Of a stretch of 64,000 nt of DNA, positions 1 to 64,000 are shown in pieces. The DNA is from Nakamurella sp. PAMC28650 (lineage in GTDB: Bacteria; Actinomycetota; Actinomycetes; Mycobacteriales; Nakamurellaceae): positions 744,001-808,000 of the forward strand of contig NZ_CP060298.1 of the NCBI RefSeq assembly GCF_014303395.1. The letters are read 5' to 3'. The number at the start of each line of letters is the position of its first letter. Position 1 is the stretch's first letter. The notes under the pieces are model-generated. The model saw only the letters and a list, made by a program, of their open reading frames with translations. It made no database searches and was not told where the DNA came from. Position numbers and translations under genes: made by a program.

Positions 1-2007
1 CGTCTCCTGTGTCTTCCATGGAGCACCGGCATAGTCGTACTCCCAGGGGATCTCGATGCTGGGCTCGTTGCCGAAGTCGGCATTCGCCGAGGTCGGATTC
101 TTGATCTTCGCTGTCAGTGCATCGAGCTTGGTGATCCACGCGACGTTCCCTCCGGCGGCGGCGATCAGGCCTTTCAGGTCGAACGGCTCCATCGGCGTGT
201 ACTGCGCGCTGGACCCCTCGACGAAGCCCTGGGAGGAGGTCGGCGAGAAGCCGGACCCGAAGGCTCCTGACGCCAGTTTCGGCTCCATGTAGTTGGTCGC
301 CGGGTTGAAGACGTTCTGCCAGTTGTTGGCCCGCTCCGCATACGTTGCAGCGACGGCGCTCTGGCCGAGCGCACCGGCGAAGGAGGAGATGGCGTGGTCG
401 GCCGTGTTGTATTCCTGCTGGGTGGAGACCGAACCGTAGAAGTTGCAGCAGCCGTAGCTCCCGTCGAGCGGCAGATAGCCGTTGGCCAGGTAGTACGACA
501 GACCGGGACGCACGTCGTTCGGGGCATTGGCTTCCGATTCCATCGCCGCCAGCGCCTTGGTGGTGTTGAAGTCGGTGGCACCGAAGGCGTAGGCGTCGGC
601 GATGATGGCATCGGCGGGATCACCCACCATCACGTAGGACTCACCGTTGTTCAGTGCCCACTTCGGGAGCAGCCCGGTCTGGTCGTACTGGTTCAGCATC
701 GACCGGACCGAGTCACTGGTCTCCTGCGGCGCGACCATGGCGGCCAGCTGGACCTGGCTGCGGTAGATGTCCCATCCCGAGTAGTTGGCGTACTCGACGT
801 GGCCGGTGGCCGCCTTGTGCACCTGGTTGTCGAAGCCCATGTACTGCCCGTTGACGTCGCTGAAGATGTTCGGGTGCAGCAGGGCGTGATACATGGCTGT
901 GTAGAACGTCTTGTGGGCGGTCGGGTCGCCACCGCCGATCTGGATCCTGGCGAGCATCGCATTCCAGTCCGCGGTGGCCGCGGCCCTGACGGAGTCGAGG
1001 GCGAAGGTCGGGTTCTCGGTGGTGCGGTTGCGCTTCGCGTTGGCTGTGCTGACGTAGGAGATCCCGACGTTGGCCTGCACGGCCGCAGTGGTGCTCGTGT
1101 CGAAAGTGACGTAGGCGCCATCACTCCCGACCACCGGGGGAGCCAGAGCCAGGGGGCTCGTCGCACCGGCCGTCGCGGGCGTCTTCCCCGTGACATCGGG
1201 GCGTGGGCGCTGACGGCCGTTGGAGGACCTGGGCTGCAGGGTGTCGGTCCGCTTCACCTTCGGGGCGATGTTCCTGGTGATCTGCGACTGCTTGTTGCCG
1301 GCCTGGACACTCTGGTTCTGATAGGTCCCGAAGCCGGTGACCGGCTGGTCGAAGGTCATGTCGAAGTAGACCGTGTAGGAATCGTTGGCACCGCAGAAGT
1401 TTCCACTCGTCACCGCGCCGGTGATCTCCTCCGGGCCGATCACCTGGAATCGGGTCGCCGAAGATCCGGCCGCACTGTCGGAGAGCTTCAGGATCAGGTT
1501 CGACTCGGTGGTCCGTGGAAATGTGAATCTGGCCGCCCCGGTACGCGGGGTCGCGGCGAGCTCGGTGGTGATGCCGCCGGCAGCAAGCTGATAGTCGCCC
1601 GCGCTCGCCCGTTCCGCGGCGTGGTCCAACGGGAGCGTCGCCGCACCGGGGTCGGCTCCGACCGCACCGGTGGTCGGCAGGATGGGGATGTCGCCGGAGG
1701 CCGCACACCCCGGACCCGAGACGTGGGTGAGACTGAAGCCGGTCACAGCGTTGTCGTTGTACTCGTAGCCGCCTCCCGATGGCCGGCTCGGTGTGTCCGG
1801 ACTCCACTGCACCATGCCGAACGGGACGTCCGCACCAGGAAAGTCGTCGACCGCACCTGAAGTACCGATGATCGGATCGACGAACGAGACCGGATTCGCG
1901 ACGAACGCGGGCGCCGCCGCGCCGGCATCGGAGAGCGGCAGCGCGACGGTGGTGAGGAGGAGAGAAGCAGTGACTGCGAGGACGAGTCGCAGTCGACGTG
2001 GCGCCAT
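1..2007 (-). CDS. GH92 family alpha-mannosidase-like secreted glycosidase (3' end beyond window)
   Basis: The minus-strand frame is open without a stop from the ATG at 2007 to base 1, giving 669 residues; the C-terminus is missing at the window edge. An AAAGGA ribosome site precedes the ATG. Residues 1-31 form a Sec-type signal peptide (basic start, LVLAVTASLLLTTVAL, then AGAAAPA). The mature protein shows GH92 hallmarks: VDPIIGTSGAV, DDFPGADVPFGMVQWSPDT, THVSGPGC, and near the break NEPSIEIPWEYDYAGAPWKT. GH92 enzymes are Ca2+-dependent exo-alpha-mannosidases, usually alpha-1,2. The enzyme therefore probably trims mannosides outside the cell. It lies head-to-tail downstream of the GH78-like gene and next to a sugar importer, so a glycan-degradation role fits. 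Family is clear; linkage specificity is inferred. Confidence 0.93.
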   Translation of the reverse strand, partial: MAPRRLRLVLAVTASLLLTTVALPLSDAGAAAPAFVANPVSFVDPIIGTSGAVDDFPGADVPFGMVQWSPDTPSRPSGGGYEYNDNAVTGFSLTHVSGPGCAASGDIPILPTTGAVGADPGAATLPLDHAAERASAGDYQLAAGGITTELAATPRTGAARFTFPRTTESNLILKLSDSAAGSSATRFQVIGPEEITGAVTSGNFCGANDSYTVYFDMTFDQPVTGFGTYQNQSVQAGNKQSQITRNIAPKVKRTDTLQPRSSNGRQRPRPDVTGKTPATAGATSPLALAPPVVGSDGAYVTFDTSTTAAVQANVGISYVSTANAKRNRTTENPTFALDSVRAAATADWNAMLARIQIGGGDPTAHKTFYTAMYHALLHPNIFSDVNGQYMGFDNQVHKAATGHVEYANYSGWDIYRSQVQLAAMVAPQETSDSVRSMLNQYDQTGLLPKWALNNGESYVMVGDPADAIIADAYAFGATDFNTTKALAAMESEANAPNDVRPGLSYYLANGYLPLDGSYGCCNFYGSVSTQQEYNTADHAISSFAGALGQSAVAATYAERANNWQNVFNPATNYMEPKLASGAFGSGFSPTSSQGFVEGSSAQYTPMEPFDLKGLIAAAGGNVAWITKLDALTAKIKNPTSANADFGNEPSIEIPWEYDYAGAPWKTQET

Positions 2008-2149
2008 GGAAATCCTTTCGGGAGCGAGCTCATCTCGGTTCACCCCGACTTGGGACCGGACCGGACGACAGCGCTGTCTTGAACAGTTCACGGAGCATGC
2101 GCTCTTATTTTGCCGATGTAAAGACCAGAGCTAGGCCGATTGGAGCTCA

Positions 2150-2212
2150 AATGGACCATTGTATACGATTGACACACCATTTGTCCGTTACATCATTATT
2201 TCTCTGGACAAA
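2150..2212 (-). promoter_or_regulatory. Palindrome-rich AT-richer region upstream of the GH92 gene
   Basis: The gap 2008-2243 contains an AT-richer stretch that stands out from the flanking GC-rich coding DNA. It holds AATGGACCATT (2150-2160, an inverted repeat around one base), GTATAC (2161-2166) and the inverted pair TTTGTCC (2180-2186) / GGACAAA (2206-2212). This looks like a promoter with operator sites for the GH92 gene; the regulator is not identified. Confidence 0.4.
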
Positions 2213-2243
2213 CCAATCTCATACCGGGGTCGCCGCGCAAGGG

Positions 2244-4892
2244 TCAGTGGCCGCCGTGGGAGACGTTCACTGTGTGGTGGCCTGGGCCCACACCGGCCAC
2301 CGTGAGGTAGCCGCCCTCGAGGGTGACGTCCACGTGTGGGTGCCGCCCGTCCCAGACCAGACGTCCGTCTACCCGCACCTGATCCGTCGCAACAATCGGA
2401 ATCGAGACCTTGCCCGCGGTCCCGCGCGGTACGTCGACGGCAAGATCGAAGGCGTGCCGACCCGACCCGACCGTCCAGCTGACGATCAGCGGGCCGTGCG
2501 GGGTCGGCAGCTGCCCCTTTGCCCAGGAAACGGTGCCCGGATGCGGCGCGACCGTCCAGGTGCTGAAGCCGGGACCCGTGGGGGTGGCGCCCAGCAGGTC
2601 GTTCGTCAGGGCCGGCAGCACGCCGGTCGACCAGCCGTGGGCCGCCGAGGTGTACGGACCCTCGTACATGGAGCCACCGGCGCCGACCCCCTCCCAATCG
2701 GTGATACCCGGGTCGTTGGTGGACATCCAGCCGTAGAGCCGCTTGATCTCGGCGATGGCAGAATTGGCCTGGCCATTGAGGAATCGGGCCTGGATCTCCG
2801 GATAGGACGTGAAGGCGTACACCCGGCTGAGGCCGTCGGAGACCAGGGTGTCGTTGTCCATGAAGGAGTTCCCGTAGGGGGTGGCGGTCGCCGCCTGGAG
2901 GTAGCCCAGTGCCGCCGTCGCCTTCTGTGGCCCTGCCACACCCGCGAGGATGGCGATACCGTTGCCGTCCTGGGCATGTCGGACGTCGCCGGTCGCCGAG
3001 TCGAGGTAGGCGTTGACGGTCGGGTCCCAGAGGTGGGCGTTGATCGCTGCCGACACGGTCTTCGCACGGCTGGACCAGGCCGCGGCGTCGGCGGGGTGTC
3101 CGAGCGACGTGGCCATCGCGCCCGCATCCTGCAGGGCCAGCACGTACAGCGCGTTGTAGTACGTCACCTCACCGGTGCGCGGCAGGAAAGCATAGTCACC
3201 GTAGCCGCCAGTTCCGTTGAGCCCCTTGGACAACAGGCCGTTGGTGTCCGTGACCGACGGGTACCAGATGTCGAGAACCCTCTGCAGGTTCGCGTAGTAC
3301 GCCGCGCCGTAGGCGGTGTCGCCGCTGTAGAGGACGTAGTCCCAGCTGCTGGTGACCCACCACAGCGGATAGTCGAACAGCGGCAACGTGTAGTTGTTGA
3401 TCGAGGCCGGCGGGATCCAGCCGTCGGCGCGTTGATGGTCGGCCAGGTCGGCCAGCACGTTCTTCGCCGCAGCCGGGACGGCGTGGGTGAGGTAGTCCGT
3501 CCGTCCGGATACAGCGATGTCACCGACGTACGGATCCCGGTCCCGCTTCGCCCCGTCCTGCAGGACGAGCTTCCCTTCGAGGCCGGGATTGTCGGCACCG
3601 CGCGGATCGACATCGGTGCTCCGGAAGGTGTCGGTGATCAGTTCGTTCGTGTAGGAAGCGTCGTACCAGTACCGGTTGAGCGCCGTGTCCGAGGACTCGA
3701 ACCAGCCCTTGTAGGAGGCCGGCGTCCCGAGATAGGCAGTGAAGTCCAGGGAGACACCGCTGATCCTGACGGTGCCGTAGGCCTGCGTGTCCGGGGCGTC
3801 CGCGGCCAGCGCGTCGAGACTGATCTTCAGGTAGCGGAACCCGTGCAGGCCGTCCGCGCAGACCTTGTTGCCATCGACGCAACCATGGCTGTCGGTCCAG
3901 CTGGAGGAACCGGTGGGTACGGCGATCTGATCCGTTCCCGGGGTGATGGCATCGCCGTTGTCGGACCGGGTGAAATCGGAGGTATCAGTCAGGTACTGCT
4001 GGGTTTCGGAGAACGCCAACCGAATTCCGGGATGACCTGGAGAAGCGCCCGCGAAGGTGATCCGGGGATATCCGACCACCACCTTGCCGAAATCCACGGT
4101 GATGCTGGGTGGCACGTCGGCGGCCACGATTCCGGGATAGATCTCGTTGACGCGGGTGAACTCACCCTTGCCGGTCGACTGGTCCTTCGTCACGGTCACG
4201 CGGATGCTCGTCGTCGTGACCGGCGAGGCGAAGGCGATGGCGTGTTGCACGTCCGTGTTCCTGGTGACGGTCGCTGCGGTGACCCAGCCGGCTCCGTTCC
4301 AGGTGTCGACGGTGTAGTCCTGCGGAACGCCGTCGATGCTGGAGAGCAGCGTGATACCGGGCAGCAGGACGGGTGACGGGGAGGTGATGGTCAGGACATC
4401 CGGATAGGCAGCGATGGTGTCGTCGTTCCAGAACGTGGTCGGATCGGCATCGACAGCGTTGGACGCCGCGTAGGTCCTCGGCTGTCCGTTGTCGGTGTTC
4501 GGTGCGTGAAAGGACGAGGCCACGGCGGTGGTACTACTGGGCCATAACGGTTTTGCCGGTGGCGCGGTCCTGCTGAGCGTTGCGACGCCCTGCCCGAGAA
4601 CACCCTGCGGGTCGGTGACGTTCGAGTTCGCGCCGTTCGGCGTGCTGGTCAGTACCCCCACCGGCCGGACGTCACGACTGTTCGGAGCGACCACGTACTT
4701 GGCCCACGACGGCGAAGGGTGGGTCGGTCCGGGCCGGATTGCGACACCCGGCAGGGCCACCGACACACCTGGGAGGGACACCCTGCACGCGGCTACCAGA
4801 AGCACCGCTCCGGCCATCCTGCCCCGACGTCGACGCACCAACGCAAACCGCCCGTGCGCCTGCTTGCGGATCGAACGCGTCGCACCAGTCAT
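2244..4892 (-). CDS. GH78-like alpha-L-rhamnosidase, secreted or lipid-anchored
   Basis: 882 residues, ATG at 4892 with AAGGAG about 10 nt upstream. The N-terminus has a basic patch and a hydrophobic run ending in VAAC near residue 36, a plausible lipobox. Residues about 105-255 resemble a discoidin/F5-8 carbohydrate-binding fold (ASNAVDADPTTFWND). The rest matches six-hairpin alpha-L-rhamnosidase proteins, including QDGAKRDRDPYVGD, where the acidic catalytic cluster sits in GH78, and a C-terminal beta-sandwich rhamnosidase domain (TVAPHPGTVSWAKGQLPTPHG). It would release terminal rhamnose, or a related sugar, outside the membrane. It precedes GH92 on the same strand and diverges from a sugar ABC importer operon. 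The exact substrate is inferred. Confidence 0.82.
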   Translation of the reverse strand: MTGATRSIRKQAHGRFALVRRRRGRMAGAVLLVAACRVSLPGVSVALPGVAIRPGPTHPSPSWAKYVVAPNSRDVRPVGVLTSTPNGANSNVTDPQGVLGQGVATLSRTAPPAKPLWPSSTTAVASSFHAPNTDNGQPRTYAASNAVDADPTTFWNDDTIAAYPDVLTITSPSPVLLPGITLLSSIDGVPQDYTVDTWNGAGWVTAATVTRNTDVQHAIAFASPVTTTSIRVTVTKDQSTGKGEFTRVNEIYPGIVAADVPPSITVDFGKVVVGYPRITFAGASPGHPGIRLAFSETQQYLTDTSDFTRSDNGDAITPGTDQIAVPTGSSSWTDSHGCVDGNKVCADGLHGFRYLKISLDALAADAPDTQAYGTVRISGVSLDFTAYLGTPASYKGWFESSDTALNRYWYDASYTNELITDTFRSTDVDPRGADNPGLEGKLVLQDGAKRDRDPYVGDIAVSGRTDYLTHAVPAAAKNVLADLADHQRADGWIPPASINNYTLPLFDYPLWWVTSSWDYVLYSGDTAYGAAYYANLQRVLDIWYPSVTDTNGLLSKGLNGTGGYGDYAFLPRTGEVTYYNALYVLALQDAGAMATSLGHPADAAAWSSRAKTVSAAINAHLWDPTVNAYLDSATGDVRHAQDGNGIAILAGVAGPQKATAALGYLQAATATPYGNSFMDNDTLVSDGLSRVYAFTSYPEIQARFLNGQANSAIAEIKRLYGWMSTNDPGITDWEGVGAGGSMYEGPYTSAAHGWSTGVLPALTNDLLGATPTGPGFSTWTVAPHPGTVSWAKGQLPTPHGPLIVSWTVGSGRHAFDLAVDVPRGTAGKVSIPIVATDQVRVDGRLVWDGRHPHVDVTLEGGYLTVAGVGPGHHTVNVSHGGH

Positions 4893-4916
4893 GTCCCCGG
4901 AACTCCTTCGTTGGAG

Positions 4917-4928
4917 TGAAAGCTTTCA
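4917..4928 (-). promoter_or_regulatory. LacI-type operator candidate TGAAAGCTTTCA
   Basis: A perfect 12-bp palindrome, TGAAAGCTTTCA, lies 24 bp upstream of the GH78 start codon and just above its ribosome site, so a bound protein would block transcription. Its form resembles operators of LacI-family sugar regulators in actinobacteria. The only LacI gene in view is far away at 54849, so the cognate regulator is unknown. Confidence 0.5.
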
Positions 4929-5136
4929 AGCTATTTGCCGACCCTAAACACCCGGCTGTGCATTCGTCAAGAGAAATCAATGAGCCTGCCCAGAAGCGAA
5001 AGTGATCGGCTTCCGTTGACCGTCCCCCGCGTTTCGGTCCTTTCGCCGGGGCGATACCCCCTCGAAGGGGCCGAACTTTCACGAGGCCCGCCGTCCGGGC
5101 GGGTAGGCCCCCGGTTGGTCCGGACGGGTAGACCCC

Positions 5137-5180
5137 TTGACGACCACCTCGCCAGGGGATTAGATAGGGAAACTTCCCTA
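5137..5180 (+). promoter_or_regulatory. Promoter with overlapping 16-bp operator for the sugar importer operon
   Basis: TTGACG (5137-5142) and TAGATA (5161-5166), 18 bp apart, form a credible -35/-10 pair. The perfect inverted repeat TAGGGAA-AC-TTCCCTA (5165-5180) overlaps the -10 box and probable start site, the right place for repression. The ROK regulator encoded at the end of this operon is the natural candidate to bind it; that link is inferred. Confidence 0.55.
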
Positions 5181-5221
5181 ACCATTGCTCGTCGCCGTCC
5201 ACGGATCATCGAGGAGAACCC

Positions 5222-6688
5222 ATGAGAGCAGCACGCACCGCGCGCAGAGTGATGGCCGGACTGACAGCCGTCGCTCTGATGGCCGCAACGGCCTGTGGAT
5301 CGAGCAGCAGCGCCACCGCCGGATCCGGCGGTGGCGGTCCAACAGCCGCCGGGTCGTCGTCGGCCGGGTCGTCGGCCGCCGGGTCGTCGTCGGCCGCTTC
5401 ATCGGCAGCGTCGTCGGCGGGCACATCTGCCGCGCCGGCGAGTGGCCCGGCGGCGAGTTCGGCGCCGACCGGCGCGGGGTCCTCGTCAGCACCCAGCGCC
5501 GCCGTCAAGCCGACCACCCTGCACGTCTGGATGCAGGGTGACACCCTGAAGGACATCAACATCACCGCGCTGAACGCGGAGTTCAGCGCCGCGCATCCCG
5601 GCGTCACCGTGGACCTGCAGGAACAGACCTGGACCGACTACGGCACCAAGGTCACCACCGGTCTGGCCGACACCTCGGGCGCCGGACCGGACGTCCTGGA
5701 ACTGGGCAACACCCAGGTGGCGCAGTTCGCCGGAGCGGGCGCCCTCGCCACTCTGAACGCGAGCGACTTCGACAACTCCGCGACCTGGCTCGGCGGCCTG
5801 AAGGAGTCCTCCACGTACAACGGCAAGCTCATCGCGGTCCCCTACTACGCCGGGGTCAGGGTCGGCATCTACCGGACCGACCTGGCGACCAGGTCGGGCG
5901 TCGACCCCGCTTCCTTCACGAGTCTGGACGCGCTGCAGGCCGGTGCGGTCAAGATGATGGCCGGTCAGCCGGACAGCTATTCCGGCCTCTACTTCCCGAG
6001 CCAGTACTGGTACGAGGGCTTGTCGTTCATCTGGGATGCCGGCGGGGACGTGGCCACCCAGGCCGGTGACGGCAAGTGGACCGGCGCGCTGGACTCGGCC
6101 GCTTCCAGAGCCGGGCTCACCCGGCTGAAGGCGTTCGTGGGCGCGACCTCTCGGGGAGGCGACGGCCAGACCGAGGCCAACGACGCCCTGGTGATGGCGC
6201 AGGAGCAGGCGGCGATGTTCATCGACGCGTCCTGGAAGCCGGGGGCCGTCATCGACCCGAAGTCGGGCAACCCCAAGCTGACCGGGAAGATCGGCGTCTT
6301 CGCGGTGCCCGGGGCCAAGCCGGGAACGGTCATGCCGCAGTTCCTCGGCGGCTCCGACGTGGCCATCAACGGCAGGACCCCCCAGATGGACCTGGCCAAG
6401 GCCTACACGAGGATGCTCACCGGCCAGAAGTACCAGGCCGTCCTGGCCTCCAAGGGCTACATCGCGAACTCCAGCTCGTTCAAGCCGAAGGCCGGTGACG
6501 CCACTGCCGCCGTCGTGGTGAAGGCCGCCTCGACCGGCCGGTTCATCCCGAACTCGAAGAACTGGAGCAAGGTCGAGGACGGCAACGTACTGCAGAACAT
6601 GTTCGACGACATCCTCTCCGGCGCCAAGTCTGTCGACGATGCCTCCAAGGAGGCGAGCGACAAGGTCACCGCCCTGCTCAACGGCTGA
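5222..6688 (+). CDS. ABC transporter extracellular sugar-binding lipoprotein
   Basis: 488 residues, ATG with GAGGAG just upstream. The N-terminus is a lipoprotein signal (VALMAATAC, Cys about 22). Residues about 24-97 are an extreme Ser/Ala/Gly linker, encoded by GTCGTCG-rich DNA, that would hold the domain away from the membrane. From about residue 98 (TTLHVWMQGDT) the protein follows the family 1 (MalE/UgpB-like) solute-binding fold, with GPDVLELGNTQVAQF and a late PQFLGGSDVAI segment typical of sugar binders. It is first in an operon with two permeases, a GH3 glycosidase and a ROK repressor, so it probably captures an amino-sugar oligosaccharide. The ligand cannot be read from sequence. 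Confidence 0.93.
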   Translation: MRAARTARRVMAGLTAVALMAATACGSSSSATAGSGGGGPTAAGSSSAGSSAAGSSSAASSAASSAGTSAAPASGPAASSAPTGAGSSSAPSAAVKPTTLHVWMQGDTLKDINITALNAEFSAAHPGVTVDLQEQTWTDYGTKVTTGLADTSGAGPDVLELGNTQVAQFAGAGALATLNASDFDNSATWLGGLKESSTYNGKLIAVPYYAGVRVGIYRTDLATRSGVDPASFTSLDALQAGAVKMMAGQPDSYSGLYFPSQYWYEGLSFIWDAGGDVATQAGDGKWTGALDSAASRAGLTRLKAFVGATSRGGDGQTEANDALVMAQEQAAMFIDASWKPGAVIDPKSGNPKLTGKIGVFAVPGAKPGTVMPQFLGGSDVAINGRTPQMDLAKAYTRMLTGQKYQAVLASKGYIANSSSFKPKAGDATAAVVVKAASTGRFIPNSKNWSKVEDGNVLQNMFDDILSGAKSVDDASKEASDKVTALLNG

Positions 6689-6814
6689 TCCACAGGGCGA
6701 CACGTGGCCGTCCGCTGTCCACCACCGCCGGGTACCACCGGCCAACCCGGAGTACCACCCCTGTTCACCACCCCGAGCAGGACGACCAGATCCGCCGCAG
6801 GAGAGGATTCATCC

Positions 6815-7744
6815 GTGAGCATCGCCCCGCCGATCGCTCGGCGCCGTCGGTCGCCCGCGCCGTACGCGATGGTCGCGCCGTTGGTCCTGGTGCTGGTCCT
6901 GGTGCTGCTGGTGCCGCTGATCCGGTTGGTCGTCGTCTCCCTGCAGACCTACGGGCTGGACCAGCTCGTCGGCGGCAGGCCCACCGCCTGGGTCGGGCTG
7001 AGGCAATACGGCGACGTGTTGTCCTCGCCGGATTTCTGGGCCGCGTTGTGGCGCACGGTGAAGTTCGTGGTGGTGGCGGTGGGCCTGACGATGACGATCG
7101 GTCTGCTCCTGGCCCACCTGGTGGCCAGGGTGTCGCCGGTGGTCCGGGTGTTCATGCTCCTCTCGCTGGTGACCGTCTGGGCGATGCCGCCGATCATCGC
7201 GATGCCGATCTGGCGCTGGCTGATCGACCAGCGCTTCGGCGTGCTGAACTATGTGCTCTACCACCTGGGGGTCCTGCCGACCCGCAGCTACAACTGGTTC
7301 CGTCAACCGCTCACCGGGTGGATGGTGATCACCGCCATCGTCGTCTGGGGTGCACTGCCGTTCGTGGTGATCAGCCTGCACGCCGCCCTGGTGTCGGTGT
7401 CGGCCGACCACATCGAGGCGGCACGTCTGGACGGCGCAGGGGCCTGGCGGACCTTCACCGCCGTCACCCTCCCTGCCATCAGACCGACCCTGCTGATCAT
7501 CACCACGTTGTCGATCATCTGGGACTACCGGGTGTTCGCGCAGATCTGGCTGCTCCGCGACATCGGGGCCAACAAGGATGCGTTCTACACCGTCGGCATC
7601 TGGTCGTACGTGGAGTCGTTCTCCAACAGGAACTTCGGTTTCGGTGCCGCCATCTCGGTGGTCAGTGTGCTGCTGCTGGGGGGGCTCTCGGCCTTCGCCG
7701 TCCGAAACGTACTGCGCAGCAGCGCGGAAGAAGGAGTCCGATGA
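6815..7744 (+). CDS. Sugar ABC transporter permease (MalF/UgpA type)
   Basis: I choose the GTG at 6815 (309 residues) because AGGAGAGG lies just before it; an in-frame ATG at 6704 has no ribosome site and adds a Pro-rich tail unlike this family. Six hydrophobic segments begin with MVAPLVLVLVLVLLVPL. The EAA loop that docks to the ATPase reads EAARLDGAGAWRTFTAVTLP. Lies 126 bp after the binding-protein stop and overlaps the next permease by ATGA. It forms the membrane channel with that partner. Confidence 0.93.
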   Translation: MSIAPPIARRRRSPAPYAMVAPLVLVLVLVLLVPLIRLVVVSLQTYGLDQLVGGRPTAWVGLRQYGDVLSSPDFWAALWRTVKFVVVAVGLTMTIGLLLAHLVARVSPVVRVFMLLSLVTVWAMPPIIAMPIWRWLIDQRFGVLNYVLYHLGVLPTRSYNWFRQPLTGWMVITAIVVWGALPFVVISLHAALVSVSADHIEAARLDGAGAWRTFTAVTLPAIRPTLLIITTLSIIWDYRVFAQIWLLRDIGANKDAFYTVGIWSYVESFSNRNFGFGAAISVVSVLLLGGLSAFAVRNVLRSSAEEGVR

Positions 7745-8649
7745 GCGCATCGACCATCGCCAGGACGTCCGCGTCGGTGCCCGACGTCCCCGTCGGCCGA
7801 AAGCCGCCGCACCGTCGGCACGTTCGCCGCGCCGTCACCAAGAGCCTGTGGAACGTCCTCGGCATCCTGGTCGGCCTGCTGATGATCTTCCCCGTCTACT
7901 GGATGGTCAGCAGCTCGTTCAAGACCGGCGTCAACCTGCAACGGATTGTCCCGCAATGGTTCCCGGCCCCCTTCACGACCGCCTCCTACACCAGGGCCTT
8001 CGAGCAGCCGCGCTTCCTGGGCAGCCTCCTGAACTCGCTGATCGTCGTCACCGGCACGGCGCTCGCGTCGTTGGTGATCGGCTTCCTGGCCGCGCTGGCC
8101 CTCGGCCGGATGAACTTCCGTGGCCGGAAGGCCCTGGTCGTCCTGGTGATCACCATCCAGATGGTGCCCATCGAGGGTCTGATCATCCCGATGTACCTGA
8201 TGCTCAACAAGTACGGGCTGACCGACTCCGCCTGGGGTCTGATGCTGGCCTACCTCTCCTTCGTCCTGCCGTTCACCGTCTGGATGCTGCGCGGCTTCAT
8301 CGCCGCGGTGCCGGTGGATCTCGAGGAGGCGGCCCTGGTCGACGGTTGTACACGGGGGCAGGCGTTCCGCAGGATCATCCTGCCGCTGGCGGCGCCCGGT
8401 CTGGTGGCCACCACCGTGTTCGCCGTCATCCAGGCCTGGAACGAGTACCTGTTCGCCTACGTCCTGCTCAAGCAGAACAGCAAGCAGACCATCACCGTGT
8501 GGCTCGACACCTTCATCACCACCAAGGGTGTCGACTGGGGCGCGTTGATGGCCGCGTCCACCGTCGTCGCGCTGCCGATCGTGCTGTTGTTCGCCGTCAT
8601 CCAGCGCAAGGTCGCCGCAGGTATCACCGCAGGGGCGGTGAAGGGCTGA
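7741..8649 (+). CDS. Sugar ABC transporter permease (MalG/UgpE type)
   Basis: 302 residues from the ATG at 7741, which overlaps the previous stop (ATGA). The protein starts with a basic cytoplasmic tail (HRRHVRRAVTK), then six predicted membrane segments, a periplasmic-side FKTGVNL segment typical of MalG homologues, and the EAA loop EEAALVDGCTRGQAFRRI. With the preceding permease it makes the translocation pore. No nucleotide-binding subunit is encoded in this operon, so a shared MsiK-type ATPase elsewhere is expected, as is common for actinobacterial oligosaccharide importers. Confidence 0.93.
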   Translation: MSASTIARTSASVPDVPVGRKPPHRRHVRRAVTKSLWNVLGILVGLLMIFPVYWMVSSSFKTGVNLQRIVPQWFPAPFTTASYTRAFEQPRFLGSLLNSLIVVTGTALASLVIGFLAALALGRMNFRGRKALVVLVITIQMVPIEGLIIPMYLMLNKYGLTDSAWGLMLAYLSFVLPFTVWMLRGFIAAVPVDLEEAALVDGCTRGQAFRRIILPLAAPGLVATTVFAVIQAWNEYLFAYVLLKQNSKQTITVWLDTFITTKGVDWGALMAASTVVALPIVLLFAVIQRKVAAGITAGAVKG

Positions 8650-10133
8650 TGACGACGCTCGAGACCACCCGCTGGCCGGACCTGACGGCGGCCGCCGATG
8701 CCGTCCTGCTCCCCGGATTCCACGGTCACCGGGCCCCGGCCTGGCTGCGCCGCAGGATCGCCGGGTCGCTCGGCGGGGTCTGCCTCTTCGGTTCCAACGT
8801 GGGCGATCCGGAGCAGTTGCGCGCGCTCACCGACTCCCTCCGGGCCGAACGCGAGGACGTGGTCATCTCGGTGGACGAGGAGGGCGGCGGGGTGACCCGT
8901 CTCGACTCGGCCACCGGTTCCCGGTTCCCAGGTGTGGCCGCCCTCGGCCGCGTCGATGACCTGGATCTGACCGAGCGGGTGGGACGCGCGGTCGGGGTAC
9001 TGGTCGCGCAGGCCGGCATCACGCTGAACTTCGCGCCGTGCGCCGACGTCAACCTCGATCCGCTGAATCCGGTGATCGGAATCCGTTCCTTCGGTGCCGA
9101 TCCCGCCCTGGTGGCCCGGCACACGGCCGCGTTCTTGCGTGGTCATCAGAGCGCCGGGGTCGCGGCCTGCGCGAAGCACTATCCGGGTCACGGCGACACC
9201 GCGGTGGACACGCACCTGTCGGTGGCCGTGATCGACTCCGACCTCGACTCCCTGCGGTCGACCGCTCTGCTGCCGTTCGCCGCCGCCATCGAGGCGGGGG
9301 TGGCGTCGGTGATGGCAGGCCATCTGCTGGTCCCGTCGGTGGACGCGAGACCGGCCAGTGTCTCCGGTCGTTGGTTGACCGAGATCCTGCGCACCGAAAT
9401 GGGTTTCACCGGTGCGGTGGTCACAGATGCCCTGGAGATGGCGGCCATCGCCGGACGGTACGGCATGGCGCAGGGTGCGGTGATGGCAGTCGAGGCCGGC
9501 GCCGACCTGCTGTGCCTGGGCGCCGACGACGCCACCCCGGAGTTGTTGGACGCCATCGGTGCTGCGCTCGTCGGGGCGGTCCGGTCCGGACGCATCCCGG
9601 AGTCCCGGCTGTACGAGGCGGCACAACGGTCGCTGCTGCTCGCGGCACGCCCGGTCGAACCGGCGCCGGTCGACGTCGATGCCGACCGGCGGTTGTCCCT
9701 GCAGGCAGCCACCCGGGCGCTGCACATCGTCGGCCCACTACCGACTCTCGTCCAAGGTGTGGTGGTGGTGCGCTGCGAGGCCGGGCGCAACTTCGCCATC
9801 GGCACGGTGCCGTGGGGACCGATGACCGCGGTGCCCGCGGCGTTCGGTGCGCGGGAGGTGGTCCTCACGCGCGAGAATGCATCGGTGACCGATGTGCAGA
9901 CCCGGCTGGGTGATGCGGCCCAGGTGCTGGTGGTGACGAGCGACCGTCACCGCTACCCGTGGATGCAGGACGTGGTGCGTTTGGTCAGGGCAGCCCGCCC
10001 GGATGCCGTCCTCGTCGAGATGGGCACCAGTGACGTCGCGGAGGACGACGCCCCGGCGATCGCCTCCTTCGGATCCGGGCTCACCAACAACCAGGCCGTC
10101 GTCCAGGCGCTGATCGGCCGGACCGCCTCGTGA
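8649..10133 (+). CDS. GH3 family beta-N-acetylhexosaminidase (NagZ-like), cytoplasmic
   Basis: 494 residues; the ATG shares bases with the permease stop (TGATG), so translation is coupled. No signal peptide is seen, which fits an intracellular enzyme acting on imported oligosaccharides. The NagZ-type signature KHYPGHGDT (176-184) followed by AVDTH carries the His-Asp acid/base dyad of bacterial GH3 N-acetylglucosaminidases, and VVTDALEM places the nucleophile at Asp260. A shorter Rossmann-like C-terminal domain (about 350-494) follows. The probable role is to split N-acetylglucosaminides brought in by the adjacent importer; recycling of cell-wall fragments is the alternative. Confidence 0.92.
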   Translation: MTTLETTRWPDLTAAADAVLLPGFHGHRAPAWLRRRIAGSLGGVCLFGSNVGDPEQLRALTDSLRAEREDVVISVDEEGGGVTRLDSATGSRFPGVAALGRVDDLDLTERVGRAVGVLVAQAGITLNFAPCADVNLDPLNPVIGIRSFGADPALVARHTAAFLRGHQSAGVAACAKHYPGHGDTAVDTHLSVAVIDSDLDSLRSTALLPFAAAIEAGVASVMAGHLLVPSVDARPASVSGRWLTEILRTEMGFTGAVVTDALEMAAIAGRYGMAQGAVMAVEAGADLLCLGADDATPELLDAIGAALVGAVRSGRIPESRLYEAAQRSLLLAARPVEPAPVDVDADRRLSLQAATRALHIVGPLPTLVQGVVVVRCEAGRNFAIGTVPWGPMTAVPAAFGAREVVLTRENASVTDVQTRLGDAAQVLVVTSDRHRYPWMQDVVRLVRAARPDAVLVEMGTSDVAEDDAPAIASFGSGLTNNQAVVQALIGRTAS

Positions 10134-11359
10134 CGAGCCTGCCCAGCTCCCCGAACACCGCGGAGCAGCGCAGCGCGGACTCGCCGCGGCTGCTCCGCGA
10201 GATCAACGACCAGGTCGTGCTGCGGCTCCTGCTCGAGCACGGCCAGCTGACCCGCGGACGCATCGGAGAACTCACCGGACTGTCGAAACCGACGGTGTCC
10301 TCGCTGTTGTCGCGGCTCGAGGCGCGTGGACTCGTCACCACCACGGGCGTGGTCGCCGGCGGGCCAGGACCGAACGCCCGCATCTACGCGGTGGCCTCAC
10401 GGGCCGCGCACGTCATCGGCGTCCACGTCGAGCAGGGTGGCTGCGTCGCCGGTCTCGCCACGTTGACCGGTGATCTGGTGGCCACCTTCGACGTGCCGGT
10501 GCACGAACGGAGGGTGGCCAGCCCGGTCGGCGAGATCTCGGCGGCCGTCGACGGTGTGCTGGCCGCCGGCGGACTGACCCGGCAGGCCGTGCACCGGGTG
10601 GTGGTCGCCACCCCCGGGGTGATCGATCCGGCCACCGGGCGGCTACGTCACGCCCGTCACATCCGTGGCTGGGAAACCCCCGGCCTGATCGACCGACTCA
10701 CCGAAACGCTGGGCATCCCGGTCATCCACGGCAACGACGTCAACCTGGCTGCGGTCGCCGAAGGGACACACGGGGTGGCGCAGGACAGCTCCGACTATGC
10801 GCTGCTGTGGCTGGACCGGGGCGTCGGTCTGGGGTTGGTCCTTGGGGGCGCCCTCCGCGCCGGGGCGCACGGCGGCGCGGGCGAGATCGGCTATCTGGGC
10901 GTCCCCGGGGTCGACGCACCCCGGGCCGACCGAGGTGGCACCGGCGGCTTCCAGCAGTTGGTCGGAGGTCAGGGCCTGAAGGTGTTGGCGCGGCGGTACG
11001 GCGTCCGTGGGTCGACCCCGGCCGGGATCGTCTCGTCGGCGCTGGCGGCCGGTGGGCCAGGGGATGCGCTGATCGCCGAATTGGCCTCCGGCATCGCCAT
11101 CGGCGCGGCGGCCGTCACCAATCTGATCGACCCGGGACTGCTGGTGATCGGTGGTCCGGTGGCGCTGGCCGGTGGCCAGGTACTGCTGGACCTGGTCGTC
11201 ACCCACCTGCACCAGATCAGCTTCGTCCGGCCGCCGGTCGTGCTGACGACGCTGGTGTCCGACGGGGTGCTCCTCGGCGCCATCGAGGTCGCCCTGCGGG
11301 TGGTGCGTGGCCAGTTGTTCGGCCAGGTGCCGACGGTGGGCGGGATCGTCGCCCTCTGA
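10130..11359 (+). CDS. ROK family transcriptional repressor
   Basis: 409 residues, GTG start overlapping the GH3 stop (GTGA). Residues about 22-75 are a MarR-like winged helix (RGRIGELTGLSKPTVSSLLSRL), followed by the two-lobed ROK sugar-kinase fold (VVVATPGVIDPATG; NDVNLAAVAEG). The ROK consensus GE(I/L)GH appears as GEIGY, and the expected Cys-rich zinc motif after it is absent (GVPGVDAPRADRGG), so both zinc-site elements are lost. It is therefore likely a sugar-sensing repressor without kinase activity. Being last in the operon, it probably autoregulates through the palindrome at 5165-5180. Confidence 0.92.
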   Translation: MTSLPSSPNTAEQRSADSPRLLREINDQVVLRLLLEHGQLTRGRIGELTGLSKPTVSSLLSRLEARGLVTTTGVVAGGPGPNARIYAVASRAAHVIGVHVEQGGCVAGLATLTGDLVATFDVPVHERRVASPVGEISAAVDGVLAAGGLTRQAVHRVVVATPGVIDPATGRLRHARHIRGWETPGLIDRLTETLGIPVIHGNDVNLAAVAEGTHGVAQDSSDYALLWLDRGVGLGLVLGGALRAGAHGGAGEIGYLGVPGVDAPRADRGGTGGFQQLVGGQGLKVLARRYGVRGSTPAGIVSSALAAGGPGDALIAELASGIAIGAAAVTNLIDPGLLVIGGPVALAGGQVLLDLVVTHLHQISFVRPPVVLTTLVSDGVLLGAIEVALRVVRGQLFGQVPTVGGIVAL

Positions 11360-11421
11360 TCGGATCTGGCCGGTGCGCAACAGACCTTTTCAACGCGCTG
11401 CCACCGTGGGAGGGTGCCGTC

Positions 11422-12237
11422 ATGACCTCTTCGAAAGGCGTCGCCGGGGTATTCGATCGCGCCGCCGACACCTACGACACGGTCGGCGTCCCGTGGTTCG
11501 GGCCGATCGCCGCCGGACTCGTCGAGGAACTCGACGTCCACCCGGGCGAGCGGGTCCTGGACGTCGGGACAGGGCGTGGCGCCCTGCTCGTCCCGCTCGC
11601 TGTGGCGACCGGCCCGACGGGTCGGGTCGTCGGGATCGACCTTGCACCGCGCATGGTCGCCCTCACCGCGCAGGACGTCCACGACCTGCCTCAGGCGGAG
11701 GTCCGCGTCGGGGACGCGACAGCGCCCGGACTGCCGGCCGGTTCACTCGACGTCGTCGCAGCGTCCCTCGTGCTGTTCTTCCTCCCCGATCCGGTGGCCG
11801 CCGTGCGTACCTGGGTCGACCTCCTGGTCACCGGCGGGCGATCCGGCGTCTCCACGTTCGGGCCACAGGACGAGCGATGGGCGCACGTCGACGAGATCTT
11901 CGGGCCCTACCTCGCCCCGGGTCTGATGGACGCCCGGACCAGTGGCCGTCGTGGACCCTTCGCCTCCGACGACGGGGTGGCGCAGATCCTGCTGGACGGA
12001 GGATTGAGCCAGGTGAGGACGGTGCACCGGGACACCGTGGCCCGCTTCCGTGACGCCGACCACCTGCTGGAGTTCTCCTGGTCGCACGGCCAGCGGGTGA
12101 TGTGGGAGTCGGTGCCGGAACAGGAGCGCACGCGAGTGCGCGACCGGTATCTGGCCGCCGCCGACGAGGTCGCCGACCCGGGCGGCGGGATCACCTTCAC
12201 CCAGGTCGCCCGGTACACCCTGGGCGTCAAGGGGTGA
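11422..12237 (+). CDS. Class I SAM-dependent methyltransferase
   Basis: 271 residues, ATG at 11422 with GGGAGGG about 7 nt upstream. Motif I VLDVGTGRG (46-54), the acidic post-motif GIDLAPRM and the motif-IV-like stretch SLDVVAASLVLFFLPDP mark a UbiE/Methyltransf_11-type enzyme. The substrate is unknown. It lies just before a 2-oxoglutarate oxygenase (opposite strand) and the carotenoid locus. Actinobacterial aromatic-carotenoid clusters often contain a methyltransferase of uncertain role, so a link is possible but unproven; a ubiquinone/menaquinone-like or xenobiotic substrate is equally possible. Confidence 0.85.
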   Translation: MTSSKGVAGVFDRAADTYDTVGVPWFGPIAAGLVEELDVHPGERVLDVGTGRGALLVPLAVATGPTGRVVGIDLAPRMVALTAQDVHDLPQAEVRVGDATAPGLPAGSLDVVAASLVLFFLPDPVAAVRTWVDLLVTGGRSGVSTFGPQDERWAHVDEIFGPYLAPGLMDARTSGRRGPFASDDGVAQILLDGGLSQVRTVHRDTVARFRDADHLLEFSWSHGQRVMWESVPEQERTRVRDRYLAAADEVADPGGGITFTQVARYTLGVKG

Positions 12238-12281
12238 CGACGCCAGGCGCCGGGCCGGACGGGACGGGAACGGTGGGCGGT

Positions 12282-13271
12282 TCAGACCAGCGCGGCGCGG
12301 AATTTGGCCATCAGGTGCGGCCCGGCCAGGACCGGCGGATGGATCGCGGCGGTCCCGGGCGTCAGGCAGCTCGGCAGGCAGGTGACGGCGGCGTCCCAGT
12401 TCGCGTTGTGGAAGAACGGCATGCTCTGCCGGCGCGCCCCGCCGGCCTCCACCGGCTCGACCACGCGGTGCAGCGTTGATCGCCATCGATCGTTGGTCCA
12501 GCGGGCCATCAGGTCTCCGATGTTCACCACGAATGCTCCCGGCACACTCGGCACCGCCACCCAGTTCCCGCGGGTGTCCAAAACCTCGAGACCGCCGACC
12601 GTGTCCTGACGCAGCATGGTCAGCGTGCCGTAGTCGGTGTGCGCGCCGGCCCGGAGCTGCCCCGGCACGGCCGGCGTGGCGCTGGTCGGATAGTTGATCG
12701 CCCGCATGGCACTGGCGGACCGGTCGATCATCGCGTCGAAGTAGCTGGGCGGCAGCTGCAGGGCCAGTGCGAACAACGACATCAGGCGCCCGCCCAGCCC
12801 GAGCATGGCCCGGTAGTACGTCGTCCAGGCGACCTCCAACTCCGGAAGGGCGGACGGCCACAGGTTCGCTGCGTAGACCGACTGCTCGTCGGCATCGTGG
12901 AACCGGTGGGTCGGCCGGTCGACGGGGCCGCAGCCGAAGGCTTCCTTGAGGTCCGGTGGTGCCGGCTGACCCAGCGAGCGACCCAGCGACTCCGCCGCGA
13001 ACGGTGCGTACCCGTAGGGATGTCCCGGGGGTGGCGCCACCGCCATCCGCTGCTCCAGCGGAAGATCGAAGAACTCCCGGGCCAGACCCCAGGCCCGGTC
13101 GGCGATCTCGTCGTCGATGCCATGCCCGACGATCTGGAAGAAGCCGACCTGGGAGCAGATCGCGTCGATCTGCGGCCCCAGGACGACCGGATCGGACGTG
13201 AGATCCACGACCGGCACGGTCTCCACGGGCCCGGTATCCACGCGCACGGTATCGACCACATCAGCGTCCAC
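12282..13271 (-). CDS. 2-oxoglutarate/Fe(II)-dependent dioxygenase (isopenicillin N synthase-like)
   Basis: 329 residues. The N-terminal DIOX_N domain (VPVVDLTSD; GFFQIVGHGID) and the C-terminal jelly roll are both present. The iron triad is visible as H211-x-D213 (AHTDYG) and H268 (STLHRV), with the 2-oxoglutarate-binding R281-x-S283 (RRQSM). All residues for oxidative chemistry are intact. The start GTG/ATG region lies opposite the crtYc promoter, so the two genes diverge over a gap of about 120 bp. Relatives hydroxylate or desaturate diverse small molecules; the substrate here is unknown. Tailoring of the neighbouring carotenoid is a speculation. Confidence 0.9.
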   Translation of the reverse strand: MDADVVDTVRVDTGPVETVPVVDLTSDPVVLGPQIDAICSQVGFFQIVGHGIDDEIADRAWGLAREFFDLPLEQRMAVAPPPGHPYGYAPFAAESLGRSLGQPAPPDLKEAFGCGPVDRPTHRFHDADEQSVYAANLWPSALPELEVAWTTYYRAMLGLGGRLMSLFALALQLPPSYFDAMIDRSASAMRAINYPTSATPAVPGQLRAGAHTDYGTLTMLRQDTVGGLEVLDTRGNWVAVPSVPGAFVVNIGDLMARWTNDRWRSTLHRVVEPVEAGGARRQSMPFFHNANWDAAVTCLPSCLTPGTAAIHPPVLAGPHLMAKFRAALV

Positions 13272-13392
13272 GAGTTCTCTCCATCCCGGCAGGCCTCCAC
13301 CACCCTATCGATGGCAGCCGGGGCTGTTTGCATCAGTCGATCCGGCGGGGGGCCGCCGGGTTGGGGGAGAATGGACCCCGACGGAGGTGCTC

Positions 13393-13758
13393 GTGCGGGA
13401 TCTGACCTACCTGGTGGTGTTGCTGGCCTGTGTGCTGGGAACGCTTCCGCTGGAGTTGCTGCTGCATGCCCGCGTCTACCGGCGGTGGCACCGGGCCGTA
13501 CTGGCCATCGTCCCGGTGGCGGTGGTCTTCATCCTCTGGGACTACTTCGCCGCGCGCGCCGGATGGTGGCGGTTCGACCGCAACTACCTCACGGGTGTGT
13601 TCGCCGGCCCACTCCCGTTGGAGGAGTTGCTGTTCTTCCTCGTGATCCCGGTCTGCGGGCTGCTGACGTTCGAGGCCGTCCGGCACCTGCGGCCGCAGTG
13701 GGCCGCCGGATCCGTCATCGACGAATCGGAACCGCTGCTCGTCGACGGGCACCGATGA
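13393..13758 (+). CDS. crtYc: Lycopene cyclase subunit CrtYc (heterodimeric, membrane)
   Basis: 121 residues from GTG 13393, chosen because GGAGG lies five bases upstream; longer in-frame starts would run into the divergent promoter. Three hydrophobic segments are seen, with the cyclase-domain signature PLPLEELLFFLVIP and FILWDYFAARAGWW. CrtYc and CrtYd together form the small-subunit lycopene cyclase of Gram-positive bacteria that closes the rings of lycopene. The stop overlaps the crtYd start (ATGA), so the two subunits are coupled. Whether beta- or epsilon-rings form cannot be read directly; the downstream crtU suggests beta-carotene. Confidence 0.9.
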   Translation: MRDLTYLVVLLACVLGTLPLELLLHARVYRRWHRAVLAIVPVAVVFILWDYFAARAGWWRFDRNYLTGVFAGPLPLEELLFFLVIPVCGLLTFEAVRHLRPQWAAGSVIDESEPLLVDGHR

Positions 13759-14141
13759 TCCACTACGGCTACACCGCGGCATCCGTGCTGGCCGTTCTGG
13801 TCGCCGTCGTGGTCGATCTGCTCGTCCTGCGGACGAGAATTCTGCGGACCAAGCTCTTCTGGGCGACCTACGGGATCGTGATCTTCTTCCAGCTCATCGT
13901 CAACGGCGTGCTGACCGGCCTCGGGATCGTCCAGTACGACCCCAGGGTCATCGTCGGCGTCCGGCTGGCGTATGCGCCGCTGGAGGACCTCGGCTTCGGG
14001 TTCGGACTCGTCACGCTGACGCTGATCCTGTGGGTACGACTGGAGCAACAGGCCCGCCGCAGGCAACGCACGACGGCTGCGGGCACGACGTCCACCACCA
14101 CGACGGCCACTACTTCGATCGACAGGACAACGCACAGATGA
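13755..14141 (+). CDS. crtYd: Lycopene cyclase subunit CrtYd (heterodimeric, membrane)
   Basis: 128 residues, ATG overlapping the crtYc stop. Three membrane segments and the domain signature YAPLEDLGFGFGLVTL match the second half of the split cyclase. FWATYGIVIFFQLIVNGVLT is a typical central helix. A Thr/Arg-rich tail of about 25 residues follows the last helix and looks dispensable. The stop overlaps the crtU start (ATGA). It acts with CrtYc in the membrane on lycopene. Confidence 0.9.
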   Translation: MIHYGYTAASVLAVLVAVVVDLLVLRTRILRTKLFWATYGIVIFFQLIVNGVLTGLGIVQYDPRVIVGVRLAYAPLEDLGFGFGLVTLTLILWVRLEQQARRRQRTTAAGTTSTTTTATTSIDRTTHR

Positions 14142-15688
14142 GCACCTGGTTCCCCGGCCGCGACCGGCGCGCCGTTCGCCACCCGGCCCGGCCCGGTGCG
14201 GCCCGCACCACCGGCACACCACACCGGGTGCTCGTCGCCGGCGGCGGCATCGCCGGTATCGCGGCGGCCGTCGGGCTCGCCGAGCGGGGCGTCGAGGTGA
14301 CCCTCGTGGAGCCGCACGACCAGCTGGGCGGACGGGTCCGCTCCTGGCCGGTGGAGCAGGACGGCGAGCAGGTCACCATGAGCCGGGGCTTCCACGCCTT
14401 CTTCCGTCAGTACTACAACCTGCGTAGCCTGCTGCGCCGGGTCGATCCAGACCTGGACGGACTGACCCCCGTCCCCGACTACCCGCTGGTGATGGCCGGC
14501 GGTCACGGCGACTCGTTCGCCACGATCCCGCGCACCCCACCGCTCAATCTCGCGGCATTCGTGGCGCGCAGCCCCAGCTTTCCGCTGCGGGACCTGGTCA
14601 GGGTGAACGTTCCGGCGGCACTGGAACTGCTCGACGTCGACTTCCCCGCCACCTTCAGCCACTACGACGGCGAGAGCGCGGCGCAGTTCCTGGATCGGCT
14701 CCGCTTTCCCGGCGGGGCAAGGCATCTCGCACTCGAGGTCTTCGCCCGGAGCTTCTTCGCCCACCCCACCCAGTTCTCGGCAGGTGAACTGGTCGGGATG
14801 TTCCACACCTACTTCGTCGGGTCGTCGGAGGGCCTGCTGTTCGACGTCCCGACGGACGACTACGACACCGTGTTCTGGGCCCCGCTGCGACGGTATCTGC
14901 AGGGCTGCGGTGTCCGGGTGCTGACCGGCAGCCGCGTCGAATCGATCGACCTGTCGACCGCGCAGGAGGTCACCGTGCGCGTCGAGGACGTCGACGCCGG
15001 GAGGGATCTGGTGGTCGATGCCGTCGTCCTGGCGACTGACCTCGGCACCACCCGCCGACTGGTGGCCGATGCACCGGGCCCCGGGGATCAGGCCTGGCGA
15101 CACCGCATCGCCTCGACGTCGAACGCCCCGCGATTCGCGGTGCTGCGTCTGTGGTTCGACCGGTTGGTCAACCCGGAACGTCCGGCGTTCCTGGGTACCA
15201 GCGGCTACGGGCTGCTCGACAACATCACCGTGCTCGAACGTTTCGAGGAAGGTGCGGCCCGGTGGTCGCACGAGCACAAGAGCTCGGTGGTGGAGCTGCA
15301 CGCCTACGCCCTGCCCGACACCGTCGATCCGGACGACATCGAACTGCAGTCCCAGCTCCGGGCGCGACTCGGCCTGGTGTACCCGGAAACGCTGGAGGCC
15401 AAGGTGGTGTCGTCGCAGTGGGTGGTCGAGAACGACTGTCCGCTGATCGACACCAGTCCGTGGGTCGACCGACCCGAGGTCATCACCGGGGATCCCCGCG
15501 TGCTGCTGGCCGGTGACGGCATCCGCTGCGATTATCCGGTGGCGTTGATGGAACGTGCGGCGACGACCGGATGGCTGGCCGCCAACGACCTGCTCGGCCA
15601 GTGGGGCCTGGCCGGGCACGACCTGTGGACCGTACCGATGAAGGGCCGCGTTGCCGCCATCCGCCGGGTGCGCAAGCTGTTCCGCTGA
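14138..15688 (+). CDS. crtU: CrtU-type carotene desaturase/methyltransferase (isorenieratene synthase-like)
   Basis: 516 residues, ATG overlapping the crtYd stop. Residues 31-40 carry the FAD-binding VAGGGIAG motif with its acidic end (VEPHDQLGGRVRSW), and RGFHAFFRQYYNLRSLLRR is characteristic of actinobacterial CrtU. The C-terminus has the FAD/GDG motif LLAGDGIRCDYPVALMERA. CrtU converts beta-ionone rings to aromatic phi-rings by desaturation and methyl migration, giving isorenieratene. The order crtYc-crtYd-crtU matches that known in Brevibacterium. The first about 28 residues are poorly conserved, so a later start is possible. Confidence 0.85.
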   Translation: MSTWFPGRDRRAVRHPARPGAARTTGTPHRVLVAGGGIAGIAAAVGLAERGVEVTLVEPHDQLGGRVRSWPVEQDGEQVTMSRGFHAFFRQYYNLRSLLRRVDPDLDGLTPVPDYPLVMAGGHGDSFATIPRTPPLNLAAFVARSPSFPLRDLVRVNVPAALELLDVDFPATFSHYDGESAAQFLDRLRFPGGARHLALEVFARSFFAHPTQFSAGELVGMFHTYFVGSSEGLLFDVPTDDYDTVFWAPLRRYLQGCGVRVLTGSRVESIDLSTAQEVTVRVEDVDAGRDLVVDAVVLATDLGTTRRLVADAPGPGDQAWRHRIASTSNAPRFAVLRLWFDRLVNPERPAFLGTSGYGLLDNITVLERFEEGAARWSHEHKSSVVELHAYALPDTVDPDDIELQSQLRARLGLVYPETLEAKVVSSQWVVENDCPLIDTSPWVDRPEVITGDPRVLLAGDGIRCDYPVALMERAATTGWLAANDLLGQWGLAGHDLWTVPMKGRVAAIRRVRKLFR

Positions 15689-15696
15689 GTCCGGCG

Positions 15697-15813
15697 TGGA
15701 TCAACTTCCCACGCATGGACGAAAGTGACGACTTCTGTCACTCCAGTCCCAAATTCGCAAAGTTGATCCATGCAGGCGAAGTTGATCCATGCAGGGGAAG
15801 TTGATCAATGCAG
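15697..15813. repeat. Tandem 19-bp repeats with an inverted copy between convergent carotenoid operons
   Basis: AAGTTGATCCATGCAGG occurs at 15760 and 15779, with a diverged third copy (AAGTTGATCAATGCAG) at 15798, an exact 19-bp period. TGGATCAACTT (15697-15707) is the exact reverse complement of AAGTTGATCCA (15760-15770). The element sits in the 173-bp gap between the ends of crtU and the Rieske gene. It could be a bidirectional terminator or a dispersed intergenic repeat. Confidence 0.85.
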
Positions 15814-15828
15814 TCCCGGCCAGCCCCG

Positions 15829-15852
15829 CCAGGCCCAGGCCCAGGCCCAGGC
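15829..15852. repeat. CCAGGC hexanucleotide repeat, four copies
   Basis: Four perfect tandem copies of CCAGGC lie directly after the 19-bp repeats and 10 bp before the stop of the Rieske gene. This is a simple-sequence tract prone to slippage; no function is evident. Confidence 0.85.
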
Positions 15853-15861
15853 AATCCAGTG

Positions 15862-16887
15862 CTAACCCGGGAACTCCCCACGCTGACGGAGGCGGTACCG
15901 GCGCTCGGCGTAGACGAGATCGTCGACCCAGAGCCGCTTTGCGGTCTTCCGCATGGCCGGACGGATCATCGACGCCATCGCGGTGGCGACCTTAAACCCG
16001 GCACGTGGCGAATAGGCGATGGTGGCCTCGGTGATGATCGTGATCGGCCGGCCCTGTTCGTCGAGGCCGACCGGGGTGGCGTGGGTCTCGACCACACTTC
16101 TGGCCCCCTCTCCCTCCACGATCAGCATCACGATCGTCCTGGCGTCCGGGCAGAAGAACTCGGCGCGCACCGGCACCCCCCAGGTCCGGCCCAGTCTGAA
16201 CGTGACGTCGACCGCGAGAACCTTTTTGTCACTGGCCTTGTCGTCGACCACGAGGTGGCTGAACGAGTACGGGTGGAACCAGGCGCCGTGCCACGGGTCC
16301 AGACGGTTGGCGATCACGTCCTGTGGTTCGCAGATTCCGCGGATGCTGACGACGGCGGACAGCGACCTGTCCAGAGGTGGACGCGGAGGAAGTGCCGGCC
16401 GGGACGTCGGGGTCTCGCCGTCGACCGGCAGACCGACCCAGATCAACACGCCGTCGTCGTACGCGCGGAACGGACTCCACGTCCGGTCACCCCTGGGCGA
16501 CAACGGGTATCCGTGCCATCGGCACAACAGCGTGCCGTCGGCGACTGCACACCCGTCCAGCAGGGCCCCGAGGTGCGGGCAGGCGCCGGGCCCGGCCACC
16601 AGTGATCCGTCGGTGTCCCGCCAGAAGACGACTTCACGTCCTGCGATCGTCCTGGTGATCGACTTCGCCGCGGGCACGTCGGCGGAAACGCCGGCCACGA
16701 ACCAACCGCCGGAATTCTGCGCCTGGGACACCGCGAGCGAGTCGGAGATGCGCCTGGGCCTTGCTTGTCGCCAGGTCGGCGTCATCCGGTCCTGGGTCGG
16801 TTGGGGGACTCGTGCCAGGGGGATGCGCGAGCGGACCGAACGCTGGACGCGGCTGGCGGCGGAGCTCTTACGCGCCTCGAGCGACAT
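15862..16887 (-). CDS. Rieske [2Fe-2S] domain protein of the carotenoid operon (CrtU-associated type)
   Basis: 341 residues from ATG 16887, chosen for its GGAG site eight bases upstream; the frame is open farther 5' but that part lies inside crtB. The Rieske ligands are C103-x-H105 (CPHLGA) and C122-x-x-H125 (CRWHGY). The C-terminal part (about 180-341) resembles the domain seen in Rieske proteins beside crtU genes in actinobacteria. The start lies inside the last codons of crtB (20-bp overlap), so it is co-translated with the pigment enzymes and faces crtU tail to tail. It may supply electrons or act on the ring during aromatisation; this is inference. Confidence 0.85.
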   Translation of the reverse strand: MSLEARKSSAASRVQRSVRSRIPLARVPQPTQDRMTPTWRQARPRRISDSLAVSQAQNSGGWFVAGVSADVPAAKSITRTIAGREVVFWRDTDGSLVAGPGACPHLGALLDGCAVADGTLLCRWHGYPLSPRGDRTWSPFRAYDDGVLIWVGLPVDGETPTSRPALPPRPPLDRSLSAVVSIRGICEPQDVIANRLDPWHGAWFHPYSFSHLVVDDKASDKKVLAVDVTFRLGRTWGVPVRAEFFCPDARTIVMLIVEGEGARSVVETHATPVGLDEQGRPITIITEATIAYSPRAGFKVATAMASMIRPAMRKTAKRLWVDDLVYAERRYRLRQRGEFPG

Positions 16888-17791
16888 GGCTGATTCTCCG
16901 TTTCGGGGCCTGTCCCCTGGACGGACCGGCCACCAGGATGCGCCCGGCGATGCCGGCCTTGCGCCAGGTGGGTACCCGGACCCGCTCGCTGAAGACGTCG
17001 TAACCGACATCCTCGATGAGGGAAAGGATCTGCGAGTAGAGCACCCGGGCCGCCGATACGCAGCGAGCCGAGCGGGGTGGCAACATCGGGATGCCGGTGT
17101 CGGCGAACCGGTAGAGCTCGCGGTTGCGCTCGATCTGGAACGCCATCATGGCGCGCCACTCGGGGGTCGCGGTCCGAGCGGTGATGTCGACACCGAACCG
17201 GCGCAGGTCCTCCTGTGGCACGTAGACCCGGCCGAGATCGAGGTCCTCGTTGACGTCACGCAGGAAATTCGTCAGCTGGAAGGCCAGTCCGAGCGATCGG
17301 GCCGGCTCCTTCGCATTGGGCGACAACGGTTGCAGCACCGGCAACATCATCTCGCCGATGACGGCCGCCGAGCCCTCCATGTAGCCGCACAGATCGGACC
17401 AGGTCTCGTAGGTCGAGGTGGTGAGATCCATTGCCATCGCACCGAAGAACCGGTCGAAGCACTCCGGATCGATGTCGGCGGCGAGCACCGTGTCGATGAC
17501 GGCGGCCATCACCGGGTCGTGGCTGCCGCCGGCCGAGAGCGCCGAGCGGAAGCCGGCGGCGAAGGTCTCGAGCCGGGCGGCGATCTCCTGGTTCGAACGA
17601 CCGACGTTGGCCTCCTGGTCGTCGACGATGTCGTCGGCCAGCCGGCACAGCGCGTACACCGCGTGGACGTGTCGCCGCCGGGGCTTGGCCAGCAGTACTG
17701 CACCCCAGAAGTAGGTGGTGCCATACTCTTTCGTCAGACGCGCACACTCACGATAACCCTGCGTCAGGATCGGGTCCTCGACCTGGACCAT
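16868..17791 (-). CDS. crtB: Phytoene synthase
   Basis: 307 residues, ATG at 17791 sharing its A with the crtI stop (TGATG). The two Asp-rich magnesium-binding motifs are present: DDIVDD (53-58) and RDVNED (178-183, continuing LDLGRVYVPQEDL). It joins two geranylgeranyl diphosphates head-to-head to 15-cis-phytoene. It is fourth in the overlapping idi-crtE-crtI-crtB-Rieske operon, downstream of its substrate-making enzyme. Length and motifs are normal for bacterial CrtB. Confidence 0.95.
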   Translation of the reverse strand: MVQVEDPILTQGYRECARLTKEYGTTYFWGAVLLAKPRRRHVHAVYALCRLADDIVDDQEANVGRSNQEIAARLETFAAGFRSALSAGGSHDPVMAAVIDTVLAADIDPECFDRFFGAMAMDLTTSTYETWSDLCGYMEGSAAVIGEMMLPVLQPLSPNAKEPARSLGLAFQLTNFLRDVNEDLDLGRVYVPQEDLRRFGVDITARTATPEWRAMMAFQIERNRELYRFADTGIPMLPPRSARCVSAARVLYSQILSLIEDVGYDVFSERVRVPTWRKAGIAGRILVAGPSRGQAPKRRISHVARGA

Positions 17792-19272
17792 CAGGGCCGT
17801 CCCGGGAGGTACGCGTCGACGCGGTCCGCGGCCAGCTTCCCCGACACCAGCACCATCGGCACCCCGACCCCGGGAACTGTTCCGGAGCCGGCGAAGATCA
17901 TTCCAGGCACCCGCTTCTCGGTGTTCGCCGGACGGAAGGGCCCGGTCTGGGCGAAGGTGTGGGCCAGCGAGAAGGGCGTGCCGGCCTGCATGCCCTGCCG
18001 CTGCCAGTCCAGGGGGGTGACGATCTCCTCGGAGACGACATCGCTGGGGTAGCCCTCCTTCTCCAGGAAGGCGTGGAGGCGATCCCGCATCGGAGAGGTC
18101 TGCTTCCGCCAGTCGATGTCGGCCGACAGGTTCGGCACCGGTTCCAGCACGAAGAGCGTCGAACAACCCGCTGGGGCAGCCGTCGGGTCGTCCAGCGAGG
18201 GAATGGTGACCAGACGCGACGGGTCTGGCATCAGCTGCTTCTTGTCCAGCAGGGCATCGAAGGCGCCGGCCCACTCATGACCGAAGTGGATGTTGTGGTG
18301 CGCCACCTCGGGCTTCGGAACGCCCTTGACCCCGACGTGCCAGACCACGGCCGACGGAGAGTATTGACCCCGCCTGACCTTTCCGGGGGTCGGAAGATCG
18401 GGCAGCAGCTTCTCGTAGGCCACCGGAAGATCCAGTGTGCAGACGACGGCGTCGGCCATCACCTTCTCGCCGCCGGCCAGCCGCACCCCGGCCACCCCGC
18501 CGTTGTCGGAACGACGCAGGATCTCCGTCACGCTCTCGGAGTACTGGAACACCGCGCCGGCCTTCTCGCACGCGGCCGCCAGCGCAGACGGGATGGCGTG
18601 CATGCCGCCTTCGGGGAACCAGACCCCTTCGATGCTGTCCATGTAGGTGATCACGGCGTAGAGGGCCAGGGCCGACTCGGGGGAGAGCCCCGCATAGAGC
18701 GCCTGGAAGCTGAACAGCCGGTGCAGACGGGGATCCCGGAATCGTCGGCGGATCGCCGGGCCCAGCCGGCCGAACCCGCCGAGCCTCACCATCTGCGCGG
18801 CAGCTCTGGGCGACGACAACAGCCCGAGGGGGGAGTCGAAGTTCTTGTCGATGAAATGGGGCATCTCGACCAGGTACAGCCGGCGCACCCACTCCACGAA
18901 GTCATCGAAGGCCGCGGCGTCGACACTGCCGCAGGTGCGGTTGATCTCGTCGCGCATGGCGTCGCGCCCGTAGCGGACGTAGATGGTGCTCCCGTCGGCG
19001 AAGTTGGCCCGATAGGCCGGGTCCAGCCGGTGCATCGGGAGCACCTCGTCCATCCGCGTGCCGACTGCGGAGAACGCATCGCTGATCAGGTCCCGCATCG
19101 TCAACACCGAGGGCCCGGTGTCGAAGGTGAAACCGTCCTGCTCCATCCGGCCGGACCGACCGCCTGGAATCGCCTCCCGCTCGATGACGGTGACGTGGTG
19201 TCCGCGGCCGGTCAGGTGGCACGCCGCGGACAGACCGGCCAGGCCCGCGCCGATCACGACGACCTCGCTCAT
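17791..19272 (-). CDS. crtI: Phytoene desaturase (CrtI type)
   Basis: 493 residues, ATG overlapping the crtE stop (ATGA). N-terminal FAD-binding VVIGAGLAGLSAACHL (5-20) and IERE. The central FPEGGMHAIPSALAAACEKAG and the C-terminal signature PGVGVPMVLVSGKLAADRV are typical of CrtI. It introduces the double bonds that turn phytoene into lycopene, the substrate of the CrtYc/CrtYd cyclase encoded on the facing operon. No truncation or missing motif is seen. Confidence 0.95.
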   Translation of the reverse strand: MSEVVVIGAGLAGLSAACHLTGRGHHVTVIEREAIPGGRSGRMEQDGFTFDTGPSVLTMRDLISDAFSAVGTRMDEVLPMHRLDPAYRANFADGSTIYVRYGRDAMRDEINRTCGSVDAAAFDDFVEWVRRLYLVEMPHFIDKNFDSPLGLLSSPRAAAQMVRLGGFGRLGPAIRRRFRDPRLHRLFSFQALYAGLSPESALALYAVITYMDSIEGVWFPEGGMHAIPSALAAACEKAGAVFQYSESVTEILRRSDNGGVAGVRLAGGEKVMADAVVCTLDLPVAYEKLLPDLPTPGKVRRGQYSPSAVVWHVGVKGVPKPEVAHHNIHFGHEWAGAFDALLDKKQLMPDPSRLVTIPSLDDPTAAPAGCSTLFVLEPVPNLSADIDWRKQTSPMRDRLHAFLEKEGYPSDVVSEEIVTPLDWQRQGMQAGTPFSLAHTFAQTGPFRPANTEKRVPGMIFAGSGTVPGVGVPMVLVSGKLAADRVDAYLPGRP

Positions 19273-20453
19273 CGGTCCCGCCAGGCAATCTGGTGGGCCA
19301 TCCGGCTGAGTTGGGCCACGCCTTCGGGGTCCAGCGACGGGCCCTCCAGGGCCGACAGCGCGGTCTCCACGTGATCGACGATCATTCGCTCCACCTCGTC
19401 TCCGATTCCGTCCGCCTCGAGTTGATCGAGCAGCAACGCGAGATCCGCCCCGCTGAACTCCGGCGATCCCGCACGGTGCAGAGCGGCCCGGGCAGAGCGG
19501 GAACGCAGACGCTCCTGCGCAAGCGCCAGTATGACGGTCGGCTTGCCGGAGACCAGGTCGTCACCGGCGGGCTTCCCGGTGCGATCCGGATCACCCCAGA
19601 TTCCCAGCAGATCGTCACGGAGGGCGAAGGCTTCACCGACAGCGCGGCCATAGGCAGCCAGACAGTCCATCGTCGCCGCACCGGCCCCCGCCGCGGCGGC
19701 TCCCAGTTCCAGAGGGCGCTCGACCGTGTACCGACCGGATTTCATCCGGGCCACCGACCGGGCGAAGTCGAGATCCCGGCGCCCTGCTGCGCTCCCGACC
19801 AGGTCACGACGCTGGCCGGCCACGAGTTCGGCGACCAGTAGCCGCCAGATCCGACGCATCGGCTGCGGCAGTCCCGCGATCAGGTTGCCGGCCTCGGCGT
19901 GGGCCAGATCACCGACCAGGATGGCGATGCTCTCGCCGAACCGTCGACCGCTGCCCGAGCCGGCCGCGTCGCCGTGCAGTCGTTCGGCCTGCACATGGAT
20001 GGTGGCGCGACCCCGGCGCGACGCGGACTCGTCCATCACGTCGTCGTGCACCAGTGCGAACACGTGCAGGAGCTCCAGTGCAGCGCCGACCCTGACGACG
20101 TCCGACACTCCGGTGCCCCGGGCACGCCCGCCGGCGGTGAGCCAGCCCAGGGAGCACATCACCGGACGCAGACGTTTGCCACCCCCGTCGATGAGGGCCG
20201 TCATCAGGGCGGGCAGATCGGACCCTGCAAGGATCTCGACCGGGGCCTCGTTGTCCGGCAGCCCGGTCCAGAGCTCGGCCAGGTCGGACATCACCTCCAT
20301 CAGCAGCCCGTCCACCTGGGCGAGATGATCATCGGCCGAGAAGGCGACGGGGTGGAGACGTCCGAAGCTCCGGCCCATCATCGCGTCCCCGACGGCAGAC
20401 TGGGATCCAACGCCGGACTGCGATCCGATGGTGCTCGTGCGGGCCTGGTTCAT
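19269..20453 (-). CDS. crtE: Geranylgeranyl diphosphate synthase (polyprenyl synthetase)
   Basis: 394 residues from ATG 20453, which overlaps the idi stop; the first about 30 residues (Ser/Gly/Gln-rich) are not conserved, so Met26 could be the true start. The first Asp-rich motif is DDVMD (137-141) in LVHDDVMDES, preceded by GGGKRLRP; the second is RDDLLGIWGD (about 279-288). It elongates IPP/DMAPP to GGPP. Position directly after idi and before crtI supports the carotenoid assignment. Confidence 0.93.
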   Translation of the reverse strand: MNQARTSTIGSQSGVGSQSAVGDAMMGRSFGRLHPVAFSADDHLAQVDGLLMEVMSDLAELWTGLPDNEAPVEILAGSDLPALMTALIDGGGKRLRPVMCSLGWLTAGGRARGTGVSDVVRVGAALELLHVFALVHDDVMDESASRRGRATIHVQAERLHGDAAGSGSGRRFGESIAILVGDLAHAEAGNLIAGLPQPMRRIWRLLVAELVAGQRRDLVGSAAGRRDLDFARSVARMKSGRYTVERPLELGAAAAGAGAATMDCLAAYGRAVGEAFALRDDLLGIWGDPDRTGKPAGDDLVSGKPTVILALAQERLRSRSARAALHRAGSPEFSGADLALLLDQLEADGIGDEVERMIVDHVETALSALEGPSLDPEGVAQLSRMAHQIAWRDR

Positions 20454-21028
20454 CGGAGCAGTCCTGCCCGTTCGCTGTTGTCGGCGGCCGCCGGGCGGAG
20501 CAGATCCGCCATCTGGGCCACCTGATCCACGGCCCACGGGCTGAAGGCGAACGGTGTCGCGGCGGTCGCGGCGACCACCTGAGCCGGGTCGGACCAGGCG
20601 TGATCCATCACCTCGGCAGGGTTGGGCCGCAGCTTCGCCGACGGGTGCAGGGTGGCGGAGAAGACCGGGCAGATCTCGTTCTCCCAGATCCCGCCGGCAT
20701 CGCGGGCCCGATAGGAGAAGTCCGGCAGGACGCTGCGGACGTCCTCGATCTCCACGCCCAACTCGACGAACACCCGACGTTCGATGGCATGGGTCATCGT
20801 CTCGCCCGGCATGGGGTGCCCGCAGCACGAATTGGTCCACACGCCGGGCCAGGCGACCTTGGTCAACGCCCGCCTGGTCATCAGCAGATCTCCGTCGACG
20901 CTGAACAGGTAGAGCGAGAAGGCGAGGTGCAGCGGTGTCTCGAAGTGGTGAACAGTTGATTTCGGCTGTTGCCCAACAGGTTCACCACGATCGTTCAGGA
21001 GCACCACTGATTCGAGCGTGCCTGTCAC
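20450..21028 (-). CDS. idi: Isopentenyl-diphosphate delta-isomerase, type 1
   Basis: 192 residues with a GTG start at 21028 and no good ribosome site, so the exact start is less sure. The Nudix-fold isomerase signatures are intact: TNSCCGHP with the catalytic Cys69, and WENEICPVF (115-123) with the metal-binding glutamates. It interconverts IPP and DMAPP. It is the first gene of the leftward carotenoid operon and overlaps crtE. In Brevibacterium-type clusters idi likewise leads the crt genes. Confidence 0.93.
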   Translation of the reverse strand: MTGTLESVVLLNDRGEPVGQQPKSTVHHFETPLHLAFSLYLFSVDGDLLMTRRALTKVAWPGVWTNSCCGHPMPGETMTHAIERRVFVELGVEIEDVRSVLPDFSYRARDAGGIWENEICPVFSATLHPSAKLRPNPAEVMDHAWSDPAQVVAATAATPFAFSPWAVDQVAQMADLLRPAAADNSERAGLLR

Positions 21029-21135
21029 AGGTGGCTTCGGTCGCTTGTCCGGATCATGTTTCCTTAGTACCCGATTCGGTTTCCACTAGCCGCAGCGGCG
21101 TCTCCCGCGGCCTGATTGCATAGTTACGGCGGGTA

Positions 21136-21342
21136 TCAGCGGCCACCGGCTCCGGTGTCGTCGCGGTGCCGCTCCAGCGCCTGCTCCGCCTCGGCGATGC
21201 GGTCGTCGAACACCTCCGGGTAGGCCTCGACCTTGGCCGTCGGGTCGTCGGCCTCGCCCGAGTCGTCGGCCGGATCCCGCTCCTCGACCGACTGGTCGAC
21301 CACCTCGCGCCGGAGTTCGGGCTTGTCCTGCTGATCGCTCAC
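21136..21342 (-). CDS. Small acidic hypothetical protein
   Basis: 68 residues from GTG 21342, with AGAAGG about nine bases upstream; a longer frame to 21420 begins with a basic run and lacks a ribosome site. The protein is highly charged (ERDPADDSGEADDP) and has a C-terminal helix EVFDDRIAEAEQALERHRDD that could form a coiled coil. No known domain is recognised. It precedes idi on the same strand with a gap of about 107 bp. Confidence 0.5.
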   Translation of the reverse strand: MSDQQDKPELRREVVDQSVEERDPADDSGEADDPTAKVEAYPEVFDDRIAEAEQALERHRDDTGAGGR

Positions 21343-21519
21343 GGTTTTCACCTTCTGCTCGGACGAACCGGAACGGCGTCTCCATCGTAGGGGTGGTTTC
21401 CAACTGTCCGGCCGGGTCAAACCTGCACCGCGTGGTCTGCATCAGCTGTCGCCGGCCACCCGCCCGCACCACGCTGCCGGCATCGCCCCGTTGACGGAAC
21501 GACCTGCCGCGCCGCGTGA

Positions 21520-21547
21520 TTGACATCGATCCGGGCATCCTTACACT
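21520..21547 (+). promoter_or_regulatory. Consensus promoter giving a probable leaderless mRNA
   Basis: TTGACA (21520-21525), 16 bp, TACACT (21542-21547) is the best -35/-10 match in this part of the window. The ATG of the ABM-domain gene is at 21555, eight bases after the -10 box, and there is no ribosome site. Transcription should start at or next to the ATG, making a leaderless message, which is common in actinobacteria. Confidence 0.65.
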
Positions 21548-21554
21548 GTAGACT

Positions 21555-21863
21555 ATGTACGTATCCCTGTCCCGCCTCCGGGTCGATCCGGAACGGTCGG
21601 ACGAACTGGTCACTGCGTTCGGACGGCGTGCCGGGCTGGTCGAGTCGCACGACGGTTTCGTCGACCTGCAGGTCTGGCGGTCCGATCGCGATCCCGGCGA
21701 AGTACTGATGGTCAGCCGGTGGCGCGACCGGGAGTCCTTCCGGACGTACATGAAGAGCAACGACCACCGCACGTCCCACGCGCGGATGGACCCCGGTCTG
21801 CGGAGTGCGATCAAGCTCGAGAGGCTCGAGAACCTGCAGACCTACGACGTGGTCGCGCAGTGA
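21555..21863 (+). CDS. ABM-domain protein (antibiotic biosynthesis monooxygenase / IsdG-like fold)
   Basis: 102 residues, about the usual size of a single ABM domain. MYVSLSRLRVDPERSDELVTAF begins the ferredoxin-like fold, and VSRWRDRESFRTYMKSNDH resembles the Trp...His region of heme-degrading IsdG/MhuD proteins. The Asn found near residue 7 in those enzymes is not seen, so heme cleavage is uncertain. The stop overlaps the next gene (GTGA). Likely cofactor-free monooxygenase or heme-binding protein; the substrate is unknown. Confidence 0.8.
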   Translation: MYVSLSRLRVDPERSDELVTAFGRRAGLVESHDGFVDLQVWRSDRDPGEVLMVSRWRDRESFRTYMKSNDHRTSHARMDPGLRSAIKLERLENLQTYDVVAQ

Positions 21864-22297
21864 GTGGCGGACGTCCGCTCCCGCCGGAGGACGACGCACC
21901 CCGCGCGGCATCACTGGGGGATGCCGGGCCGATCAACCTGCTGGCCCTGGCCGAGAAGATCTGTCATCGCTACCGCGACGAATTCCCCGACGAGAAGGAG
22001 CGCTACGGCGTCAACGGCTACGCCTGGTGCGTGCACGACAACCAGCACCTGCTCAACTGGGGTGCGCAGTCGGTGAACGGATTCTTCGACGTCAAGCAGG
22101 AGGTCTCCTGGCTGGCGAACGTGCTCGAGGCGCGAGGCTTCCCGGTCGATCGCCTGGCCCGCAATCTCGACATCGGTGCCGAGGTCGTCGGTAGAGAGGT
22201 GACCGGCCCGGCCGGAGCCCAGTTGGCGGACACCCTGACCGAGGCGGCCTCGTTCGTCCGGTCGGGCGAGTTCGTCGACTACGTCCCCGACGACTGA
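21860..22297 (+). CDS. Conserved-looking hypothetical protein coupled to the ABM gene
   Basis: 145 residues from the GTG that overlaps the ABM stop. I do not recognise the family. It is mostly helical, acidic, without a signal peptide or membrane segment. A distinctive Trp/Asn/His-rich core (NGYAWCVHDNQHLLNWGAQ) is followed by FFDVKQEVSWLANVLEARGFPVDRL. Coupled translation suggests that it acts with the ABM-domain protein. The C-terminus EFVDYVPDD is acidic. Confidence 0.75.
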   Translation: MSGGRPLPPEDDAPRAASLGDAGPINLLALAEKICHRYRDEFPDEKERYGVNGYAWCVHDNQHLLNWGAQSVNGFFDVKQEVSWLANVLEARGFPVDRLARNLDIGAEVVGREVTGPAGAQLADTLTEAASFVRSGEFVDYVPDD

Positions 22298-22322
22298 GCA
22301 CCGGCCCGGACGCCTGAGCACC

Positions 22323-22358
22323 GCGGAGGATCGAGCACGGCTGCGGAGGATCGAGCAC
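22323..22358 (+). repeat. Short direct repeat downstream of the ABM operon
   Basis: GCGGAGGATCGAGCAC occurs twice, at 22323-22338 and 22343-22358, a 20-bp period. Related GAGCACCG fragments lie just before it. The repeat fills most of the gap before the next gene; no role is evident. Confidence 0.7.
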
Positions 22359-22417
22359 CGGCGTAGCCGATCCGGCGGCGCGTGTGATCCCCGGCCGGCC
22401 GGGGAACCGGGCTCTGC

Positions 22418-23269
22418 ATGACCACAGTTGCGGTGTTGGGAACGGGAACGATGGGCGCGGGCATGGCCCGATCACTGCTGCGCGAGGGATTCGACGTCAG
22501 GGTGTGGAATCGATCCGTCGAGAAGGCGCAACCACTGGCCGACGACGGGGCGGTGGTCGCCGGGACCGCGGCGGAGGCCGTGGCCGGCGCCGAAGTGGTG
22601 GTCGTGATGCTCTTCGACGTCGAGGCCGTCCTCGAGGTGCTGCGTGGGTGCGACGGACACTTCGCCCGAGGGGCCGTGATCGTGCAGAGCTCGACGATCG
22701 GGCCGGACGGCACCGCCCGGCTCGCCACCCTCGCCCTCGACCGGGGCTGGAACGTCCTCGACGCCCCGGTGCTGGGCACCCGGGCGCCCGCCGAGAAGGG
22801 TCTGCTGGTGGTCCTGGCCTCGGGCGATCCGGACCTGCGGCCGGGCGGGCAGAGCGTGTTCGACGCCATCGGATCGCGAACCCTGTGGGCAGGAGAGGAT
22901 CTCGGCAGTGCCAGCGCCCTGAAACTGGCGTGCAACGCCTGGGTGGCCAGTCTCACCGCTGCGGCCGCGCAGTCCCTCGCCCTGGCCCGCGGCGCCGGAC
23001 TGGATCCGCAGCTGGTCCTGGATGCGATCAAGGACGGCCCCTCGGACAGTCCCTACCTGCAGCTCAAGGGCACGGCGATGTTGGCGGAGAACTACGAGGT
23101 CTCCTTCGCCCTTGACGGGGTCCGCAAGGATCTCGACCTCATCGCTGCGTCGGCCGGCGCCAACGACGTCACGACGGACCTGATCGATGCCCTGCGCGCC
23201 GTCTTCGGCTCGGCCTCGCGGCAGGGCCACGGCGACCAGGACATGGCCTCGGTGATCACGGCGTTCTGA
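22418..23269 (+). CDS. NAD(P)-dependent beta-hydroxyacid dehydrogenase-like reductase (HIBADH/GLYR family)
   Basis: 283 residues. The N-terminal Rossmann fold starts at once with VAVLGTGTMGAGMARSLL and binds NAD(P). The substrate motif around VLDAPVLGTRAPAEKG and the catalytic-lysine helix ALKLACNAW fit the 3-hydroxyisobutyrate dehydrogenase / glyoxylate reductase superfamily. The C-terminal all-alpha domain is complete. It stands alone between the ABM operon and an ANTAR gene, so the substrate cannot be inferred from context; imine reduction is also possible in this family. Confidence 0.88.
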   Translation: MTTVAVLGTGTMGAGMARSLLREGFDVRVWNRSVEKAQPLADDGAVVAGTAAEAVAGAEVVVVMLFDVEAVLEVLRGCDGHFARGAVIVQSSTIGPDGTARLATLALDRGWNVLDAPVLGTRAPAEKGLLVVLASGDPDLRPGGQSVFDAIGSRTLWAGEDLGSASALKLACNAWVASLTAAAAQSLALARGAGLDPQLVLDAIKDGPSDSPYLQLKGTAMLAENYEVSFALDGVRKDLDLIAASAGANDVTTDLIDALRAVFGSASRQGHGDQDMASVITAF

Positions 23270-23403
23270 TCCCCGGCCCGGCATCGTTCCCGGGGTATGC
23301 AATTCCGGGCCTCGTTGCATAGTTTTCTATCTGTCAATGGAGGGTTCGAGGGGACAGAGTCAGGGGCAGGCCACACTCCGTGGCCCTCACCGGAGGGATC
23401 CTG

Positions 23404-24171
23404 ATGACGCTCCACCACGGCGTCGCCGCCGCGCTCGATCTCGCCGATGTCGCCCAGGACCTGGCCGGCCTGACGGTGGTGGCCGACGTACCGGTTCGCA
23501 TCACCCAGTTGGCCGCAAAGATGTTTCCCTGCATGGCAGTCGACCTGGTCCGGGTCGACACCCGCGGCGCACTCGAGGTTCTCGCCTCCAGCGATCCTGG
23601 GCTGAGCCGCCTGACCGAGGTGGCCTGGAAAGCCTGGCGACACCAACCGATCCCGCCCGGACTCAGACGGGATCCCACTCCGATGCGAGGCCAGCGCAGC
23701 AGCTATCTGCGACAACTCCGCGGAGCGACCGGAGTCGCCGCAGAACTGATGGTGCCGTTGACCGCCGGCTCCGGCGACCACGGCCATCTCCGTTTCCTGT
23801 TCGCCGAGCCGTTGACCAGCGGGGCCGACCGGGCGCTGATCGATGCCTATGCGGTTCACGCCGCGTTGGCCCTCGACCGGGTCGCACTGACCGCTCTGGT
23901 CGATCATCTCCAGCTGGCTCTGGAGAGCAACCGAACCATCGGAGCCGCCGTCGGCGTGCTGATGGCCCTTCACAACCTCACCTACGAGCAGGGACTGCGA
24001 CGGCTGACCACGGCGTCGCAGCACCGCAACCGCAAGCTCCGGGACATCGCAGCCGACGTTCTCTACACCGGCGAGATCGCCACCCTGGCCCCGTTGCCGG
24101 AGCGCGGGTTGCTGGAACGCGAACTGCCGGAAGGCGAAGCGGTACGACGTGAGCCACTGCCGGCCGCGTGA
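23404..24171 (+). CDS. GAF and ANTAR domain regulator
   Basis: 255 residues from ATG 23404 with GGAGGG six bases upstream, preferred to a GTG at 23380. Residues about 20-155 form a GAF-like sensor domain, and about 165-225 an ANTAR RNA-binding domain (ALESNRTIGAAVGVLMALHN; LRRLTTASQHRNRKLRDIA). ANTAR proteins act as antiterminators by stabilising paired RNA hairpins. The gene is followed after only 11 bp by a strong hairpin. Target genes are unknown, but two consecutive hairpins lie immediately downstream. Confidence 0.88.
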   Translation: MTLHHGVAAALDLADVAQDLAGLTVVADVPVRITQLAAKMFPCMAVDLVRVDTRGALEVLASSDPGLSRLTEVAWKAWRHQPIPPGLRRDPTPMRGQRSSYLRQLRGATGVAAELMVPLTAGSGDHGHLRFLFAEPLTSGADRALIDAYAVHAALALDRVALTALVDHLQLALESNRTIGAAVGVLMALHNLTYEQGLRRLTTASQHRNRKLRDIAADVLYTGEIATLAPLPERGLLERELPEGEAVRREPLPAA

Positions 24172-24182
24172 GGAGAAACGAC

Positions 24183-24216
24183 GATCCCGATGGCTGTTTT
24201 TTCAACCATCGGGATC
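24183..24216. terminator. Strong stem-loop after the ANTAR gene, T-run in the loop
   Basis: GATCCCGATGG (24183-24193) pairs perfectly with CCATCGGGATC (24206-24216) around a 12-base loop containing six T. It starts 12 bases after the ANTAR stop and sits between convergent genes. A normal T-tract after the stem is missing, so termination would be atypical. Confidence 0.65.
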
Positions 24217-24235
24217 TGAGTCGATCAGCCACCTG

Positions 24236-24251
24236 GGTTGAATAATCAACC
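24236..24251. terminator. Second small stem-loop between the ANTAR gene and the antiporter
   Basis: GGTTGA (24236-24241) and TCAACC (24246-24251) form a six-bp stem with an ATAA loop, 20 bases after the preceding hairpin. Together the two could be a bidirectional terminator or a regulated RNA structure. Confidence 0.4.
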
Positions 24252-24314
24252 TGTCTGCAGTATGCCCCTTCACCCGTAAGGAGTAAAGGTCGGTCGCATT
24301 CCGGCTGTCGTCAT

Positions 24315-26051
24315 CTATTCGCCCCGGGCGGCACGGTGCCCGATGGACGAGCCGTCAGCCCGCTGCTCGTCCAGCAGCAGGGCGCTGACGTCTCCGTCGT
24401 CGACCTCGGCGTCATGGTCGATCGGCGGGCCACCGGCCGCGACGCGAGGTTCCTGCGCGCCGGGCGGCGGCAGCTCCTCCAGATGTCCGTCCACCGCCTC
24501 CGAGCGGCGTTCCAGCAGCGCCTCCTCCAGATCGAGGTCGTGCTGCATCTCCTGCAGCACGTCCTCGGAGAGCGTCCCGTCATCCCGCAGGCCGACCACG
24601 ACGGAGCGTTCGATCCCCAGCAGAGCGCGTCGCCAGTCCGACAGCACGCTGAGCCGACGGCCGAAGGCGCGCGATTCGTCGTCGTCGTCCCAGTTGCGCC
24701 AGTCCCGGAGCGAGGCCCACTTGCGCATCAGCTCGGCCTGGCGATCCGAAACCCGACCGCCGTCGACGAGCTCGTCCACCCGGGCATTGATCGCCTCGCC
24801 GGCCTGGGCGTGGGCCTGCGCCCGCTCCCGCAGATCGTCCTCGCGGTGGTTCTGCGCCACCCCCGCCCGCCGGACCACCCAGGGCAGGCTGAGGCCCTGC
24901 AGCATCAACGTGCCGATGATCACCGCGATCGTGCTCACCAGCAGCAGGGAACGGTAGGGGGTCTGCGCGGGCAGCGTCTGGGCAGCGGCCAGCGACACCA
25001 CGCCGCGCATCCCCGCCCACGAGAGCACCACCATGCCCGGCGTGTCGACCTTCTCGGTCGTCCGGGGCGTCAGCCGCACCAGTGCGTGGATGACGGCGAG
25101 CCACACCGGGCGGCTGACGATGACCGTCAGCAGGACCGCGACGACGGCCAGGATCACATGGTGACCTGCGGTGTCCAGCGACGCGAAGATGTTGCGCAGC
25201 TGCAGCCCGATGAGGGCGAACACGGCTCCCTCCAGCACGAACCGGAGCGCCGCCCAGGTCGCGTTCTCGGTCAGGCGGACCGACGCAGGCACCTCCCGCG
25301 GAGACCGGTAGCCCAGGACCAGACCGGTGACCACCACGACCAGGACACCCGACGCGTGGGCCGCCTCACCGGCGATGTAGGCGGCGAACGGCGACATCAG
25401 CGACAGGGCGGTGACCGACAGCGGCGAGACCGCACGCCTCCTGACGAACGACAGCGCCAGACCCAGCGCCGTCCCGATCAGCAACCCTCCGATCGAGGCC
25501 CAGGCGAACTCACCGAGCGACGGGGCCCAGGCCACCGACGTGGCACCGATCGCGGCGATGGACACCTTCAGGGTCACCAGCGAGGTGGCGTCGTTGAACA
25601 GCGACTCGCCCTCGAGAACGGACACCAACCGGCGGGGCAGACCGACCCTCCGCCCGAGCGCGACGGCGGCGACGGCGTCCGGCGGCGCGACGATCGCGCC
25701 AAGGGCGAGCGCCGCCGCGAACGGGATGCCCGGTAGTACCCAACGGAGCACCAGCGCGACCGAGAACGCCGTGAGCAGCACCAACACCACCGAGAGCTGG
25801 AAGATCGGGCGGACCAGCCGGCGGATGGCCACCGCGGAGGATTCGAAGGCAGCCCCGAACAGCAGCGGCGGGATCAGGACGGCGAGCACGAATTCGGGCT
25901 TCAGCTCGAACGCCGGGACACCGGGGATCCAGGACACCGCAAACGCCACCGCGACCAGCATGATCGGCGGTGGTACGTGGATGCGGACCGCAGCGGAATT
26001 CACCAGCAGGACACCCAGCACGAGCCCCACGACGGGCAGCAACAGCACCAT
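24315..26051 (-). CDS. Na+/H+ antiporter, CPA1 (NhaP-like) family
   Basis: 578 residues. About 12 hydrophobic segments occupy residues 1-395, with family motifs PPLLFGAAFESS, APPDAVAAVALGRRV and GESLFNDATSLVTLK (the Asn-Asp ion site), and WAGMRGVVSLAAAQTLP. A hydrophilic C-terminal domain of about 170 residues contains coiled-coil-like acidic helices (EDVLQEMQHDLDLEEALLE) typical of cytoplasmic regulation in CPA1 proteins. It exchanges Na+ (or K+) for protons across the cell membrane. It is convergent with the ANTAR gene and shows no operon partner. Confidence 0.93.
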   Translation of the reverse strand: MVLLLPVVGLVLGVLLVNSAAVRIHVPPPIMLVAVAFAVSWIPGVPAFELKPEFVLAVLIPPLLFGAAFESSAVAIRRLVRPIFQLSVVLVLLTAFSVALVLRWVLPGIPFAAALALGAIVAPPDAVAAVALGRRVGLPRRLVSVLEGESLFNDATSLVTLKVSIAAIGATSVAWAPSLGEFAWASIGGLLIGTALGLALSFVRRRAVSPLSVTALSLMSPFAAYIAGEAAHASGVLVVVVTGLVLGYRSPREVPASVRLTENATWAALRFVLEGAVFALIGLQLRNIFASLDTAGHHVILAVVAVLLTVIVSRPVWLAVIHALVRLTPRTTEKVDTPGMVVLSWAGMRGVVSLAAAQTLPAQTPYRSLLLVSTIAVIIGTLMLQGLSLPWVVRRAGVAQNHREDDLRERAQAHAQAGEAINARVDELVDGGRVSDRQAELMRKWASLRDWRNWDDDDESRAFGRRLSVLSDWRRALLGIERSVVVGLRDDGTLSEDVLQEMQHDLDLEEALLERRSEAVDGHLEELPPPGAQEPRVAAGGPPIDHDAEVDDGDVSALLLDEQRADGSSIGHRAARGE

Positions 26052-26174
26052 GAGGCCTCAGTACCCGCTTTCGTGCTCGAGCGACCCACTATCCCGGGGA
26101 TAGTAGATGCGTCACACTCTTCGCGCCGGGTGCGGGGTCCCCGGCGACGGGAAGCACCGGCTACGCCGAACGGG

Positions 26175-27062
26175 CTACCGGCGGCCCTTGACCCGGTAGA
26201 GCCCGGGGCGGTTGGCCGCGCCGTCGGCCCAGCCGGCCAGGATGTCCTTCACCGGACCCTGCGTGCCGGCCGGGTCTGCGTAGGTCTTCTGGACGGCCGA
26301 GGCCACCGGGCTCATCGCGTGCAGACGGTCGGAGTCGATCACGAACAGGGCCACGCCGCAGCGGTCGGCATAGGTGCGGGCGTCGTCCTCGAAGAAGCCC
26401 GGAGCCAGGACGAACAGCACCACCGGCAGCCCGCCGGATGCCTGCACCCGCCGCTGGACGCTCTCCGACGTCCCGTCCACGAGGAATCCGGCGGCGTCAC
26501 CCGCATCGACCCCGAACCGTCTGAGCCAGGCGGTGGGAGCGCCATCGGCCGCGGTGGTCCGGCCCGGCGTCACGCCCGGCGCCGCGGCCTTGACGGCCGG
26601 GCCGAGTGGTTTCCACTGGCCAGGGACCTGGGCGGACCAGACCTGACCCGCCGCGTCACGCGCCAGGCGTTCGACGCCCTTGCGCTTGGCCGCGATGGCC
26701 TGCCGACGGATCTCGCGCACCCGGCCGTTGGCCGCCAGCGCCCCGAAGGCGACCGCCCACACCATCACCGCGGCGCAGATGATCACCTTCAACGCTGGAA
26801 GGGGCTGCGGGCTGAGCGACCCGATGAAGAGCAGGGCGATCTCCGCGGCCAGACCCCACGCCAGCGACTTGGCCATCGACGCCCAGAAGGCCGGACCCCT
26901 CGCCGGCACATCGACGATCGATTCACGTTCGATCTCCGGGCCCGAGATGTCCACCAGCCTGGACACGATGTCCGCCAGCGGGACGCCGCGCAGTGCCATC
27001 CCGGCCGCAGAGTCCCAGACCTGCTGGAGGCGCGCGGTGCGGTCGGCGGGGGAGGCTGGCAC
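26175..27062 (-). CDS. Membrane protein of unknown function, possible degenerate restriction-endonuclease-like fold
   Basis: 295 residues if the GTG at 27062 is used; a weak GAGAG is its only ribosome-site hint, so the start is unsure. After a short helical N-terminus come two predicted membrane helices (about 62-82, and 88-108 around VIICAAVMVWAVAFGAL). The soluble C-terminal half ends with LPVVLFVLAPGFFEDDAR and YADRCGVALFVIDSDRL, which resembles the last strands of Mrr-type restriction-endonuclease folds. I see no clear catalytic motif, so I leave the function open. It diverges from the hydroxyproline operon. Confidence 0.6.
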   Translation of the reverse strand: MPASPADRTARLQQVWDSAAGMALRGVPLADIVSRLVDISGPEIERESIVDVPARGPAFWASMAKSLAWGLAAEIALLFIGSLSPQPLPALKVIICAAVMVWAVAFGALAANGRVREIRRQAIAAKRKGVERLARDAAGQVWSAQVPGQWKPLGPAVKAAAPGVTPGRTTAADGAPTAWLRRFGVDAGDAAGFLVDGTSESVQRRVQASGGLPVVLFVLAPGFFEDDARTYADRCGVALFVIDSDRLHAMSPVASAVQKTYADPAGTQGPVKDILAGWADGAANRPGLYRVKGRR

Positions 27063-27206
27063 CTCTCGATCATCGCCGACCCGCCGGCACGGCGCACGCG
27101 GGATCAAAACCTGCAGAGTCTGCTCGGCCGCGCGCGGGTTGAAGCGGCTCGGGTTTGGCGTCCCGCGCTGGACCGGGCCACGAGTACTTGCGTCGGCGGC
27201 CCTTAG

Positions 27207-27218
27207 GTAATATGTTAC
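27207..27218 (+). promoter_or_regulatory. GntR-type operator candidate at the hydroxyproline operon promoter
   Basis: GTAATATGTTAC is a 12-bp inverted repeat (GTAA/TTAC arms) 36 bp upstream of the first gene, with TAATAT inside it as a good -10 box. Short A/T-rich GTNNNNNNNNAC palindromes are typical of FadR/VanR-type GntR proteins, and such a regulator is the third gene of the operon. Confidence 0.5.
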
Positions 27219-27254
27219 GTGCCACCGACCGCCGATTCGAGGAGACCCACCCGG

Positions 27255-28160
27255 ATGATCGACCTGAAGAAACCCTGGCACGGCGTCTACGTCGCAGCGG
27301 CGCTTCCGTTCCACGACGACCTGTCGGTCGATTTCGACGGTTACGCCGAGCATGTGCGATGGCTCGCCGAGAACGGTCTGCACGGCGTCACCGCGAACGG
27401 ATCGCTCGGCGAGTACCAGACGCTGTCCGACGCCGAACGCGCACGCGTGGTGACCACGGCCGTGCAGGCTGCCCCGGACGGATTCGGGGTGATGCCGGGC
27501 GTCGCCGCCTACTCGAGCCACCAGTCGCGTCACTGGGTGGAGCAGGCGGCCGAGGCCGGCGCACAGTCGGTCCTCGCGCTCCCCCCGAACGTCTACAAGG
27601 CCGGGTCCGAGGCCGTCGTCGAGCACTACCGGGTCCTCGCCGAGGTCGGCCTGCCGATCGTCGCCTACAACAATCCCTTCGACACGAAGGTCGACCTGGT
27701 GCCGGAACTGCTGGCCCGCCTCTTCGACGAAGACCTCATCGTCGGCGTCAAGGAGTTCTCCGGTGACGTCCGCCGCTCGTACCAGATCAACGAGCTGGCA
27801 CCCGGGCTCGACCTGATCGTCGGGGCCGATGACGTGTTGTTCGAGCTCGGGCTGGCGGGCGCGGTCGGCTGGGTGGCCGGCTATCCCAACGCCCTGCCCA
27901 AGGACTGCCTCAAGCTCTACGAACTGGCCACCTCCACCGATCCGGCCGACTGGGCCGGCGCCCTGCCGATGTACCGGGACCTGCATTCGTTGCTGCGCTG
28001 GGACTCCCGGCACGAGTTCGTCCAGGCCATCAAGCTGTCCATGGATGTCGCGGGGCGCAAGGGCGGACCCTGCCGCCCGCCGCGGTCGCCGCTGTCCCCG
28101 GAATCGGCCGCGCAGGTCATCAAGGACACCGAGGCCGTGCTGGCCATGGGCTACCGGTGA
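27255..28160 (+). CDS. DapA-family pyrroline-4-hydroxy-2-carboxylate deaminase (hydroxyproline catabolism)
   Basis: 301 residues from ATG 27255, with GAGGAG about 10 bases upstream. The (beta/alpha)8 class I aldolase residues are present: the Schiff-base Lys166 (GVKEFSGD), Tyr138 (VAYNNP) and the anion site ANGSLGEY. Context decides the function: next to KGSA dehydrogenase, D-hydroxyproline dehydrogenase subunits and a hydroxyproline epimerase, it should deaminate and dehydrate delta1-pyrroline-4-hydroxy-2-carboxylate to 2-oxoglutarate semialdehyde, as LhpC does. Its stop overlaps the dehydrogenase start (GTGA). Confidence 0.88.
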   Translation: MIDLKKPWHGVYVAAALPFHDDLSVDFDGYAEHVRWLAENGLHGVTANGSLGEYQTLSDAERARVVTTAVQAAPDGFGVMPGVAAYSSHQSRHWVEQAAEAGAQSVLALPPNVYKAGSEAVVEHYRVLAEVGLPIVAYNNPFDTKVDLVPELLARLFDEDLIVGVKEFSGDVRRSYQINELAPGLDLIVGADDVLFELGLAGAVGWVAGYPNALPKDCLKLYELATSTDPADWAGALPMYRDLHSLLRWDSRHEFVQAIKLSMDVAGRKGGPCRPPRSPLSPESAAQVIKDTEAVLAMGYR

Positions 28161-29677
28161 CCGCCCCGTCGAACGCGAGTGCTCCGGCGGAACCGCGGAT
28201 CGGCTCGGATCCCGAGGCCGACGCCGTCGTCAACGCCTCGGCTCTGGCCGCCGAACTCTGGGCCACGACAACGCTCCCGCAACGCCGATCGGCGCTGGAG
28301 GCGGTCGCCGACACGTTGGACGCCCACGCCGACGAACTGGTCGAGTTGGCCATCAGAGAGAGCCATCTGACCGAAAGTCGACTTCGCGGTGAACTCGGGC
28401 GCACCACCTTCCAGTTGCGGCTGTTCGGGGAGGTGCTGGGCGAGGGGTCGTTCCTTGACGCCCGGATCGATCATGCCGACGCCGCGTGGGGGATGGGTCC
28501 ACGACCGGACCTGCGCCGGGTCTTCGAGCCGGTGGGGCCGGTGGTGGTGTTCGCCGCGAGCAACTTCCCGTTCGCCTTCAGCGTCGCCGGCGGCGATACA
28601 GCATCCGCGCTGGCCGCCGGCTGCTCGGTGATCGTCAAAGCCCATTTCGGGCATCCTGAGCTCTCCCGCGTGACCGGTACCCTGCTGGCGCAGGCGCTCT
28701 CGGCGGCCGGCGCACCCCGCGGACTGTTCGCCCTCGTCTTCGGCGAGGACGCCGGCCGTCAGGCCCTGACCGATCCGAGGGTGAAGGCCGGCTCGTTCAC
28801 CGGTTCCATCGCCGGCGGGCGGGCGTTGCTCGACCTGGCCAATGCACGTCCGGAGCCGATCCCGTTCTTCGGTGAGATGGGCAGCATCAACCCGGTTTTC
28901 GTCACCCGGGCCGCCTCGGAGTTGCGCGCGACGGAGATCGCGGTCGGTCTGGTCGGCTCGTTCACCCTCGGTGCAGGCCAGTTCTGCACCAAACCCGGCG
29001 TCGTGTTCGTCCCCGAGAGATCGGCCATCATCGGCCATCTCGTGCAGACGGAGCTGCCGCCCGCCGCTTCGCTGCTGAACGTCTTCATCCAGCGCGGGTA
29101 CCGCGCTGCACTGTCCGGATTGGCCGGCCACCCCCAGGTCCACATCGTCGCCCAGGGCACCCAGACGTTCGGCACGCCACCGACTCCCACCGTCCTGACG
29201 ACCACGCTCGCTGCCGTCCTGGCCGATCCGGACGTGTTGCTCGCCGAGTGCTTCGGTCCGGCCGTGCTGATCGTCACCTACCGGGACGAGACGGATCTGC
29301 TGACCGCCGCCCGTGCCATCGACGGGCAGCTCACCGCCACCATCGCCGGGCAGGACGACGATCCGATCGTGCCGGAGCTCCTGCGCCTGCTCGCCCGGAA
29401 GGCGGGCCGACTGCTCTGGAACCAGTGGCCGACCGGGGTGAGCGTCACCCATGCGCAGCAGCACGGGGGACCGTACCCGGCCACCACCGCTGCGGCGAGC
29501 ACGTCGGTCGGCACCGGGGCCATCACCCGATTCCTGAGACCCGTTGCCTATCAGGGCTTTCCGGACGGTTTACTGCCCGTCGCGCTGGACGAGCACAACA
29601 GCCTCGGGATTCCCCGCCGGGTCGACGGGAAACTGGTCACCGGCGGCCCTGGAACCACCGGCGGGTCGGAGCACTGA
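28157..29677 (+). CDS. 2-oxoglutarate (alpha-ketoglutaric) semialdehyde dehydrogenase
   Basis: 506 residues, GTG start coupled to the preceding gene. The aldehyde dehydrogenase residues are Asn136 (ASNFPFAFS), Glu240 (FFGEMGS) and the nucleophile Cys277 (GAGQFCTKPG). The long C-terminal end and overall pattern resemble the class III KGSADH found in hydroxyproline pathways. It oxidises 2-oxoglutarate semialdehyde to 2-oxoglutarate, the last step into the citric acid cycle. The stop shares its A with the regulator's ATG. Confidence 0.9.
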   Translation: MTAPSNASAPAEPRIGSDPEADAVVNASALAAELWATTTLPQRRSALEAVADTLDAHADELVELAIRESHLTESRLRGELGRTTFQLRLFGEVLGEGSFLDARIDHADAAWGMGPRPDLRRVFEPVGPVVVFAASNFPFAFSVAGGDTASALAAGCSVIVKAHFGHPELSRVTGTLLAQALSAAGAPRGLFALVFGEDAGRQALTDPRVKAGSFTGSIAGGRALLDLANARPEPIPFFGEMGSINPVFVTRAASELRATEIAVGLVGSFTLGAGQFCTKPGVVFVPERSAIIGHLVQTELPPAASLLNVFIQRGYRAALSGLAGHPQVHIVAQGTQTFGTPPTPTVLTTTLAAVLADPDVLLAECFGPAVLIVTYRDETDLLTAARAIDGQLTATIAGQDDDPIVPELLRLLARKAGRLLWNQWPTGVSVTHAQQHGGPYPATTAAASTSVGTGAITRFLRPVAYQGFPDGLLPVALDEHNSLGIPRRVDGKLVTGGPGTTGGSEH

Positions 29678-30342
29678 TGCAGACCCTGGGCGGCCGGATC
29701 CAGCAGTCGAGCCTCAAGGACAAGGTGCTGGCGATCCTGCGGAAGAACCTGATCACCGGCGACCTCGTCGAGGGTCAGCTCTACTCGGCCGCGGCCATCG
29801 CCGCCGAGCTGGGCGTCTCCACCAGCCCGGTCCGCGAGGCCCTGCTCTCGCTGGTGGACCAGGGCGTGATGGAGGCGGTCCGCAACCGTGGCTACCGGGT
29901 CCTGCCGCTGGGCGAGAGGGACCGGCAGGAGATCTACGAGATGCGCGCGCTGCTCGAGATCCCGTCGATGGTGAGGTTGGCCGGTCATGCCGAGGTGCGC
30001 GCCCGCGAGGACGAGTTCCGGCTGCTGGCCGACGATATCGTCCGCGCGGTGGCACGGGAGGACGTGGTGGCCTACCTGGCGGCCGACCTCGCCTTCCACC
30101 TCGGACTGCTGGGGGTACTCGGCAACGAGAGGCTGGTCGCCACCGTCAGGTCGCTGCGCGACCGGACCCGTCAGCTCAAGCTGGCCACCCAACTGGGTTC
30201 CGAAGAGCTGCAGCGCACCGCGGAGTCCCATGTCCTGCTGTTGGACGCGATGGTCGCCGACGAACCAGAACGCCTCCGGCAGCTGATGGTCGAGCATCTC
30301 GAACACATCCGGACCGACTGGGGCTCGGTCGGTCTCGGGTGA
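29677..30342 (+). CDS. GntR-family regulator (FCD domain) of the hydroxyproline operon
   Basis: 221 residues, ATG overlapping the dehydrogenase stop (TGATG). The winged helix (SAAAIAAELGVSTSPVREALLSL, about 38-60) is followed by an all-helical FCD ligand domain (EIYEMRALLE; FHLGLLGVLGNERL; ESHVLLLDAMV) whose His/Asp residues usually bind a metal and a carboxylate effector. Sitting inside the catabolic operon, it likely senses hydroxyproline or a pyrroline carboxylate and acts at the palindrome 27207-27218. Effector identity is inferred. Confidence 0.9.
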   Translation: MQTLGGRIQQSSLKDKVLAILRKNLITGDLVEGQLYSAAAIAAELGVSTSPVREALLSLVDQGVMEAVRNRGYRVLPLGERDRQEIYEMRALLEIPSMVRLAGHAEVRAREDEFRLLADDIVRAVAREDVVAYLAADLAFHLGLLGVLGNERLVATVRSLRDRTRQLKLATQLGSEELQRTAESHVLLLDAMVADEPERLRQLMVEHLEHIRTDWGSVGLG

Positions 30343-31271
30343 GCGGAATCCCGTACATCGACGCAGACACCCTGACCTCCCTGCTGTCCTGGCGGGCGGC
30401 CGGGGACGCGCTGGAGGCGGCGCTGCGTGCTGGTCTCGATCCGGCCGCCTCCCGGCCGCGCAGTTCCGTCGCCACCAGCGCCGGCGAGTTGTTGTTGATG
30501 CCGGCCGAATCCGCCGACGCCGTGGGGGTCAAGCTGCTCTCGCTGGCCCCGGCCAACCCGTTCGCCGGTCTGCCGCGGATCCAGGGTCTCTACGTCCTGT
30601 TCGACGCCGCGACGCTGACACCCCGGCTCCTGATCGAGGGATCCGCGCTGACTTCGCTGCGGACGCCGGCCGTCTCGGCACTGGCGGTGCGGTATCTGGC
30701 GGCACCGGACGCCCGGGTGGTGGCCGTCTTCGGTACCGGTCCGCAGGCGCTGGCGCACGTCCGGGCCGTCGCCGCGATCCGGCCGATCACCTCGGTGCGG
30801 GTCGTCTCGCGCCGGCCGAGCGGTGCGGACGGGTTGTGCGCTGCGCTCCAGGACCAGGGGCTCACCGCCCGACCAGGAGGCGTCGAAACGGTTCGCGACG
30901 CCGACATCGTTTTGTGCGCCACCACTTCCCCGGTACCGGTCTTCGACGGCGATCTGCTCGCCGATCACGCCTGCGTCGTGGCCATCGGATCGCACCGGCC
31001 CGGCGTCCGCGAGCTGGACGAGCGGGTGTTCGCCCGGGCGGCGCGCGTGGTGGCCGAGGACCGCGACACGGCGTTACGGGAGGCCGGAGACGTCGTCATG
31101 GCGGTCGCCGGCGGTGCGTTGGTGGCGTCGGATCTGATCGACCTGGCCGAGATGCTCTGTGCACCCGCCGTTCCCGGCATCTCGGTGTTCAAGAGTGTGG
31201 GCATGGGGTGGCAGGACCTCGTCGTGGCGGAGGCCGCGCGGGCGGCGTGGCTCACCGGGGTGCCCGCGTGA
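30339..31271 (+). CDS. Ornithine cyclodeaminase/mu-crystallin family, probable delta1-pyrroline-2-carboxylate reductase
   Basis: 310 residues, GTG start overlapping the regulator stop. The family's substrate Lys65 (GVKLLS) and the Rossmann motif VFGTGPQALAH (130-140) are clear, and SHRPGVRELD matches the conserved later loop. In hydroxyproline clusters this family member (LhpI-like) reduces delta1-pyrroline-2-carboxylate to proline with NAD(P)H. Ornithine cyclodeaminase activity is less likely given the neighbours. Confidence 0.82.
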   Translation: MSGIPYIDADTLTSLLSWRAAGDALEAALRAGLDPAASRPRSSVATSAGELLLMPAESADAVGVKLLSLAPANPFAGLPRIQGLYVLFDAATLTPRLLIEGSALTSLRTPAVSALAVRYLAAPDARVVAVFGTGPQALAHVRAVAAIRPITSVRVVSRRPSGADGLCAALQDQGLTARPGGVETVRDADIVLCATTSPVPVFDGDLLADHACVVAIGSHRPGVRELDERVFARAARVVAEDRDTALREAGDVVMAVAGGALVASDLIDLAEMLCAPAVPGISVFKSVGMGWQDLVVAEAARAAWLTGVPA

Positions 31272-32437
31272 CGCGGTCGCCGGAGGTGGTGATCATCGGC
31301 GCCGGCGTGGTCGGCGCCGCCGCCGCGTTCTACTGCTCCGCAGCCGGGCTCGACGTGACCGTCGTCGAGCGCGGACCGATCGGAGGCGGCACCACGGCAT
31401 CCTGCGAGGGCAACATCCTGTTGTCCGACAAAGAACCCGGTCCCGAGCTGGATCTCGCACTGCTGTCCTCCCGGCTGTGGTCGGAGCTGGCGCAGGAGAT
31501 CGGGGCCCATCGCCTGGAGTACGAACGCAAGGGTGGCGTGGTGGTGGCGGCCCACGAGTCGACCGCTGCGGCCCTGCGGGTTTTCGCCGCGCACCAGCGG
31601 GCGGCCGGCATCGAGTCGGTCGACCTCGACGCTTCCGATCTGCTGGAGCTCGAACCGCACCTGTCCCGCGCCTGTGCCGGTGGAGCCTTCTACCCCCAGG
31701 ACAGCCAGATCCAGCCGATGCTGGCCACTGCACAGCTGATGCGACACGTACGCAACCGGGGGGTACGGGTGGTCACTGACACGTCGGTCACCGGTTTCCT
31801 GCGTGGCCCGGGCGGCGCACTGGCCGGTGTCCTCACCGATTCCCCGACGGAGCCGAGGATCTCGGCCGCGTGGGTGATCAACGCGGCTGGCACCTGGGCC
31901 GGTCGGATCGCCGAACTGGCCGGCGCCCCCATTCCGGTCCTGCCACGCCGGGGATTCATCCTGGTGACGGAGCCGATGCCGAAGGTCGTCCACCACAAGG
32001 TCTACACCGCCGAGTACGTCGCGAACGTGGCCAGCAGTGACGCCGGGCTCGAGACGTCGGTGGTCGTCGAGGGGACGAAGGCCGGGTCGATCCTGATCGG
32101 CGCGAGCCGGGAGCGGGTCGGGTTCGATCGCACCATGTCGTTGCCCGTCATCCGGAAGCTCGCCGCCCAGGCGGTCGAGGTGTTCCCCTTCCTGGCCGAC
32201 GTCACCCTGCTGCGAACGTATCTCGGGTTCCGTCCGTACTGTCCCGATCACCTCCCGGTGATCGGGGCCGACCCCCGCGCGCCCGGGCTGATCCAGGCGA
32301 CCGGCCACGAGGGGGCCGGGATCGGGCTCTCGGCAGGAACCGGCAGACTGATCGCGCAGGTGATCACCGGCGCGCCGCCGGACCTCGACCTGACGCCGTT
32401 CCGTCCGCACCGATTCGAGGAGGTCACAGCAAGGTGA
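31268..32437 (+). CDS. D-hydroxyproline dehydrogenase, DAO-like FAD subunit
   Basis: 389 residues, GTG start coupled by GTGA. FAD-binding VVIIGAGVVGAAAAF (7-21) at the N-terminus and the DAO-fold C-terminus (GFRPYCPDHLPVIG, ATGHEGAGIGLS) match the LhpB/glycine-oxidase-like family. It is followed by a small [2Fe-2S] protein and an FAD/NAD oxidoreductase with a BFD-like end, the three-subunit arrangement of bacterial D-hydroxyproline dehydrogenase. It should oxidise cis-4-hydroxy-D-proline to the pyrroline. Confidence 0.88.
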   Translation: MTRSPEVVIIGAGVVGAAAAFYCSAAGLDVTVVERGPIGGGTTASCEGNILLSDKEPGPELDLALLSSRLWSELAQEIGAHRLEYERKGGVVVAAHESTAAALRVFAAHQRAAGIESVDLDASDLLELEPHLSRACAGGAFYPQDSQIQPMLATAQLMRHVRNRGVRVVTDTSVTGFLRGPGGALAGVLTDSPTEPRISAAWVINAAGTWAGRIAELAGAPIPVLPRRGFILVTEPMPKVVHHKVYTAEYVANVASSDAGLETSVVVEGTKAGSILIGASRERVGFDRTMSLPVIRKLAAQAVEVFPFLADVTLLRTYLGFRPYCPDHLPVIGADPRAPGLIQATGHEGAGIGLSAGTGRLIAQVITGAPPDLDLTPFRPHRFEEVTAR

Positions 32438-32724
32438 TCCCGATCAGCAGGGAACAGATCACGTTCTCCTTCGACGGCGAGGCGATTCCCGCCGTCAGCG
32501 GGCAGTCCATCGGAGCGGCCCTGATCGCGGCCGGACATCGCTCCTGGCGGCGCACCCGGTTCGACGACGCCCCTCGAGGAATCTTCTGCGGCATCGGTAT
32601 CTGCTTCGACTGCCTGGTGACGGTCAACGACCGGCCCAGCCGCCGGGCCTGCCTGGTCGAGGTCCGGCCCGGCGACGTCGTCAGCACCCAGCAGGGAGCC
32701 GGTCATGCCGATCTCCTCGCCTGA
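32434..32724 (+). CDS. (2Fe-2S)-binding small subunit of D-hydroxyproline dehydrogenase
   Basis: 96 residues, GTG start overlapping the DAO-like gene. The plant-type ferredoxin ligands are C52, C57, C60 (FCGIGICFDC) and C73 (RRACL). It has the usual size of LhpF-like and SoxA-hinge-like subunits and should pass electrons between the two flavoproteins encoded on each side. Its end overlaps the next gene by 20 bp. Confidence 0.9.
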   Translation: MIPISREQITFSFDGEAIPAVSGQSIGAALIAAGHRSWRRTRFDDAPRGIFCGIGICFDCLVTVNDRPSRRACLVEVRPGDVVSTQQGAGHADLLA

Positions 32725-34171
32725 ATTCTCCTCGGGCCCCCGGAAGTCCGGTCCGGAGGTCGTTTTCGACATCGCGGTGCTAGGTGCGGGCCCGGCCGGC
32801 CTGGCTGCCGCCGGGGCCGCGGCGGCCGCCGGCGCCCGGGTCGCGTTGATCGACGCCGGCCGGAGAATCGGCGGCCAGTACTGGCGTCATCTGGCCGAGG
32901 ACGACGGCCGTCACCACACCGGCTGGCCGATCTTCGCCGGGCTGAGGCGAAGGATCGACCAGCAGCCCGAGCGGATCGAAAATCTCGCCGGCCACTCCGT
33001 CTGGCAGGTGGAGACCCTGTTGGACAACGGTTTCCGCGTGAACACCACCACCGACGACGGGCAGCACTCGATCCTGGCCAGGACGGTGATTCTCGCTCCC
33101 GGTGCCTACGATCGGCAGCTGCCGTTCCCCGGCTGGACCCTGCCGGGAGTGTTCACCGCCGGGGGGACCCAGGCGTTGCTCAAGGGCCACGGCGTGGTCG
33201 CCGGCTCCCGGATCGCGGTCGCAGGTACCGGACCGTTCCTGCTCGCCGTGGCCGCCGGGCTGGCCGGCGCCGGAGCAGAGGTCGTCGGCGTCTTCGAGGC
33301 CGGCGGCGCCCCGACCGCCTTCGCCCGGCATCCGATCGCGGTGGCCCAGAATCTGGGCAAGCTCGGCGAGGGTGCTCACTACGCCCGGGTTCTCGCCCGT
33401 CACCACATCCCCTACCGCACCCGGACCGCCGTGATCGCAGCCCGAGGGGTCTCGTCCGTCTCCGGCGTCACCGTGGCGAAGCTGGATCGGGGCTGGAAGG
33501 TCGTCGAGGGTTCCCAGCGGGAGATCGACTGCGACACCCTGGCCGTCGGTTACGGTTTCACCCCCCAACTCGAGCTGGCCGTCCAACTCGGCTGCGCCAC
33601 CCGCCTGGACGTGGACGGAAGCCTGGTCGCAGTGGTGGACGGCGATCAGCGCAGCAGCGCTGAGGGCGTCTGGGTCGCGGGCGAGGCCACCGGCGTCGGT
33701 GGGGCGGCGCTGTCGGTCACCGAGGGCGAGATCGCCGGGCGGAACGCCGCGCACGCCGCCGTCGGGGTGCGTCCCGACCTGCCGGTCATGCGCCGCCTGG
33801 TCCGCCGCCGGGCCTCCCAGCAGCGGTTCGCAGCCGCTCTGCTGCAGGCCTACCCGATACGCCCGGGCTGGATGACCTGGTCGGCGCAGGACACCATCGT
33901 CTGCCGCTGCGAGGAGGTGACGCTGGGGACCATCGACGAGGCGGTCGTCGAGCTCGGCGCCGCCGACCCCCGAGCGGTGAAGCTCTACGCGCGACCGGGA
34001 ATGGGCCTGTGCCAGGGCCGCGTGTGCGGGTACGCCACCGGTTGCCTGGTGGCCGACCGGGCCGGGCGGACCCCCAACCTCGCCGACCTGCAGGGCGTGG
34101 CCGGCCGCCCCATCGCAGCGCCGATCACCCTCGGTCAACTGGCCGAGGCCCATCACCGCAACACCTTCTGA
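32705..34171 (+). CDS. D-hydroxyproline dehydrogenase, FAD/NAD(P)-type subunit with C-terminal [2Fe-2S] domain
   Basis: 488 residues; the ATG at 32705 lies within the previous gene and has GGAG just upstream. FAD motif VLGAGPAGLAAAG (25-37), a central NAD(P)-like motif VAGTGPFLL, and the C-terminal BFD-like cluster with cysteines in VCRCEEVT and LCQGRVCG. This matches the LhpE/SoxA-like alpha subunit. It accepts electrons from the DAO subunit and passes them onward, probably to the respiratory chain. Confidence 0.88.
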   Translation: MPISSPEFSSGPRKSGPEVVFDIAVLGAGPAGLAAAGAAAAAGARVALIDAGRRIGGQYWRHLAEDDGRHHTGWPIFAGLRRRIDQQPERIENLAGHSVWQVETLLDNGFRVNTTTDDGQHSILARTVILAPGAYDRQLPFPGWTLPGVFTAGGTQALLKGHGVVAGSRIAVAGTGPFLLAVAAGLAGAGAEVVGVFEAGGAPTAFARHPIAVAQNLGKLGEGAHYARVLARHHIPYRTRTAVIAARGVSSVSGVTVAKLDRGWKVVEGSQREIDCDTLAVGYGFTPQLELAVQLGCATRLDVDGSLVAVVDGDQRSSAEGVWVAGEATGVGGAALSVTEGEIAGRNAAHAAVGVRPDLPVMRRLVRRRASQQRFAAALLQAYPIRPGWMTWSAQDTIVCRCEEVTLGTIDEAVVELGAADPRAVKLYARPGMGLCQGRVCGYATGCLVADRAGRTPNLADLQGVAGRPIAAPITLGQLAEAHHRNTF

Positions 34172-34186
34172 AAGGCACTGCTCCCC

Positions 34187-35188
34187 ATGCGTACTGACCG
34201 CGTTCTCCATTCGGTGGACTCGCACACCGAGGGCATGCCGACGCGGGTGATCACCGGCGGCATGGGCGTGATTCCCGGTGCCACCATGTTCGAGCGGCGG
34301 GCGTACTTCCTCGAGCACCTGGACCACATCCGTGAGCTGCTGATGAACGAGCCCCGCGGGCACGCCGCGATGAGCGGCGCCATCCTGCAGCCGCCCACCC
34401 GGCCCGACGCCGACTACGGCGTGCTGTTCATCGAGGTGTCCGGGTGCCTGCCGATGTGCGGCCACGGCACCATCGGGGTGGCCACCGTCCTGGTGGAGAC
34501 CGGCATGGTCGAAGTCACCGAACCGGTGACGACCATCCGGCTCGACACGCCCGCCGGGCTGGTCGTCGCGGAGGTGCACGTGAAGGACAAGGTGGCGGAG
34601 TCGGTGACTCTGACGAACGTGCCGTCCTTCGCCCTGGGGCTCGACCGGAAGGTGGAAGTGGCACCCTGGGGCCAGGTTTCGTACGACATGGCGTTCGGCG
34701 GGAACTTCTACGCCATCGTCCGGCTCGAGGAACTGGGCATCGGGTTCGACCGCGCGAACAAGGACCAGATCCTGAACGCCGGTCTGGCCATCATGGCGGC
34801 CATCGACGAGCAGGACCTCCCGGTGCACCCCGGGAACCCGGCGATCACCGGTTGCCACCACGTCTACCTCGCCGCGCCGGGCTCTGATGCCGTGCATTCC
34901 CGGCATGCGATGGCGATCTACCCGGGATGGTTCGACCGATCCCCCTGCGGCACCGGGACCAGCGCCCGGATGGCTCAGCTGCACGCGCGCGGAGAGTTGG
35001 CGCTGGACACCGACTTCGACAACGAATCGTTCATCGGGACCCACTTCATCGGGCGCCTCGTCGGACAGGGCGAGCTGAACGGCATCACCACCGTCATCCC
35101 GACCATCACCGGTCGCGCCTGGGTCACCGGCACCGCGCAGTACATGCTGGACCCACGGGATCCGTTCCCCCGCGGCTTCGTGCTGTAG
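34187..35188 (+). CDS. 4-hydroxyproline 2-epimerase (proline racemase family)
   Basis: 333 residues, ATG at 34187 with AAAGG about 11 bases upstream. Both catalytic cysteines are present, Cys91 (PMCGHGTIG) and Cys254 (SPCGTGTSA), which separates the epimerases/racemases from the Thr-containing dehydratase branch. It converts trans-4-hydroxy-L-proline to cis-4-hydroxy-D-proline, the first step of the pathway, and is the last gene of the operon. Proline racemase activity is the alternative, but context favours hydroxyproline. Confidence 0.9.
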   Translation: MRTDRVLHSVDSHTEGMPTRVITGGMGVIPGATMFERRAYFLEHLDHIRELLMNEPRGHAAMSGAILQPPTRPDADYGVLFIEVSGCLPMCGHGTIGVATVLVETGMVEVTEPVTTIRLDTPAGLVVAEVHVKDKVAESVTLTNVPSFALGLDRKVEVAPWGQVSYDMAFGGNFYAIVRLEELGIGFDRANKDQILNAGLAIMAAIDEQDLPVHPGNPAITGCHHVYLAAPGSDAVHSRHAMAIYPGWFDRSPCGTGTSARMAQLHARGELALDTDFDNESFIGTHFIGRLVGQGELNGITTVIPTITGRAWVTGTAQYMLDPRDPFPRGFVL

Positions 35189-35319
35189 CGCGCGGGCTGT
35201 GGAGCGCTTGAGGTAGCGCGTGCTGGAGCGCGCGTGCGGCGGCACCCGTGCGCCTGCGCCTTTCAGCGTGACCGATGCTTGAAGACGTTGCAGGGTTCGC
35301 CGATCGTCACAGTGTCCCT

Positions 35320-35355
35320 CAACAAGTTCGGGCTGAGTTCTCCAACAAGTTCGGG
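35320..35355. repeat. Direct repeat CAACAAGTTCGGG x2
   Basis: CAACAAGTTCGGG occurs at 35320-35332 and 35343-35355, each followed by CTGA or TTGA, a 23-bp period. It resembles dispersed intergenic repeat units or mobile-element ends, but no transposase is nearby. Confidence 0.75.
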
Positions 35356-35638
35356 TTGACCCGGACGCGGAGGTGATCAGCCGACATGGCCGGGCTGCGG
35401 GATCGGATGGTGGCCGAGAACGACCTGCGACCGACGCCCTGTTCGGACGTCCGTCCTGGCCGTTCGGGGACGTCGTCCTCATGTGGGACCACGCCGTCGT
35501 CGCGCACGGATCTGGTCCAAGGCACGCCGGGCGGCTCTCCACGAGTACGTCGAGGCCGAATCGATGTCTCTGCGGATTTTTCAGGATGTACGCGACCGGC
35601 GACTGATCCCCTGGCGATACCGCCGGAAAATCGGATAC

Positions 35639-35680
35639 TGCAGTAGATCGGTGCCTGTAGTCGGGCACCGAACTACTGCA
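35639..35680. repeat. 17-bp inverted repeat (one mismatch)
   Basis: TGCAGTAGATCGGTGCC (35639-35655) and GGCACCGAACTACTGCA (35664-35680) pair with one mismatch around an eight-base loop. There is no T-tract after it. It may be a terminator for the hydroxyproline operon, though 450 bp away, or a small repeat element. Confidence 0.75.
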
Positions 35681-35873
35681 ATGATTGAATTTCCGCCGAC
35701 AACGCGCGAGCACCCAACAGCCGCCCGAGGTCGGATCACCCCAGCCGGATTCGGCCGGTCCTGCACAGGCCATCTGAGAGCCGCACCGGTTTCAGCCGGC
35801 CGACGGCGCCAGCCCACCCGGGACCACAACTCGTGGGCCGGAAAGGTTTCGACAGAGAACCTATGATGCACAG

Positions 35874-36606
35874 ATGGAGCCGGCCGACTTCTACACCGGC
35901 ATCGTCGCGGAGCTCTACGATCCGCTCAAATCTTTCACCCAGCAGGCGCACCCCTACGCCCGGTTCATCCAGGAGGCGGGGCAGCCCGCTCTGGAACTCG
36001 GGTGCGGTGACGGCGAACCGCTTCTCGCGCTGCGCAGACTGGGCCTCGACGTGGAGGGCGTCGACTCCTCCGAAGACATGCTCGCCCGTTGCCGCGCAAG
36101 GGCGGACGCTGAGAACCTGGACGTCACGCTCCATCGGCAGAAGATGGAGGAGCTGGATCTGCCCCGGCGCTACCGATCCATCTTCCTGGCCGCCGGACGA
36201 CGACGCGGCGCTGAACGCCCTCGGGCGGATCGCCACCCATCTGCAGGACGGTGGCACCGCGCTGATCCCGCTGTTCCTCCCCGACCCCACCCCGGCAGAA
36301 CGCTTCGGCCGGATCAGAGAGACGACGGCGCCGGACGGAGCGGTCCTGCGGGTGTCGGTCGTGTCCGAGGAACGCAACGCCGCCGCACGGATCCAGCGGA
36401 CCGTCCTGCGATACGAACGCCACGCCGACGACGGGAGCACGGTCCTGGACCGCCCGTGGATCCTGCACTGGCACACCCAGACGGGGTTTCGCGAGATCGC
36501 CGACGCCGCGGGTCTGGCCACCGTCGACGTCCGCGACACCGACGGCGCACCAGTGAGCAGCGAGGCGGCAGAGTTCACCTTCCTGCTGCGGCGGCGGACC
36601 GACTGA
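35874..36606 (+). pseudogene. SAM-dependent methyltransferase broken by a frameshifting deletion
   Basis: The first frame (from ATG 35874) reads a methyltransferase N-terminus with motif I ALELGCGDGEPLLALRR and GVDSSEDMLARCRARA, up to RYRSIFLA near 36190. The continuation, PDDDAALNALGRIATHL through to ILHWHTQTGFREIADAAGL and the stop at 36606, is in the +1 frame. The family's GxTFNLL segment expected between them is missing, which fits loss of about 20 bases. A sequencing error could not easily remove seven residues, so I call it a pseudogene. It was probably a small-molecule methyltransferase. Confidence 0.82.
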
Positions 36607-36619
36607 CCCGGACGAAAGC

Positions 36620-37813
36620 TCAGGTCAGGACCACACCGCCCTGGACGACTGTGCGGTGTTCGGGCCCGGCCCAGAGCACGGACGGCTTGTCCATGACGTT
36701 CGCGTCGACGATCAGCAGATCAGCGACGCAGCCCTCCTGGACACGCCCGAGGTGCCGCCGGCGGATCAGGTTCGCATTGACCGACGTGGCCGACTGCAGG
36801 GCCAGGAAGACGCCGTCCACCTCGACCTGCACCCGCAGGCCATTGAGCTGTTCGTCCTCCAGCGGACCCATCAGGTCGGTCCCGAAACCGACCTCGACGC
36901 CGGCGCCCCGGGCCAGTTCGACGGCCTTGCGACCCGCCTCGAGCACCTCGCTGTTCTTCTGACGGGACACGGCCGCCATGCCGAGATCGCCACCGCGGCG
37001 CTCCATCGCGTCGTAGGTGATCAGGGTCGGCACCAGGAACGCACCCGCCACCGCCATCGCGACGGCCGTCTCGGCGTCGAGCAGGTTGCCGTGTTCGATG
37101 GTCCGGACCCCGTTGTCGATCGAATGCAGGATCGCCTCCGGGGAGTAGGCATGCGCCGCAACGTAACTCCCCCGGCGCGATGCTTCGGCCGCCACCACCT
37201 GGATTTCCTCCGGGGAGTACTGCGGGACCCGGATCGGGTCGGTCAGCGAGACGACCCCACCGGAGGTCATGATCTTGATCGCGTGGGCGCCGCGGCGGAA
37301 CCGGTCACGGACCGCACGCCGCAGCGGGTCGACACCGTCGACCACCTCGCAGGTGTGCGCCGCACAGCCGCAGACCTCGCTGTCGGGACCACGGGGATCA
37401 CCATGACCGCCGGTCTGGCTCAGCGCAGCCCCCAGCCAGAGGTAGCGGGGCGAGGCGATCAGCCCTTCGCCGATGGCCCTGGCCAGGCCGGCGTCTCCGC
37501 CGGCCGGGTCACGAATGGTGGTGAATCCCCTGGCCAGCGAGTTGGCCAGCCGGCGCGCACCGGTCAGCGCCACGTAGCTCAGCGGCAGGGACTCGAGCGC
37601 CAGCATGTTCAGGTCGATGCCGTAGGCGTGGCAGTGCGCGTCGATCAGGCCGGGCAGTACCGTCCCGCCTCGGGCGTCGATCACCCGGTCGGCCGGCAGC
37701 GCCGGCCCGCCGACCGACGCGATCCGCCCGTCCACCACGTGCACCGTGCCCTCGGTCAAATCAGGCGAGACACCGTCGAAGACCAACCCGTTGACGACCG
37801 AAAGGCTGGTCAC
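36620..37813 (-). CDS. Zn-dependent amidohydrolase (imidazolonepropionase/Xaa-Pro dipeptidase-like)
   Basis: 397 residues, GTG at 37813 overlapping the stop of the upstream hydantoinase-B remnant (GTGA). Metal ligands are visible: H60-x-H62 (DAHCHAYG), the carbamylated-Lys strand IKIMTSGG, histidines in AAHAYS and TIEHGN, and the Asp of GFGTDLMG. It belongs to the amidohydrolase branch that includes enzymes splitting Xaa-Pro dipeptides and N-acyl-prolines. That would suit the nearby hydroxyproline operon, but a hydantoin-related substrate is suggested by the lost partner gene. No signal peptide. Confidence 0.87.
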   Translation of the reverse strand: MTSLSVVNGLVFDGVSPDLTEGTVHVVDGRIASVGGPALPADRVIDARGGTVLPGLIDAHCHAYGIDLNMLALESLPLSYVALTGARRLANSLARGFTTIRDPAGGDAGLARAIGEGLIASPRYLWLGAALSQTGGHGDPRGPDSEVCGCAAHTCEVVDGVDPLRRAVRDRFRRGAHAIKIMTSGGVVSLTDPIRVPQYSPEEIQVVAAEASRRGSYVAAHAYSPEAILHSIDNGVRTIEHGNLLDAETAVAMAVAGAFLVPTLITYDAMERRGGDLGMAAVSRQKNSEVLEAGRKAVELARGAGVEVGFGTDLMGPLEDEQLNGLRVQVEVDGVFLALQSATSVNANLIRRRHLGRVQEGCVADLLIVDANVMDKPSVLWAGPEHRTVVQGGVVLT

Positions 37814-38013
37814 CGCAATGCCTCCCGACGCCGCTCGGTGGCGGGCTCGTCGACCAGAGAACTCGAGGGATCCACCACCACACCGTAGTCCCGCTCGGCC
37901 GCCCGGACCGAGACGAACCCGTTGCGGACGTCGTGTGCGACCCGGGAGGGTTCGCGCAGCAGTGGACTACCGTATCCGCCGCCGCCGCTGCTCTGCCAGT
38001 CGAAACGTGCTCG
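37810..38013 (-). pseudogene. Hydantoinase B / N-methylhydantoinase (HyuB) C-terminal remnant
   Basis: A 67-residue frame with no start codon of its own runs from just after the TlpA-like stop to a TGA overlapping the amidohydrolase GTG. It reads WQSSGGGGYGSPLLREPSRV, then RVAHDVRNGFVSVRAAERDY and GVVVD, which is the conserved C-terminal end of HyuB/oxoprolinase beta subunits. The other roughly 450 residues are gone and the TlpA-like gene now abuts. The original operon probably was hyuA-hyuB-amidohydrolase. Confidence 0.85.
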
Positions 38014-38619
38014 TCAGCGCTCGGCGACAAGCTGTGTGACGACAGGGACGAGTTGGGTGTCGGTGACCGATCCCAACCAGATGTGGGCGACCCGGTGATC
38101 GTGGTCCAGGACGATCGTCGCGGGGATGGACGCGGTCGGAAAGCCCCGGATCGAGATGAGCGTCCTCATCGCGAAGTCCTCGATGGACGGGTAGGGGATG
38201 GATTTCTGGGTTTGGTAGTCCGCCCCGGCGCCCGGCTGGTCCTTGAGGTCGAGACCGAGGAACTGCGCGCCGCGCGGCTGCAGGAGATTCGCGGCGACGA
38301 CGAGGGAGTCGGTCTCGGCTCGGCAGCCCCCGCACCACGATCCCCAGGCATTGAGGACGACCACCTTGCCCGAATAGCCGGACAGTGCAACGGTTCCGCC
38401 GTTGCCGACCTCAGGTCCGGAGAGCTCACCGATCGTCCCGCGCCGGCCCGCCGGATAGGCGAATTCGGTCTTCCCGCCGGGCGAGGTGAACACGAAAATT
38501 CCACCTTGGACGTTTGCGTCGGTGCCGCTCGAGCAGCCGGCCAGCAGCAACGCGACCGTGGCCATCACGGCAGTGACCTTCCGGGGGACGGCCGTCCGGC
38601 GGATGCTCGAGGTGCCCAT
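38014..38619 (-). CDS. TlpA/ResA-like thioredoxin-fold lipoprotein
   Basis: 201 residues. A lipoprotein signal ends at LLLAGC (Cys29). The redoxin active site is WCGGC with Cys96 and Cys99, preceded by GKVVVLNAWGS, and the cis-Pro loop GFPTASIPATIVLD follows. Membrane-anchored TlpA-like proteins reduce extracytoplasmic disulfides, for example in cytochrome c maturation, but no ccd or res genes are nearby. It stands alone, with the HyuB remnant fused directly behind its stop, so its neighbourhood is secondary. Confidence 0.9.
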   Translation of the reverse strand: MGTSSIRRTAVPRKVTAVMATVALLLAGCSSGTDANVQGGIFVFTSPGGKTEFAYPAGRRGTIGELSGPEVGNGGTVALSGYSGKVVVLNAWGSWCGGCRAETDSLVVAANLLQPRGAQFLGLDLKDQPGAGADYQTQKSIPYPSIEDFAMRTLISIRGFPTASIPATIVLDHDHRVAHIWLGSVTDTQLVPVVTQLVAER

Positions 38620-38726
38620 CCGACAAATCTATCCGCTGGCCGGTGGTGCGCCCGTGGTGGCATCTTGACCAGACCGTCCAGTCATGCGGCGGTCGCACCG
38701 CAATCGGCAGGTCGGGGGGCAGACAA

Positions 38727-39557
38727 GTGCAGATCTCCGTGTTGGCGCTGTTCGCGCGCGACGACGACACACGCCAGGGGTTCCGTTGGGCTGCCACCCG
38801 CGCCGGCCTGACGGTGCTGGACCTGACGGCCGACCCATCGTCGGTGACGGCCGCCGCGGGTCCTGGAGTCGCAATCCGCGCCCCGGGCGGACTTGTCGCT
38901 TCGGCGATGGCGGCCGGGGCAACGGTCGTCCTGGCCGGGCCGACCCCGCAGTGGTTCGTCGGCCTGGATCCTGCGGTGACCGGACGGCAGTGGCAACTGT
39001 GCACACCCGCGCAGGCCAGGATCCTCCTGGCCGACGCGCCGACCTTCGTCAAATTGGCGGACAGCAAGCATGCAGCGTTTCCGGCGACCCGGTTCACCTC
39101 GGTGGGGGCTCTGGACAGAACGCTGGCCGCCGTCACCGATTCCGAGCACCTCGAATTGCTGGCCACCACCGGATGGCTCGCGATCGATTCGGAGTATCGG
39201 CTGTTCACGGTGACACGGGAGGTGGTGGCAGTCTCGCCCTACCGGGTGCAGGACGACCCCTGGAGTCCGTTGCTCCGCACCCATCGGGCGTCGTTCCACG
39301 ACGAGGCGGCGCAGTGGGCGGAGACGTTCCTGGCGAGCCTGCCCGAGGGTCGGGTCCCTCCTGCTGCCGTCCTGGACGTCGCCCGCCTGACGGACGGCCG
39401 ATTCGTCCTGCTGGAGGTCAACCAGTGTTGTGGCGCAGGGCTTTACGGATTCGATCCTGTCGGCGCACTCCGTGCGGTGCTGGCGGCGAACATCACCGGT
39501 GAGAGCGGTGGCGACGATCGGTCGCGCTGGCGACCGGACCCGGCCCTCCAGTACTGA
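38727..39557 (+). CDS. ATP-grasp-like domain protein
   Basis: 276 residues from GTG 38727; the frame extends 84 bases farther but without a ribosome site. The pre-ATP-grasp fold (LALFARDDDTRQGFRWAATRAGL) and the late segment LTDGRFVLLEVNQCCGAGLYG, with VKLADSKHAAFPA in between, resemble the ATP-grasp proteins annotated with DUF4343. Such enzymes ligate a carboxylate to an amine at ATP cost. No partner gene shows the substrate. The C-terminal Cys-Cys is unusual at this position. Confidence 0.65.
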   Translation: MQISVLALFARDDDTRQGFRWAATRAGLTVLDLTADPSSVTAAAGPGVAIRAPGGLVASAMAAGATVVLAGPTPQWFVGLDPAVTGRQWQLCTPAQARILLADAPTFVKLADSKHAAFPATRFTSVGALDRTLAAVTDSEHLELLATTGWLAIDSEYRLFTVTREVVAVSPYRVQDDPWSPLLRTHRASFHDEAAQWAETFLASLPEGRVPPAAVLDVARLTDGRFVLLEVNQCCGAGLYGFDPVGALRAVLAANITGESGGDDRSRWRPDPALQY

Positions 39558-39566
39558 GCCTGGTCC

Positions 39567-40019
39567 TCACCTCGGTGGCAGCCCCGGTGGTTCATGTCCA
39601 TCCGACAGCGCCTCGATGCACGACGTCAGGCTACCGAGTAGCTCGCCCTGTCGACGGGCCGAGAGCGGGGCGAGCATCCGCTGCTCGACCACGGCAACCC
39701 GGTGGGAGGCGTCAGCGAGACGGGCGGCGCCGATCTTCGTCACGACCACGCGTTGTCTGCGGCCCGCTCCCTCGATCTCGATCAGGCCGGCGTGGCGCAG
39801 GCCCGAGAGCAATTGGTGGGTGGCCTGCCGGGTCACGAACACCCCCCTGGCCAGTTCCGCGTTCGTCAGACCCGGGTGCAGGGCGAGGAGTTCCAACGAT
39901 GCGTATTGGGCAACGCTGAGTTCGCACTCGCGCAGCTCGGCATCCATCGTCGACCGCAACGCGACCGCGGCCCTCTTCAACGCGTAGCCGATTGATGTCG
40001 GGACATCGACTTGACTCAT
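39567..40019 (-). CDS. MarR-family transcriptional regulator
   Basis: 150 residues from ATG 40019; a longer frame exists but would cover its own operators. Winged helix visible as LTNAELARGVFVTRQATHQLLSGLR, wing GLIEIEGAGRRQRVVVTK. It diverges from a VOC-family gene and the 62-bp gap holds two matching palindromes, one touching its start codon. It most likely represses itself and the VOC gene until a small phenolic or electrophilic ligand binds. Confidence 0.9.
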   Translation of the reverse strand: MSQVDVPTSIGYALKRAAVALRSTMDAELRECELSVAQYASLELLALHPGLTNAELARGVFVTRQATHQLLSGLRHAGLIEIEGAGRRQRVVVTKIGAARLADASHRVAVVEQRMLAPLSARRQGELLGSLTSCIEALSDGHEPPGLPPR

Positions 40020-40061
40020 GTCAAGATCTTGACATAGATTCAATCTCGTCAAGTCCTTGAC
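40020..40061. promoter_or_regulatory. Two MarR operators between divergent marR and VOC genes
   Basis: GTCAAGATCTTGAC (40020-40033) is a perfect 14-bp palindrome, and GTCAAGTCCTTGAC (40048-40061) repeats its GTCAAG/CTTGAC arms. Centres are 28 bp apart, close to three helix turns, so two dimers would bind near the same face. The first site abuts the marR ATG. Confidence 0.75.
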
Positions 40062-40081
40062 GAATCTTTGAGGAGAACCCG

Positions 40082-40453
40082 ATGACCAGCACCGTGACAG
40101 GCCCCAGCTTTCTGGCTCTACAGGTCCGAGACGTGGAGGCCTCGGCAGCCTTCTACGAGTCCCAGCTGGGACTTGCCCGCGCACCCCAGTCGCCGCCCGG
40201 TGCAGTCGTCTTCACCACCTCGCCCATCGCCTTCGCCGTCCGGACACCCTCGCCCGGAACGGATCTGGAAAGTGGTCCGCTGGGACTCGGTATCGCCCTC
40301 TGGATGGCCACCGACAACGCCCAGGAGTTGCACGACCGGCTCGCGTCCGGCGGGGTGACGATCCTGGCGGCGCCGTTCCCTGGACCGTTCGGGCTCACCT
40401 TCGTGTTCCGCGATCCGGACGGCTACGCCATCACCATCCACAACGCCGGCTGA
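40082..40453 (+). CDS. VOC superfamily protein (glyoxalase/bleomycin-resistance fold)
   Basis: 123 residues, one VOC unit with ATG behind GAGGAG. The paired beta-alpha-beta modules start with FLALQVRDVEASAAFYESQLG and end with TFVFRDPDGYAITIHNAG. Members bind a divalent metal and act on or sequester electrophiles, phenols or antibiotics. The divergent MarR regulator with shared operators suggests induction by the compound that it handles. Metal ligands cannot be assigned with confidence. Confidence 0.88.
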   Translation: MTSTVTGPSFLALQVRDVEASAAFYESQLGLARAPQSPPGAVVFTTSPIAFAVRTPSPGTDLESGPLGLGIALWMATDNAQELHDRLASGGVTILAAPFPGPFGLTFVFRDPDGYAITIHNAG

Positions 40454-40575
40454 AACGGCGATCATCGCAATCAATATCCCCATTTGCCGAACCAGCCCGC
40501 CGCAAACTGGGCCATGCCGAGAACCGGAGAACGGGATGCCATGCCGGGCAGGCACGATGTGGGCAAGGATCGTCT

Positions 40576-41772
40576 TCAGCGCAATCTGAGCTCCTGACGG
40601 CGGTCGACGATCGCGCTGACGCGACGGGCGAGTCGATGAGCCGGCCGTTCGACCCCCCGGTGGAACAACTCGGCCGACATCAGCGCGGCGGCGGCGGCGG
40701 CAAGTACGGCGATGCCCAGCCAGGGCCAGGGCGTGGACGCCCTGACCAACAGGGCAGCAGCGACGATCACCGGCTCGTGCACCAGGTAGATGCTGAACGA
40801 TCGGGAACCGGCCCACCGCAACGCCGCAGAGTTCAAGAACGTGACGACCGGACGTGCGCAGAGGCTCAACACCACGACCAGCATCGCACCGACCAGGGAC
40901 AGGAACGTCGTCGTCGGCGCCCAGAATCCGGCGCCGACCGGCGACGGGAAACTGGGGCTGACCAACAGCACCACCCCGGCCACACCCGCGAGCGCGACCC
41001 GGCCCGGTTTTCTCAGACGCCCTGTTGCCAACGCTCGTACCCGAACCACGTTGAGCGCCAGCACCATCCCGATCCCGAACACCGGCAGATACTGCAGCAG
41101 ACCGGACGTCAGGTAGTTGACGGCCGAGATCGACCGCACGCGCGTATCCGTCGCCCCCCAGGCCGACACGGCCGCCAACGCGCCGATGGTCGGCAACCAC
41201 CATCTGCTGCGGGCGCACCGGCGCAGCGCGACGTAGCCGGCAGGCAGCATCAGCGAGAACCAGACTTCCCAGCGCAGCGACCACAGGGGTCCGTCGACCG
41301 TCGAGGTACCGAACAGGAGAACGGCGTCCTGGGCCTGGGACCTGGGCCCCGGGCCCTGATGGCCTCGCAGCCAGACGCTGCCGAAGGTATTGCTGCGCAC
41401 CACCGCGGAGGCCAGCAGGATCGACCCCACCACCGCGCCCCAGACCGGGAGGTAGAGCCGCACCACGCGACCCGCATAGTAGGCGGGCCAGCCAAACCGA
41501 CCGGTCGCGCCGAGTGGCAGGGTCAGCACGAACCCACTGAGCACGAAGAAGATCAGCACCGCCTCGGGACCCGCCCACAACGCCCGCAGCGGCGTCCGGT
41601 AGAGCCACCACACCACTGACCAGGTAGTGCTCGAGGCGGCCGTCTGCACCGCAGACCCGTCGGTCGGGATCGACATCGCCGGCAGGACCAGCAGAGCGTG
41701 ATAGGCAAGCACCACCAGGGCGCACAGCCCTCGAAGTCCGTCCAGCGAGGCGTACCGCTTGTGCTCGGCCAT
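40576..41772 (-). CDS. Acyltransferase 3 family membrane protein (OafA/YrhL-like)
   Basis: 398 residues from ATG 41772 (MAEHKRYASLDGLRGL); 23 further in-frame codons upstream are basic and unlike the family. The hallmark YASLDGLRGLCALVVLAYHA with its conserved His, the FFVLSGFVL helix, PLWSLRWEVWFSL and about ten membrane segments place it in Acyl_transf_3. These enzymes add acetyl or similar groups to sugars of surface glycans or to secreted metabolites. No glycan cluster is adjacent, so the acceptor is unknown. Confidence 0.9.
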   Translation of the reverse strand: MAEHKRYASLDGLRGLCALVVLAYHALLVLPAMSIPTDGSAVQTAASSTTWSVVWWLYRTPLRALWAGPEAVLIFFVLSGFVLTLPLGATGRFGWPAYYAGRVVRLYLPVWGAVVGSILLASAVVRSNTFGSVWLRGHQGPGPRSQAQDAVLLFGTSTVDGPLWSLRWEVWFSLMLPAGYVALRRCARSRWWLPTIGALAAVSAWGATDTRVRSISAVNYLTSGLLQYLPVFGIGMVLALNVVRVRALATGRLRKPGRVALAGVAGVVLLVSPSFPSPVGAGFWAPTTTFLSLVGAMLVVVLSLCARPVVTFLNSAALRWAGSRSFSIYLVHEPVIVAAALLVRASTPWPWLGIAVLAAAAAALMSAELFHRGVERPAHRLARRVSAIVDRRQELRLR

Positions 41773-41872
41773 CCCCCTGTGTCTACCGGCTCTGACTGTG
41801 CTACAACCATGTGTCCGCATGGCCGATCGCGCTCCCAGCATTAGACTTATGGCGTAAGCCGAATGTGTTCAC

Positions 41873-42064
41873 GTGCATGACGTACGTTCCGTACATGGAA
41901 GCCACCCAGCTTCGGAAACCTGCCCGCAATGCGGTGCCGCCGTCTTCGTGATCCAGGAGTCACAGCCTTCGATGCTGGTCACCGACGGGCAGGTGCTGGT
42001 GCCGGTCACCACGCCGGTGTGCGCGAACGGTCACGAGTGGCACTCGCCCCGTGAGACCGCCTGA
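41873..42064 (+). CDS. Small zinc-ribbon-like hypothetical protein
   Basis: 63 residues with a GTG start and no ribosome site, so the start is uncertain. Cysteine pairs ETCPQCGA and VCANGHEWHS could hold one zinc ion. The middle (MLVTDGQVLVPVTT) is beta-strand-like. It diverges from the acyltransferase and precedes the SNF2 remnant. No named family is recognised. Confidence 0.45.
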   Translation: MHDVRSVHGSHPASETCPQCGAAVFVIQESQPSMLVTDGQVLVPVTTPVCANGHEWHSPRETA

Positions 42065-42204
42065 GCATCGCGTCGGCCCGAATGACCGGTGCGGTCGAGA
42101 TCGTCCGACCGGCCGTGACCGGGCAGCTGGTGCTCGTTTCCGCTCCGATCCGCATCGCTGTCAGGGGCCGCTGCCAGCTTCCTGACCATTCCGATCTGAC
42201 TGGC

Positions 42205-42404
42205 GAGGAGCCTGCAAAATGCGTGCGGAACCGTCTGGATGCCGACGGCATCGAGTACGGCTACCTCGACGGAGCACCCGGAATCGGCCGCAGGTCCTGC
42301 AGGAGTTCAAGAACGGCACCGCCCCTGTCTTCCTGATCAGCCTGAAGGCCGGTGGGGTCGGGCTCAACCTGACCGAGGCCGACTACTGCATGCTGCTGGA
42401 TCCT
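42205..42404 (+). pseudogene. SNF2-family helicase C-terminal fragment, frameshifted
   Basis: One frame reads [20 protein letters not shown] then LDG; after a one-base shift near 42270 another frame continues with [31 protein letters not shown] and [12 protein letters not shown]. These are helicase motifs IV-V of SNF2/Swi2 ATPases. The expected WWNP and motif VI are replaced by unrelated sequence, and the rest of the gene is absent. This is a short, decayed remnant. The remaining bases from 42405 to 42564 hold no gene. Confidence 0.85.
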
Positions 42405-42516
42405 CCACCCGTGCATCAGGCCAGGTGGGGTGCGAACTCCCTCCCCGCAATCCACCGGCGGTGTCGATTCATCAGGCGACTGTCGGTGTCGTAGGTCACG
42501 ATGGCAGGGCGTCATC

Positions 42517-42540
42517 CGCCCCGGACCACTCACCGGGGCG
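42517..42540. promoter_or_regulatory. Inverted repeat upstream of the alpha-amylase
   Basis: CGCCCCGG (42517-42524) and CCGGGGCG (42533-42540) form an eight-bp stem with an eight-base loop, 24 bp before the amylase start. It could be an operator or an RNA hairpin near the ribosome site; the evidence is only structural. Confidence 0.35.
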
Positions 42541-42564
42541 ACCGAACAGGGGTAGGAGCAGAGC

Positions 42565-44286
42565 TTGTTGGACACCAGATCATCGGCCGGCGGACAGCGG
42601 CCGGGCAGGGCGAAGTGGGGCAGATCCGGCGGGGGCAGGGCCAGATGGGGCAGGGCCAGATGGGGCAGAGCAGCCCGGATCAACAGTGGCGTCGCCGCCA
42701 TTGCCGCGGCCGTCCTGGCCATCGCCCTGCTGCCGTCCCCGACCACCGGCGGCGCGTCGACCCGGACGGCGGTCGGCAACGCGTCTACCAGCACGGCCGT
42801 CGGTGGCGCGACGTCCGCCGGCACGGCGGCCCGGGCCACGCCCGCCCACCCCGGCCGCAGTCTGTCGAAGGACGTCATCGCGAACCTGTTCGAGTGGAAC
42901 TGGCGGTCGGTCACCACGGAGTGCACCCACGTCCTCGGGCCCAACGGCTACGGAGCCGTCCAGGTCGCGCCGCCGCAGGACTCCGTCAAGCGCACGGCTC
43001 TCGGCAACGGCAGCAACACCGTTCTGCACCCGTGGTGGGAGGTCTACCAGCCGGTCGACTACCAATTGAACAGCCGGATGGGCAACGAGGCCCAGTTCAA
43101 GTCGATGGTCGCGACCTGCCGGAAGGCGGGCGTGCAGGTGATCGTCGATGCCGTCATCAACCACATGACGGGCCAGGGCAACGTTTCCTACGGCGGCGTG
43201 AGCTACACGAAGTACAACTATGCCGGCCTGTACTCGCCGGCCGACTTCCACAGCAGCCCGGCCGACTGTCCGGTACCGCCCACCGCGGGCAACGGCGACC
43301 AGAACGGTTCCATCGCCGACTTCAACAGCTACACGCAGGTCTTCAACTGCGAGTTGGTCGGTCTCAGCGATCTGCGCACGTCGTCGAACAAGGTCCGCGA
43401 CACGCTGGCCGCCTACCTCAACAAGTTACTGGGCTATGGGGTCTCCGGCTTCCGGGTCGACGCCGCGAAGCACATCGGTCAGACAGACCTCGACGCCATC
43501 GAGTCGCGTCTGCACCGGACGGTCGACGGCACCCGTCCCTACCTCGCCCTCGAGGTGGGAACCGGGAGTCCAGGCCGTATCTCGCCCTTCGCGTTCCAGG
43601 CCCAGGGCAGCCTGCTGGGCTTCGACTTCGCTTCCCAGATCCAGTCCGCGTTCCGCAGCTACACCAGTGCCCCCGGCGGCAACATCGGTGATCTGAAGGT
43701 GTTCGGCGAGCAGTCCGGCCTCCTGCCGAGCAACCGGTCGCTGGCGTTCGTCGAGAACCACGACACCGAACGGAACAATTCGACGCTCAACTACAAGAGC
43801 GACGCCAACACCGTCGCCACCGAGTTCATGCTCGCCTACGGCTACGGAAGGCCCGCCGTCTACTCGAGCTTCGCCTGGACCACCACCGACGACGGGCCAC
43901 CCTCGGACGCCAACGGAATGGTGACCGACACCGACTGCACGAACGGCTGGGTCTGCGTCGACCGGTTCACCGGGGTCGCCGACCTGGTCGGCTGGCACAA
44001 CTACGCAGGGTCGGCCGAGGTGGCCAACTGGTGGGACGACGGCAACAACCTGGCCGCGTTCTCCAGAGGTGACCGGGCCTGGATCGCGATCAACAACGAG
44101 ACCGCGGCCAGGACGGTCACCGTCGAGACGGGACTGCCGGCCGGGCGGTACTGCGACGTCATCCACGGCGCTCGACAGGGTCACGCCTGCTCCGGTCCCG
44201 TCGTGACGGTCGGCTCGCACGGCCGCGCGACGGTCACGGTGCCGGCCAAGGACTCGGTGGCGATCTACGCCCTGTCCCGGATCTGA
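42565..44286 (+). CDS. Secreted alpha-amylase, GH13 family
   Basis: 573 residues if the TTG at 42565 behind AGGAG is used. The N-terminus has a WGR-rich repeat (GGGRARWGRARWGR, from two copies of a 15-bp DNA unit) ahead of a signal peptide (AAIAAAVLAIALLPSP). Catalytic GH13 regions are intact: DAVINH (195-200), nucleophile Asp299 (GFRVDAAKH), acid Glu330 (ALEVG) and Asp400 (FVENHD). A small C-terminal beta domain ends at 573. It hydrolyses starch outside the cell. A strong terminator follows. Confidence 0.93.
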   Translation: MLDTRSSAGGQRPGRAKWGRSGGGRARWGRARWGRAARINSGVAAIAAAVLAIALLPSPTTGGASTRTAVGNASTSTAVGGATSAGTAARATPAHPGRSLSKDVIANLFEWNWRSVTTECTHVLGPNGYGAVQVAPPQDSVKRTALGNGSNTVLHPWWEVYQPVDYQLNSRMGNEAQFKSMVATCRKAGVQVIVDAVINHMTGQGNVSYGGVSYTKYNYAGLYSPADFHSSPADCPVPPTAGNGDQNGSIADFNSYTQVFNCELVGLSDLRTSSNKVRDTLAAYLNKLLGYGVSGFRVDAAKHIGQTDLDAIESRLHRTVDGTRPYLALEVGTGSPGRISPFAFQAQGSLLGFDFASQIQSAFRSYTSAPGGNIGDLKVFGEQSGLLPSNRSLAFVENHDTERNNSTLNYKSDANTVATEFMLAYGYGRPAVYSSFAWTTTDDGPPSDANGMVTDTDCTNGWVCVDRFTGVADLVGWHNYAGSAEVANWWDDGNNLAAFSRGDRAWIAINNETAARTVTVETGLPAGRYCDVIHGARQGHACSGPVVTVGSHGRATVTVPAKDSVAIYALSRI

Positions 44287-44290
44287 CGGC

Positions 44291-44332
44291 GACCGCCGGG
44301 TACGGATGCCCAGGCGTCCGTACCCGGCGGTC
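44291..44332 (+). terminator. Strong stem-loop terminator after the amylase gene
   Basis: GACCGCCGGGTACGGA (44291-44306) pairs perfectly over 16 bp with TCCGTACCCGGCGGTC (44317-44332) around a ten-base loop, starting four bases after the amylase stop. T-rich tail is absent, as is common for actinobacterial hairpin terminators. Confidence 0.8.
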
Positions 44333-44414
44333 CTGGATGACGGCCTGAAGCCACCGAACGGAATGAGGTGCATCCCCGCTCGCGGTGGGCCCGGCCAGTC
44401 GGCAAACTGGTGGC

Positions 44415-44852
44415 ATGACGGACGACTTCCACCCCGACCTTGTCCACGCCCAGCCCAACCTGCGGCACATCCGGGCCGACGAGATCGACGGCGAAACGGC
44501 TCAGACGTCAGGCATGCAGCGATTTGCCGCGATCAGCCGGTCGAAGGTCGGTTCGGAACGGCTCTGGATGGGGCAGACCCACGTGCGGCCGCTCATGCAC
44601 TCGGACAACCATCATCACGGCGAGGCCGAAACGGCCATCTACGTCGTCAGCGGGTCGCCGGAATTCGTCTTCCTCGATGAGGAGACCGGCGAGGAGGTGA
44701 GGCTGCGGGCGGCGCCGGGGGACTATGTGTTCGTCCCGCCCTACACGCCTCACCGCGAGGAGAACAACCACCCTGACGTCGAGGCGGTCGTCGTCATCGC
44801 GCGGAGCACCCAGGAGGCCATCGTCGTCAACCTGCCGTCGCTCCGGGGCTGA
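44415..44852 (+). CDS. Cupin-domain protein
   Basis: 145 residues from ATG 44415. Cupin motif 1 HHHGEAETAIYVVSGSPEF supplies three His and one Glu for a metal, and motif 2 PGDYVFVPPYTPHRE supplies the last His. A small single-domain cupin; related proteins bind or oxidise small acids or sugars, or act as sensors. The gene is short of neighbours with a clear function; a squalene-cyclase-like gene follows 46 bp later and may be co-transcribed. Confidence 0.88.
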   Translation: MTDDFHPDLVHAQPNLRHIRADEIDGETAQTSGMQRFAAISRSKVGSERLWMGQTHVRPLMHSDNHHHGEAETAIYVVSGSPEFVFLDEETGEEVRLRAAPGDYVFVPPYTPHREENNHPDVEAVVVIARSTQEAIVVNLPSLRG

Positions 44853-44898
44853 GGGTGGACGCGCTGCGACTGTCGGTGACCGCGTCTATCTTGGGCCC

Positions 44899-45843
44899 AT
44901 GATCGCCGTGGACTGGCTGCTCGACTCCGATCCGTCGCTGCGCTGGCAGGTGCTGCGCGATCTGACCGACTCACCCCCAGAGGTGGTGGCCGCCGAGCGC
45001 GCCCGCGTCGCGACGCAGGGGTGGGGTGCTCAGCTGCTCGCTCTGCGCGGCGACGACGGTCTGTGGGCCGGCGGAGCCTGCTTTCCCGCGGACTTCCGCG
45101 GCGACTTCTCCGGCGGTCAGCCCTGGACCTCCACGCTGCCCACCCTGCAACTGCTGCGCGACACCGGTATCGACCCGGATGCACCGGCCGTCCGCACGAT
45201 GATCGCGGCGGTGCGGGAAGACTGCCGATGGGAGCACGCGGGGCAGCCGTTCTTCGCCGGCGAGGTCGAGCCGTGCATCAACGGGCGGACCGTCGCGATC
45301 GGAGCGTATTTCGGGGAGGAGGTGGACGGCATCGTCGCCCGGCTGCTCGGCGAGCAACTCGGAGACGGCGGCTGGAATTGCGAGGCGGAGAACGGATCCA
45401 CGCGCGGATCGTTCGCGACCACGATCTGCGTGCTCGAGGGTTTGCTCGCCTACGAGCAGGCGACCGGTGGCTCGACGCAGACCCTCGCCGCTCGACGACG
45501 TGGGCACGAGTATCTGCTCGACCGCCGGCTGTTCCGGCGGCTGAGCACGGGTGAGGTGGTCGACCCCGACTGGCTGCGCTTCTCCTTCCCCACCTGGTGG
45601 CACTACGACGTGCTCCGCGCGCTGGACTACTTGCATGCCACCGGTGATGCGCCGGATCCACGCCTGGCCGAGGCGATCGCGCTGCTTCGCTCGAAGCAGC
45701 AGCCCGACGGCACCTGGCTACTGGAGCACACCCATCCCGGCGCGCAGCATTTCCTGATGGAAGACGGCGACGGACGACCCAGCCGCTGGAACACTCTCCG
45801 CGCCCTTCGGGTGCTGGACTGGTACGGCTCCACGGTCGACTAG
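44899..45843 (+). CDS. Prenyltransferase/squalene-cyclase-like (alpha/alpha toroid) protein
   Basis: 314 residues. It contains repeated toroid elements with QW-like motifs (GDDGLWAGG, LGDGGWNCEAENG, QQPDGTWLLEH) found in squalene cyclase and prenyltransferase barrels. It is half the length of true hopene cyclases and lacks an obvious DxDD motif, so cyclase activity is doubtful. The WHYDVLRALDYL segment recurs in short actinobacterial relatives. No membrane segment or signal is seen. Function unknown; a sugar or lipid hydrolase-like role is conceivable. Confidence 0.75.
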   Translation: MIAVDWLLDSDPSLRWQVLRDLTDSPPEVVAAERARVATQGWGAQLLALRGDDGLWAGGACFPADFRGDFSGGQPWTSTLPTLQLLRDTGIDPDAPAVRTMIAAVREDCRWEHAGQPFFAGEVEPCINGRTVAIGAYFGEEVDGIVARLLGEQLGDGGWNCEAENGSTRGSFATTICVLEGLLAYEQATGGSTQTLAARRRGHEYLLDRRLFRRLSTGEVVDPDWLRFSFPTWWHYDVLRALDYLHATGDAPDPRLAEAIALLRSKQQPDGTWLLEHTHPGAQHFLMEDGDGRPSRWNTLRALRVLDWYGSTVD

Positions 45844-45890
45844 AGCGTCTGTCCATCAGATCGGTTCCTGCGGCAGCACTCTCGCCAGGG

Positions 45891-46100
45891 CTATCGGGCG
45901 CGCGACTGGTCCCGGTCGTCGCCGGTCACTTCGAGCGGCACGCTCGTCACGTCACCCTGCATCTCGGCCCTGGCCTGCTCGGCCTCTGACTTCAGCTCTT
46001 CGTAGCGCGCTGCGGACTTCGGATCGTCCCTGGCCGCGTTGCGCTCACCCACCACCCGCACAAACCAGTCCCTGGGTGCTTCACCCGGTAGTCGCGTCAT
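45891..46100 (-). CDS. Small charged hypothetical protein
   Basis: 69 residues with ATG at 46100 and a GAGAGG about 15 bases upstream. Composition is highly charged and helical (KSAARYEELKSEAEQARAEM), coiled-coil-like, without Cys or membrane segment. It diverges from the CsbD-like gene. I recognise no family. Confidence 0.5.
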   Translation of the reverse strand: MTRLPGEAPRDWFVRVVGERNAARDDPKSAARYEELKSEAEQARAEMQGDVTSVPLEVTGDDRDQSRAR

Positions 46101-46227
46101 AGCTTTCAGTTAACACCTCTCGATGGCGCTCACGACTTACACATGAACTGAGGAGTTTGTGTGGGCTGGTAGGGAGAAACCTGGAACGTACGAAGTTCTC
46201 TCTTCGCCACACCACCGGAGGTTTGCC

Positions 46228-46413
46228 ATGGCACTGGACGACAAGATCAGCAACAAGGCCGAGGAATTGGGCGGCAAGGCCAAGGAGGCGGCCGGCCACG
46301 CGACCGGCAACCAGGACCTCGAGGCCGAGGGCCAGGGCGACCAGGCCTCGTCGCACGTCAAGCAGGCGGGCGAGAAGATCAAGGACGCCGCGAAGGATCT
46401 CTTCGGCAAGTAG
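46228..46413 (+). CDS. CsbD-family stress protein
   Basis: 61 residues with GGAGG six bases before the ATG. The CsbD pattern is complete: a lysine/glutamate-rich helix with KAEELGGKAKEAAGHATG and VKQAGEKIKDAAKDLFGK. In Bacillus and actinobacteria such proteins accumulate under general stress control; their molecular role is unknown. The gene is monocistronic and convergent with a MarR gene. Confidence 0.92.
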   Translation: MALDDKISNKAEELGGKAKEAAGHATGNQDLEAEGQGDQASSHVKQAGEKIKDAAKDLFGK

Positions 46414-46439
46414 TCATCAGGACGGGTCGGCCCGCCGGA

Positions 46440-46880
46440 TCAGTGATCCTCCGGCGGAGCGACCTTGTCCAGCAGTTCGGCCAGTACCCACCGTTCGGAG
46501 TCGTCGAGTTGCGCGAACAGATGCTCCCCAGCGGCGGCCCGCGCCTCGGCCATCTCTCGCTGCACGGCCAGCCCGTGCTCGGTCAGCCTGACCAGGATCG
46601 AGCGCCGGTTCTCCGGGTCGATGGCCCGCTCCACCAGCCCGGCCCGCTCCAGAGCGTCGACCAGACCCGTCGCCGAACGCGGCACGATGCCCATCCGTGA
46701 CGCCAACTCACCCATTCGCCAGGGGCTCTCCCCCCTTGAGACCAGGCGGAGCATCCGCTCCTGCGCGGGGGTCAGGCCCAGCGGCGCCAACGCTTTGACC
46801 GAGGCGCGCCGAAGTCGGTGAGCAGACCGCATCAGCCGTTCGACCAGCTCGGCCGTGGTGATGGCGGGTGTGACACCCAT
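46440..46880 (-). CDS. MarR-family regulator beside an ABC exporter
   Basis: 146 residues, ATG preceded by GGAAGG. The winged helix reads WRMGELASRMGIVPRSATGLVDAL with wing VERAIDPENRRSILVRLTEHG, including the conserved salt-bridge Asp-Arg of the MarR wing. It diverges from a large ABC exporter, the usual arrangement for a repressor of drug efflux. Effector not known. Confidence 0.9.
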   Translation of the reverse strand: MGVTPAITTAELVERLMRSAHRLRRASVKALAPLGLTPAQERMLRLVSRGESPWRMGELASRMGIVPRSATGLVDALERAGLVERAIDPENRRSILVRLTEHGLAVQREMAEARAAAGEHLFAQLDDSERWVLAELLDKVAPPEDH

Positions 46881-47018
46881 TGCTGCCTTCCTCTCCGCTC
46901 ACGGATCGAACCACCGGCCCACCGACCCACCGATGGACGGACCCACACGCCGACCTGCCGGGAATGGTCCGAGCGCCTTGGACGTTGACCCTGTCGTCTC
47001 CTCATCGTGAGTTTACCT

Positions 47019-47044
47019 CAGTATGCGCTACACTCACCAGTATG
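47019..47044. promoter_or_regulatory. Candidate control region of marR/ABC exporter pair
   Basis: CAGTATG occurs at 47019-47025 and 47038-47044, 19 bp apart, each after an A/C-rich CTC/CAC. It is in the only AT-richer part of the 197-bp divergent gap, about 35 bp before the exporter start. This may be the MarR-binding region; the match is weak. Confidence 0.3.
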
Positions 47045-47077
47045 ACGTAGAGACGCGCTCAACAGAAGGGAGTGCCC

Positions 47078-48943
47078 ATGACCACGGCCACTCAGAACAC
47101 CCGGAACCGACCATCCGGCGCCGGCGGCATCAATCGCACCCGCGGACCGAAGGACGACCGGCCCGCGCCGATCGCCCAGCCCGGCGACATCCACCGGATC
47201 TTCACCCTCTTCGCCGAGCATCGGGCCCGGCTGGCCATTGTCGGCCTGCTCATCGTCGCCTCGGCCCTGATCTCCCTCGCCTCCCCGTTCCTGCTCCGCA
47301 GCATCCTGGACGTCACCCTCCCCGGGCGGGACACCAGAGGCACGGTCCTGCTGGCCTCCGGCATGATCGCCGTGGCCATCGGCACCAGCGTGCTGGGCGT
47401 CATCCAATCCCGTCAGTCGACGCTCGTCGGGCAGGGCGTCATGCACCGCCTGCGCACCGCGGTCTACTCCCACCTGCAGAAACTCTCCCTCAGCTTCTAC
47501 ACGAAGACGCGCACCGGCGAGGTCCAGTCGCGCATCGCCAACGACATCGGGGCGATGCAGGCCACCGTCACGAACACCGCCACCAGCATCGTCTCCTCCG
47601 GCACCACGGTGATCGCGACCTTCGTCGCGATGCTGGCGCTGGACTGGAAGCTGACGCTGGTCAGCCTCGTGCTGGTCCCGCTGTTCGTCTGGATCTCCCG
47701 CAAGGTCGGCAGCATGCGTCGGCAGATCGCGACCAACCGTCAGGAGCGGATGGCCGACATGTCGTCGATGGTCGCCGAGTCCCTCTCGGTGTCCGGCGTG
47801 CTGCTGACCAAGACGATGGGTCGCAGTGACCAGCTCTCCCAACGTTTCTCGAAGGCATCGTCCGAACTGGCCGACCTCGAGGTCCGGTCCGCGATGACCG
47901 GCCGCTGGCGTCAGTCGACCATCGGGATCATCATCTCGGTGCTGCCCGCAGCCATCTACCTGGCTGCCGCGTTCACCGTCTCCGGCACCACCGGGGTGGT
48001 GTCGATCGGGACCCTGGTCGCCTTCACGACCCTGCAGGGCCAGCTCTTCCGCCCGATGATGCAACTGCTGTCCACCGGCGTCGACCTGCAGACCTCGCTC
48101 GCGATGTTCCGCCGGGTGTTCGACTACCTCGATCTACCCATCGAGATCAAGGAACCGGTGGAGCCGGTCCGGCTCCAGATCCTCGCCGGTGAACTGCGTT
48201 TCGACAACGTGAGCTTCGCCTACCCGGGGACGGAATCGAAGACCCTCGACCACATCGACCTGACGATCGCGCCCGGGCACCACGTGGCCGTCGTCGGTGC
48301 CACCGGCTCCGGCAAGACCACCCTGGGCTACCTGGGCGCCCGGTTGTACGAACCCGATCTCGGCACCGTCACCCTCGACGGGGTCCCGCTGGGCGACCTG
48401 ACGCAGGTCGACCTGGCCGGCGCGATCGGCATCGTCTCCCAGGAGACCTACCTCCTGCACGCCTCGATCGCGGAGAACCTCCGATTCGCCAAACCCGATG
48501 CCACGCAACAGGAACTGGAAGATGCCGCGGGTGCGGCACAGATCCACGAACTGATCGCCGGACTCCCGGCGGGCTACGAAACCGTCGTCGGCGAGCGTGG
48601 CTATCGATTCTCCGGAGGCGAGAAGCAGCGTCTGGCCATCGCCAGGATCATCCTGCGCGACCCGAAGGTGCTGATCCTGGACGAGGCCACCAGTGCGCTG
48701 GACACCCGCACAGAGGCGGCGGTCGTCAAGGCCATCTCGGCCATCTCGCAGGACCGCACGACCCTGACCATCGCCCACCGGCTGTCCACCGTGCGTGACG
48801 CCGACGAGATCGTCGTGATGGACCACGGCCGGATCATCGAACGTGGAACCCACGACGAACTGCTGGCCGCCGACGGCGCCTACGCCCGATTGATCGCCCG
48901 GGACAACGCGTCTCGGGGTCCTGACCGGCCGTCGATACCCTGA
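47078..48943 (+). CDS. ABC exporter, fused permease and ATPase (multidrug type)
   Basis: 621 residues from ATG 47078 with GAAGGGAG five bases upstream. The N-terminal half has six membrane segments and the coupling-helix region FYTKTRTGEVQSRIANDIG. The ATPase half has Walker A GATGSGKT (about 406-413), Q-loop SQETYLL, signature FSGGEKQR (about 511) and Walker B VLILDEATSALD (about 530). Such half-transporters work as dimers to export drugs, lipids or peptides. The adjacent MarR gene implies ligand-controlled efflux. An identical-strand kinase follows six bases later. Confidence 0.94.
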   Translation: MTTATQNTRNRPSGAGGINRTRGPKDDRPAPIAQPGDIHRIFTLFAEHRARLAIVGLLIVASALISLASPFLLRSILDVTLPGRDTRGTVLLASGMIAVAIGTSVLGVIQSRQSTLVGQGVMHRLRTAVYSHLQKLSLSFYTKTRTGEVQSRIANDIGAMQATVTNTATSIVSSGTTVIATFVAMLALDWKLTLVSLVLVPLFVWISRKVGSMRRQIATNRQERMADMSSMVAESLSVSGVLLTKTMGRSDQLSQRFSKASSELADLEVRSAMTGRWRQSTIGIIISVLPAAIYLAAAFTVSGTTGVVSIGTLVAFTTLQGQLFRPMMQLLSTGVDLQTSLAMFRRVFDYLDLPIEIKEPVEPVRLQILAGELRFDNVSFAYPGTESKTLDHIDLTIAPGHHVAVVGATGSGKTTLGYLGARLYEPDLGTVTLDGVPLGDLTQVDLAGAIGIVSQETYLLHASIAENLRFAKPDATQQELEDAAGAAQIHELIAGLPAGYETVVGERGYRFSGGEKQRLAIARIILRDPKVLILDEATSALDTRTEAAVVKAISAISQDRTTLTIAHRLSTVRDADEIVVMDHGRIIERGTHDELLAADGAYARLIARDNASRGPDRPSIP

Positions 48944-48948
48944 CCCGC

Positions 48949-49593
48949 ATGATCCCGACCGGTGCGACCGCTGACCCGCTCGACCCCGACCCGCAGGACC
49001 CCGACCGGCACGACCCCGACGGCACGACCCCGACCGGCATGACCGCTGACCCGCCGGCGTCGAGGCCGTTGCTCATCGTCATGGCCGGCCTTCCGGGGTC
49101 CGGGAAGAGCACGCTGGCCGGAGACGTCGCCCGCGCCCTGGCCGCGCCGGTCCTGGCGGTGGACCCGATCGAGGCCGCTCTGTACCGCTCGGGCATCGAA
49201 CGTGACCAACCCGCGGGCCTGGCCGCCTACGTGGTGGCCGAGGCACTGGCTGCCGAACAGCTCGCCCTCGGAATGACGGTCGTCATCGACGCGGTGAACG
49301 ACGCGGTTCCGGCTCGTCAGCAGTGGATCGACCTGGCACAGCGCAGCGGCGTCGAGGTTCGGTTCCTCGAGGTCCGCTGCTCCGACGAACGAGTGCACCG
49401 GGCCCGACTCCGCGCCCGTCAACGCAATCTCGGTGACTTCCGGGAGCCGACCTTGGAGTCGGTCGAACAACGGCGCGCCGGCTTCGACGGTTGGGTGCAG
49501 CCGCGTCTGCGACTCGATGCCATGGCTGATCGGGCCCACAACCTGCGGGCCGCCCTGCTTTACCTGGAACGCGACATCCGGATGGCCGAGTGA
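48949..49593 (+). CDS. P-loop kinase-like ATPase (Zeta-toxin/chloramphenicol-phosphotransferase-like fold)
   Basis: 214 residues if started at 48949, five bases after the exporter stop. The first about 38 residues are a DP/TPTG-rich low-complexity tail encoded by repeated GACCCCGACC-like DNA, so Met31 may be the true start. From residue 41 a Walker A motif AGLPGSGKST is clear, with an Asp-rich Walker B-like VVIDAVND and an Arg-rich lid (HRARLRARQRN). It is a small-molecule or nucleotide kinase of unknown substrate. Coupling to an exporter suggests a resistance role. Confidence 0.82.
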   Translation: MIPTGATADPLDPDPQDPDRHDPDGTTPTGMTADPPASRPLLIVMAGLPGSGKSTLAGDVARALAAPVLAVDPIEAALYRSGIERDQPAGLAAYVVAEALAAEQLALGMTVVIDAVNDAVPARQQWIDLAQRSGVEVRFLEVRCSDERVHRARLRARQRNLGDFREPTLESVEQRRAGFDGWVQPRLRLDAMADRAHNLRAALLYLERDIRMAE

Positions 49594-49714
49594 TCGATCC
49601 GGCTACTGATCGATCGGCTGCTCCACCTTTCGAAGGAGCCGAGGTGGTTGTGCAGCGCCCGGAACAACGGCTACAACTGTGGATGGTCGACCCGGGCGTG
49701 GGGTGCGGGTCCGA

Positions 49715-50488
49715 TCAGGCGCAGGAGAGCCGAGGGCTGTTCTGCGTGGAGACGGGTTCGTCGGGGACCCGTCGCAGGCGCAATTTCATCCGGCCGCCCT
49801 CAGACGATCGCACCCTCACCAGTTCCGGCAGCGCGGCCTTCGGGGCCGGAATGGTGATCACGGTGAAGAGCTTCTCCAGGGCGGACTCCACCTCGGCCTT
49901 CCAGCCGATCCCGGACGCCAGCTCGAACCGCAGACGCGGGTAGCGCCGGTGGGTCTGGATGTCGGTGAACCCCACGGCGCGCGCAAAGTCGGCCGGTAGC
50001 AAGCACTTCGGCAACTCCTGCTCGCCCTGTCCGTCGAGCCGGCCGGCCACCCGCTCCTGGTCGTCACCCTGCTCGACGCCGAAAAGTTCGATGGCCCGCA
50101 CGCCACGGCTGGTCAACGTCTTGATGACGCCGTTCATCAGGAAGCGGGCCAACCCCTGACCGCGGAACTCCGGCATGATGCGCGCGGTGGTCAGCAGGAC
50201 GGCATCCGGTGACACCGGGGAGGTCGGGAACGCGGCCGCTCCCGGCACGGCGGTCGGCGGCGCGAACAGGGCGAAGCCGGCCGGTTTCTCGTCGACCGTG
50301 ACGATCTGACCGGCCGAACCCCAGGTGAGCATCACCCCGGAGAGCCAGACCTCCTTCTCGAAACCGGCCAGATCGGACTCGAGGCCGACCGCGGCGGAGG
50401 AAGGGAGTTCCCAGGTCACGCACGACCTGCACTGCTCGGGCAGATCGCCGATGGACGACATGGAGAGCGGCACCAGTGCTCGCGTCAC
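49715..50488 (-). CDS. GNAT family N-acetyltransferase
   Basis: 257 residues from GTG 50488, chosen because GAAGGAG lies about ten bases upstream. The N-terminal QCRSCVTWELP segment and the acetyl-CoA loop MPEFRGQGLARFLMNGVI match a GNAT subgroup that in many actinobacteria is encoded near the parAB-trxAB region. The C-terminal 90 residues (RYPRLRFELASG) form an extra domain. The substrate is unknown. It is convergent with the kinase gene and downstream of an amidohydrolase on the same strand. Confidence 0.85.
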   Translation of the reverse strand: MTRALVPLSMSSIGDLPEQCRSCVTWELPSSAAVGLESDLAGFEKEVWLSGVMLTWGSAGQIVTVDEKPAGFALFAPPTAVPGAAAFPTSPVSPDAVLLTTARIMPEFRGQGLARFLMNGVIKTLTSRGVRAIELFGVEQGDDQERVAGRLDGQGEQELPKCLLPADFARAVGFTDIQTHRRYPRLRFELASGIGWKAEVESALEKLFTVITIPAPKAALPELVRVRSSEGGRMKLRLRRVPDEPVSTQNSPRLSCA

Positions 50489-50673
50489 TCTGCGTCGCGC
50501 TCCTTCGGTTCGCCCCTGATGTCCTGCTCGCTGACCTCGTCGCGTCCCGCCGGCAACCGACCCGGCGACAGCGCAACCTTCACAGAATAGGTGCGATCGG
50601 GCGGAGCGCGCGAGGTTGTGACGACGATGACCCGTGCCCGACCGGACCATCACGACCGGGATCGGCAGTGGGG

Positions 50674-52272
50674 TCAGTGGATCCGGCAACCGGCCCGCCA
50701 GGTCCCGAGCACGGAAGCGGAGGCCACCTCGGCGAGCGAGGCACGTGACGGGTCGACGGCGAGCCACACCAGATCGGCGACGGCGCCGACGGCCAGCGTC
50801 CCCGCGTCGTCGCGGAACCCCTGCCGTGCCACGCCCGCCGTGTAGGCGGTGAACGATTCACGCAGGCCGATGCGCTCCCGCGGATACCAGCCGCCGGCCG
50901 GCTCACCCTCCGGTGTCTGCCTGGTCACCGCCGTGACCAGGCCGGCCAGCGGCGAGACCGCGGTGACCGGCCAGTCGCTGCCGAAACTGATCAGGCCCCC
51001 GTCGGCCAGCACCGAGCCGATCGGGTACTGCAGCGCGGCACGTCGCGGTCCGATCCGCGGAATGGTCAGCACCTCCTGCAGCGGGTCGGGCTGCGCCCAC
51101 AGCGGCTGGAAGCAGGAGATCACGCCCAGAGCCGGGAGTCGCGCCAGGTCATCCGGGTCGATCACCTGGAGATGCGCGATGACGGGCCGGAGGTCACCAC
51201 CGGAGATGACGTCGCCGGAGGCCTCGATCGCGTCCAGCGCGTCCCGGACGGCAGCGTCTCCGATCGCATGCAGGTGCACCTGGAACCCGGCCGCCGAGAA
51301 CGCGGCCACCGCCTTCCGGAGTTCGGTGGGGACCCAGTTCGGCATCCCGCGGCTGTGCGGGCAGTCCGTGTACGGCTCGAGCATCGACGCGGTCCCTGAT
51401 TCGATGACACCGTCCACGAAGAACTTCACCGTGCGCGCCGTCAGCAGTTCGTGGCCGGCGGCCATCACCCGGTCCCGCCGGGCGGCGAAGACGGCGACCT
51501 GGTCCTGCCAACCCATCGGATCGGCGCGGAATGCGAGGTTGACGGCCACCACGAGGGCTCCGCTCGCGGCCGCTGCCAGGTAGGCCGCGAGGTCGACCTC
51601 CTCGACCCAGGCGTCCTGCACCCACGTCAGGCCGGCGGCGGCGCAGATGGTCGTCGCCTCCCCGATGGCGGCCACCGCGACTGCCGGTTCCGGCCGCGGC
51701 ATCGCCGCGAAGACCGGATCGGTCGCGCCCCACTCCCGCAGCGTCCCGACCGGACGGCCGTCGGCCCGACGCACGATGTCGCCGTCGGGCGGGTCCGGGG
51801 TGTCGACCGTGATGCCGGACCGGAGCAGCGCCTCGGTGTTGCACCAGAGCGTGTGATAGTCGGTGCCGCGCAGCACCACCGGCCGATCGCCGACGACGGC
51901 GTCCAGCCAGTGCGCGTCGAAGATGCCGTCGGGGGTGAGCGCGAGGTCGAAGCCGGCGCCGTAGATCCACGGCGCGTCCGGATGGGCGGCCGCCCAGGTC
52001 CGGACACCGTCCAGCACCGCTGCCAGGCTGGTTCCCCTGACCGGGGCGAACCGGCCCTCCAGGCCGGCCTGCACCGGGTGGGCGTGTCCGTCCCCGAAGG
52101 CCGGCAGCAGGGTGCCGTCCTGCAGATCGATGCGCTCCGTTCCCGGTGGCGCCGTGAGATGTTCGCCCACTGCGGCGATCCGGCCTCCGACCACCAGCAG
52201 TTCGGCCGGCTGCGGTTCCGCCTGGTCCGCCGGGCTCCACAGCAGACCTCCCACGAACACGGTGCTGGTCAC
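50674..52272 (-). CDS. YtcJ-like metal-dependent amidohydrolase
   Basis: 532 residues from GTG 52272, which has a strong GGGAGGAA eight bases upstream; an ATG at 52299 is less likely. The amidohydrolase_3 features are FGDGHAHP, where this family binds metal, VKFFVDGVIESGTASM, QVHLHAIGDAAVRDALDAI and FGSDWPVTA. Relatives hydrolyse N-substituted formamides or other amides; the true substrate is unknown. It diverges from an MMPL transporter over a 256-bp gap. Confidence 0.88.
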   Translation of the reverse strand: MTSTVFVGGLLWSPADQAEPQPAELLVVGGRIAAVGEHLTAPPGTERIDLQDGTLLPAFGDGHAHPVQAGLEGRFAPVRGTSLAAVLDGVRTWAAAHPDAPWIYGAGFDLALTPDGIFDAHWLDAVVGDRPVVLRGTDYHTLWCNTEALLRSGITVDTPDPPDGDIVRRADGRPVGTLREWGATDPVFAAMPRPEPAVAVAAIGEATTICAAAGLTWVQDAWVEEVDLAAYLAAAASGALVVAVNLAFRADPMGWQDQVAVFAARRDRVMAAGHELLTARTVKFFVDGVIESGTASMLEPYTDCPHSRGMPNWVPTELRKAVAAFSAAGFQVHLHAIGDAAVRDALDAIEASGDVISGGDLRPVIAHLQVIDPDDLARLPALGVISCFQPLWAQPDPLQEVLTIPRIGPRRAALQYPIGSVLADGGLISFGSDWPVTAVSPLAGLVTAVTRQTPEGEPAGGWYPRERIGLRESFTAYTAGVARQGFRDDAGTLAVGAVADLVWLAVDPSRASLAEVASASVLGTWRAGCRIH

Positions 52273-52447
52273 GTCGATTCCTCCCGGGCTCCGATGCATC
52301 GTTTCACCCCACTCCGCCAACGGGTGCGAGGCGATAATCTCCTCCAGGGTTCCCCAGTAGGGGATATCTCGGGTTCCGCTGCGGACGTCGTGCGAGCAAA
52401 CTGTTCCCGTCCAGATCGTCCCGCGTCGTCCCCCCGATCACCCGCCC

Positions 52448-52515
52448 ACCGGCACCAGATGACCACCGGCACCAGATGAGAACCGGCACCGGACGAGAAC
52501 CGCCAACAGATGAAA
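52448..52515 (+). repeat. Four tandem 17-bp repeats upstream of the MMPL transporter
   Basis: ACCGGCACCAGATGA begins at 52448 and 52465; a variant (ACCGGCACCGGACGA) begins at 52482 and a further decayed copy (ACCGCCAACAGATGA) at 52499, all with an exact 17-bp period. The last copy runs into the ribosome site of the MMPL gene (start 52529). The array lies in the 5' leader or promoter and could be a binding array or a slippage-prone expansion. Confidence 0.85.
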
Positions 52516-52528
52516 GAGGCACCTCGCG

Positions 52529-54778
52529 ATGACCAAGGCCGATCAAGCCGAGGACGCAACCGCTACCTCGACGCCGCCGAAGGTGGGTCAGCGCAAGCTC
52601 CCTCGCGGCATCCCGTTCTTCGCCATCATCGCCGTCGCGATCGTCGCATTCCTGGCCGGCGGCGCCGGCGGCGCCTACCAGGGCAAGTTGTCCGAGGTAC
52701 AGAAGAACGACAACTCCTCGTACCTGCCGGGCAGCGCCGAATCGACCAGGGCCGGCAACGAGGCCGCACGGTTCAGCACCGCCCAGTCGCTCCCGGGGTT
52801 CCTGGTGTTCCAGCGGACGTCCGGACTGACCCCGGGGGACAAGACCGCCATCGCCGGTGTCCTGGCCAGGATCAGCACCCTGCCGGGCGTCGATGCGCAG
52901 GCCGTCACTCCGGTCACCTTCTCGGGCGACGGCACCGCCGCCGCCATCTATGCGCCACTGGTCGCGAAGCAGAACGGGGTCGCCGTCAACGGAAACACCC
53001 TGTCCTCCAACGAGACCGCGCTCGTCGATGCTGCCAAGGTCGGGCTGCCCGAGGGCCTGGTGGTCCATCCGGCCGGTGCCGGCGGACTGCTGGTGGCGTT
53101 CATCAGCGCCTTCGGGGGGCTGGACGGCACGCTGCTGATCGCCGCGGGCGGCATCGTCATCCTGATCCTGCTGCTGGTCTATCGATCTCCCGTGCTGTGG
53201 TTCTTCCCGCTGTTCTCCGCCGTGCTGGCCCTCGGTCTCTCGTCGATGGTGATCTACTTCCTGGCCAAGAACGACGTGCTGACCCTGACGGGGCAGAGCC
53301 AGGGGATCCTCTCGGTGCTGGTCCTCGGGGCAGGGACCGACTACGCCCTGCTGCTGATCTCCCGGTATCGGGAGGAGCTGCACAACTACGAGCGGCGCAC
53401 CGACGCGATGATCAAGGCGTGGCGGGAGTCTGCGCCTGCCATCTTCGCATCCGGGGCGACCGTCATCATCGGCCTGCTCTGCCTGAGTTTTTCCGAGCTG
53501 AACTCGAACAAGAGCCTCGGGCCGGTCGCCGCGATCGGGATCGCCTGCACGTTGCTGATCATGATGTCGTTCCTGCCGGTGTCTCTCGCGCTCGCCGGTC
53601 GGTGGGTATTCTGGCCGCGGCGCCCGACCACGCAGACCCCGGCGCCGGAGCCGGGGACAGCCGGGATCTGGGGCCGGGTGGCACGTTTCATCGGTGCCCA
53701 CCACCGCCGGGCCTGGATCGGCGCCGGCGTCCTGCTGCTGCTGTGCCTGATCGGGATCGGTGGTCTGAAGACCAGCGGCCTGACGATCGCCCAGGGCTTC
53801 ACCAATACGCCGGACGCGGTGCTGGGTCAGAACATCTACGACGCCAAGTTCGACAAGGGCGTCGGGGCGCCGGCGGTCATCGCGGTGAACGCCTCGCAGG
53901 TGTCGCAGGCCATCGCCGTCGTGCAGCACGTACCGGGTGTGCAGAGCACGGCCGGTTCGGTCTGCGTCCAGGTCGACTACGCGAAACTTGCGGCGCTCCG
54001 GGCATCGGTCGGATCCGGGGGCGCTCCGGCAGGCGCCACCGCCGGGTGTGCGCCGGCCGCCCTCCAGGTGCAGCCGATCGACGGCCGGACGATCGTCAAC
54101 GCGGTGCTCGCCGACTCCTACGACTCGAAGGCCGCGTACGACACCATTGCCCGGCTGCGCACTGCCGTGCACGCGGTGCCGGGAGCGGACGCCCTGGTGG
54201 GCGGGCAGTCGGCGGCGACCCTGGACGTGCAGATGGCATCCGTGCACGACCGCAACCTGATCATCCCGATCGTGCTCGTCGTCATCTTCGTCGTGCTGGC
54301 GCTGCTGCTCCGGGCGCTGCTCGCGCCGCTGCTGTTGATCGTGACGGTGGTGCTGTCCTTCGGCGCCACCCTGGGCGTGTGTGGTTTCGTGTTCGACCAC
54401 CTGTTCAAGTTCGCGGGGGCGGACCAGTCGTTCCCGCTGTTCGCCTTCGTGTTCCTGGTGGCACTCGGGATCGACTACAACATCTTCCTGATGACGCGTG
54501 TCCGGGAGGAGACGCTCCGGTTCGGCACCCGTGCCGGGGTGCTGCGCGGGCTCTCGGTGACCGGCGGCGTGATCACCTCGGCGGGCGTCGTGCTGGCGTC
54601 GACGTTCGCCGTGCTCGGGGTTCTGCCGCTGGTGTTCCTGGCCGAACTGGGTTTCGCGGTGGCGTTCGGTGTGTTGCTGGACACCCTGATCGTCCGGACG
54701 ATCCTGGTGCCGGCCCTGGCCCACGACATCGGCCGCAAGATCTGGTGGCCCTCGAAACTGGCGACCGGACCGGAGTGA
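52529..54778 (+). CDS. MMPL/RND family transporter
   Basis: 749 residues, ATG behind GAAAGAGG. Two repeats each contain a membrane segment, a large outer loop and five or more membrane helices. The proton-relay Asp-Tyr pairs typical of MmpL proteins are seen twice: GAGTDYALLLISRYREE (about 267) and ALGIDYNIFLMTRVREE (about 645). These proton-driven pumps export lipids, siderophores or drugs. No lipid-synthesis gene is adjacent; the divergent amidohydrolase and the downstream LacI gene give no clear substrate. Confidence 0.93.
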   Translation: MTKADQAEDATATSTPPKVGQRKLPRGIPFFAIIAVAIVAFLAGGAGGAYQGKLSEVQKNDNSSYLPGSAESTRAGNEAARFSTAQSLPGFLVFQRTSGLTPGDKTAIAGVLARISTLPGVDAQAVTPVTFSGDGTAAAIYAPLVAKQNGVAVNGNTLSSNETALVDAAKVGLPEGLVVHPAGAGGLLVAFISAFGGLDGTLLIAAGGIVILILLLVYRSPVLWFFPLFSAVLALGLSSMVIYFLAKNDVLTLTGQSQGILSVLVLGAGTDYALLLISRYREELHNYERRTDAMIKAWRESAPAIFASGATVIIGLLCLSFSELNSNKSLGPVAAIGIACTLLIMMSFLPVSLALAGRWVFWPRRPTTQTPAPEPGTAGIWGRVARFIGAHHRRAWIGAGVLLLLCLIGIGGLKTSGLTIAQGFTNTPDAVLGQNIYDAKFDKGVGAPAVIAVNASQVSQAIAVVQHVPGVQSTAGSVCVQVDYAKLAALRASVGSGGAPAGATAGCAPAALQVQPIDGRTIVNAVLADSYDSKAAYDTIARLRTAVHAVPGADALVGGQSAATLDVQMASVHDRNLIIPIVLVVIFVVLALLLRALLAPLLLIVTVVLSFGATLGVCGFVFDHLFKFAGADQSFPLFAFVFLVALGIDYNIFLMTRVREETLRFGTRAGVLRGLSVTGGVITSAGVVLASTFAVLGVLPLVFLAELGFAVAFGVLLDTLIVRTILVPALAHDIGRKIWWPSKLATGPE

Positions 54779-54848
54779 TGCCGGCGAGTGTGCGCACCAC
54801 AGGCGATTTCACCTGCTCACCGCACACTCGACGACCATACTGGGCGGG

Positions 54849-55946
54849 ATGACCCTCACCCCAGGTCCGGACGGCCCTGCTCCGCCGGCGCCGACGATCC
54901 GGAACGTGGCCGCCGCCGCCGGGGTGTCGAAGTCGCTGGTGTCCCTCGTCCTGCAGGGCTCTCCGCAGGTCAGCCCAGGTAAGCGCGCGCTCGTCGTGGC
55001 CGCGATCGAGGCGCTGGGCTACCGGCCCAACGCAGCTGCGCGCAGCCTCACCCAGCGCCGGACCCGCGCGGTCGGGTTGCTCATGAACGACCTGCGCAAC
55101 CCGTGGTTCGTGGAGAATCTCGAAGGGCTGAACTCCACGCTCGGGGAGCACGGCCTCAGCGTCCTGCTCGGTGACGGACGGCTGGACCGGCGCGAGGACG
55201 AGCGTCTGCTGAACACCTTCATGGACATGCGCGTCGAGGGTCTGGTACTGGTCGGCACCATGCCGGAGTCCGACGCGATGCGGGAGGCCGCCTCCCGCCT
55301 ACCCACCGTCGTCGTCGGCACCCGGGACTTCGATTTCCCGCTGGCCGACGTCGCCGCCCAGGACGACCGGCACGGCATCGCCCTCGCGGTCGGACACCTA
55401 ATCGACCTTGGTCATCGCCGGATCGGGCATCTGTCCGGCACGGTCGGCGGTGTGCAGGAATTGCGCAGACAGTCCTACCTCGAGGTGATGACGGAGGCCG
55501 GACTGGCCACCATGATCACCATCGAGCCCACCGACATGACCGAGGACGGCGGCTACCACGCGGCGCTCCGAATGCTGGAGGGAAGCGTCCGCCCGACCGC
55601 CATCGTCGCGGCGAACGACGTGGTCTGCCTCGGTGCCCTCGGCGCCGCGCAGGAGCTGGGCCTCCGGGTCCCGCAGGATCTGTCGTTGACCGGTTACGAC
55701 AACACCTACCTGGCCAAGCTCCGACATCTGTCCCTGACCAGCGTCGACATCTCCGGGCGTGACGTCGGCGCGCACGCCGCCGAGATGCTGCTCGCGCGGA
55801 TCGAGCTGCCCACCCGGCCGGCCACCGAGTACCTGGCGCTGCCCACCCTCGCCGTCCGGAGCTCGACCGGTCCGCCACCCGCTGCGCCCCCCGCGCCCAC
55901 TGCGCCGGCGGGGGATCACATCAACATCGGGCGAACAGGACGTTAA
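54849..55946 (+). CDS. LacI-family transcriptional regulator
   Basis: 365 residues. HTH at about 15-38 (TIRNVAAAAGVSKSLVSLVL) with the hinge helix YRPNAAARSLTQRRT. The periplasmic-binding-protein-like sensor domain is complete (VGLLMNDLRNPWFVENLEGL; AIVAANDVVCLGAL). A Pro/Ala-rich tail of about 25 residues closes it. No sugar genes adjoin, so it is a distant-acting regulator; the TGAAAGCTTTCA site at 4917 is the only LacI-like operator that I noticed, and linking them is speculative. Confidence 0.92.
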   Translation: MTLTPGPDGPAPPAPTIRNVAAAAGVSKSLVSLVLQGSPQVSPGKRALVVAAIEALGYRPNAAARSLTQRRTRAVGLLMNDLRNPWFVENLEGLNSTLGEHGLSVLLGDGRLDRREDERLLNTFMDMRVEGLVLVGTMPESDAMREAASRLPTVVVGTRDFDFPLADVAAQDDRHGIALAVGHLIDLGHRRIGHLSGTVGGVQELRRQSYLEVMTEAGLATMITIEPTDMTEDGGYHAALRMLEGSVRPTAIVAANDVVCLGALGAAQELGLRVPQDLSLTGYDNTYLAKLRHLSLTSVDISGRDVGAHAAEMLLARIELPTRPATEYLALPTLAVRSSTGPPPAAPPAPTAPAGDHINIGRTGR

Positions 55947-55955
55947 AGTTCTCCC

Positions 55956-56813
55956 GTGCCCCACCCGCCCACCGCCGAACTCAACTGGTGGCAGGCCGGG
56001 CTGCTGGCTCTGGCGTTGTTCACGCTCGCCTTCGGGCTGGCCCTGGTCCGGGCACGGTGGGCCGGGAAGGTCACGCCGTTCCTGCGGGAGGCCGGCATCG
56101 TCGCCGTGCTCTTCTCGCTCTGGCAGCGGGCCGGGCAGCTCTCGCAGCACAGCACCACCGACGCCTTCGACCGCGGTCGCTGGATCAACACCGCCGAACG
56201 ATTCCTGCACCTGCCGAACGAACGGCACCTGGAGATGGGGCTCGTCGACCATCCGATGCTTGGCCAGCTGGCCAATCTGTACTACGCGGTGATGCATCTG
56301 AGCACGACCGGAGCCATGCTGTTCTGGCTGTTCTGGCGTCATCGGGACAAGTACCCCCGGGTGCGGACAGCGCTGGCGATCTTCACCGGGTTGGCCCTGC
56401 TGGTGCAGTTGATCGCCGTCGCACCACCGCGCCTGCTGCCCGAACTCGGGTTCATCGACATCGCGGTGAGGTACGGGCAGTCCGTCTACAGCGGCGGCGG
56501 GTTCAGCGCGCAGGAGCTTCTCGCCATGCCGTCGGTGCACATCGGTTGGGCGGTGATGGTGGCCGGTGCGGTGATCTACGCCAGCACCAGCCGCTTCCGC
56601 TGGCTGATCGTCCTGCACCCGTTGATCACGCTGTACGTCGTCACGGCCACCGGCAATCACTGGTGGTTCGACAGCATCGCCTCGGCGCTCCTGCTGGCGA
56701 TCGTGGTCGGCGGTCAGCTCGCATGGTTCCGGTGGCGAGCCCGCCGCATCGAACCCACGGCCGCCCCGGCCGCAGCCGGCTCCGAACTCGGGTCGGTGCC
56801 GGCCGCCTCCTGA
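55956..56813 (+). CDS. PAP2-superfamily membrane phosphatase (AUR1/inositol-phosphotransferase-like)
   Basis: 285 residues, GTG start nine bases after the LacI stop. Six membrane segments. The phosphatase motifs are PSVHIGWAV (acid-phosphatase motif 2, His) and TATGNHWWFDSIASAL (motif 3, His and Asp), in the form seen in AUR1/Ipt1-like proteins. It should dephosphorylate or transfer a phospho-headgroup on lipids or isoprenoid phosphates at the membrane. Exact substrate unknown. Confidence 0.88.
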   Translation: MPHPPTAELNWWQAGLLALALFTLAFGLALVRARWAGKVTPFLREAGIVAVLFSLWQRAGQLSQHSTTDAFDRGRWINTAERFLHLPNERHLEMGLVDHPMLGQLANLYYAVMHLSTTGAMLFWLFWRHRDKYPRVRTALAIFTGLALLVQLIAVAPPRLLPELGFIDIAVRYGQSVYSGGGFSAQELLAMPSVHIGWAVMVAGAVIYASTSRFRWLIVLHPLITLYVVTATGNHWWFDSIASALLLAIVVGGQLAWFRWRARRIEPTAAPAAAGSELGSVPAAS

Positions 56814-56856
56814 GACGAGGTCGAGGTCGCGCTGGAAGCAGGTGGGAATCTCGCGT

Positions 56857-56883
56857 GACCGCACACCGCAGCACGGTGCGGTC
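56857..56883 (+). terminator. Small hairpin downstream of the PAP2 gene
   Basis: GACCGCAC (56857-56864) and GTGCGGTC (56876-56883) form an eight-bp stem around an 11-base loop, 44 bp after the PAP2 stop. It may assist termination before the stronger palindrome at 56969. Confidence 0.4.
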
Positions 56884-56968
56884 TGCCCCGGACTATGACC
56901 AGAACAACACCGGCGATGGGGTCGCGGGGCTCCAGATCACGGTCGAGACCGTCTAGCGTGGAGGACAT

Positions 56969-57002
56969 CCCGCAGCCGGGTGGTCGACCATCCGGCTGCG
57001 GG
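56969..57002. terminator. 34-bp near-perfect palindrome between convergent genes
   Basis: CCCGCAGCCGG (56969-56979) and CCGGCTGCGGG (56992-57002) enclose the perfect palindrome TGGTCGACCA (56981-56990); overall only one of 17 positions mismatches. It lies between the PAP2 gene and the oppositely directed MBL gene, which ends six bases later, as expected for a bidirectional terminator. Confidence 0.8.
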
Positions 57003-57007
57003 GTTCC

Positions 57008-57838
57008 TCATTCCTCGTCAGGGTCGCGGATCTCGTCGCGGAGCCAGCCGATGTAGCGGGCCGCAGACGTCCGAACCGCGGCCGCAGCGCCACTGTCGAT
57101 GACTTTGCCGTCGAACGCACCGTAGATGCGGTCGAACTCCAGCTCCCCGACCGTGTCCGCGATCTGACGCACCAGCCGCTCGGGCAGCGGGATCAGGTTC
57201 GGGTAGCTCCGCATGAACGACACCGTCGTCCGGTCCGCATTGACCATCAGCGTGTCGCCGACGAACAGGACACCGCGACCGCCTGCACCCTCCGCCCAGT
57301 GCAGCACCGCACTCCCGGGAAAGTGGCCGCCGCACTGGACCAGTTCCACTCCGGGCAGTACCTGCTGGCGGCCGCTCCAGAGCCGGATCTGATCGTCCGG
57401 ACGCCTGATCCACCGTCGGTCGGACTCGGCGTAGTAGATCGGTACACCGTCGAACGCCTTGCTCCAGGTCACCGAGCAACCCACCAGATGGGGGTGGCTC
57501 GAGGCGATGGCGGCCACCCCGCCGAGTTCCCTCGCGGCGTCGATCATCTGCTGGTCGAGGTAGGCCGGCGGCTCCCAGAGGACATTCCCGGCCGGGCTGC
57601 GCAGCAACAGCCCCCGCTGCCCGATCCCGATCGACGGGCTGACCTGTACGGCAGACAGCTCCGGCTCGATCTCGGTGAAGGACCCGGCGAACCGGCCCGT
57701 CATCTCCCTGATCGACGTCCATTGCTGCCCACCGGTCGGTACGTACTGACGCTCGTCGGTGCAGATCGCGCACCTGGCCGGCGGCCGCGCCATGTTCGCG
57801 TGCTCCACACCGCACGCCGAGCAGATCCACACCGTCAT
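57008..57838 (-). CDS. MBL-fold hydrolase with N-terminal zinc-ribbon
   Basis: 276 residues. The first 40 carry two cysteine pairs (ICSACGVEH and RCAICTDE), a rubredoxin-like zinc ribbon. The metallo-beta-lactamase domain follows, but its first metal motif is SSHPHLVG rather than HxHxDH, lacking the usual Asp and third His; the later His (GGHFPGS) and Asp (FVGDTLMV) are present. It may bind one metal or have altered chemistry. Relatives with HPHxxG motifs are common in soil bacteria; substrate unknown. Confidence 0.85.
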   Translation of the reverse strand: MTVWICSACGVEHANMARPPARCAICTDERQYVPTGGQQWTSIREMTGRFAGSFTEIEPELSAVQVSPSIGIGQRGLLLRSPAGNVLWEPPAYLDQQMIDAARELGGVAAIASSHPHLVGCSVTWSKAFDGVPIYYAESDRRWIRRPDDQIRLWSGRQQVLPGVELVQCGGHFPGSAVLHWAEGAGGRGVLFVGDTLMVNADRTTVSFMRSYPNLIPLPERLVRQIADTVGELEFDRIYGAFDGKVIDSGAAAAVRTSAARYIGWLRDEIRDPDEE

Positions 57839-58197
57839 GGACCCACCCTGTCATCGCCGCCCGCCGAGGGATCGAAGGGGGCGTCCGATTGGAGGGGTCA
57901 TCGTCAGAAGGATGGCGGTCGCTTCGCGGAGGACGTCGCGCTGCGGTCCCCGGCGGGCGATACCGAAGGTCTCAGTCCCCGTAGTCGGGCGACGGAGACC
58001 TTCGGTATCGGCAGTTGTGGACAACCGGGGCGGGCAACATGCCGAAAGCGGCGACGAGGGCCCCGCGCACGTGACGGGCAACCAGGCGCCGACCTACGGC
58101 GTCGACGGTAGGATTCATCCAACCCGCCCCGGCACCGACCATCCTCTCGACGCGCCCCGACCCGGCCCGGCGGCGGTACGACGGCAAGGAAAGCCAC
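57839..58197. other. Intergenic region with a large inverted repeat
   Basis: No gene is supported in these 359 bp between the divergent MBL and aminotransferase genes. It contains the 16-bp inverted repeat described separately, a GTTGTGGACAAC palindrome at about 58013-58024 that includes one DnaA-box-like word, and the aminotransferase ribosome site AAGGAAAG. Confidence 0.65.
57958..58010. repeat. 53-bp element with 16-bp perfect inverted arms
   Basis: CGATACCGAAGGTCTC (57958-57973) and GAGACCTTCGGTATCG (57995-58010) are perfect inverse copies. The 21-base middle also pairs with itself (GTC..CCG TAGT CGG..GAC), so the whole element could extrude as one long hairpin. It lies between divergent genes, not where a terminator is needed, and so may be a protein-binding site or a small mobile-repeat remnant. 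Confidence 0.85.
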
Positions 58198-59505
58198 ATG
58201 ACCGGGAACAGCCTGGACCGACACATGCCCTTGTACGCGCAGCGCACGGCTGGCATGCGAGCTTCGGCAGTCCGGTCGCTGTTCGCAGTGGCCAACCGCC
58301 CCGAGGTCGTCTCGCTGGCCGGCGGAATGCCCTATCTGCAGTCCTTGCCGTTGGAGAGCGTGGCCGCGGAAGCGGCGAAGCTCATCGCCGAGGACGGCCT
58401 CGTCGCCCTGCAGTACGGGTCCGGTCAGGGCATTCTCGAACTGCGCGAACAGATCTGCCAGGTGATGGCGCTCGAGGGCATCAGCGCGCACCCGGACGAC
58501 GTCACGGTCACGCTCGGTTCGCAGATGGCGCTTGATCTGGTCACCCGGATCTTCTGCGATCCCGGCGACGTGATCCTGGCCGAGGCGCCTTCCTACGTCG
58601 GTGCGCTGTCCACCTTCGCGTCGTACCAGGCGAGCGTCGTGCACATCGAGATGGACAGCGACGGCCTCATCCCCTCCGCCGTTTCGGCCGCCATCGAGAC
58701 GGTCCGGGCTCAGGGCCGACGGATCAAGCTTCTGTACACGATTCCCAACTTCCACAACCCGGCCGGCGTCACCATGTCGACGGAACGACGAATCGAGCTC
58801 GCGCAGATCTGCCGCGACGCCGGCATTCCGATCCTCGAGGACAACCCCTACGGACTGCTCGGATTCGACGACAAGGTGCGCCGCGCGATCCGTGCCGACG
58901 ACCCGAACAATGTCATCTACCTCGGCTCGTTCTCCAAGACGTTCGCTCCTGGTCTCCGGGTCGGGTGGGTGCTGGCGCCGCACGCCGTGCGGGAGAAGCT
59001 GGTGCTGGCCAACGAGAGTGCCACGCTCAACCCCCCGGTCTTCAACCAGATGCTGGTCTCCCGCTACCTGGCCAACTTCGACTGGCAGAGCCAGGTGAAG
59101 ACGTACCGGCAGACCTATGCCGAGCGCCGCGATGCGATGATCTCCGCCCTGGAGACCCACCTGCCGCAGGGCACCACCTGGACTCGGCCGGAGGGTGGGT
59201 TCTACGTCTGGGTGACGCTCCCCGAGGGCTTCGACACCCAGGCCATGCTGCCAAGAGCCACCACCGCGCTTGTCGCCTACGTCCCTGGAACCGCTTTCTA
59301 CGCCGACGGTCTCGGCTCACGGCAGATGCGACTGTCGTTCTGCTTCCCCACTCCGGAACGCATCGTCGAGGGTGTCCGGCGGCTGGCCGCGGTCCTGGAG
59401 AGCGAGATGGAAGTGATGAAGACCTTCGGGTTCAACGGTCCGGCCGCCCTCCCGGCGCGCCGTGCGAACCGCGGTCCGTCGTCACCGGCAACCGACATCT
59501 ACTGA
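58198..59505 (+). CDS. PLP-dependent class I/II aminotransferase (2-aminoadipate/MocR-type fold)
   Basis: 435 residues with AAGGAAAG before the ATG. Fold-type I PLP sites: LQYGSGQGILELREQI, IPNFHNPAGVTMS, EDNPYGLLGF and the Schiff-base lysine in GSFSKTFAPGLRVGW (about residue 247). It lacks an N-terminal GntR domain, so it is an enzyme, not a MocR regulator. It precedes a Ddl-like ligase by 111 bp. In many actinobacteria this pair lies near the parAB locus; amino donor and acceptor are unknown. Confidence 0.9.
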   Translation: MTGNSLDRHMPLYAQRTAGMRASAVRSLFAVANRPEVVSLAGGMPYLQSLPLESVAAEAAKLIAEDGLVALQYGSGQGILELREQICQVMALEGISAHPDDVTVTLGSQMALDLVTRIFCDPGDVILAEAPSYVGALSTFASYQASVVHIEMDSDGLIPSAVSAAIETVRAQGRRIKLLYTIPNFHNPAGVTMSTERRIELAQICRDAGIPILEDNPYGLLGFDDKVRRAIRADDPNNVIYLGSFSKTFAPGLRVGWVLAPHAVREKLVLANESATLNPPVFNQMLVSRYLANFDWQSQVKTYRQTYAERRDAMISALETHLPQGTTWTRPEGGFYVWVTLPEGFDTQAMLPRATTALVAYVPGTAFYADGLGSRQMRLSFCFPTPERIVEGVRRLAAVLESEMEVMKTFGFNGPAALPARRANRGPSSPATDIY

Positions 59506-59616
59506 GCTTGACACCCACCCAGCCCGAGACAGACCAAGACTCCGACCGACCGAGACCACACCGACCGAGCAGCCACCGACCGAGACCTCGAACACTCTTC
59601 AGATGCGGAACTCACG

Positions 59617-60594
59617 ATGACCGATCGTCATGTGGTGGTACTGGCCGGCGGACTCACGCACGAGCGCGAGGTGTCCCTACGGTCCGGGTCGCGGCTGACC
59701 GAGGCCCTGCGCCGGCAGGGTCTGGAAGTCACCGTCCGCGACGCCGATTCCGCGCTCCTGCCGTGGTTGGCCGAGAGCAAGCCTGACGCGGCGATCATCG
59801 CATTGCACGGCGGACGTGGTGAGAATGGCGCTGTGCAGGGCATTCTCGAACTCGCCGGGGTGCCCTACCTCGGGACCCGCTCGCACGACTGCCGGTTGTC
59901 GTGGGACAAGCCAACGGCCAAGACCCTCGTCAAGAGGGCCGGATTCCATACCCCCAACTGGATCACGTTGGCCCACAATACTTTTCGTGATCTCGGCGCC
60001 TCCGCACTGATCGAGGCCCTGATCGGTCACCTCGGCCTGCCGTTGATGCTCAAGCCCCACCAGGGTGGTTCGGCGCTGGGCGCCACCGTGGTGCGTCAGT
60101 CGTCGGAGGTTCCCGGCGCACTGGTCCAGGCCTTCGCCTACGGCGACGTGGTGCTCGTCGAGCAGTTCGTCGAAGGGGTCGAACTCGCCATCACCGTGAT
60201 CGACGGCGCCGGTGGCCCGCGAGCCCTCCCGGCGGTAGAGATCGTTCCGGAAAGCGGTGTCTTCGACTACGAATCCCGGTACACCGCCGGTCTGACCACC
60301 TACTACACACCGGCCCGCCTCACCTTCGAGGTCGCCGCGGCCGCCGCGGACCTTGCCATCGGGGCCCACCAAGCCCTCGGCCTCCAGGACATCTCCCGGA
60401 CGGATGCCATCGTCGACACCGACGGCCGGGTCCAGTTCCTCGAGGTCAACGTCTCGCCGGGGCTCACCGAGACCTCCATGCTGCCGATGTCCGTCGAGGC
60501 CGCCGGCGAGGATCTGGGCGCCGTCTACTCGCAGTTGATCGAACAGGCCATCACCCGGGCTGACGGTCCTGCGGCTGACCCGTCCGACGGCTGA
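59617..60594 (+). CDS. D-alanine-D-alanine ligase-like ATP-grasp enzyme
   Basis: 325 residues, somewhat short for a main Ddl. The N-terminal VVVLAGGLTHEREVSLRSG and ALHGGRGENGAVQGILELAG (with the HGxxGE motif replaced by HGGRGE) are Ddl-like. The ATP-grasp parts are LMLKPHQGGSALGATVV, VEQFVEGVELAITVI and the metal-binding FLEVNVSPGLTETSM. It probably joins two small amino acids. A separate canonical ddl usually lies elsewhere in actinobacteria, so this may be a paralogue working with the adjacent aminotransferase. Confidence 0.87.
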   Translation: MTDRHVVVLAGGLTHEREVSLRSGSRLTEALRRQGLEVTVRDADSALLPWLAESKPDAAIIALHGGRGENGAVQGILELAGVPYLGTRSHDCRLSWDKPTAKTLVKRAGFHTPNWITLAHNTFRDLGASALIEALIGHLGLPLMLKPHQGGSALGATVVRQSSEVPGALVQAFAYGDVVLVEQFVEGVELAITVIDGAGGPRALPAVEIVPESGVFDYESRYTAGLTTYYTPARLTFEVAAAAADLAIGAHQALGLQDISRTDAIVDTDGRVQFLEVNVSPGLTETSMLPMSVEAAGEDLGAVYSQLIEQAITRADGPAADPSDG

Positions 60595-60644
60595 CTCCAC
60601 GGGCTGGTCAACCCTGAGCTGGTACAGCGAGCTGCTGCGCCCCT

Positions 60645-60676
60645 CCCGCCGAGTGACTGGCCCGCCGAGTGACTGG
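60645..60676 (+). repeat. Tandem 16-bp duplication
   Basis: CCCGCCGAGTGACTGG is perfectly duplicated, head to tail, at 60645-60660 and 60661-60676. It lies 50 bp after the Ddl-like stop; no role is evident. Confidence 0.8.
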
Positions 60677-60906
60677 GCGGCTAAACCAGCAGAGGGGAGG
60701 TACCATACATCCCTTGAGACCCGTAATGCCGGAGCTGCTCCGGTAACCGAACATTTACGACGAACCGGATGCTACGACCGCGGCGACCGCATTACGCGGC
60801 TCAAGCGTTCAACCTATGTCAGCATCGCCGGGCCGGGCGGCGCGCGCTGCACCTGGGTCAGGTCCCCGTGCACCCACCGACTTCGATCACGACACGATCA
60901 CCCCGG

Positions 60907-60931
60907 GTTTGGCAATCTCACCGGCGGGTAT
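60907..60931 (+). promoter_or_regulatory. SigB/SigF-type stress promoter of the PRC-barrel operon
   Basis: GTTT (60907-60910), 15 bp, GGGTAT (60926-60931) fits the GTTT-N13-17-GGGTA(T) pattern of actinobacterial SigB/SigF promoters. It lies about 50 bp before the small membrane protein that opens the PRC-barrel operon. PRC-barrel proteins of unknown role are frequent in general-stress regulons. Confidence 0.65.
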
Positions 60932-60981
60932 CCACGAATAGCAGGTACGGCACTCGGGCCGTCTGTGCGGCGGAGGTCATG

Positions 60982-61113
60982 ATGCAGTGGTGGGCGTGGT
61001 TGATCATCGTGATCGTGGTGATCGTGGTACTGGTGGGTGCCTTCATCGCGATCCAGGCGAAGCGCCGCAGCGGCGGCGTCATCATCAGTGACCGCAAGCG
61101 GGGGCGGAAATGA
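60982..61113 (+). CDS. Small single-pass membrane protein
   Basis: 43 residues from ATG 60982, five bases after GGAGG (60972-60976); an adjacent ATG at 60979 is too close. One membrane helix (AWLIIVIVVIVVLVGAFIAI) is followed by a basic cytoplasmic tail (KRRSGG ... DRKRGRK). The stop overlaps the PRC-barrel ATG (ATGA), so it is a real, coupled gene despite its size. It may anchor or scaffold the PRC-barrel proteins. Confidence 0.72.
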   Translation: MQWWAWLIIVIVVIVVLVGAFIAIQAKRRSGGVIISDRKRGRK

Positions 61114-61703
61114 GCACCCTGGTGCGGGCCAGTGAACTCGCCGGGCGCGTCGTGGTCACCTTTGCCGGTGAGGACGTCGCCCAGATCAAGGACATCGTCT
61201 ACGCCGCCAACGGTGGTCAGATCGGATCCTTCACTCTGGCCGGTCGTGGATTGTTCGCCGGTCCTCTGAAGGTGGCGCTCCCCTGGGCTGCAGTCGCCGG
61301 TCTCGGACCGGACGCCGTGATGATCGAGTCGGAAGCCGTGCTCGTTCCGCTCGCCGAGGCCTTCGAATCCTCGGATGGCCCGGTCGCCTCCGGCAAAGCC
61401 GACATCCTCAAGTCCGAGGTCCTGACCGACGCCGGCACCTCCCTCGGTCGCGTGTCGGACGTCATCATCGGCATCGGCGAGAGCCAGGGCGGCCAGGCGG
61501 ACGTGGTCGGCTACCAGATCGACCCGGTCGAAAGCCTCGGGCGTGGCAAGCTGCCCCTGCTCATTCCGCTGCCGGACACGTTGTCTGCCTCGGGCGAGCA
61601 TCTGATGGTGCCGGCGGCGGCGGCCAACTACCTCACTGACAACCTGGCAGGCTTCGGCTCCGCCATCGACGCGTTCCGTTCGCAGCTGGGTGGAGTTTCC
61701 TGA
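61110..61703 (+). CDS. PRC-barrel domain protein (two barrels)
   Basis: 197 residues, coupled to the small membrane gene. Two PRC-barrel repeats are visible: LVRASELAGRVVVTFAGEDV with IKDIVYAANGGQIGSFTL, and ADILKSEVLTDAGTSLGRV with SDVIIG. PRC barrels are small beta domains that bind partners, for example in RimM and photosynthetic reaction centre H. The gene ends in a TGATG overlap with a second PRC-barrel gene. Soluble; likely a stress-related structural or RNA/protein-binding factor. Confidence 0.85.
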   Translation: MSTLVRASELAGRVVVTFAGEDVAQIKDIVYAANGGQIGSFTLAGRGLFAGPLKVALPWAAVAGLGPDAVMIESEAVLVPLAEAFESSDGPVASGKADILKSEVLTDAGTSLGRVSDVIIGIGESQGGQADVVGYQIDPVESLGRGKLPLLIPLPDTLSASGEHLMVPAAAANYLTDNLAGFGSAIDAFRSQLGGVS

Positions 61704-62134
61704 TGTTGTTCTCCGAAGCCTCCGGACACAAGGTCGTCAGCACCGGTAACGCTGCCACCGTCGGGCACGTCGGGTCGTTCGTGATCGACCCGACGGTGCA
61801 GAAAGTGGTCGCCCTCTCGCTGAAGAAGACGCCGGGAACCGGGACGATCCTCCCGTGGTCCGACGTCACCGCCTTCGGTGCCGACGCGGTCACGGTCGCC
61901 GGCGACCACCTCATCGTCGCCGAGGAGGGCACGTTCGCCGAGCTCAACTCCAAGCATCACGCCATCCTGAAGAAGAGGATCCTGACGTCGGGCGGTCAGC
62001 AGGTGGGCACCGTCCGAGATGTCGACTTCGACCCGGCAGACGGCAGCATCCTCGGCATCCTCACCGACGACCAGCCAATCGACGGCAGCAGCTTGATCGG
62101 GATCGGGTCGTACGCGGTAGTCGTCAAGATCTGA
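61703..62134 (+). CDS. PRC-barrel domain protein
   Basis: 143 residues; ATG shares its A with the previous stop. Two barrel-like repeats again: MLFSEASGHKVVSTGNAATV with GSFVIDPTVQKVVALSLKKT, and KKRILTSGGQQVGTVRDVDF with GILTDDQPI. With the preceding gene it gives four barrels in tandem from one stress-type promoter. No catalytic residues are expected. Confidence 0.83.
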   Translation: MLFSEASGHKVVSTGNAATVGHVGSFVIDPTVQKVVALSLKKTPGTGTILPWSDVTAFGADAVTVAGDHLIVAEEGTFAELNSKHHAILKKRILTSGGQQVGTVRDVDFDPADGSILGILTDDQPIDGSSLIGIGSYAVVVKI

Positions 62135-62187
62135 CCCCGGTGGACCTGTCGCGATCAGCGGGTCCGTGGGTCGTGGGTCAGCTCGAT

Positions 62188-63363
62188 TCAGCCGTCGGCC
62201 GGATAGCGCAACGATGCCGGGTCCGGGCGGTAACCGGGTCGCGTGACATTGCCGCCGGCCCTTTCCCGCTTCTTGTAGGCCAGCCCGGCAAGGGCCTCCA
62301 GTACCACCCGGTGGGCGTTGTTCACGGTGCTGTCGGCATGGTCGTAAGGCGGCGAGACCTCGACCACATCCATTGCCACCAATGGAGTCTCGAGCGCAAT
62401 CGAGCGCACCGCTCTGAGTAGGTCGGCCGGGTTCATGCCGCCGGGTTCTGGCGTACCGGTGCCCGGTGCGAAACCAGGGTCCAGCACGTCGATGTCCACG
62501 GACAGATACAGGGCGTCACAGCCGTCCCCCGCCCGCGCGATCGCATCCGCGATCACCGGCCGCACCCCGCGCTCCCATAGTTCATGCATCAGGTGCCAGG
62601 TCATCTCGTTCTGCTGCATCCAGTCGAAGGTCTCCGGCGGCGGCCAGTAGCCGCGCAGGCCGACCTGGACGAAGTTCCTGCCGCGCACCGCACCCGACTC
62701 GATCAGCCTGCGCATCGGAGTGCCATGCGAAGCGAGATTGCCCTCGATGATGTCTGCCGTGTCAGCGTGGGCGTCGAAGTGCAGCAGACCCAGCTTGCCC
62801 CAGCCGAACTTTCGCGCCACCGCGGTGGCAGACGGCCAGGTGATCGAATGATCGCCGCCGATGACGATGGGCATGGCTCCGGCGACCAGTACGCCGGCGA
62901 CCTTGCGCTCGATGTTGCGCAGGGACGGTGCCGTCCGTCCGTGCGGGCAATGAGCATCGCCGTGGTCGACCACGTCCAGCCAGTCGTACAGTTCGATACC
63001 AAGGTCCAGATGATAGGTGCCTGGGTCATATGCGGTGGAGCGCAGGTACTTCGGCCCGAACCGGGCGCCGGCCCGGTTGGTCGTGTTGATGTCAAACGGC
63101 GCCCCGACGATGACCACGTCCGGTCTTCGGGCCGCCAGCGCAGCGGTGGTGCCGACCCAGTCCCGATTGCCGAACGTCGGCAGACCGAGATTGTCGTTCT
63201 CGTCGACGTCGACCGCGGGCGTCGTGGATGGTTCCGTGACCTGTGGGGCCTGTGGGGCCGTCACCTCTCGATCCGGGTGCACCATGCCTTCGAATGCCCA
63301 GTCGGGCAGTCCGTAGGGCAGGTCGAGGGCCGGAAGCGGGTGATCGTGGCCGTGTTGGCTCAT
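62188..63363 (-). CDS. Ureohydrolase (agmatinase/guanidinobutyrase-like)
   Basis: 391 residues from ATG 63363; GAGGAA lies about 13 bases upstream. The binuclear manganese motifs of the arginase family are all present: GGDHSITWP, LLHFDAHADT and VDIDVLDPGFAPGTG. The first 85 or so residues are an N-terminal extension rich in Pro/Asp. It hydrolyses a guanidino compound to an amine and urea; agmatine, guanidinobutyrate and guanidinopropionate are all possible. It stands alone between the PRC-barrel operon and a TerD gene. Confidence 0.9.
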   Translation of the reverse strand: MSQHGHDHPLPALDLPYGLPDWAFEGMVHPDREVTAPQAPQVTEPSTTPAVDVDENDNLGLPTFGNRDWVGTTAALAARRPDVVIVGAPFDINTTNRAGARFGPKYLRSTAYDPGTYHLDLGIELYDWLDVVDHGDAHCPHGRTAPSLRNIERKVAGVLVAGAMPIVIGGDHSITWPSATAVARKFGWGKLGLLHFDAHADTADIIEGNLASHGTPMRRLIESGAVRGRNFVQVGLRGYWPPPETFDWMQQNEMTWHLMHELWERGVRPVIADAIARAGDGCDALYLSVDIDVLDPGFAPGTGTPEPGGMNPADLLRAVRSIALETPLVAMDVVEVSPPYDHADSTVNNAHRVVLEALAGLAYKKRERAGGNVTRPGYRPDPASLRYPADG

Positions 63364-63515
63364 GAACTTCAGCGATTCCTCTGCGGTCCGGGTCGAGGCA
63401 GTTGCTGGCCACTGAAACAGAAGGTCCAGCTGCTGGGCCCCGGTGTGCCACTGGTCGTGACGAGAGTTGGTGGGTAGGGCTGATCGACCTCTGGAGCAGA
63501 CGCCGTCGCGCCCGC

Positions 63516-64000
63516 CTACTTGCGGCCCGGACTCCAGTTCATGCCCCACCCGTACTGGCGGTCGAGCACCGACTGACCACCGTTGATGTACTTGACCTCG
63601 CGCTGCACGACCAGGTCACCGTTGTTGTTGATCAGCTGCGCCACCGCGCAGATCCGGGCGGCCTGATCGCTTGCGTCGAGGCGCACCTCGATCTGGGGAC
63701 CGTTGATCGGGCTCAGGGTGACGACGCCGTCGACGGCGGCCCAGTTCGGTGCGCCCTCGTAGATCATCGCGAAGATCAGGATCCGACGGAACCGACCGGG
63801 CTGATCCAGGTTGATCGACATGTTCTCGCCCGAGGTCACCGCGCCGGTACGGTCGTCGCCGTCCAGCTTGATCCACGGCGCACGGTCCAGCGATCCGAAC
63901 GAGTTGCCCAGGGCCTGCACGACCCCCTTCGACCCGTCCGAGAGCTCGTAGAGGCAACCGAGATCCAGATCGACACCGCCTGAACCGCCGGCGGCCTGAG
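63516..64000 (-). CDS. TerD-domain stress protein (5' part beyond window)
   Basis: The minus-strand frame is open from the right edge to the stop at 63516, giving 161 visible residues. It shows the TerD calcium-binding signature: GVDLDLGCLYELSDGSKG, LDGDDRTGAVTSGENM, FAMIYEGAPNWAAVDG, and the ending REVKYINGGQSVLDRQYGW. TerD proteins belong to tellurite/oxidative-stress and phage-resistance loci. The N-terminal part lies outside; a longer TerA-like or multi-domain protein is possible. Confidence 0.9.
   Translation of the reverse strand, partial: QAAGGSGGVDLDLGCLYELSDGSKGVVQALGNSFGSLDRAPWIKLDGDDRTGAVTSGENMSINLDQPGRFRRILIFAMIYEGAPNWAAVDGVVTLSPINGPQIEVRLDASDQAARICAVAQLINNNGDLVVQREVKYINGGQSVLDRQYGWGMNWSPGRK

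Follow-up and report, generated by a model that had tools for sequence, protein, structure and literature searches.

The 67 open codons at positions 37813-38013 (minus strand) of the window, the 64,000-nt stretch of Nakamurella sp. PAMC28650 DNA analysed here, are very probably a pseudogene remnant of hyuB, left by an operon that broke in a run of glycine codons, lost what lay upstream and now adjoins a piece of chromosome ending in a TlpA/ResA-like gene. The remnant itself, the lack of hyuAB in the genome, the gene order in relatives and a change of synteny are each observed directly. There is no fundamental difference from known bacterial pseudogene remnants at rearrangement or deletion endpoints, which have the same truncated frame with conserved sequence up to a sharp edge, the same disappearance of everything else in the gene and a parent that is intact in relatives; only the parent gene and the neighbour are particular to the window. 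The papers listed for gene remnants at breakpoints were general ones on pseudogenes. The loss of hyuB looks like ordinary gene decay, and we caution against annotating the 67-codon frame as a gene. The features discussed are as follows (window positions).

27188..35188, plus strand: catabolic block with DHDPS-like, aldehyde dehydrogenase, GntR regulator, FAD oxidoreductase and proline racemase/4-hydroxyproline epimerase-like genes
36620..37813, minus strand: amidohydrolase gene, intact, prolidase-like, former partner of hyuB (PF01979, E 1.7e-40)
37810..37992, minus strand: hyuB remnant, the final 58-60 codons of the gene, which begin at the glycine run (S)SGGGGYG and close with the original TGA (NF050157 and HyuB profile matches)
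37987..38013, minus strand: join, 21-27 nt from the TlpA stop to recognisable hyuB, in frame and not hyuB-like (aligned DNA and protein of G011, G005, G002 and G016)
38014..38619, minus strand: TlpA/ResA-like gene, TGA at 38014-38016 (PF00578, E 1.5e-13)
38014..46452, no strand assigned: 8.4-kb patch between synteny blocks, matched by relatives at scattered places

The hyuB remnant and its join to the TlpA/ResA-like gene

The frame lies between the TlpA-like gene and the amidohydrolase gene, and its TGA stop (37810-37812) overlaps the GTG start of the latter by 4 nt, as GTGA, which is the same overlap by which hyuB runs onto the amidohydrolase gene in a sister genome of the genus (G011). Against NF050157 (NCBIfam caprolactamase beta), a model of 577 positions, residues 8-64 of the frame align to 520-576 with E 1e-14; against a HyuB profile that we made from the sequences of 31 intact relatives, residues 8-65 align to 512-569, with 68.5 bits and E 5.8e-19. 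The likeness is therefore not a chance one. From its sequence, the frame closes with the end of a HyuB-type (caprolactamase-beta-like) gene, and the initial annotation was right to recognise a HyuB tail here, still in frame and overlapping the next start. Amino-acid identity to residues 520-571 of G011 HyuB is 75%. The tail gives no Pfam match at E 0.01 because PF02538 stops about where it starts, spanning residues 3-521 of the intact, 571-residue G011 HyuB; the remnant is almost exactly the portion C-terminal to the Hydantoinase_B domain. Set against the HyuA/HyuB family (N-methylhydantoinase, 5-oxoprolinase, caprolactamase CapAB), whose C-terminal end the tail matches, about a tenth of HyuB is left, with almost nothing of the Hydantoinase_B domain; the remnant begins at profile position 512, and most of the protein, including the catalytic domain, is gone. 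Neither mark of a functional HyuB is present, the tail having no PF02538 domain and the genome no HyuA partner (no PF01968 match).

The remnant had been described as abutting the TlpA-like gene exactly, with the endpoint of the event at 38013/38014. The coordinates are right and the meaning is not: any open frame extends back to the previous in-frame stop, so that the edge at 38013/38014 is the stop codon of the TlpA-like gene only, and recognisable hyuB starts 21-27 nt further in. The window's sequence across the edge is RARFDWQSSGGGGYG. Where four relatives (G011, G005, G002 and G016) share the motif ...VLVNNTGGGGG(Y/F)G..., the join reads RARFDWQS in place of ...VLVNNT. Nucleotide similarity to G011 ends at 37986, or at 37992 when one takes the pair of serine codons for altered TG codons, and either position falls within the run of glycine codons. 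The G+C content around the join is 0.68-0.71 in 1-kb windows. The join may still be an assembly error.

The TlpA side of the join is itself out of its usual context. The genome carries two TlpA/ResA copies, the other at C1:2010994 with a ccdA-like neighbour, and a ccdA-like gene follows 19 of the 21 other TlpA genes examined (one having supplied the query), which were taken from the 24 found in addition to the window's own; the label ccdA-like is a loose one, resting on PF02683 at E 0.0042, below its cut-off, with no NCBIfam match and no Pfam match at E 1e-5. The window holds no such neighbour for its TlpA-like gene, and the join therefore brings together a resA-type gene without ccdA and the end of a hyuB gene without its front. 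With the window's TlpA as query and a strict cut (E 1e-62), matches occur in 5 of 397 genomes of the order, one of them its own; since all five belong to the same genus, an origin within the genus is the likelier one. This confinement also speaks against a gene brought in from outside the genus, a source that we considered and rejected. By eye, relatives share no sequence after the TlpA stop, and no donor sequence for the TlpA side was found.

The operon in relatives and the probably rearranged flank

Six other genomes of the genus carry an amidohydrolase 58-91% identical to that of the window. A full hyuA-hyuB pair precedes it in four of these (G011, G005, G002 and G016), as had been expected of relatives, and the amidohydrolase stands without adjacent hyuAB in the stretches examined of the other two (G012 and G001), so the pair is not a fixed partner. 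In G011, the genes are laid out in one direction:

4324448-4326547: hyuA
4322726-4324441: hyuB
4321536-4322729: amidohydrolase, 91% identical to that of the window

The initial annotation also held that the rest of hyuB had vanished, and the genome agrees: its single 5.63-Mb contig has no match to PF02538 or PF01968, each of which found matches in 6 of 14 control genomes. At the DNA level, a 9-kb G011 query running from hyuB through hyuA and beyond (L062:900-9900) gave no match within hyuAB and 27 short matches (68-93%) to the genome, all past query position 5190 and outside hyuAB. A hyuAB relocated within the genome was thus looked for and not found. At a distance of about 10 kb, G011 has another, different hyuA-hyuB pair (L062:13050-15281; G011:C1:4336723-4338768), so that it holds two pairs where the genome of the window matches neither family.

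In the model that best accounts for these data, an ancestral hyuA-hyuB-amidohydrolase operon, its order deduced from relatives, would have lain beside a catabolic cluster of the proline/hydroxyproline type. A break inside hyuB, placed at the glycine-codon run where the conserved Hydantoinase_B domain ends, would have removed hyuA entirely and about 510 codons from hyuB, presumably through illegitimate recombination, and another piece of chromosome, ending in a stray TlpA/ResA-like gene, would have come to lie there. Because the start region of the amidohydrolase gene lies in the part of hyuB that was spared, that gene would have remained intact, and either the TlpA side or its own start probably drives its expression.

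The synteny bears on what kind of event this was. Two stretches of the window are collinear with G011 in one place, 27188-35188 with 4312563-4320572 (blastn, 74% over 8.1 kb) and 36620-37986 with 4321536-4322902. The remainder of the window from 46452 onwards corresponds, in pieces and in order, to G011 1704383-1723999. The two G011 blocks lie about 2.6 Mb apart, or 2.4 Mb the other way round if the 5.01-Mb contig is circular, and G011 4340547-4346025 is found at 201542-207012 in the genome of the window. The alpha-amylase of the intervening patch matches G011 at 3.62 Mb. The break in hyuB, reported earlier as a deletion or insertion endpoint, is real, and a plain deletion or insertion is doubtful because the window joins blocks that are distant in G011; judged from these alignments, a rearrangement of the chromosome in which sequence was lost at the join probably fits better than a clean deletion. 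A mobile element as the cause was considered and rejected, a Pfam scan of nine ORFs in the 38-46.4 kb stretch showing no transposase or integrase. Between 37700 and 46700 there is no long repeat, only pairs of 20-31 nt.

A simpler, local event, either the insertion of a TlpA-bearing piece into hyuB or a TlpA-hyuB deletion in a collinear region, is unlikely. The tail does sit in the right place and orientation beside the amidohydrolase gene, as a single cut would leave it, and the flank of G011 may be the derived, rearranged state, in which case a local event here would be possible. Against this, collinearity is not resumed beyond the patch, where window positions 46.45-64 kb correspond to 1.70 Mb of G011 and not to 4.33 Mb, and no part of hyuAB is found elsewhere in the genome.

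The same region shows two other differences. Between 35188 and 36620, the window has a methyltransferase gene; the corresponding place in G011 is taken by a luciferase-like monooxygenase gene, which is convergent with the amidohydrolase gene and of which tblastn (E 1) found no trace in the window. The patch contains a second broken gene, a fragment of an SNF2-type helicase at 42219-42494 (plus strand), in which 43-44 residues are 73-89% identical to the loci of five relatives, where the frames exceed 620 amino acids.

The substitution pattern gives an approximate age. Over the 46 codons after the glycine run, the tail and G011 are separated by 16 synonymous changes and 10 nonsynonymous ones (pS 0.42, pN 0.10, pN/pS 0.24), compared with pS 0.42, pN 0.05 and a ratio of 0.12 for the amidohydrolase and pS 0.47, pN 0.07 and a ratio of 0.16 for the racemase-like gene. 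Intact tails have pN/pS of 0.42-1.05 among themselves, at larger distances and probably with partial saturation; the remnant has no nonsynonymous excess over them, and its pN/pS is twice that of the amidohydrolase. As it has no sign of a long neutral phase, the truncation looks young relative to the split from G011. The dating is weak, both because of this doubled ratio and because the ratios of intact tails are probably saturated, and uncorrected proportions over 46 codons make a weak clock. What had been called a recent event keeps that description in a relative sense: the loss of hyuB seems, from these differences, recent relative to the split from G011, and the locus offers a clean, apparently recent and well-bracketed case of operon break-up.

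Turnover of hyuAB and the standing of the short tail

Across Actinomycetota, the hyuAB state beside this amidohydrolase has, on the sequence tree, changed repeatedly. Among the 80 loci of named genomes that are the best of 133 relatives, a full hyuB lies upstream in 31 (including L160, which is probably G005), hyuB is cut by a contig end in one (L117), and it is truncated in two, those of Kribbella catacumbae (L150) and Microbacterium sp. ASV49 (L193). A further 44 have no adjacent hyuB match and were scored as amidohydrolase alone, among them L183, L184 and L187 with a distant hyuB (34-35%) some kb off, and two (L176 and L180) begin too close to a contig edge to score. The hyuAB label requires 17 changes when mapped onto an 86-sequence amidohydrolase tree, against about 28 for shuffled labels, and at least 11-12 of the 17 are forced by well-supported branches; the tree has a midpoint root only and some long branches, and gains are not distinguished from losses. 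The amidohydrolases of the window and G011 are sisters (100/99) with opposite hyuAB states. HyuAB and the amidohydrolase are thus no fixed pair in Actinomycetota, and the frequency of the changes suggests that the amidohydrolase is of value without HyuAB, a point that is useful in assigning substrates to either.

The two other tails recall that of the window to different degrees. Kribbella catacumbae, beside four Kribbella without hyuAB (100/99), retains about 420 bp of frameshifted hyuB (L150:9576-9983) before the amidohydrolase gene, which may represent a halfway step in the same loss. The Microbacterium locus groups with an intact one (L190; 100/99), and its alignment to that locus begins only at the same glycine-codon run, as does that of the window to G011; it is the weaker case because a run of N (9875-9884) lies between tail and amidohydrolase gene. 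Two of the three remnants, those of the window and of Microbacterium sp. ASV49 with its nearby assembly gap, hence start in the glycine run, which, with n = 2, is suggestive of recombination at GGC repeats. The broader proposal, that the GGC-type glycine run is a preferred break point at which hyuAB would be lost independently by illegitimate recombination while the downstream gene, with its start in the spared tail, survives, is at present quite improbable.

Two further explanations give the tail a present role. In the first, it would be read as an extension of TlpA through the in-frame TGA, or kept as a leader for translational coupling to the amidohydrolase, which we consider very improbable. 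The tail does follow in the TlpA frame, with a C after the TGA, a GGGAGG lies 7 nt before the GTG start of the amidohydrolase gene, and a simple pattern scan of 37600-38900 found no terminator-like site and no promoter. A shared frame, however, has a one-in-three chance, a coupling leader would need only the last few tens of bases and not 58 codons, and, with the window's TlpA as query, such a gene lies near the amidohydrolase gene in none of five regions of the genus and none of the best 80 loci.

In the second, the tail would be maintained for its own sake as a working small protein or subunit, an explanation with next to no chance of being correct: the frame is open, its pN/pS is low, two CTG codons (rare starts) lie 49-50 codons before the stop and a short tail also precedes the amidohydrolase gene in Microbacterium sp. 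ASV49, but no ATG, GTG or TTG occurs before the last 23 codons, and of the 86 amidohydrolase rows 3 carry a tail, each in a clade of its own. Searches with the tail profile in two overlapping sets of 397 and 394 genomes looked for the same short frame as an independent protein, the case named at the outset as the one that would overturn a remnant. They turned up 2 and 6 frames under 300 amino acids, respectively, among the 150 matches listed for each; one in each list is the window itself, and the other six all lie at a contig end. Among the matches listed, the frame is thus not conserved as a small protein, and the pseudogene remnant stays the preferred reading.

Predicted functions of the retained and lost genes

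The amidohydrolase of the window is 91% identical over residues 2-397 to the G011 protein encoded after the intact hyuB. The closest solved sequences are 3mkv (E 2e-85) and 3feq/3n2c (E 3e-81), a group that we take to be COG1228-type; the near relative 3feq/3n2c has been named both putative amidohydrolase and prolidase. Residues H60, H62, K180, H221, H241 and D313, presumably the metal ligands, are invariant in six amidohydrolase sequences including that of the window. The model NF051886 (Xaa-Pro dipeptidase) scores 200.5 bits, below its cut-off of 500, and we assume Xaa-Pro activity for the solved relatives 3mkv and 3feq/3n2c. By homology, then, the protein is a probable peptide-cleaving enzyme, and it presumably still works without HyuAB. 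The adjoining cluster, with its proline racemase/4-hydroxyproline epimerase-like gene, FAD oxidoreductases, aldehyde dehydrogenase and DHDPS-like gene, suggests the use of proline or hydroxyproline peptides. Because the copies of the window and G011 stand apart on the tree from those of G002, G005 (L160), G016, G012 and G001, the amidohydrolase gene may have been acquired by transfer.

For the lost partner, the intact G011 genes serve as a guide. Their matches to the caprolactamase models score 477 bits (alpha) and 204 bits (beta), both below the curated cut-offs of 1000 bits. Intact HyuAB resembles caprolactamase and N-methylhydantoinase (PMC8453981), and its predicted function would be an ATP-dependent ring opening of the lactam/hydantoin type. 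Of the papers listed for the two families, those on HyuAB deal with caprolactamase and those on prolidase mostly with the human or PepQ-type enzymes. Among solved structures, G011 HyuB matches N-methylhydantoinase (7hk5) and caprolactamase (6yra).
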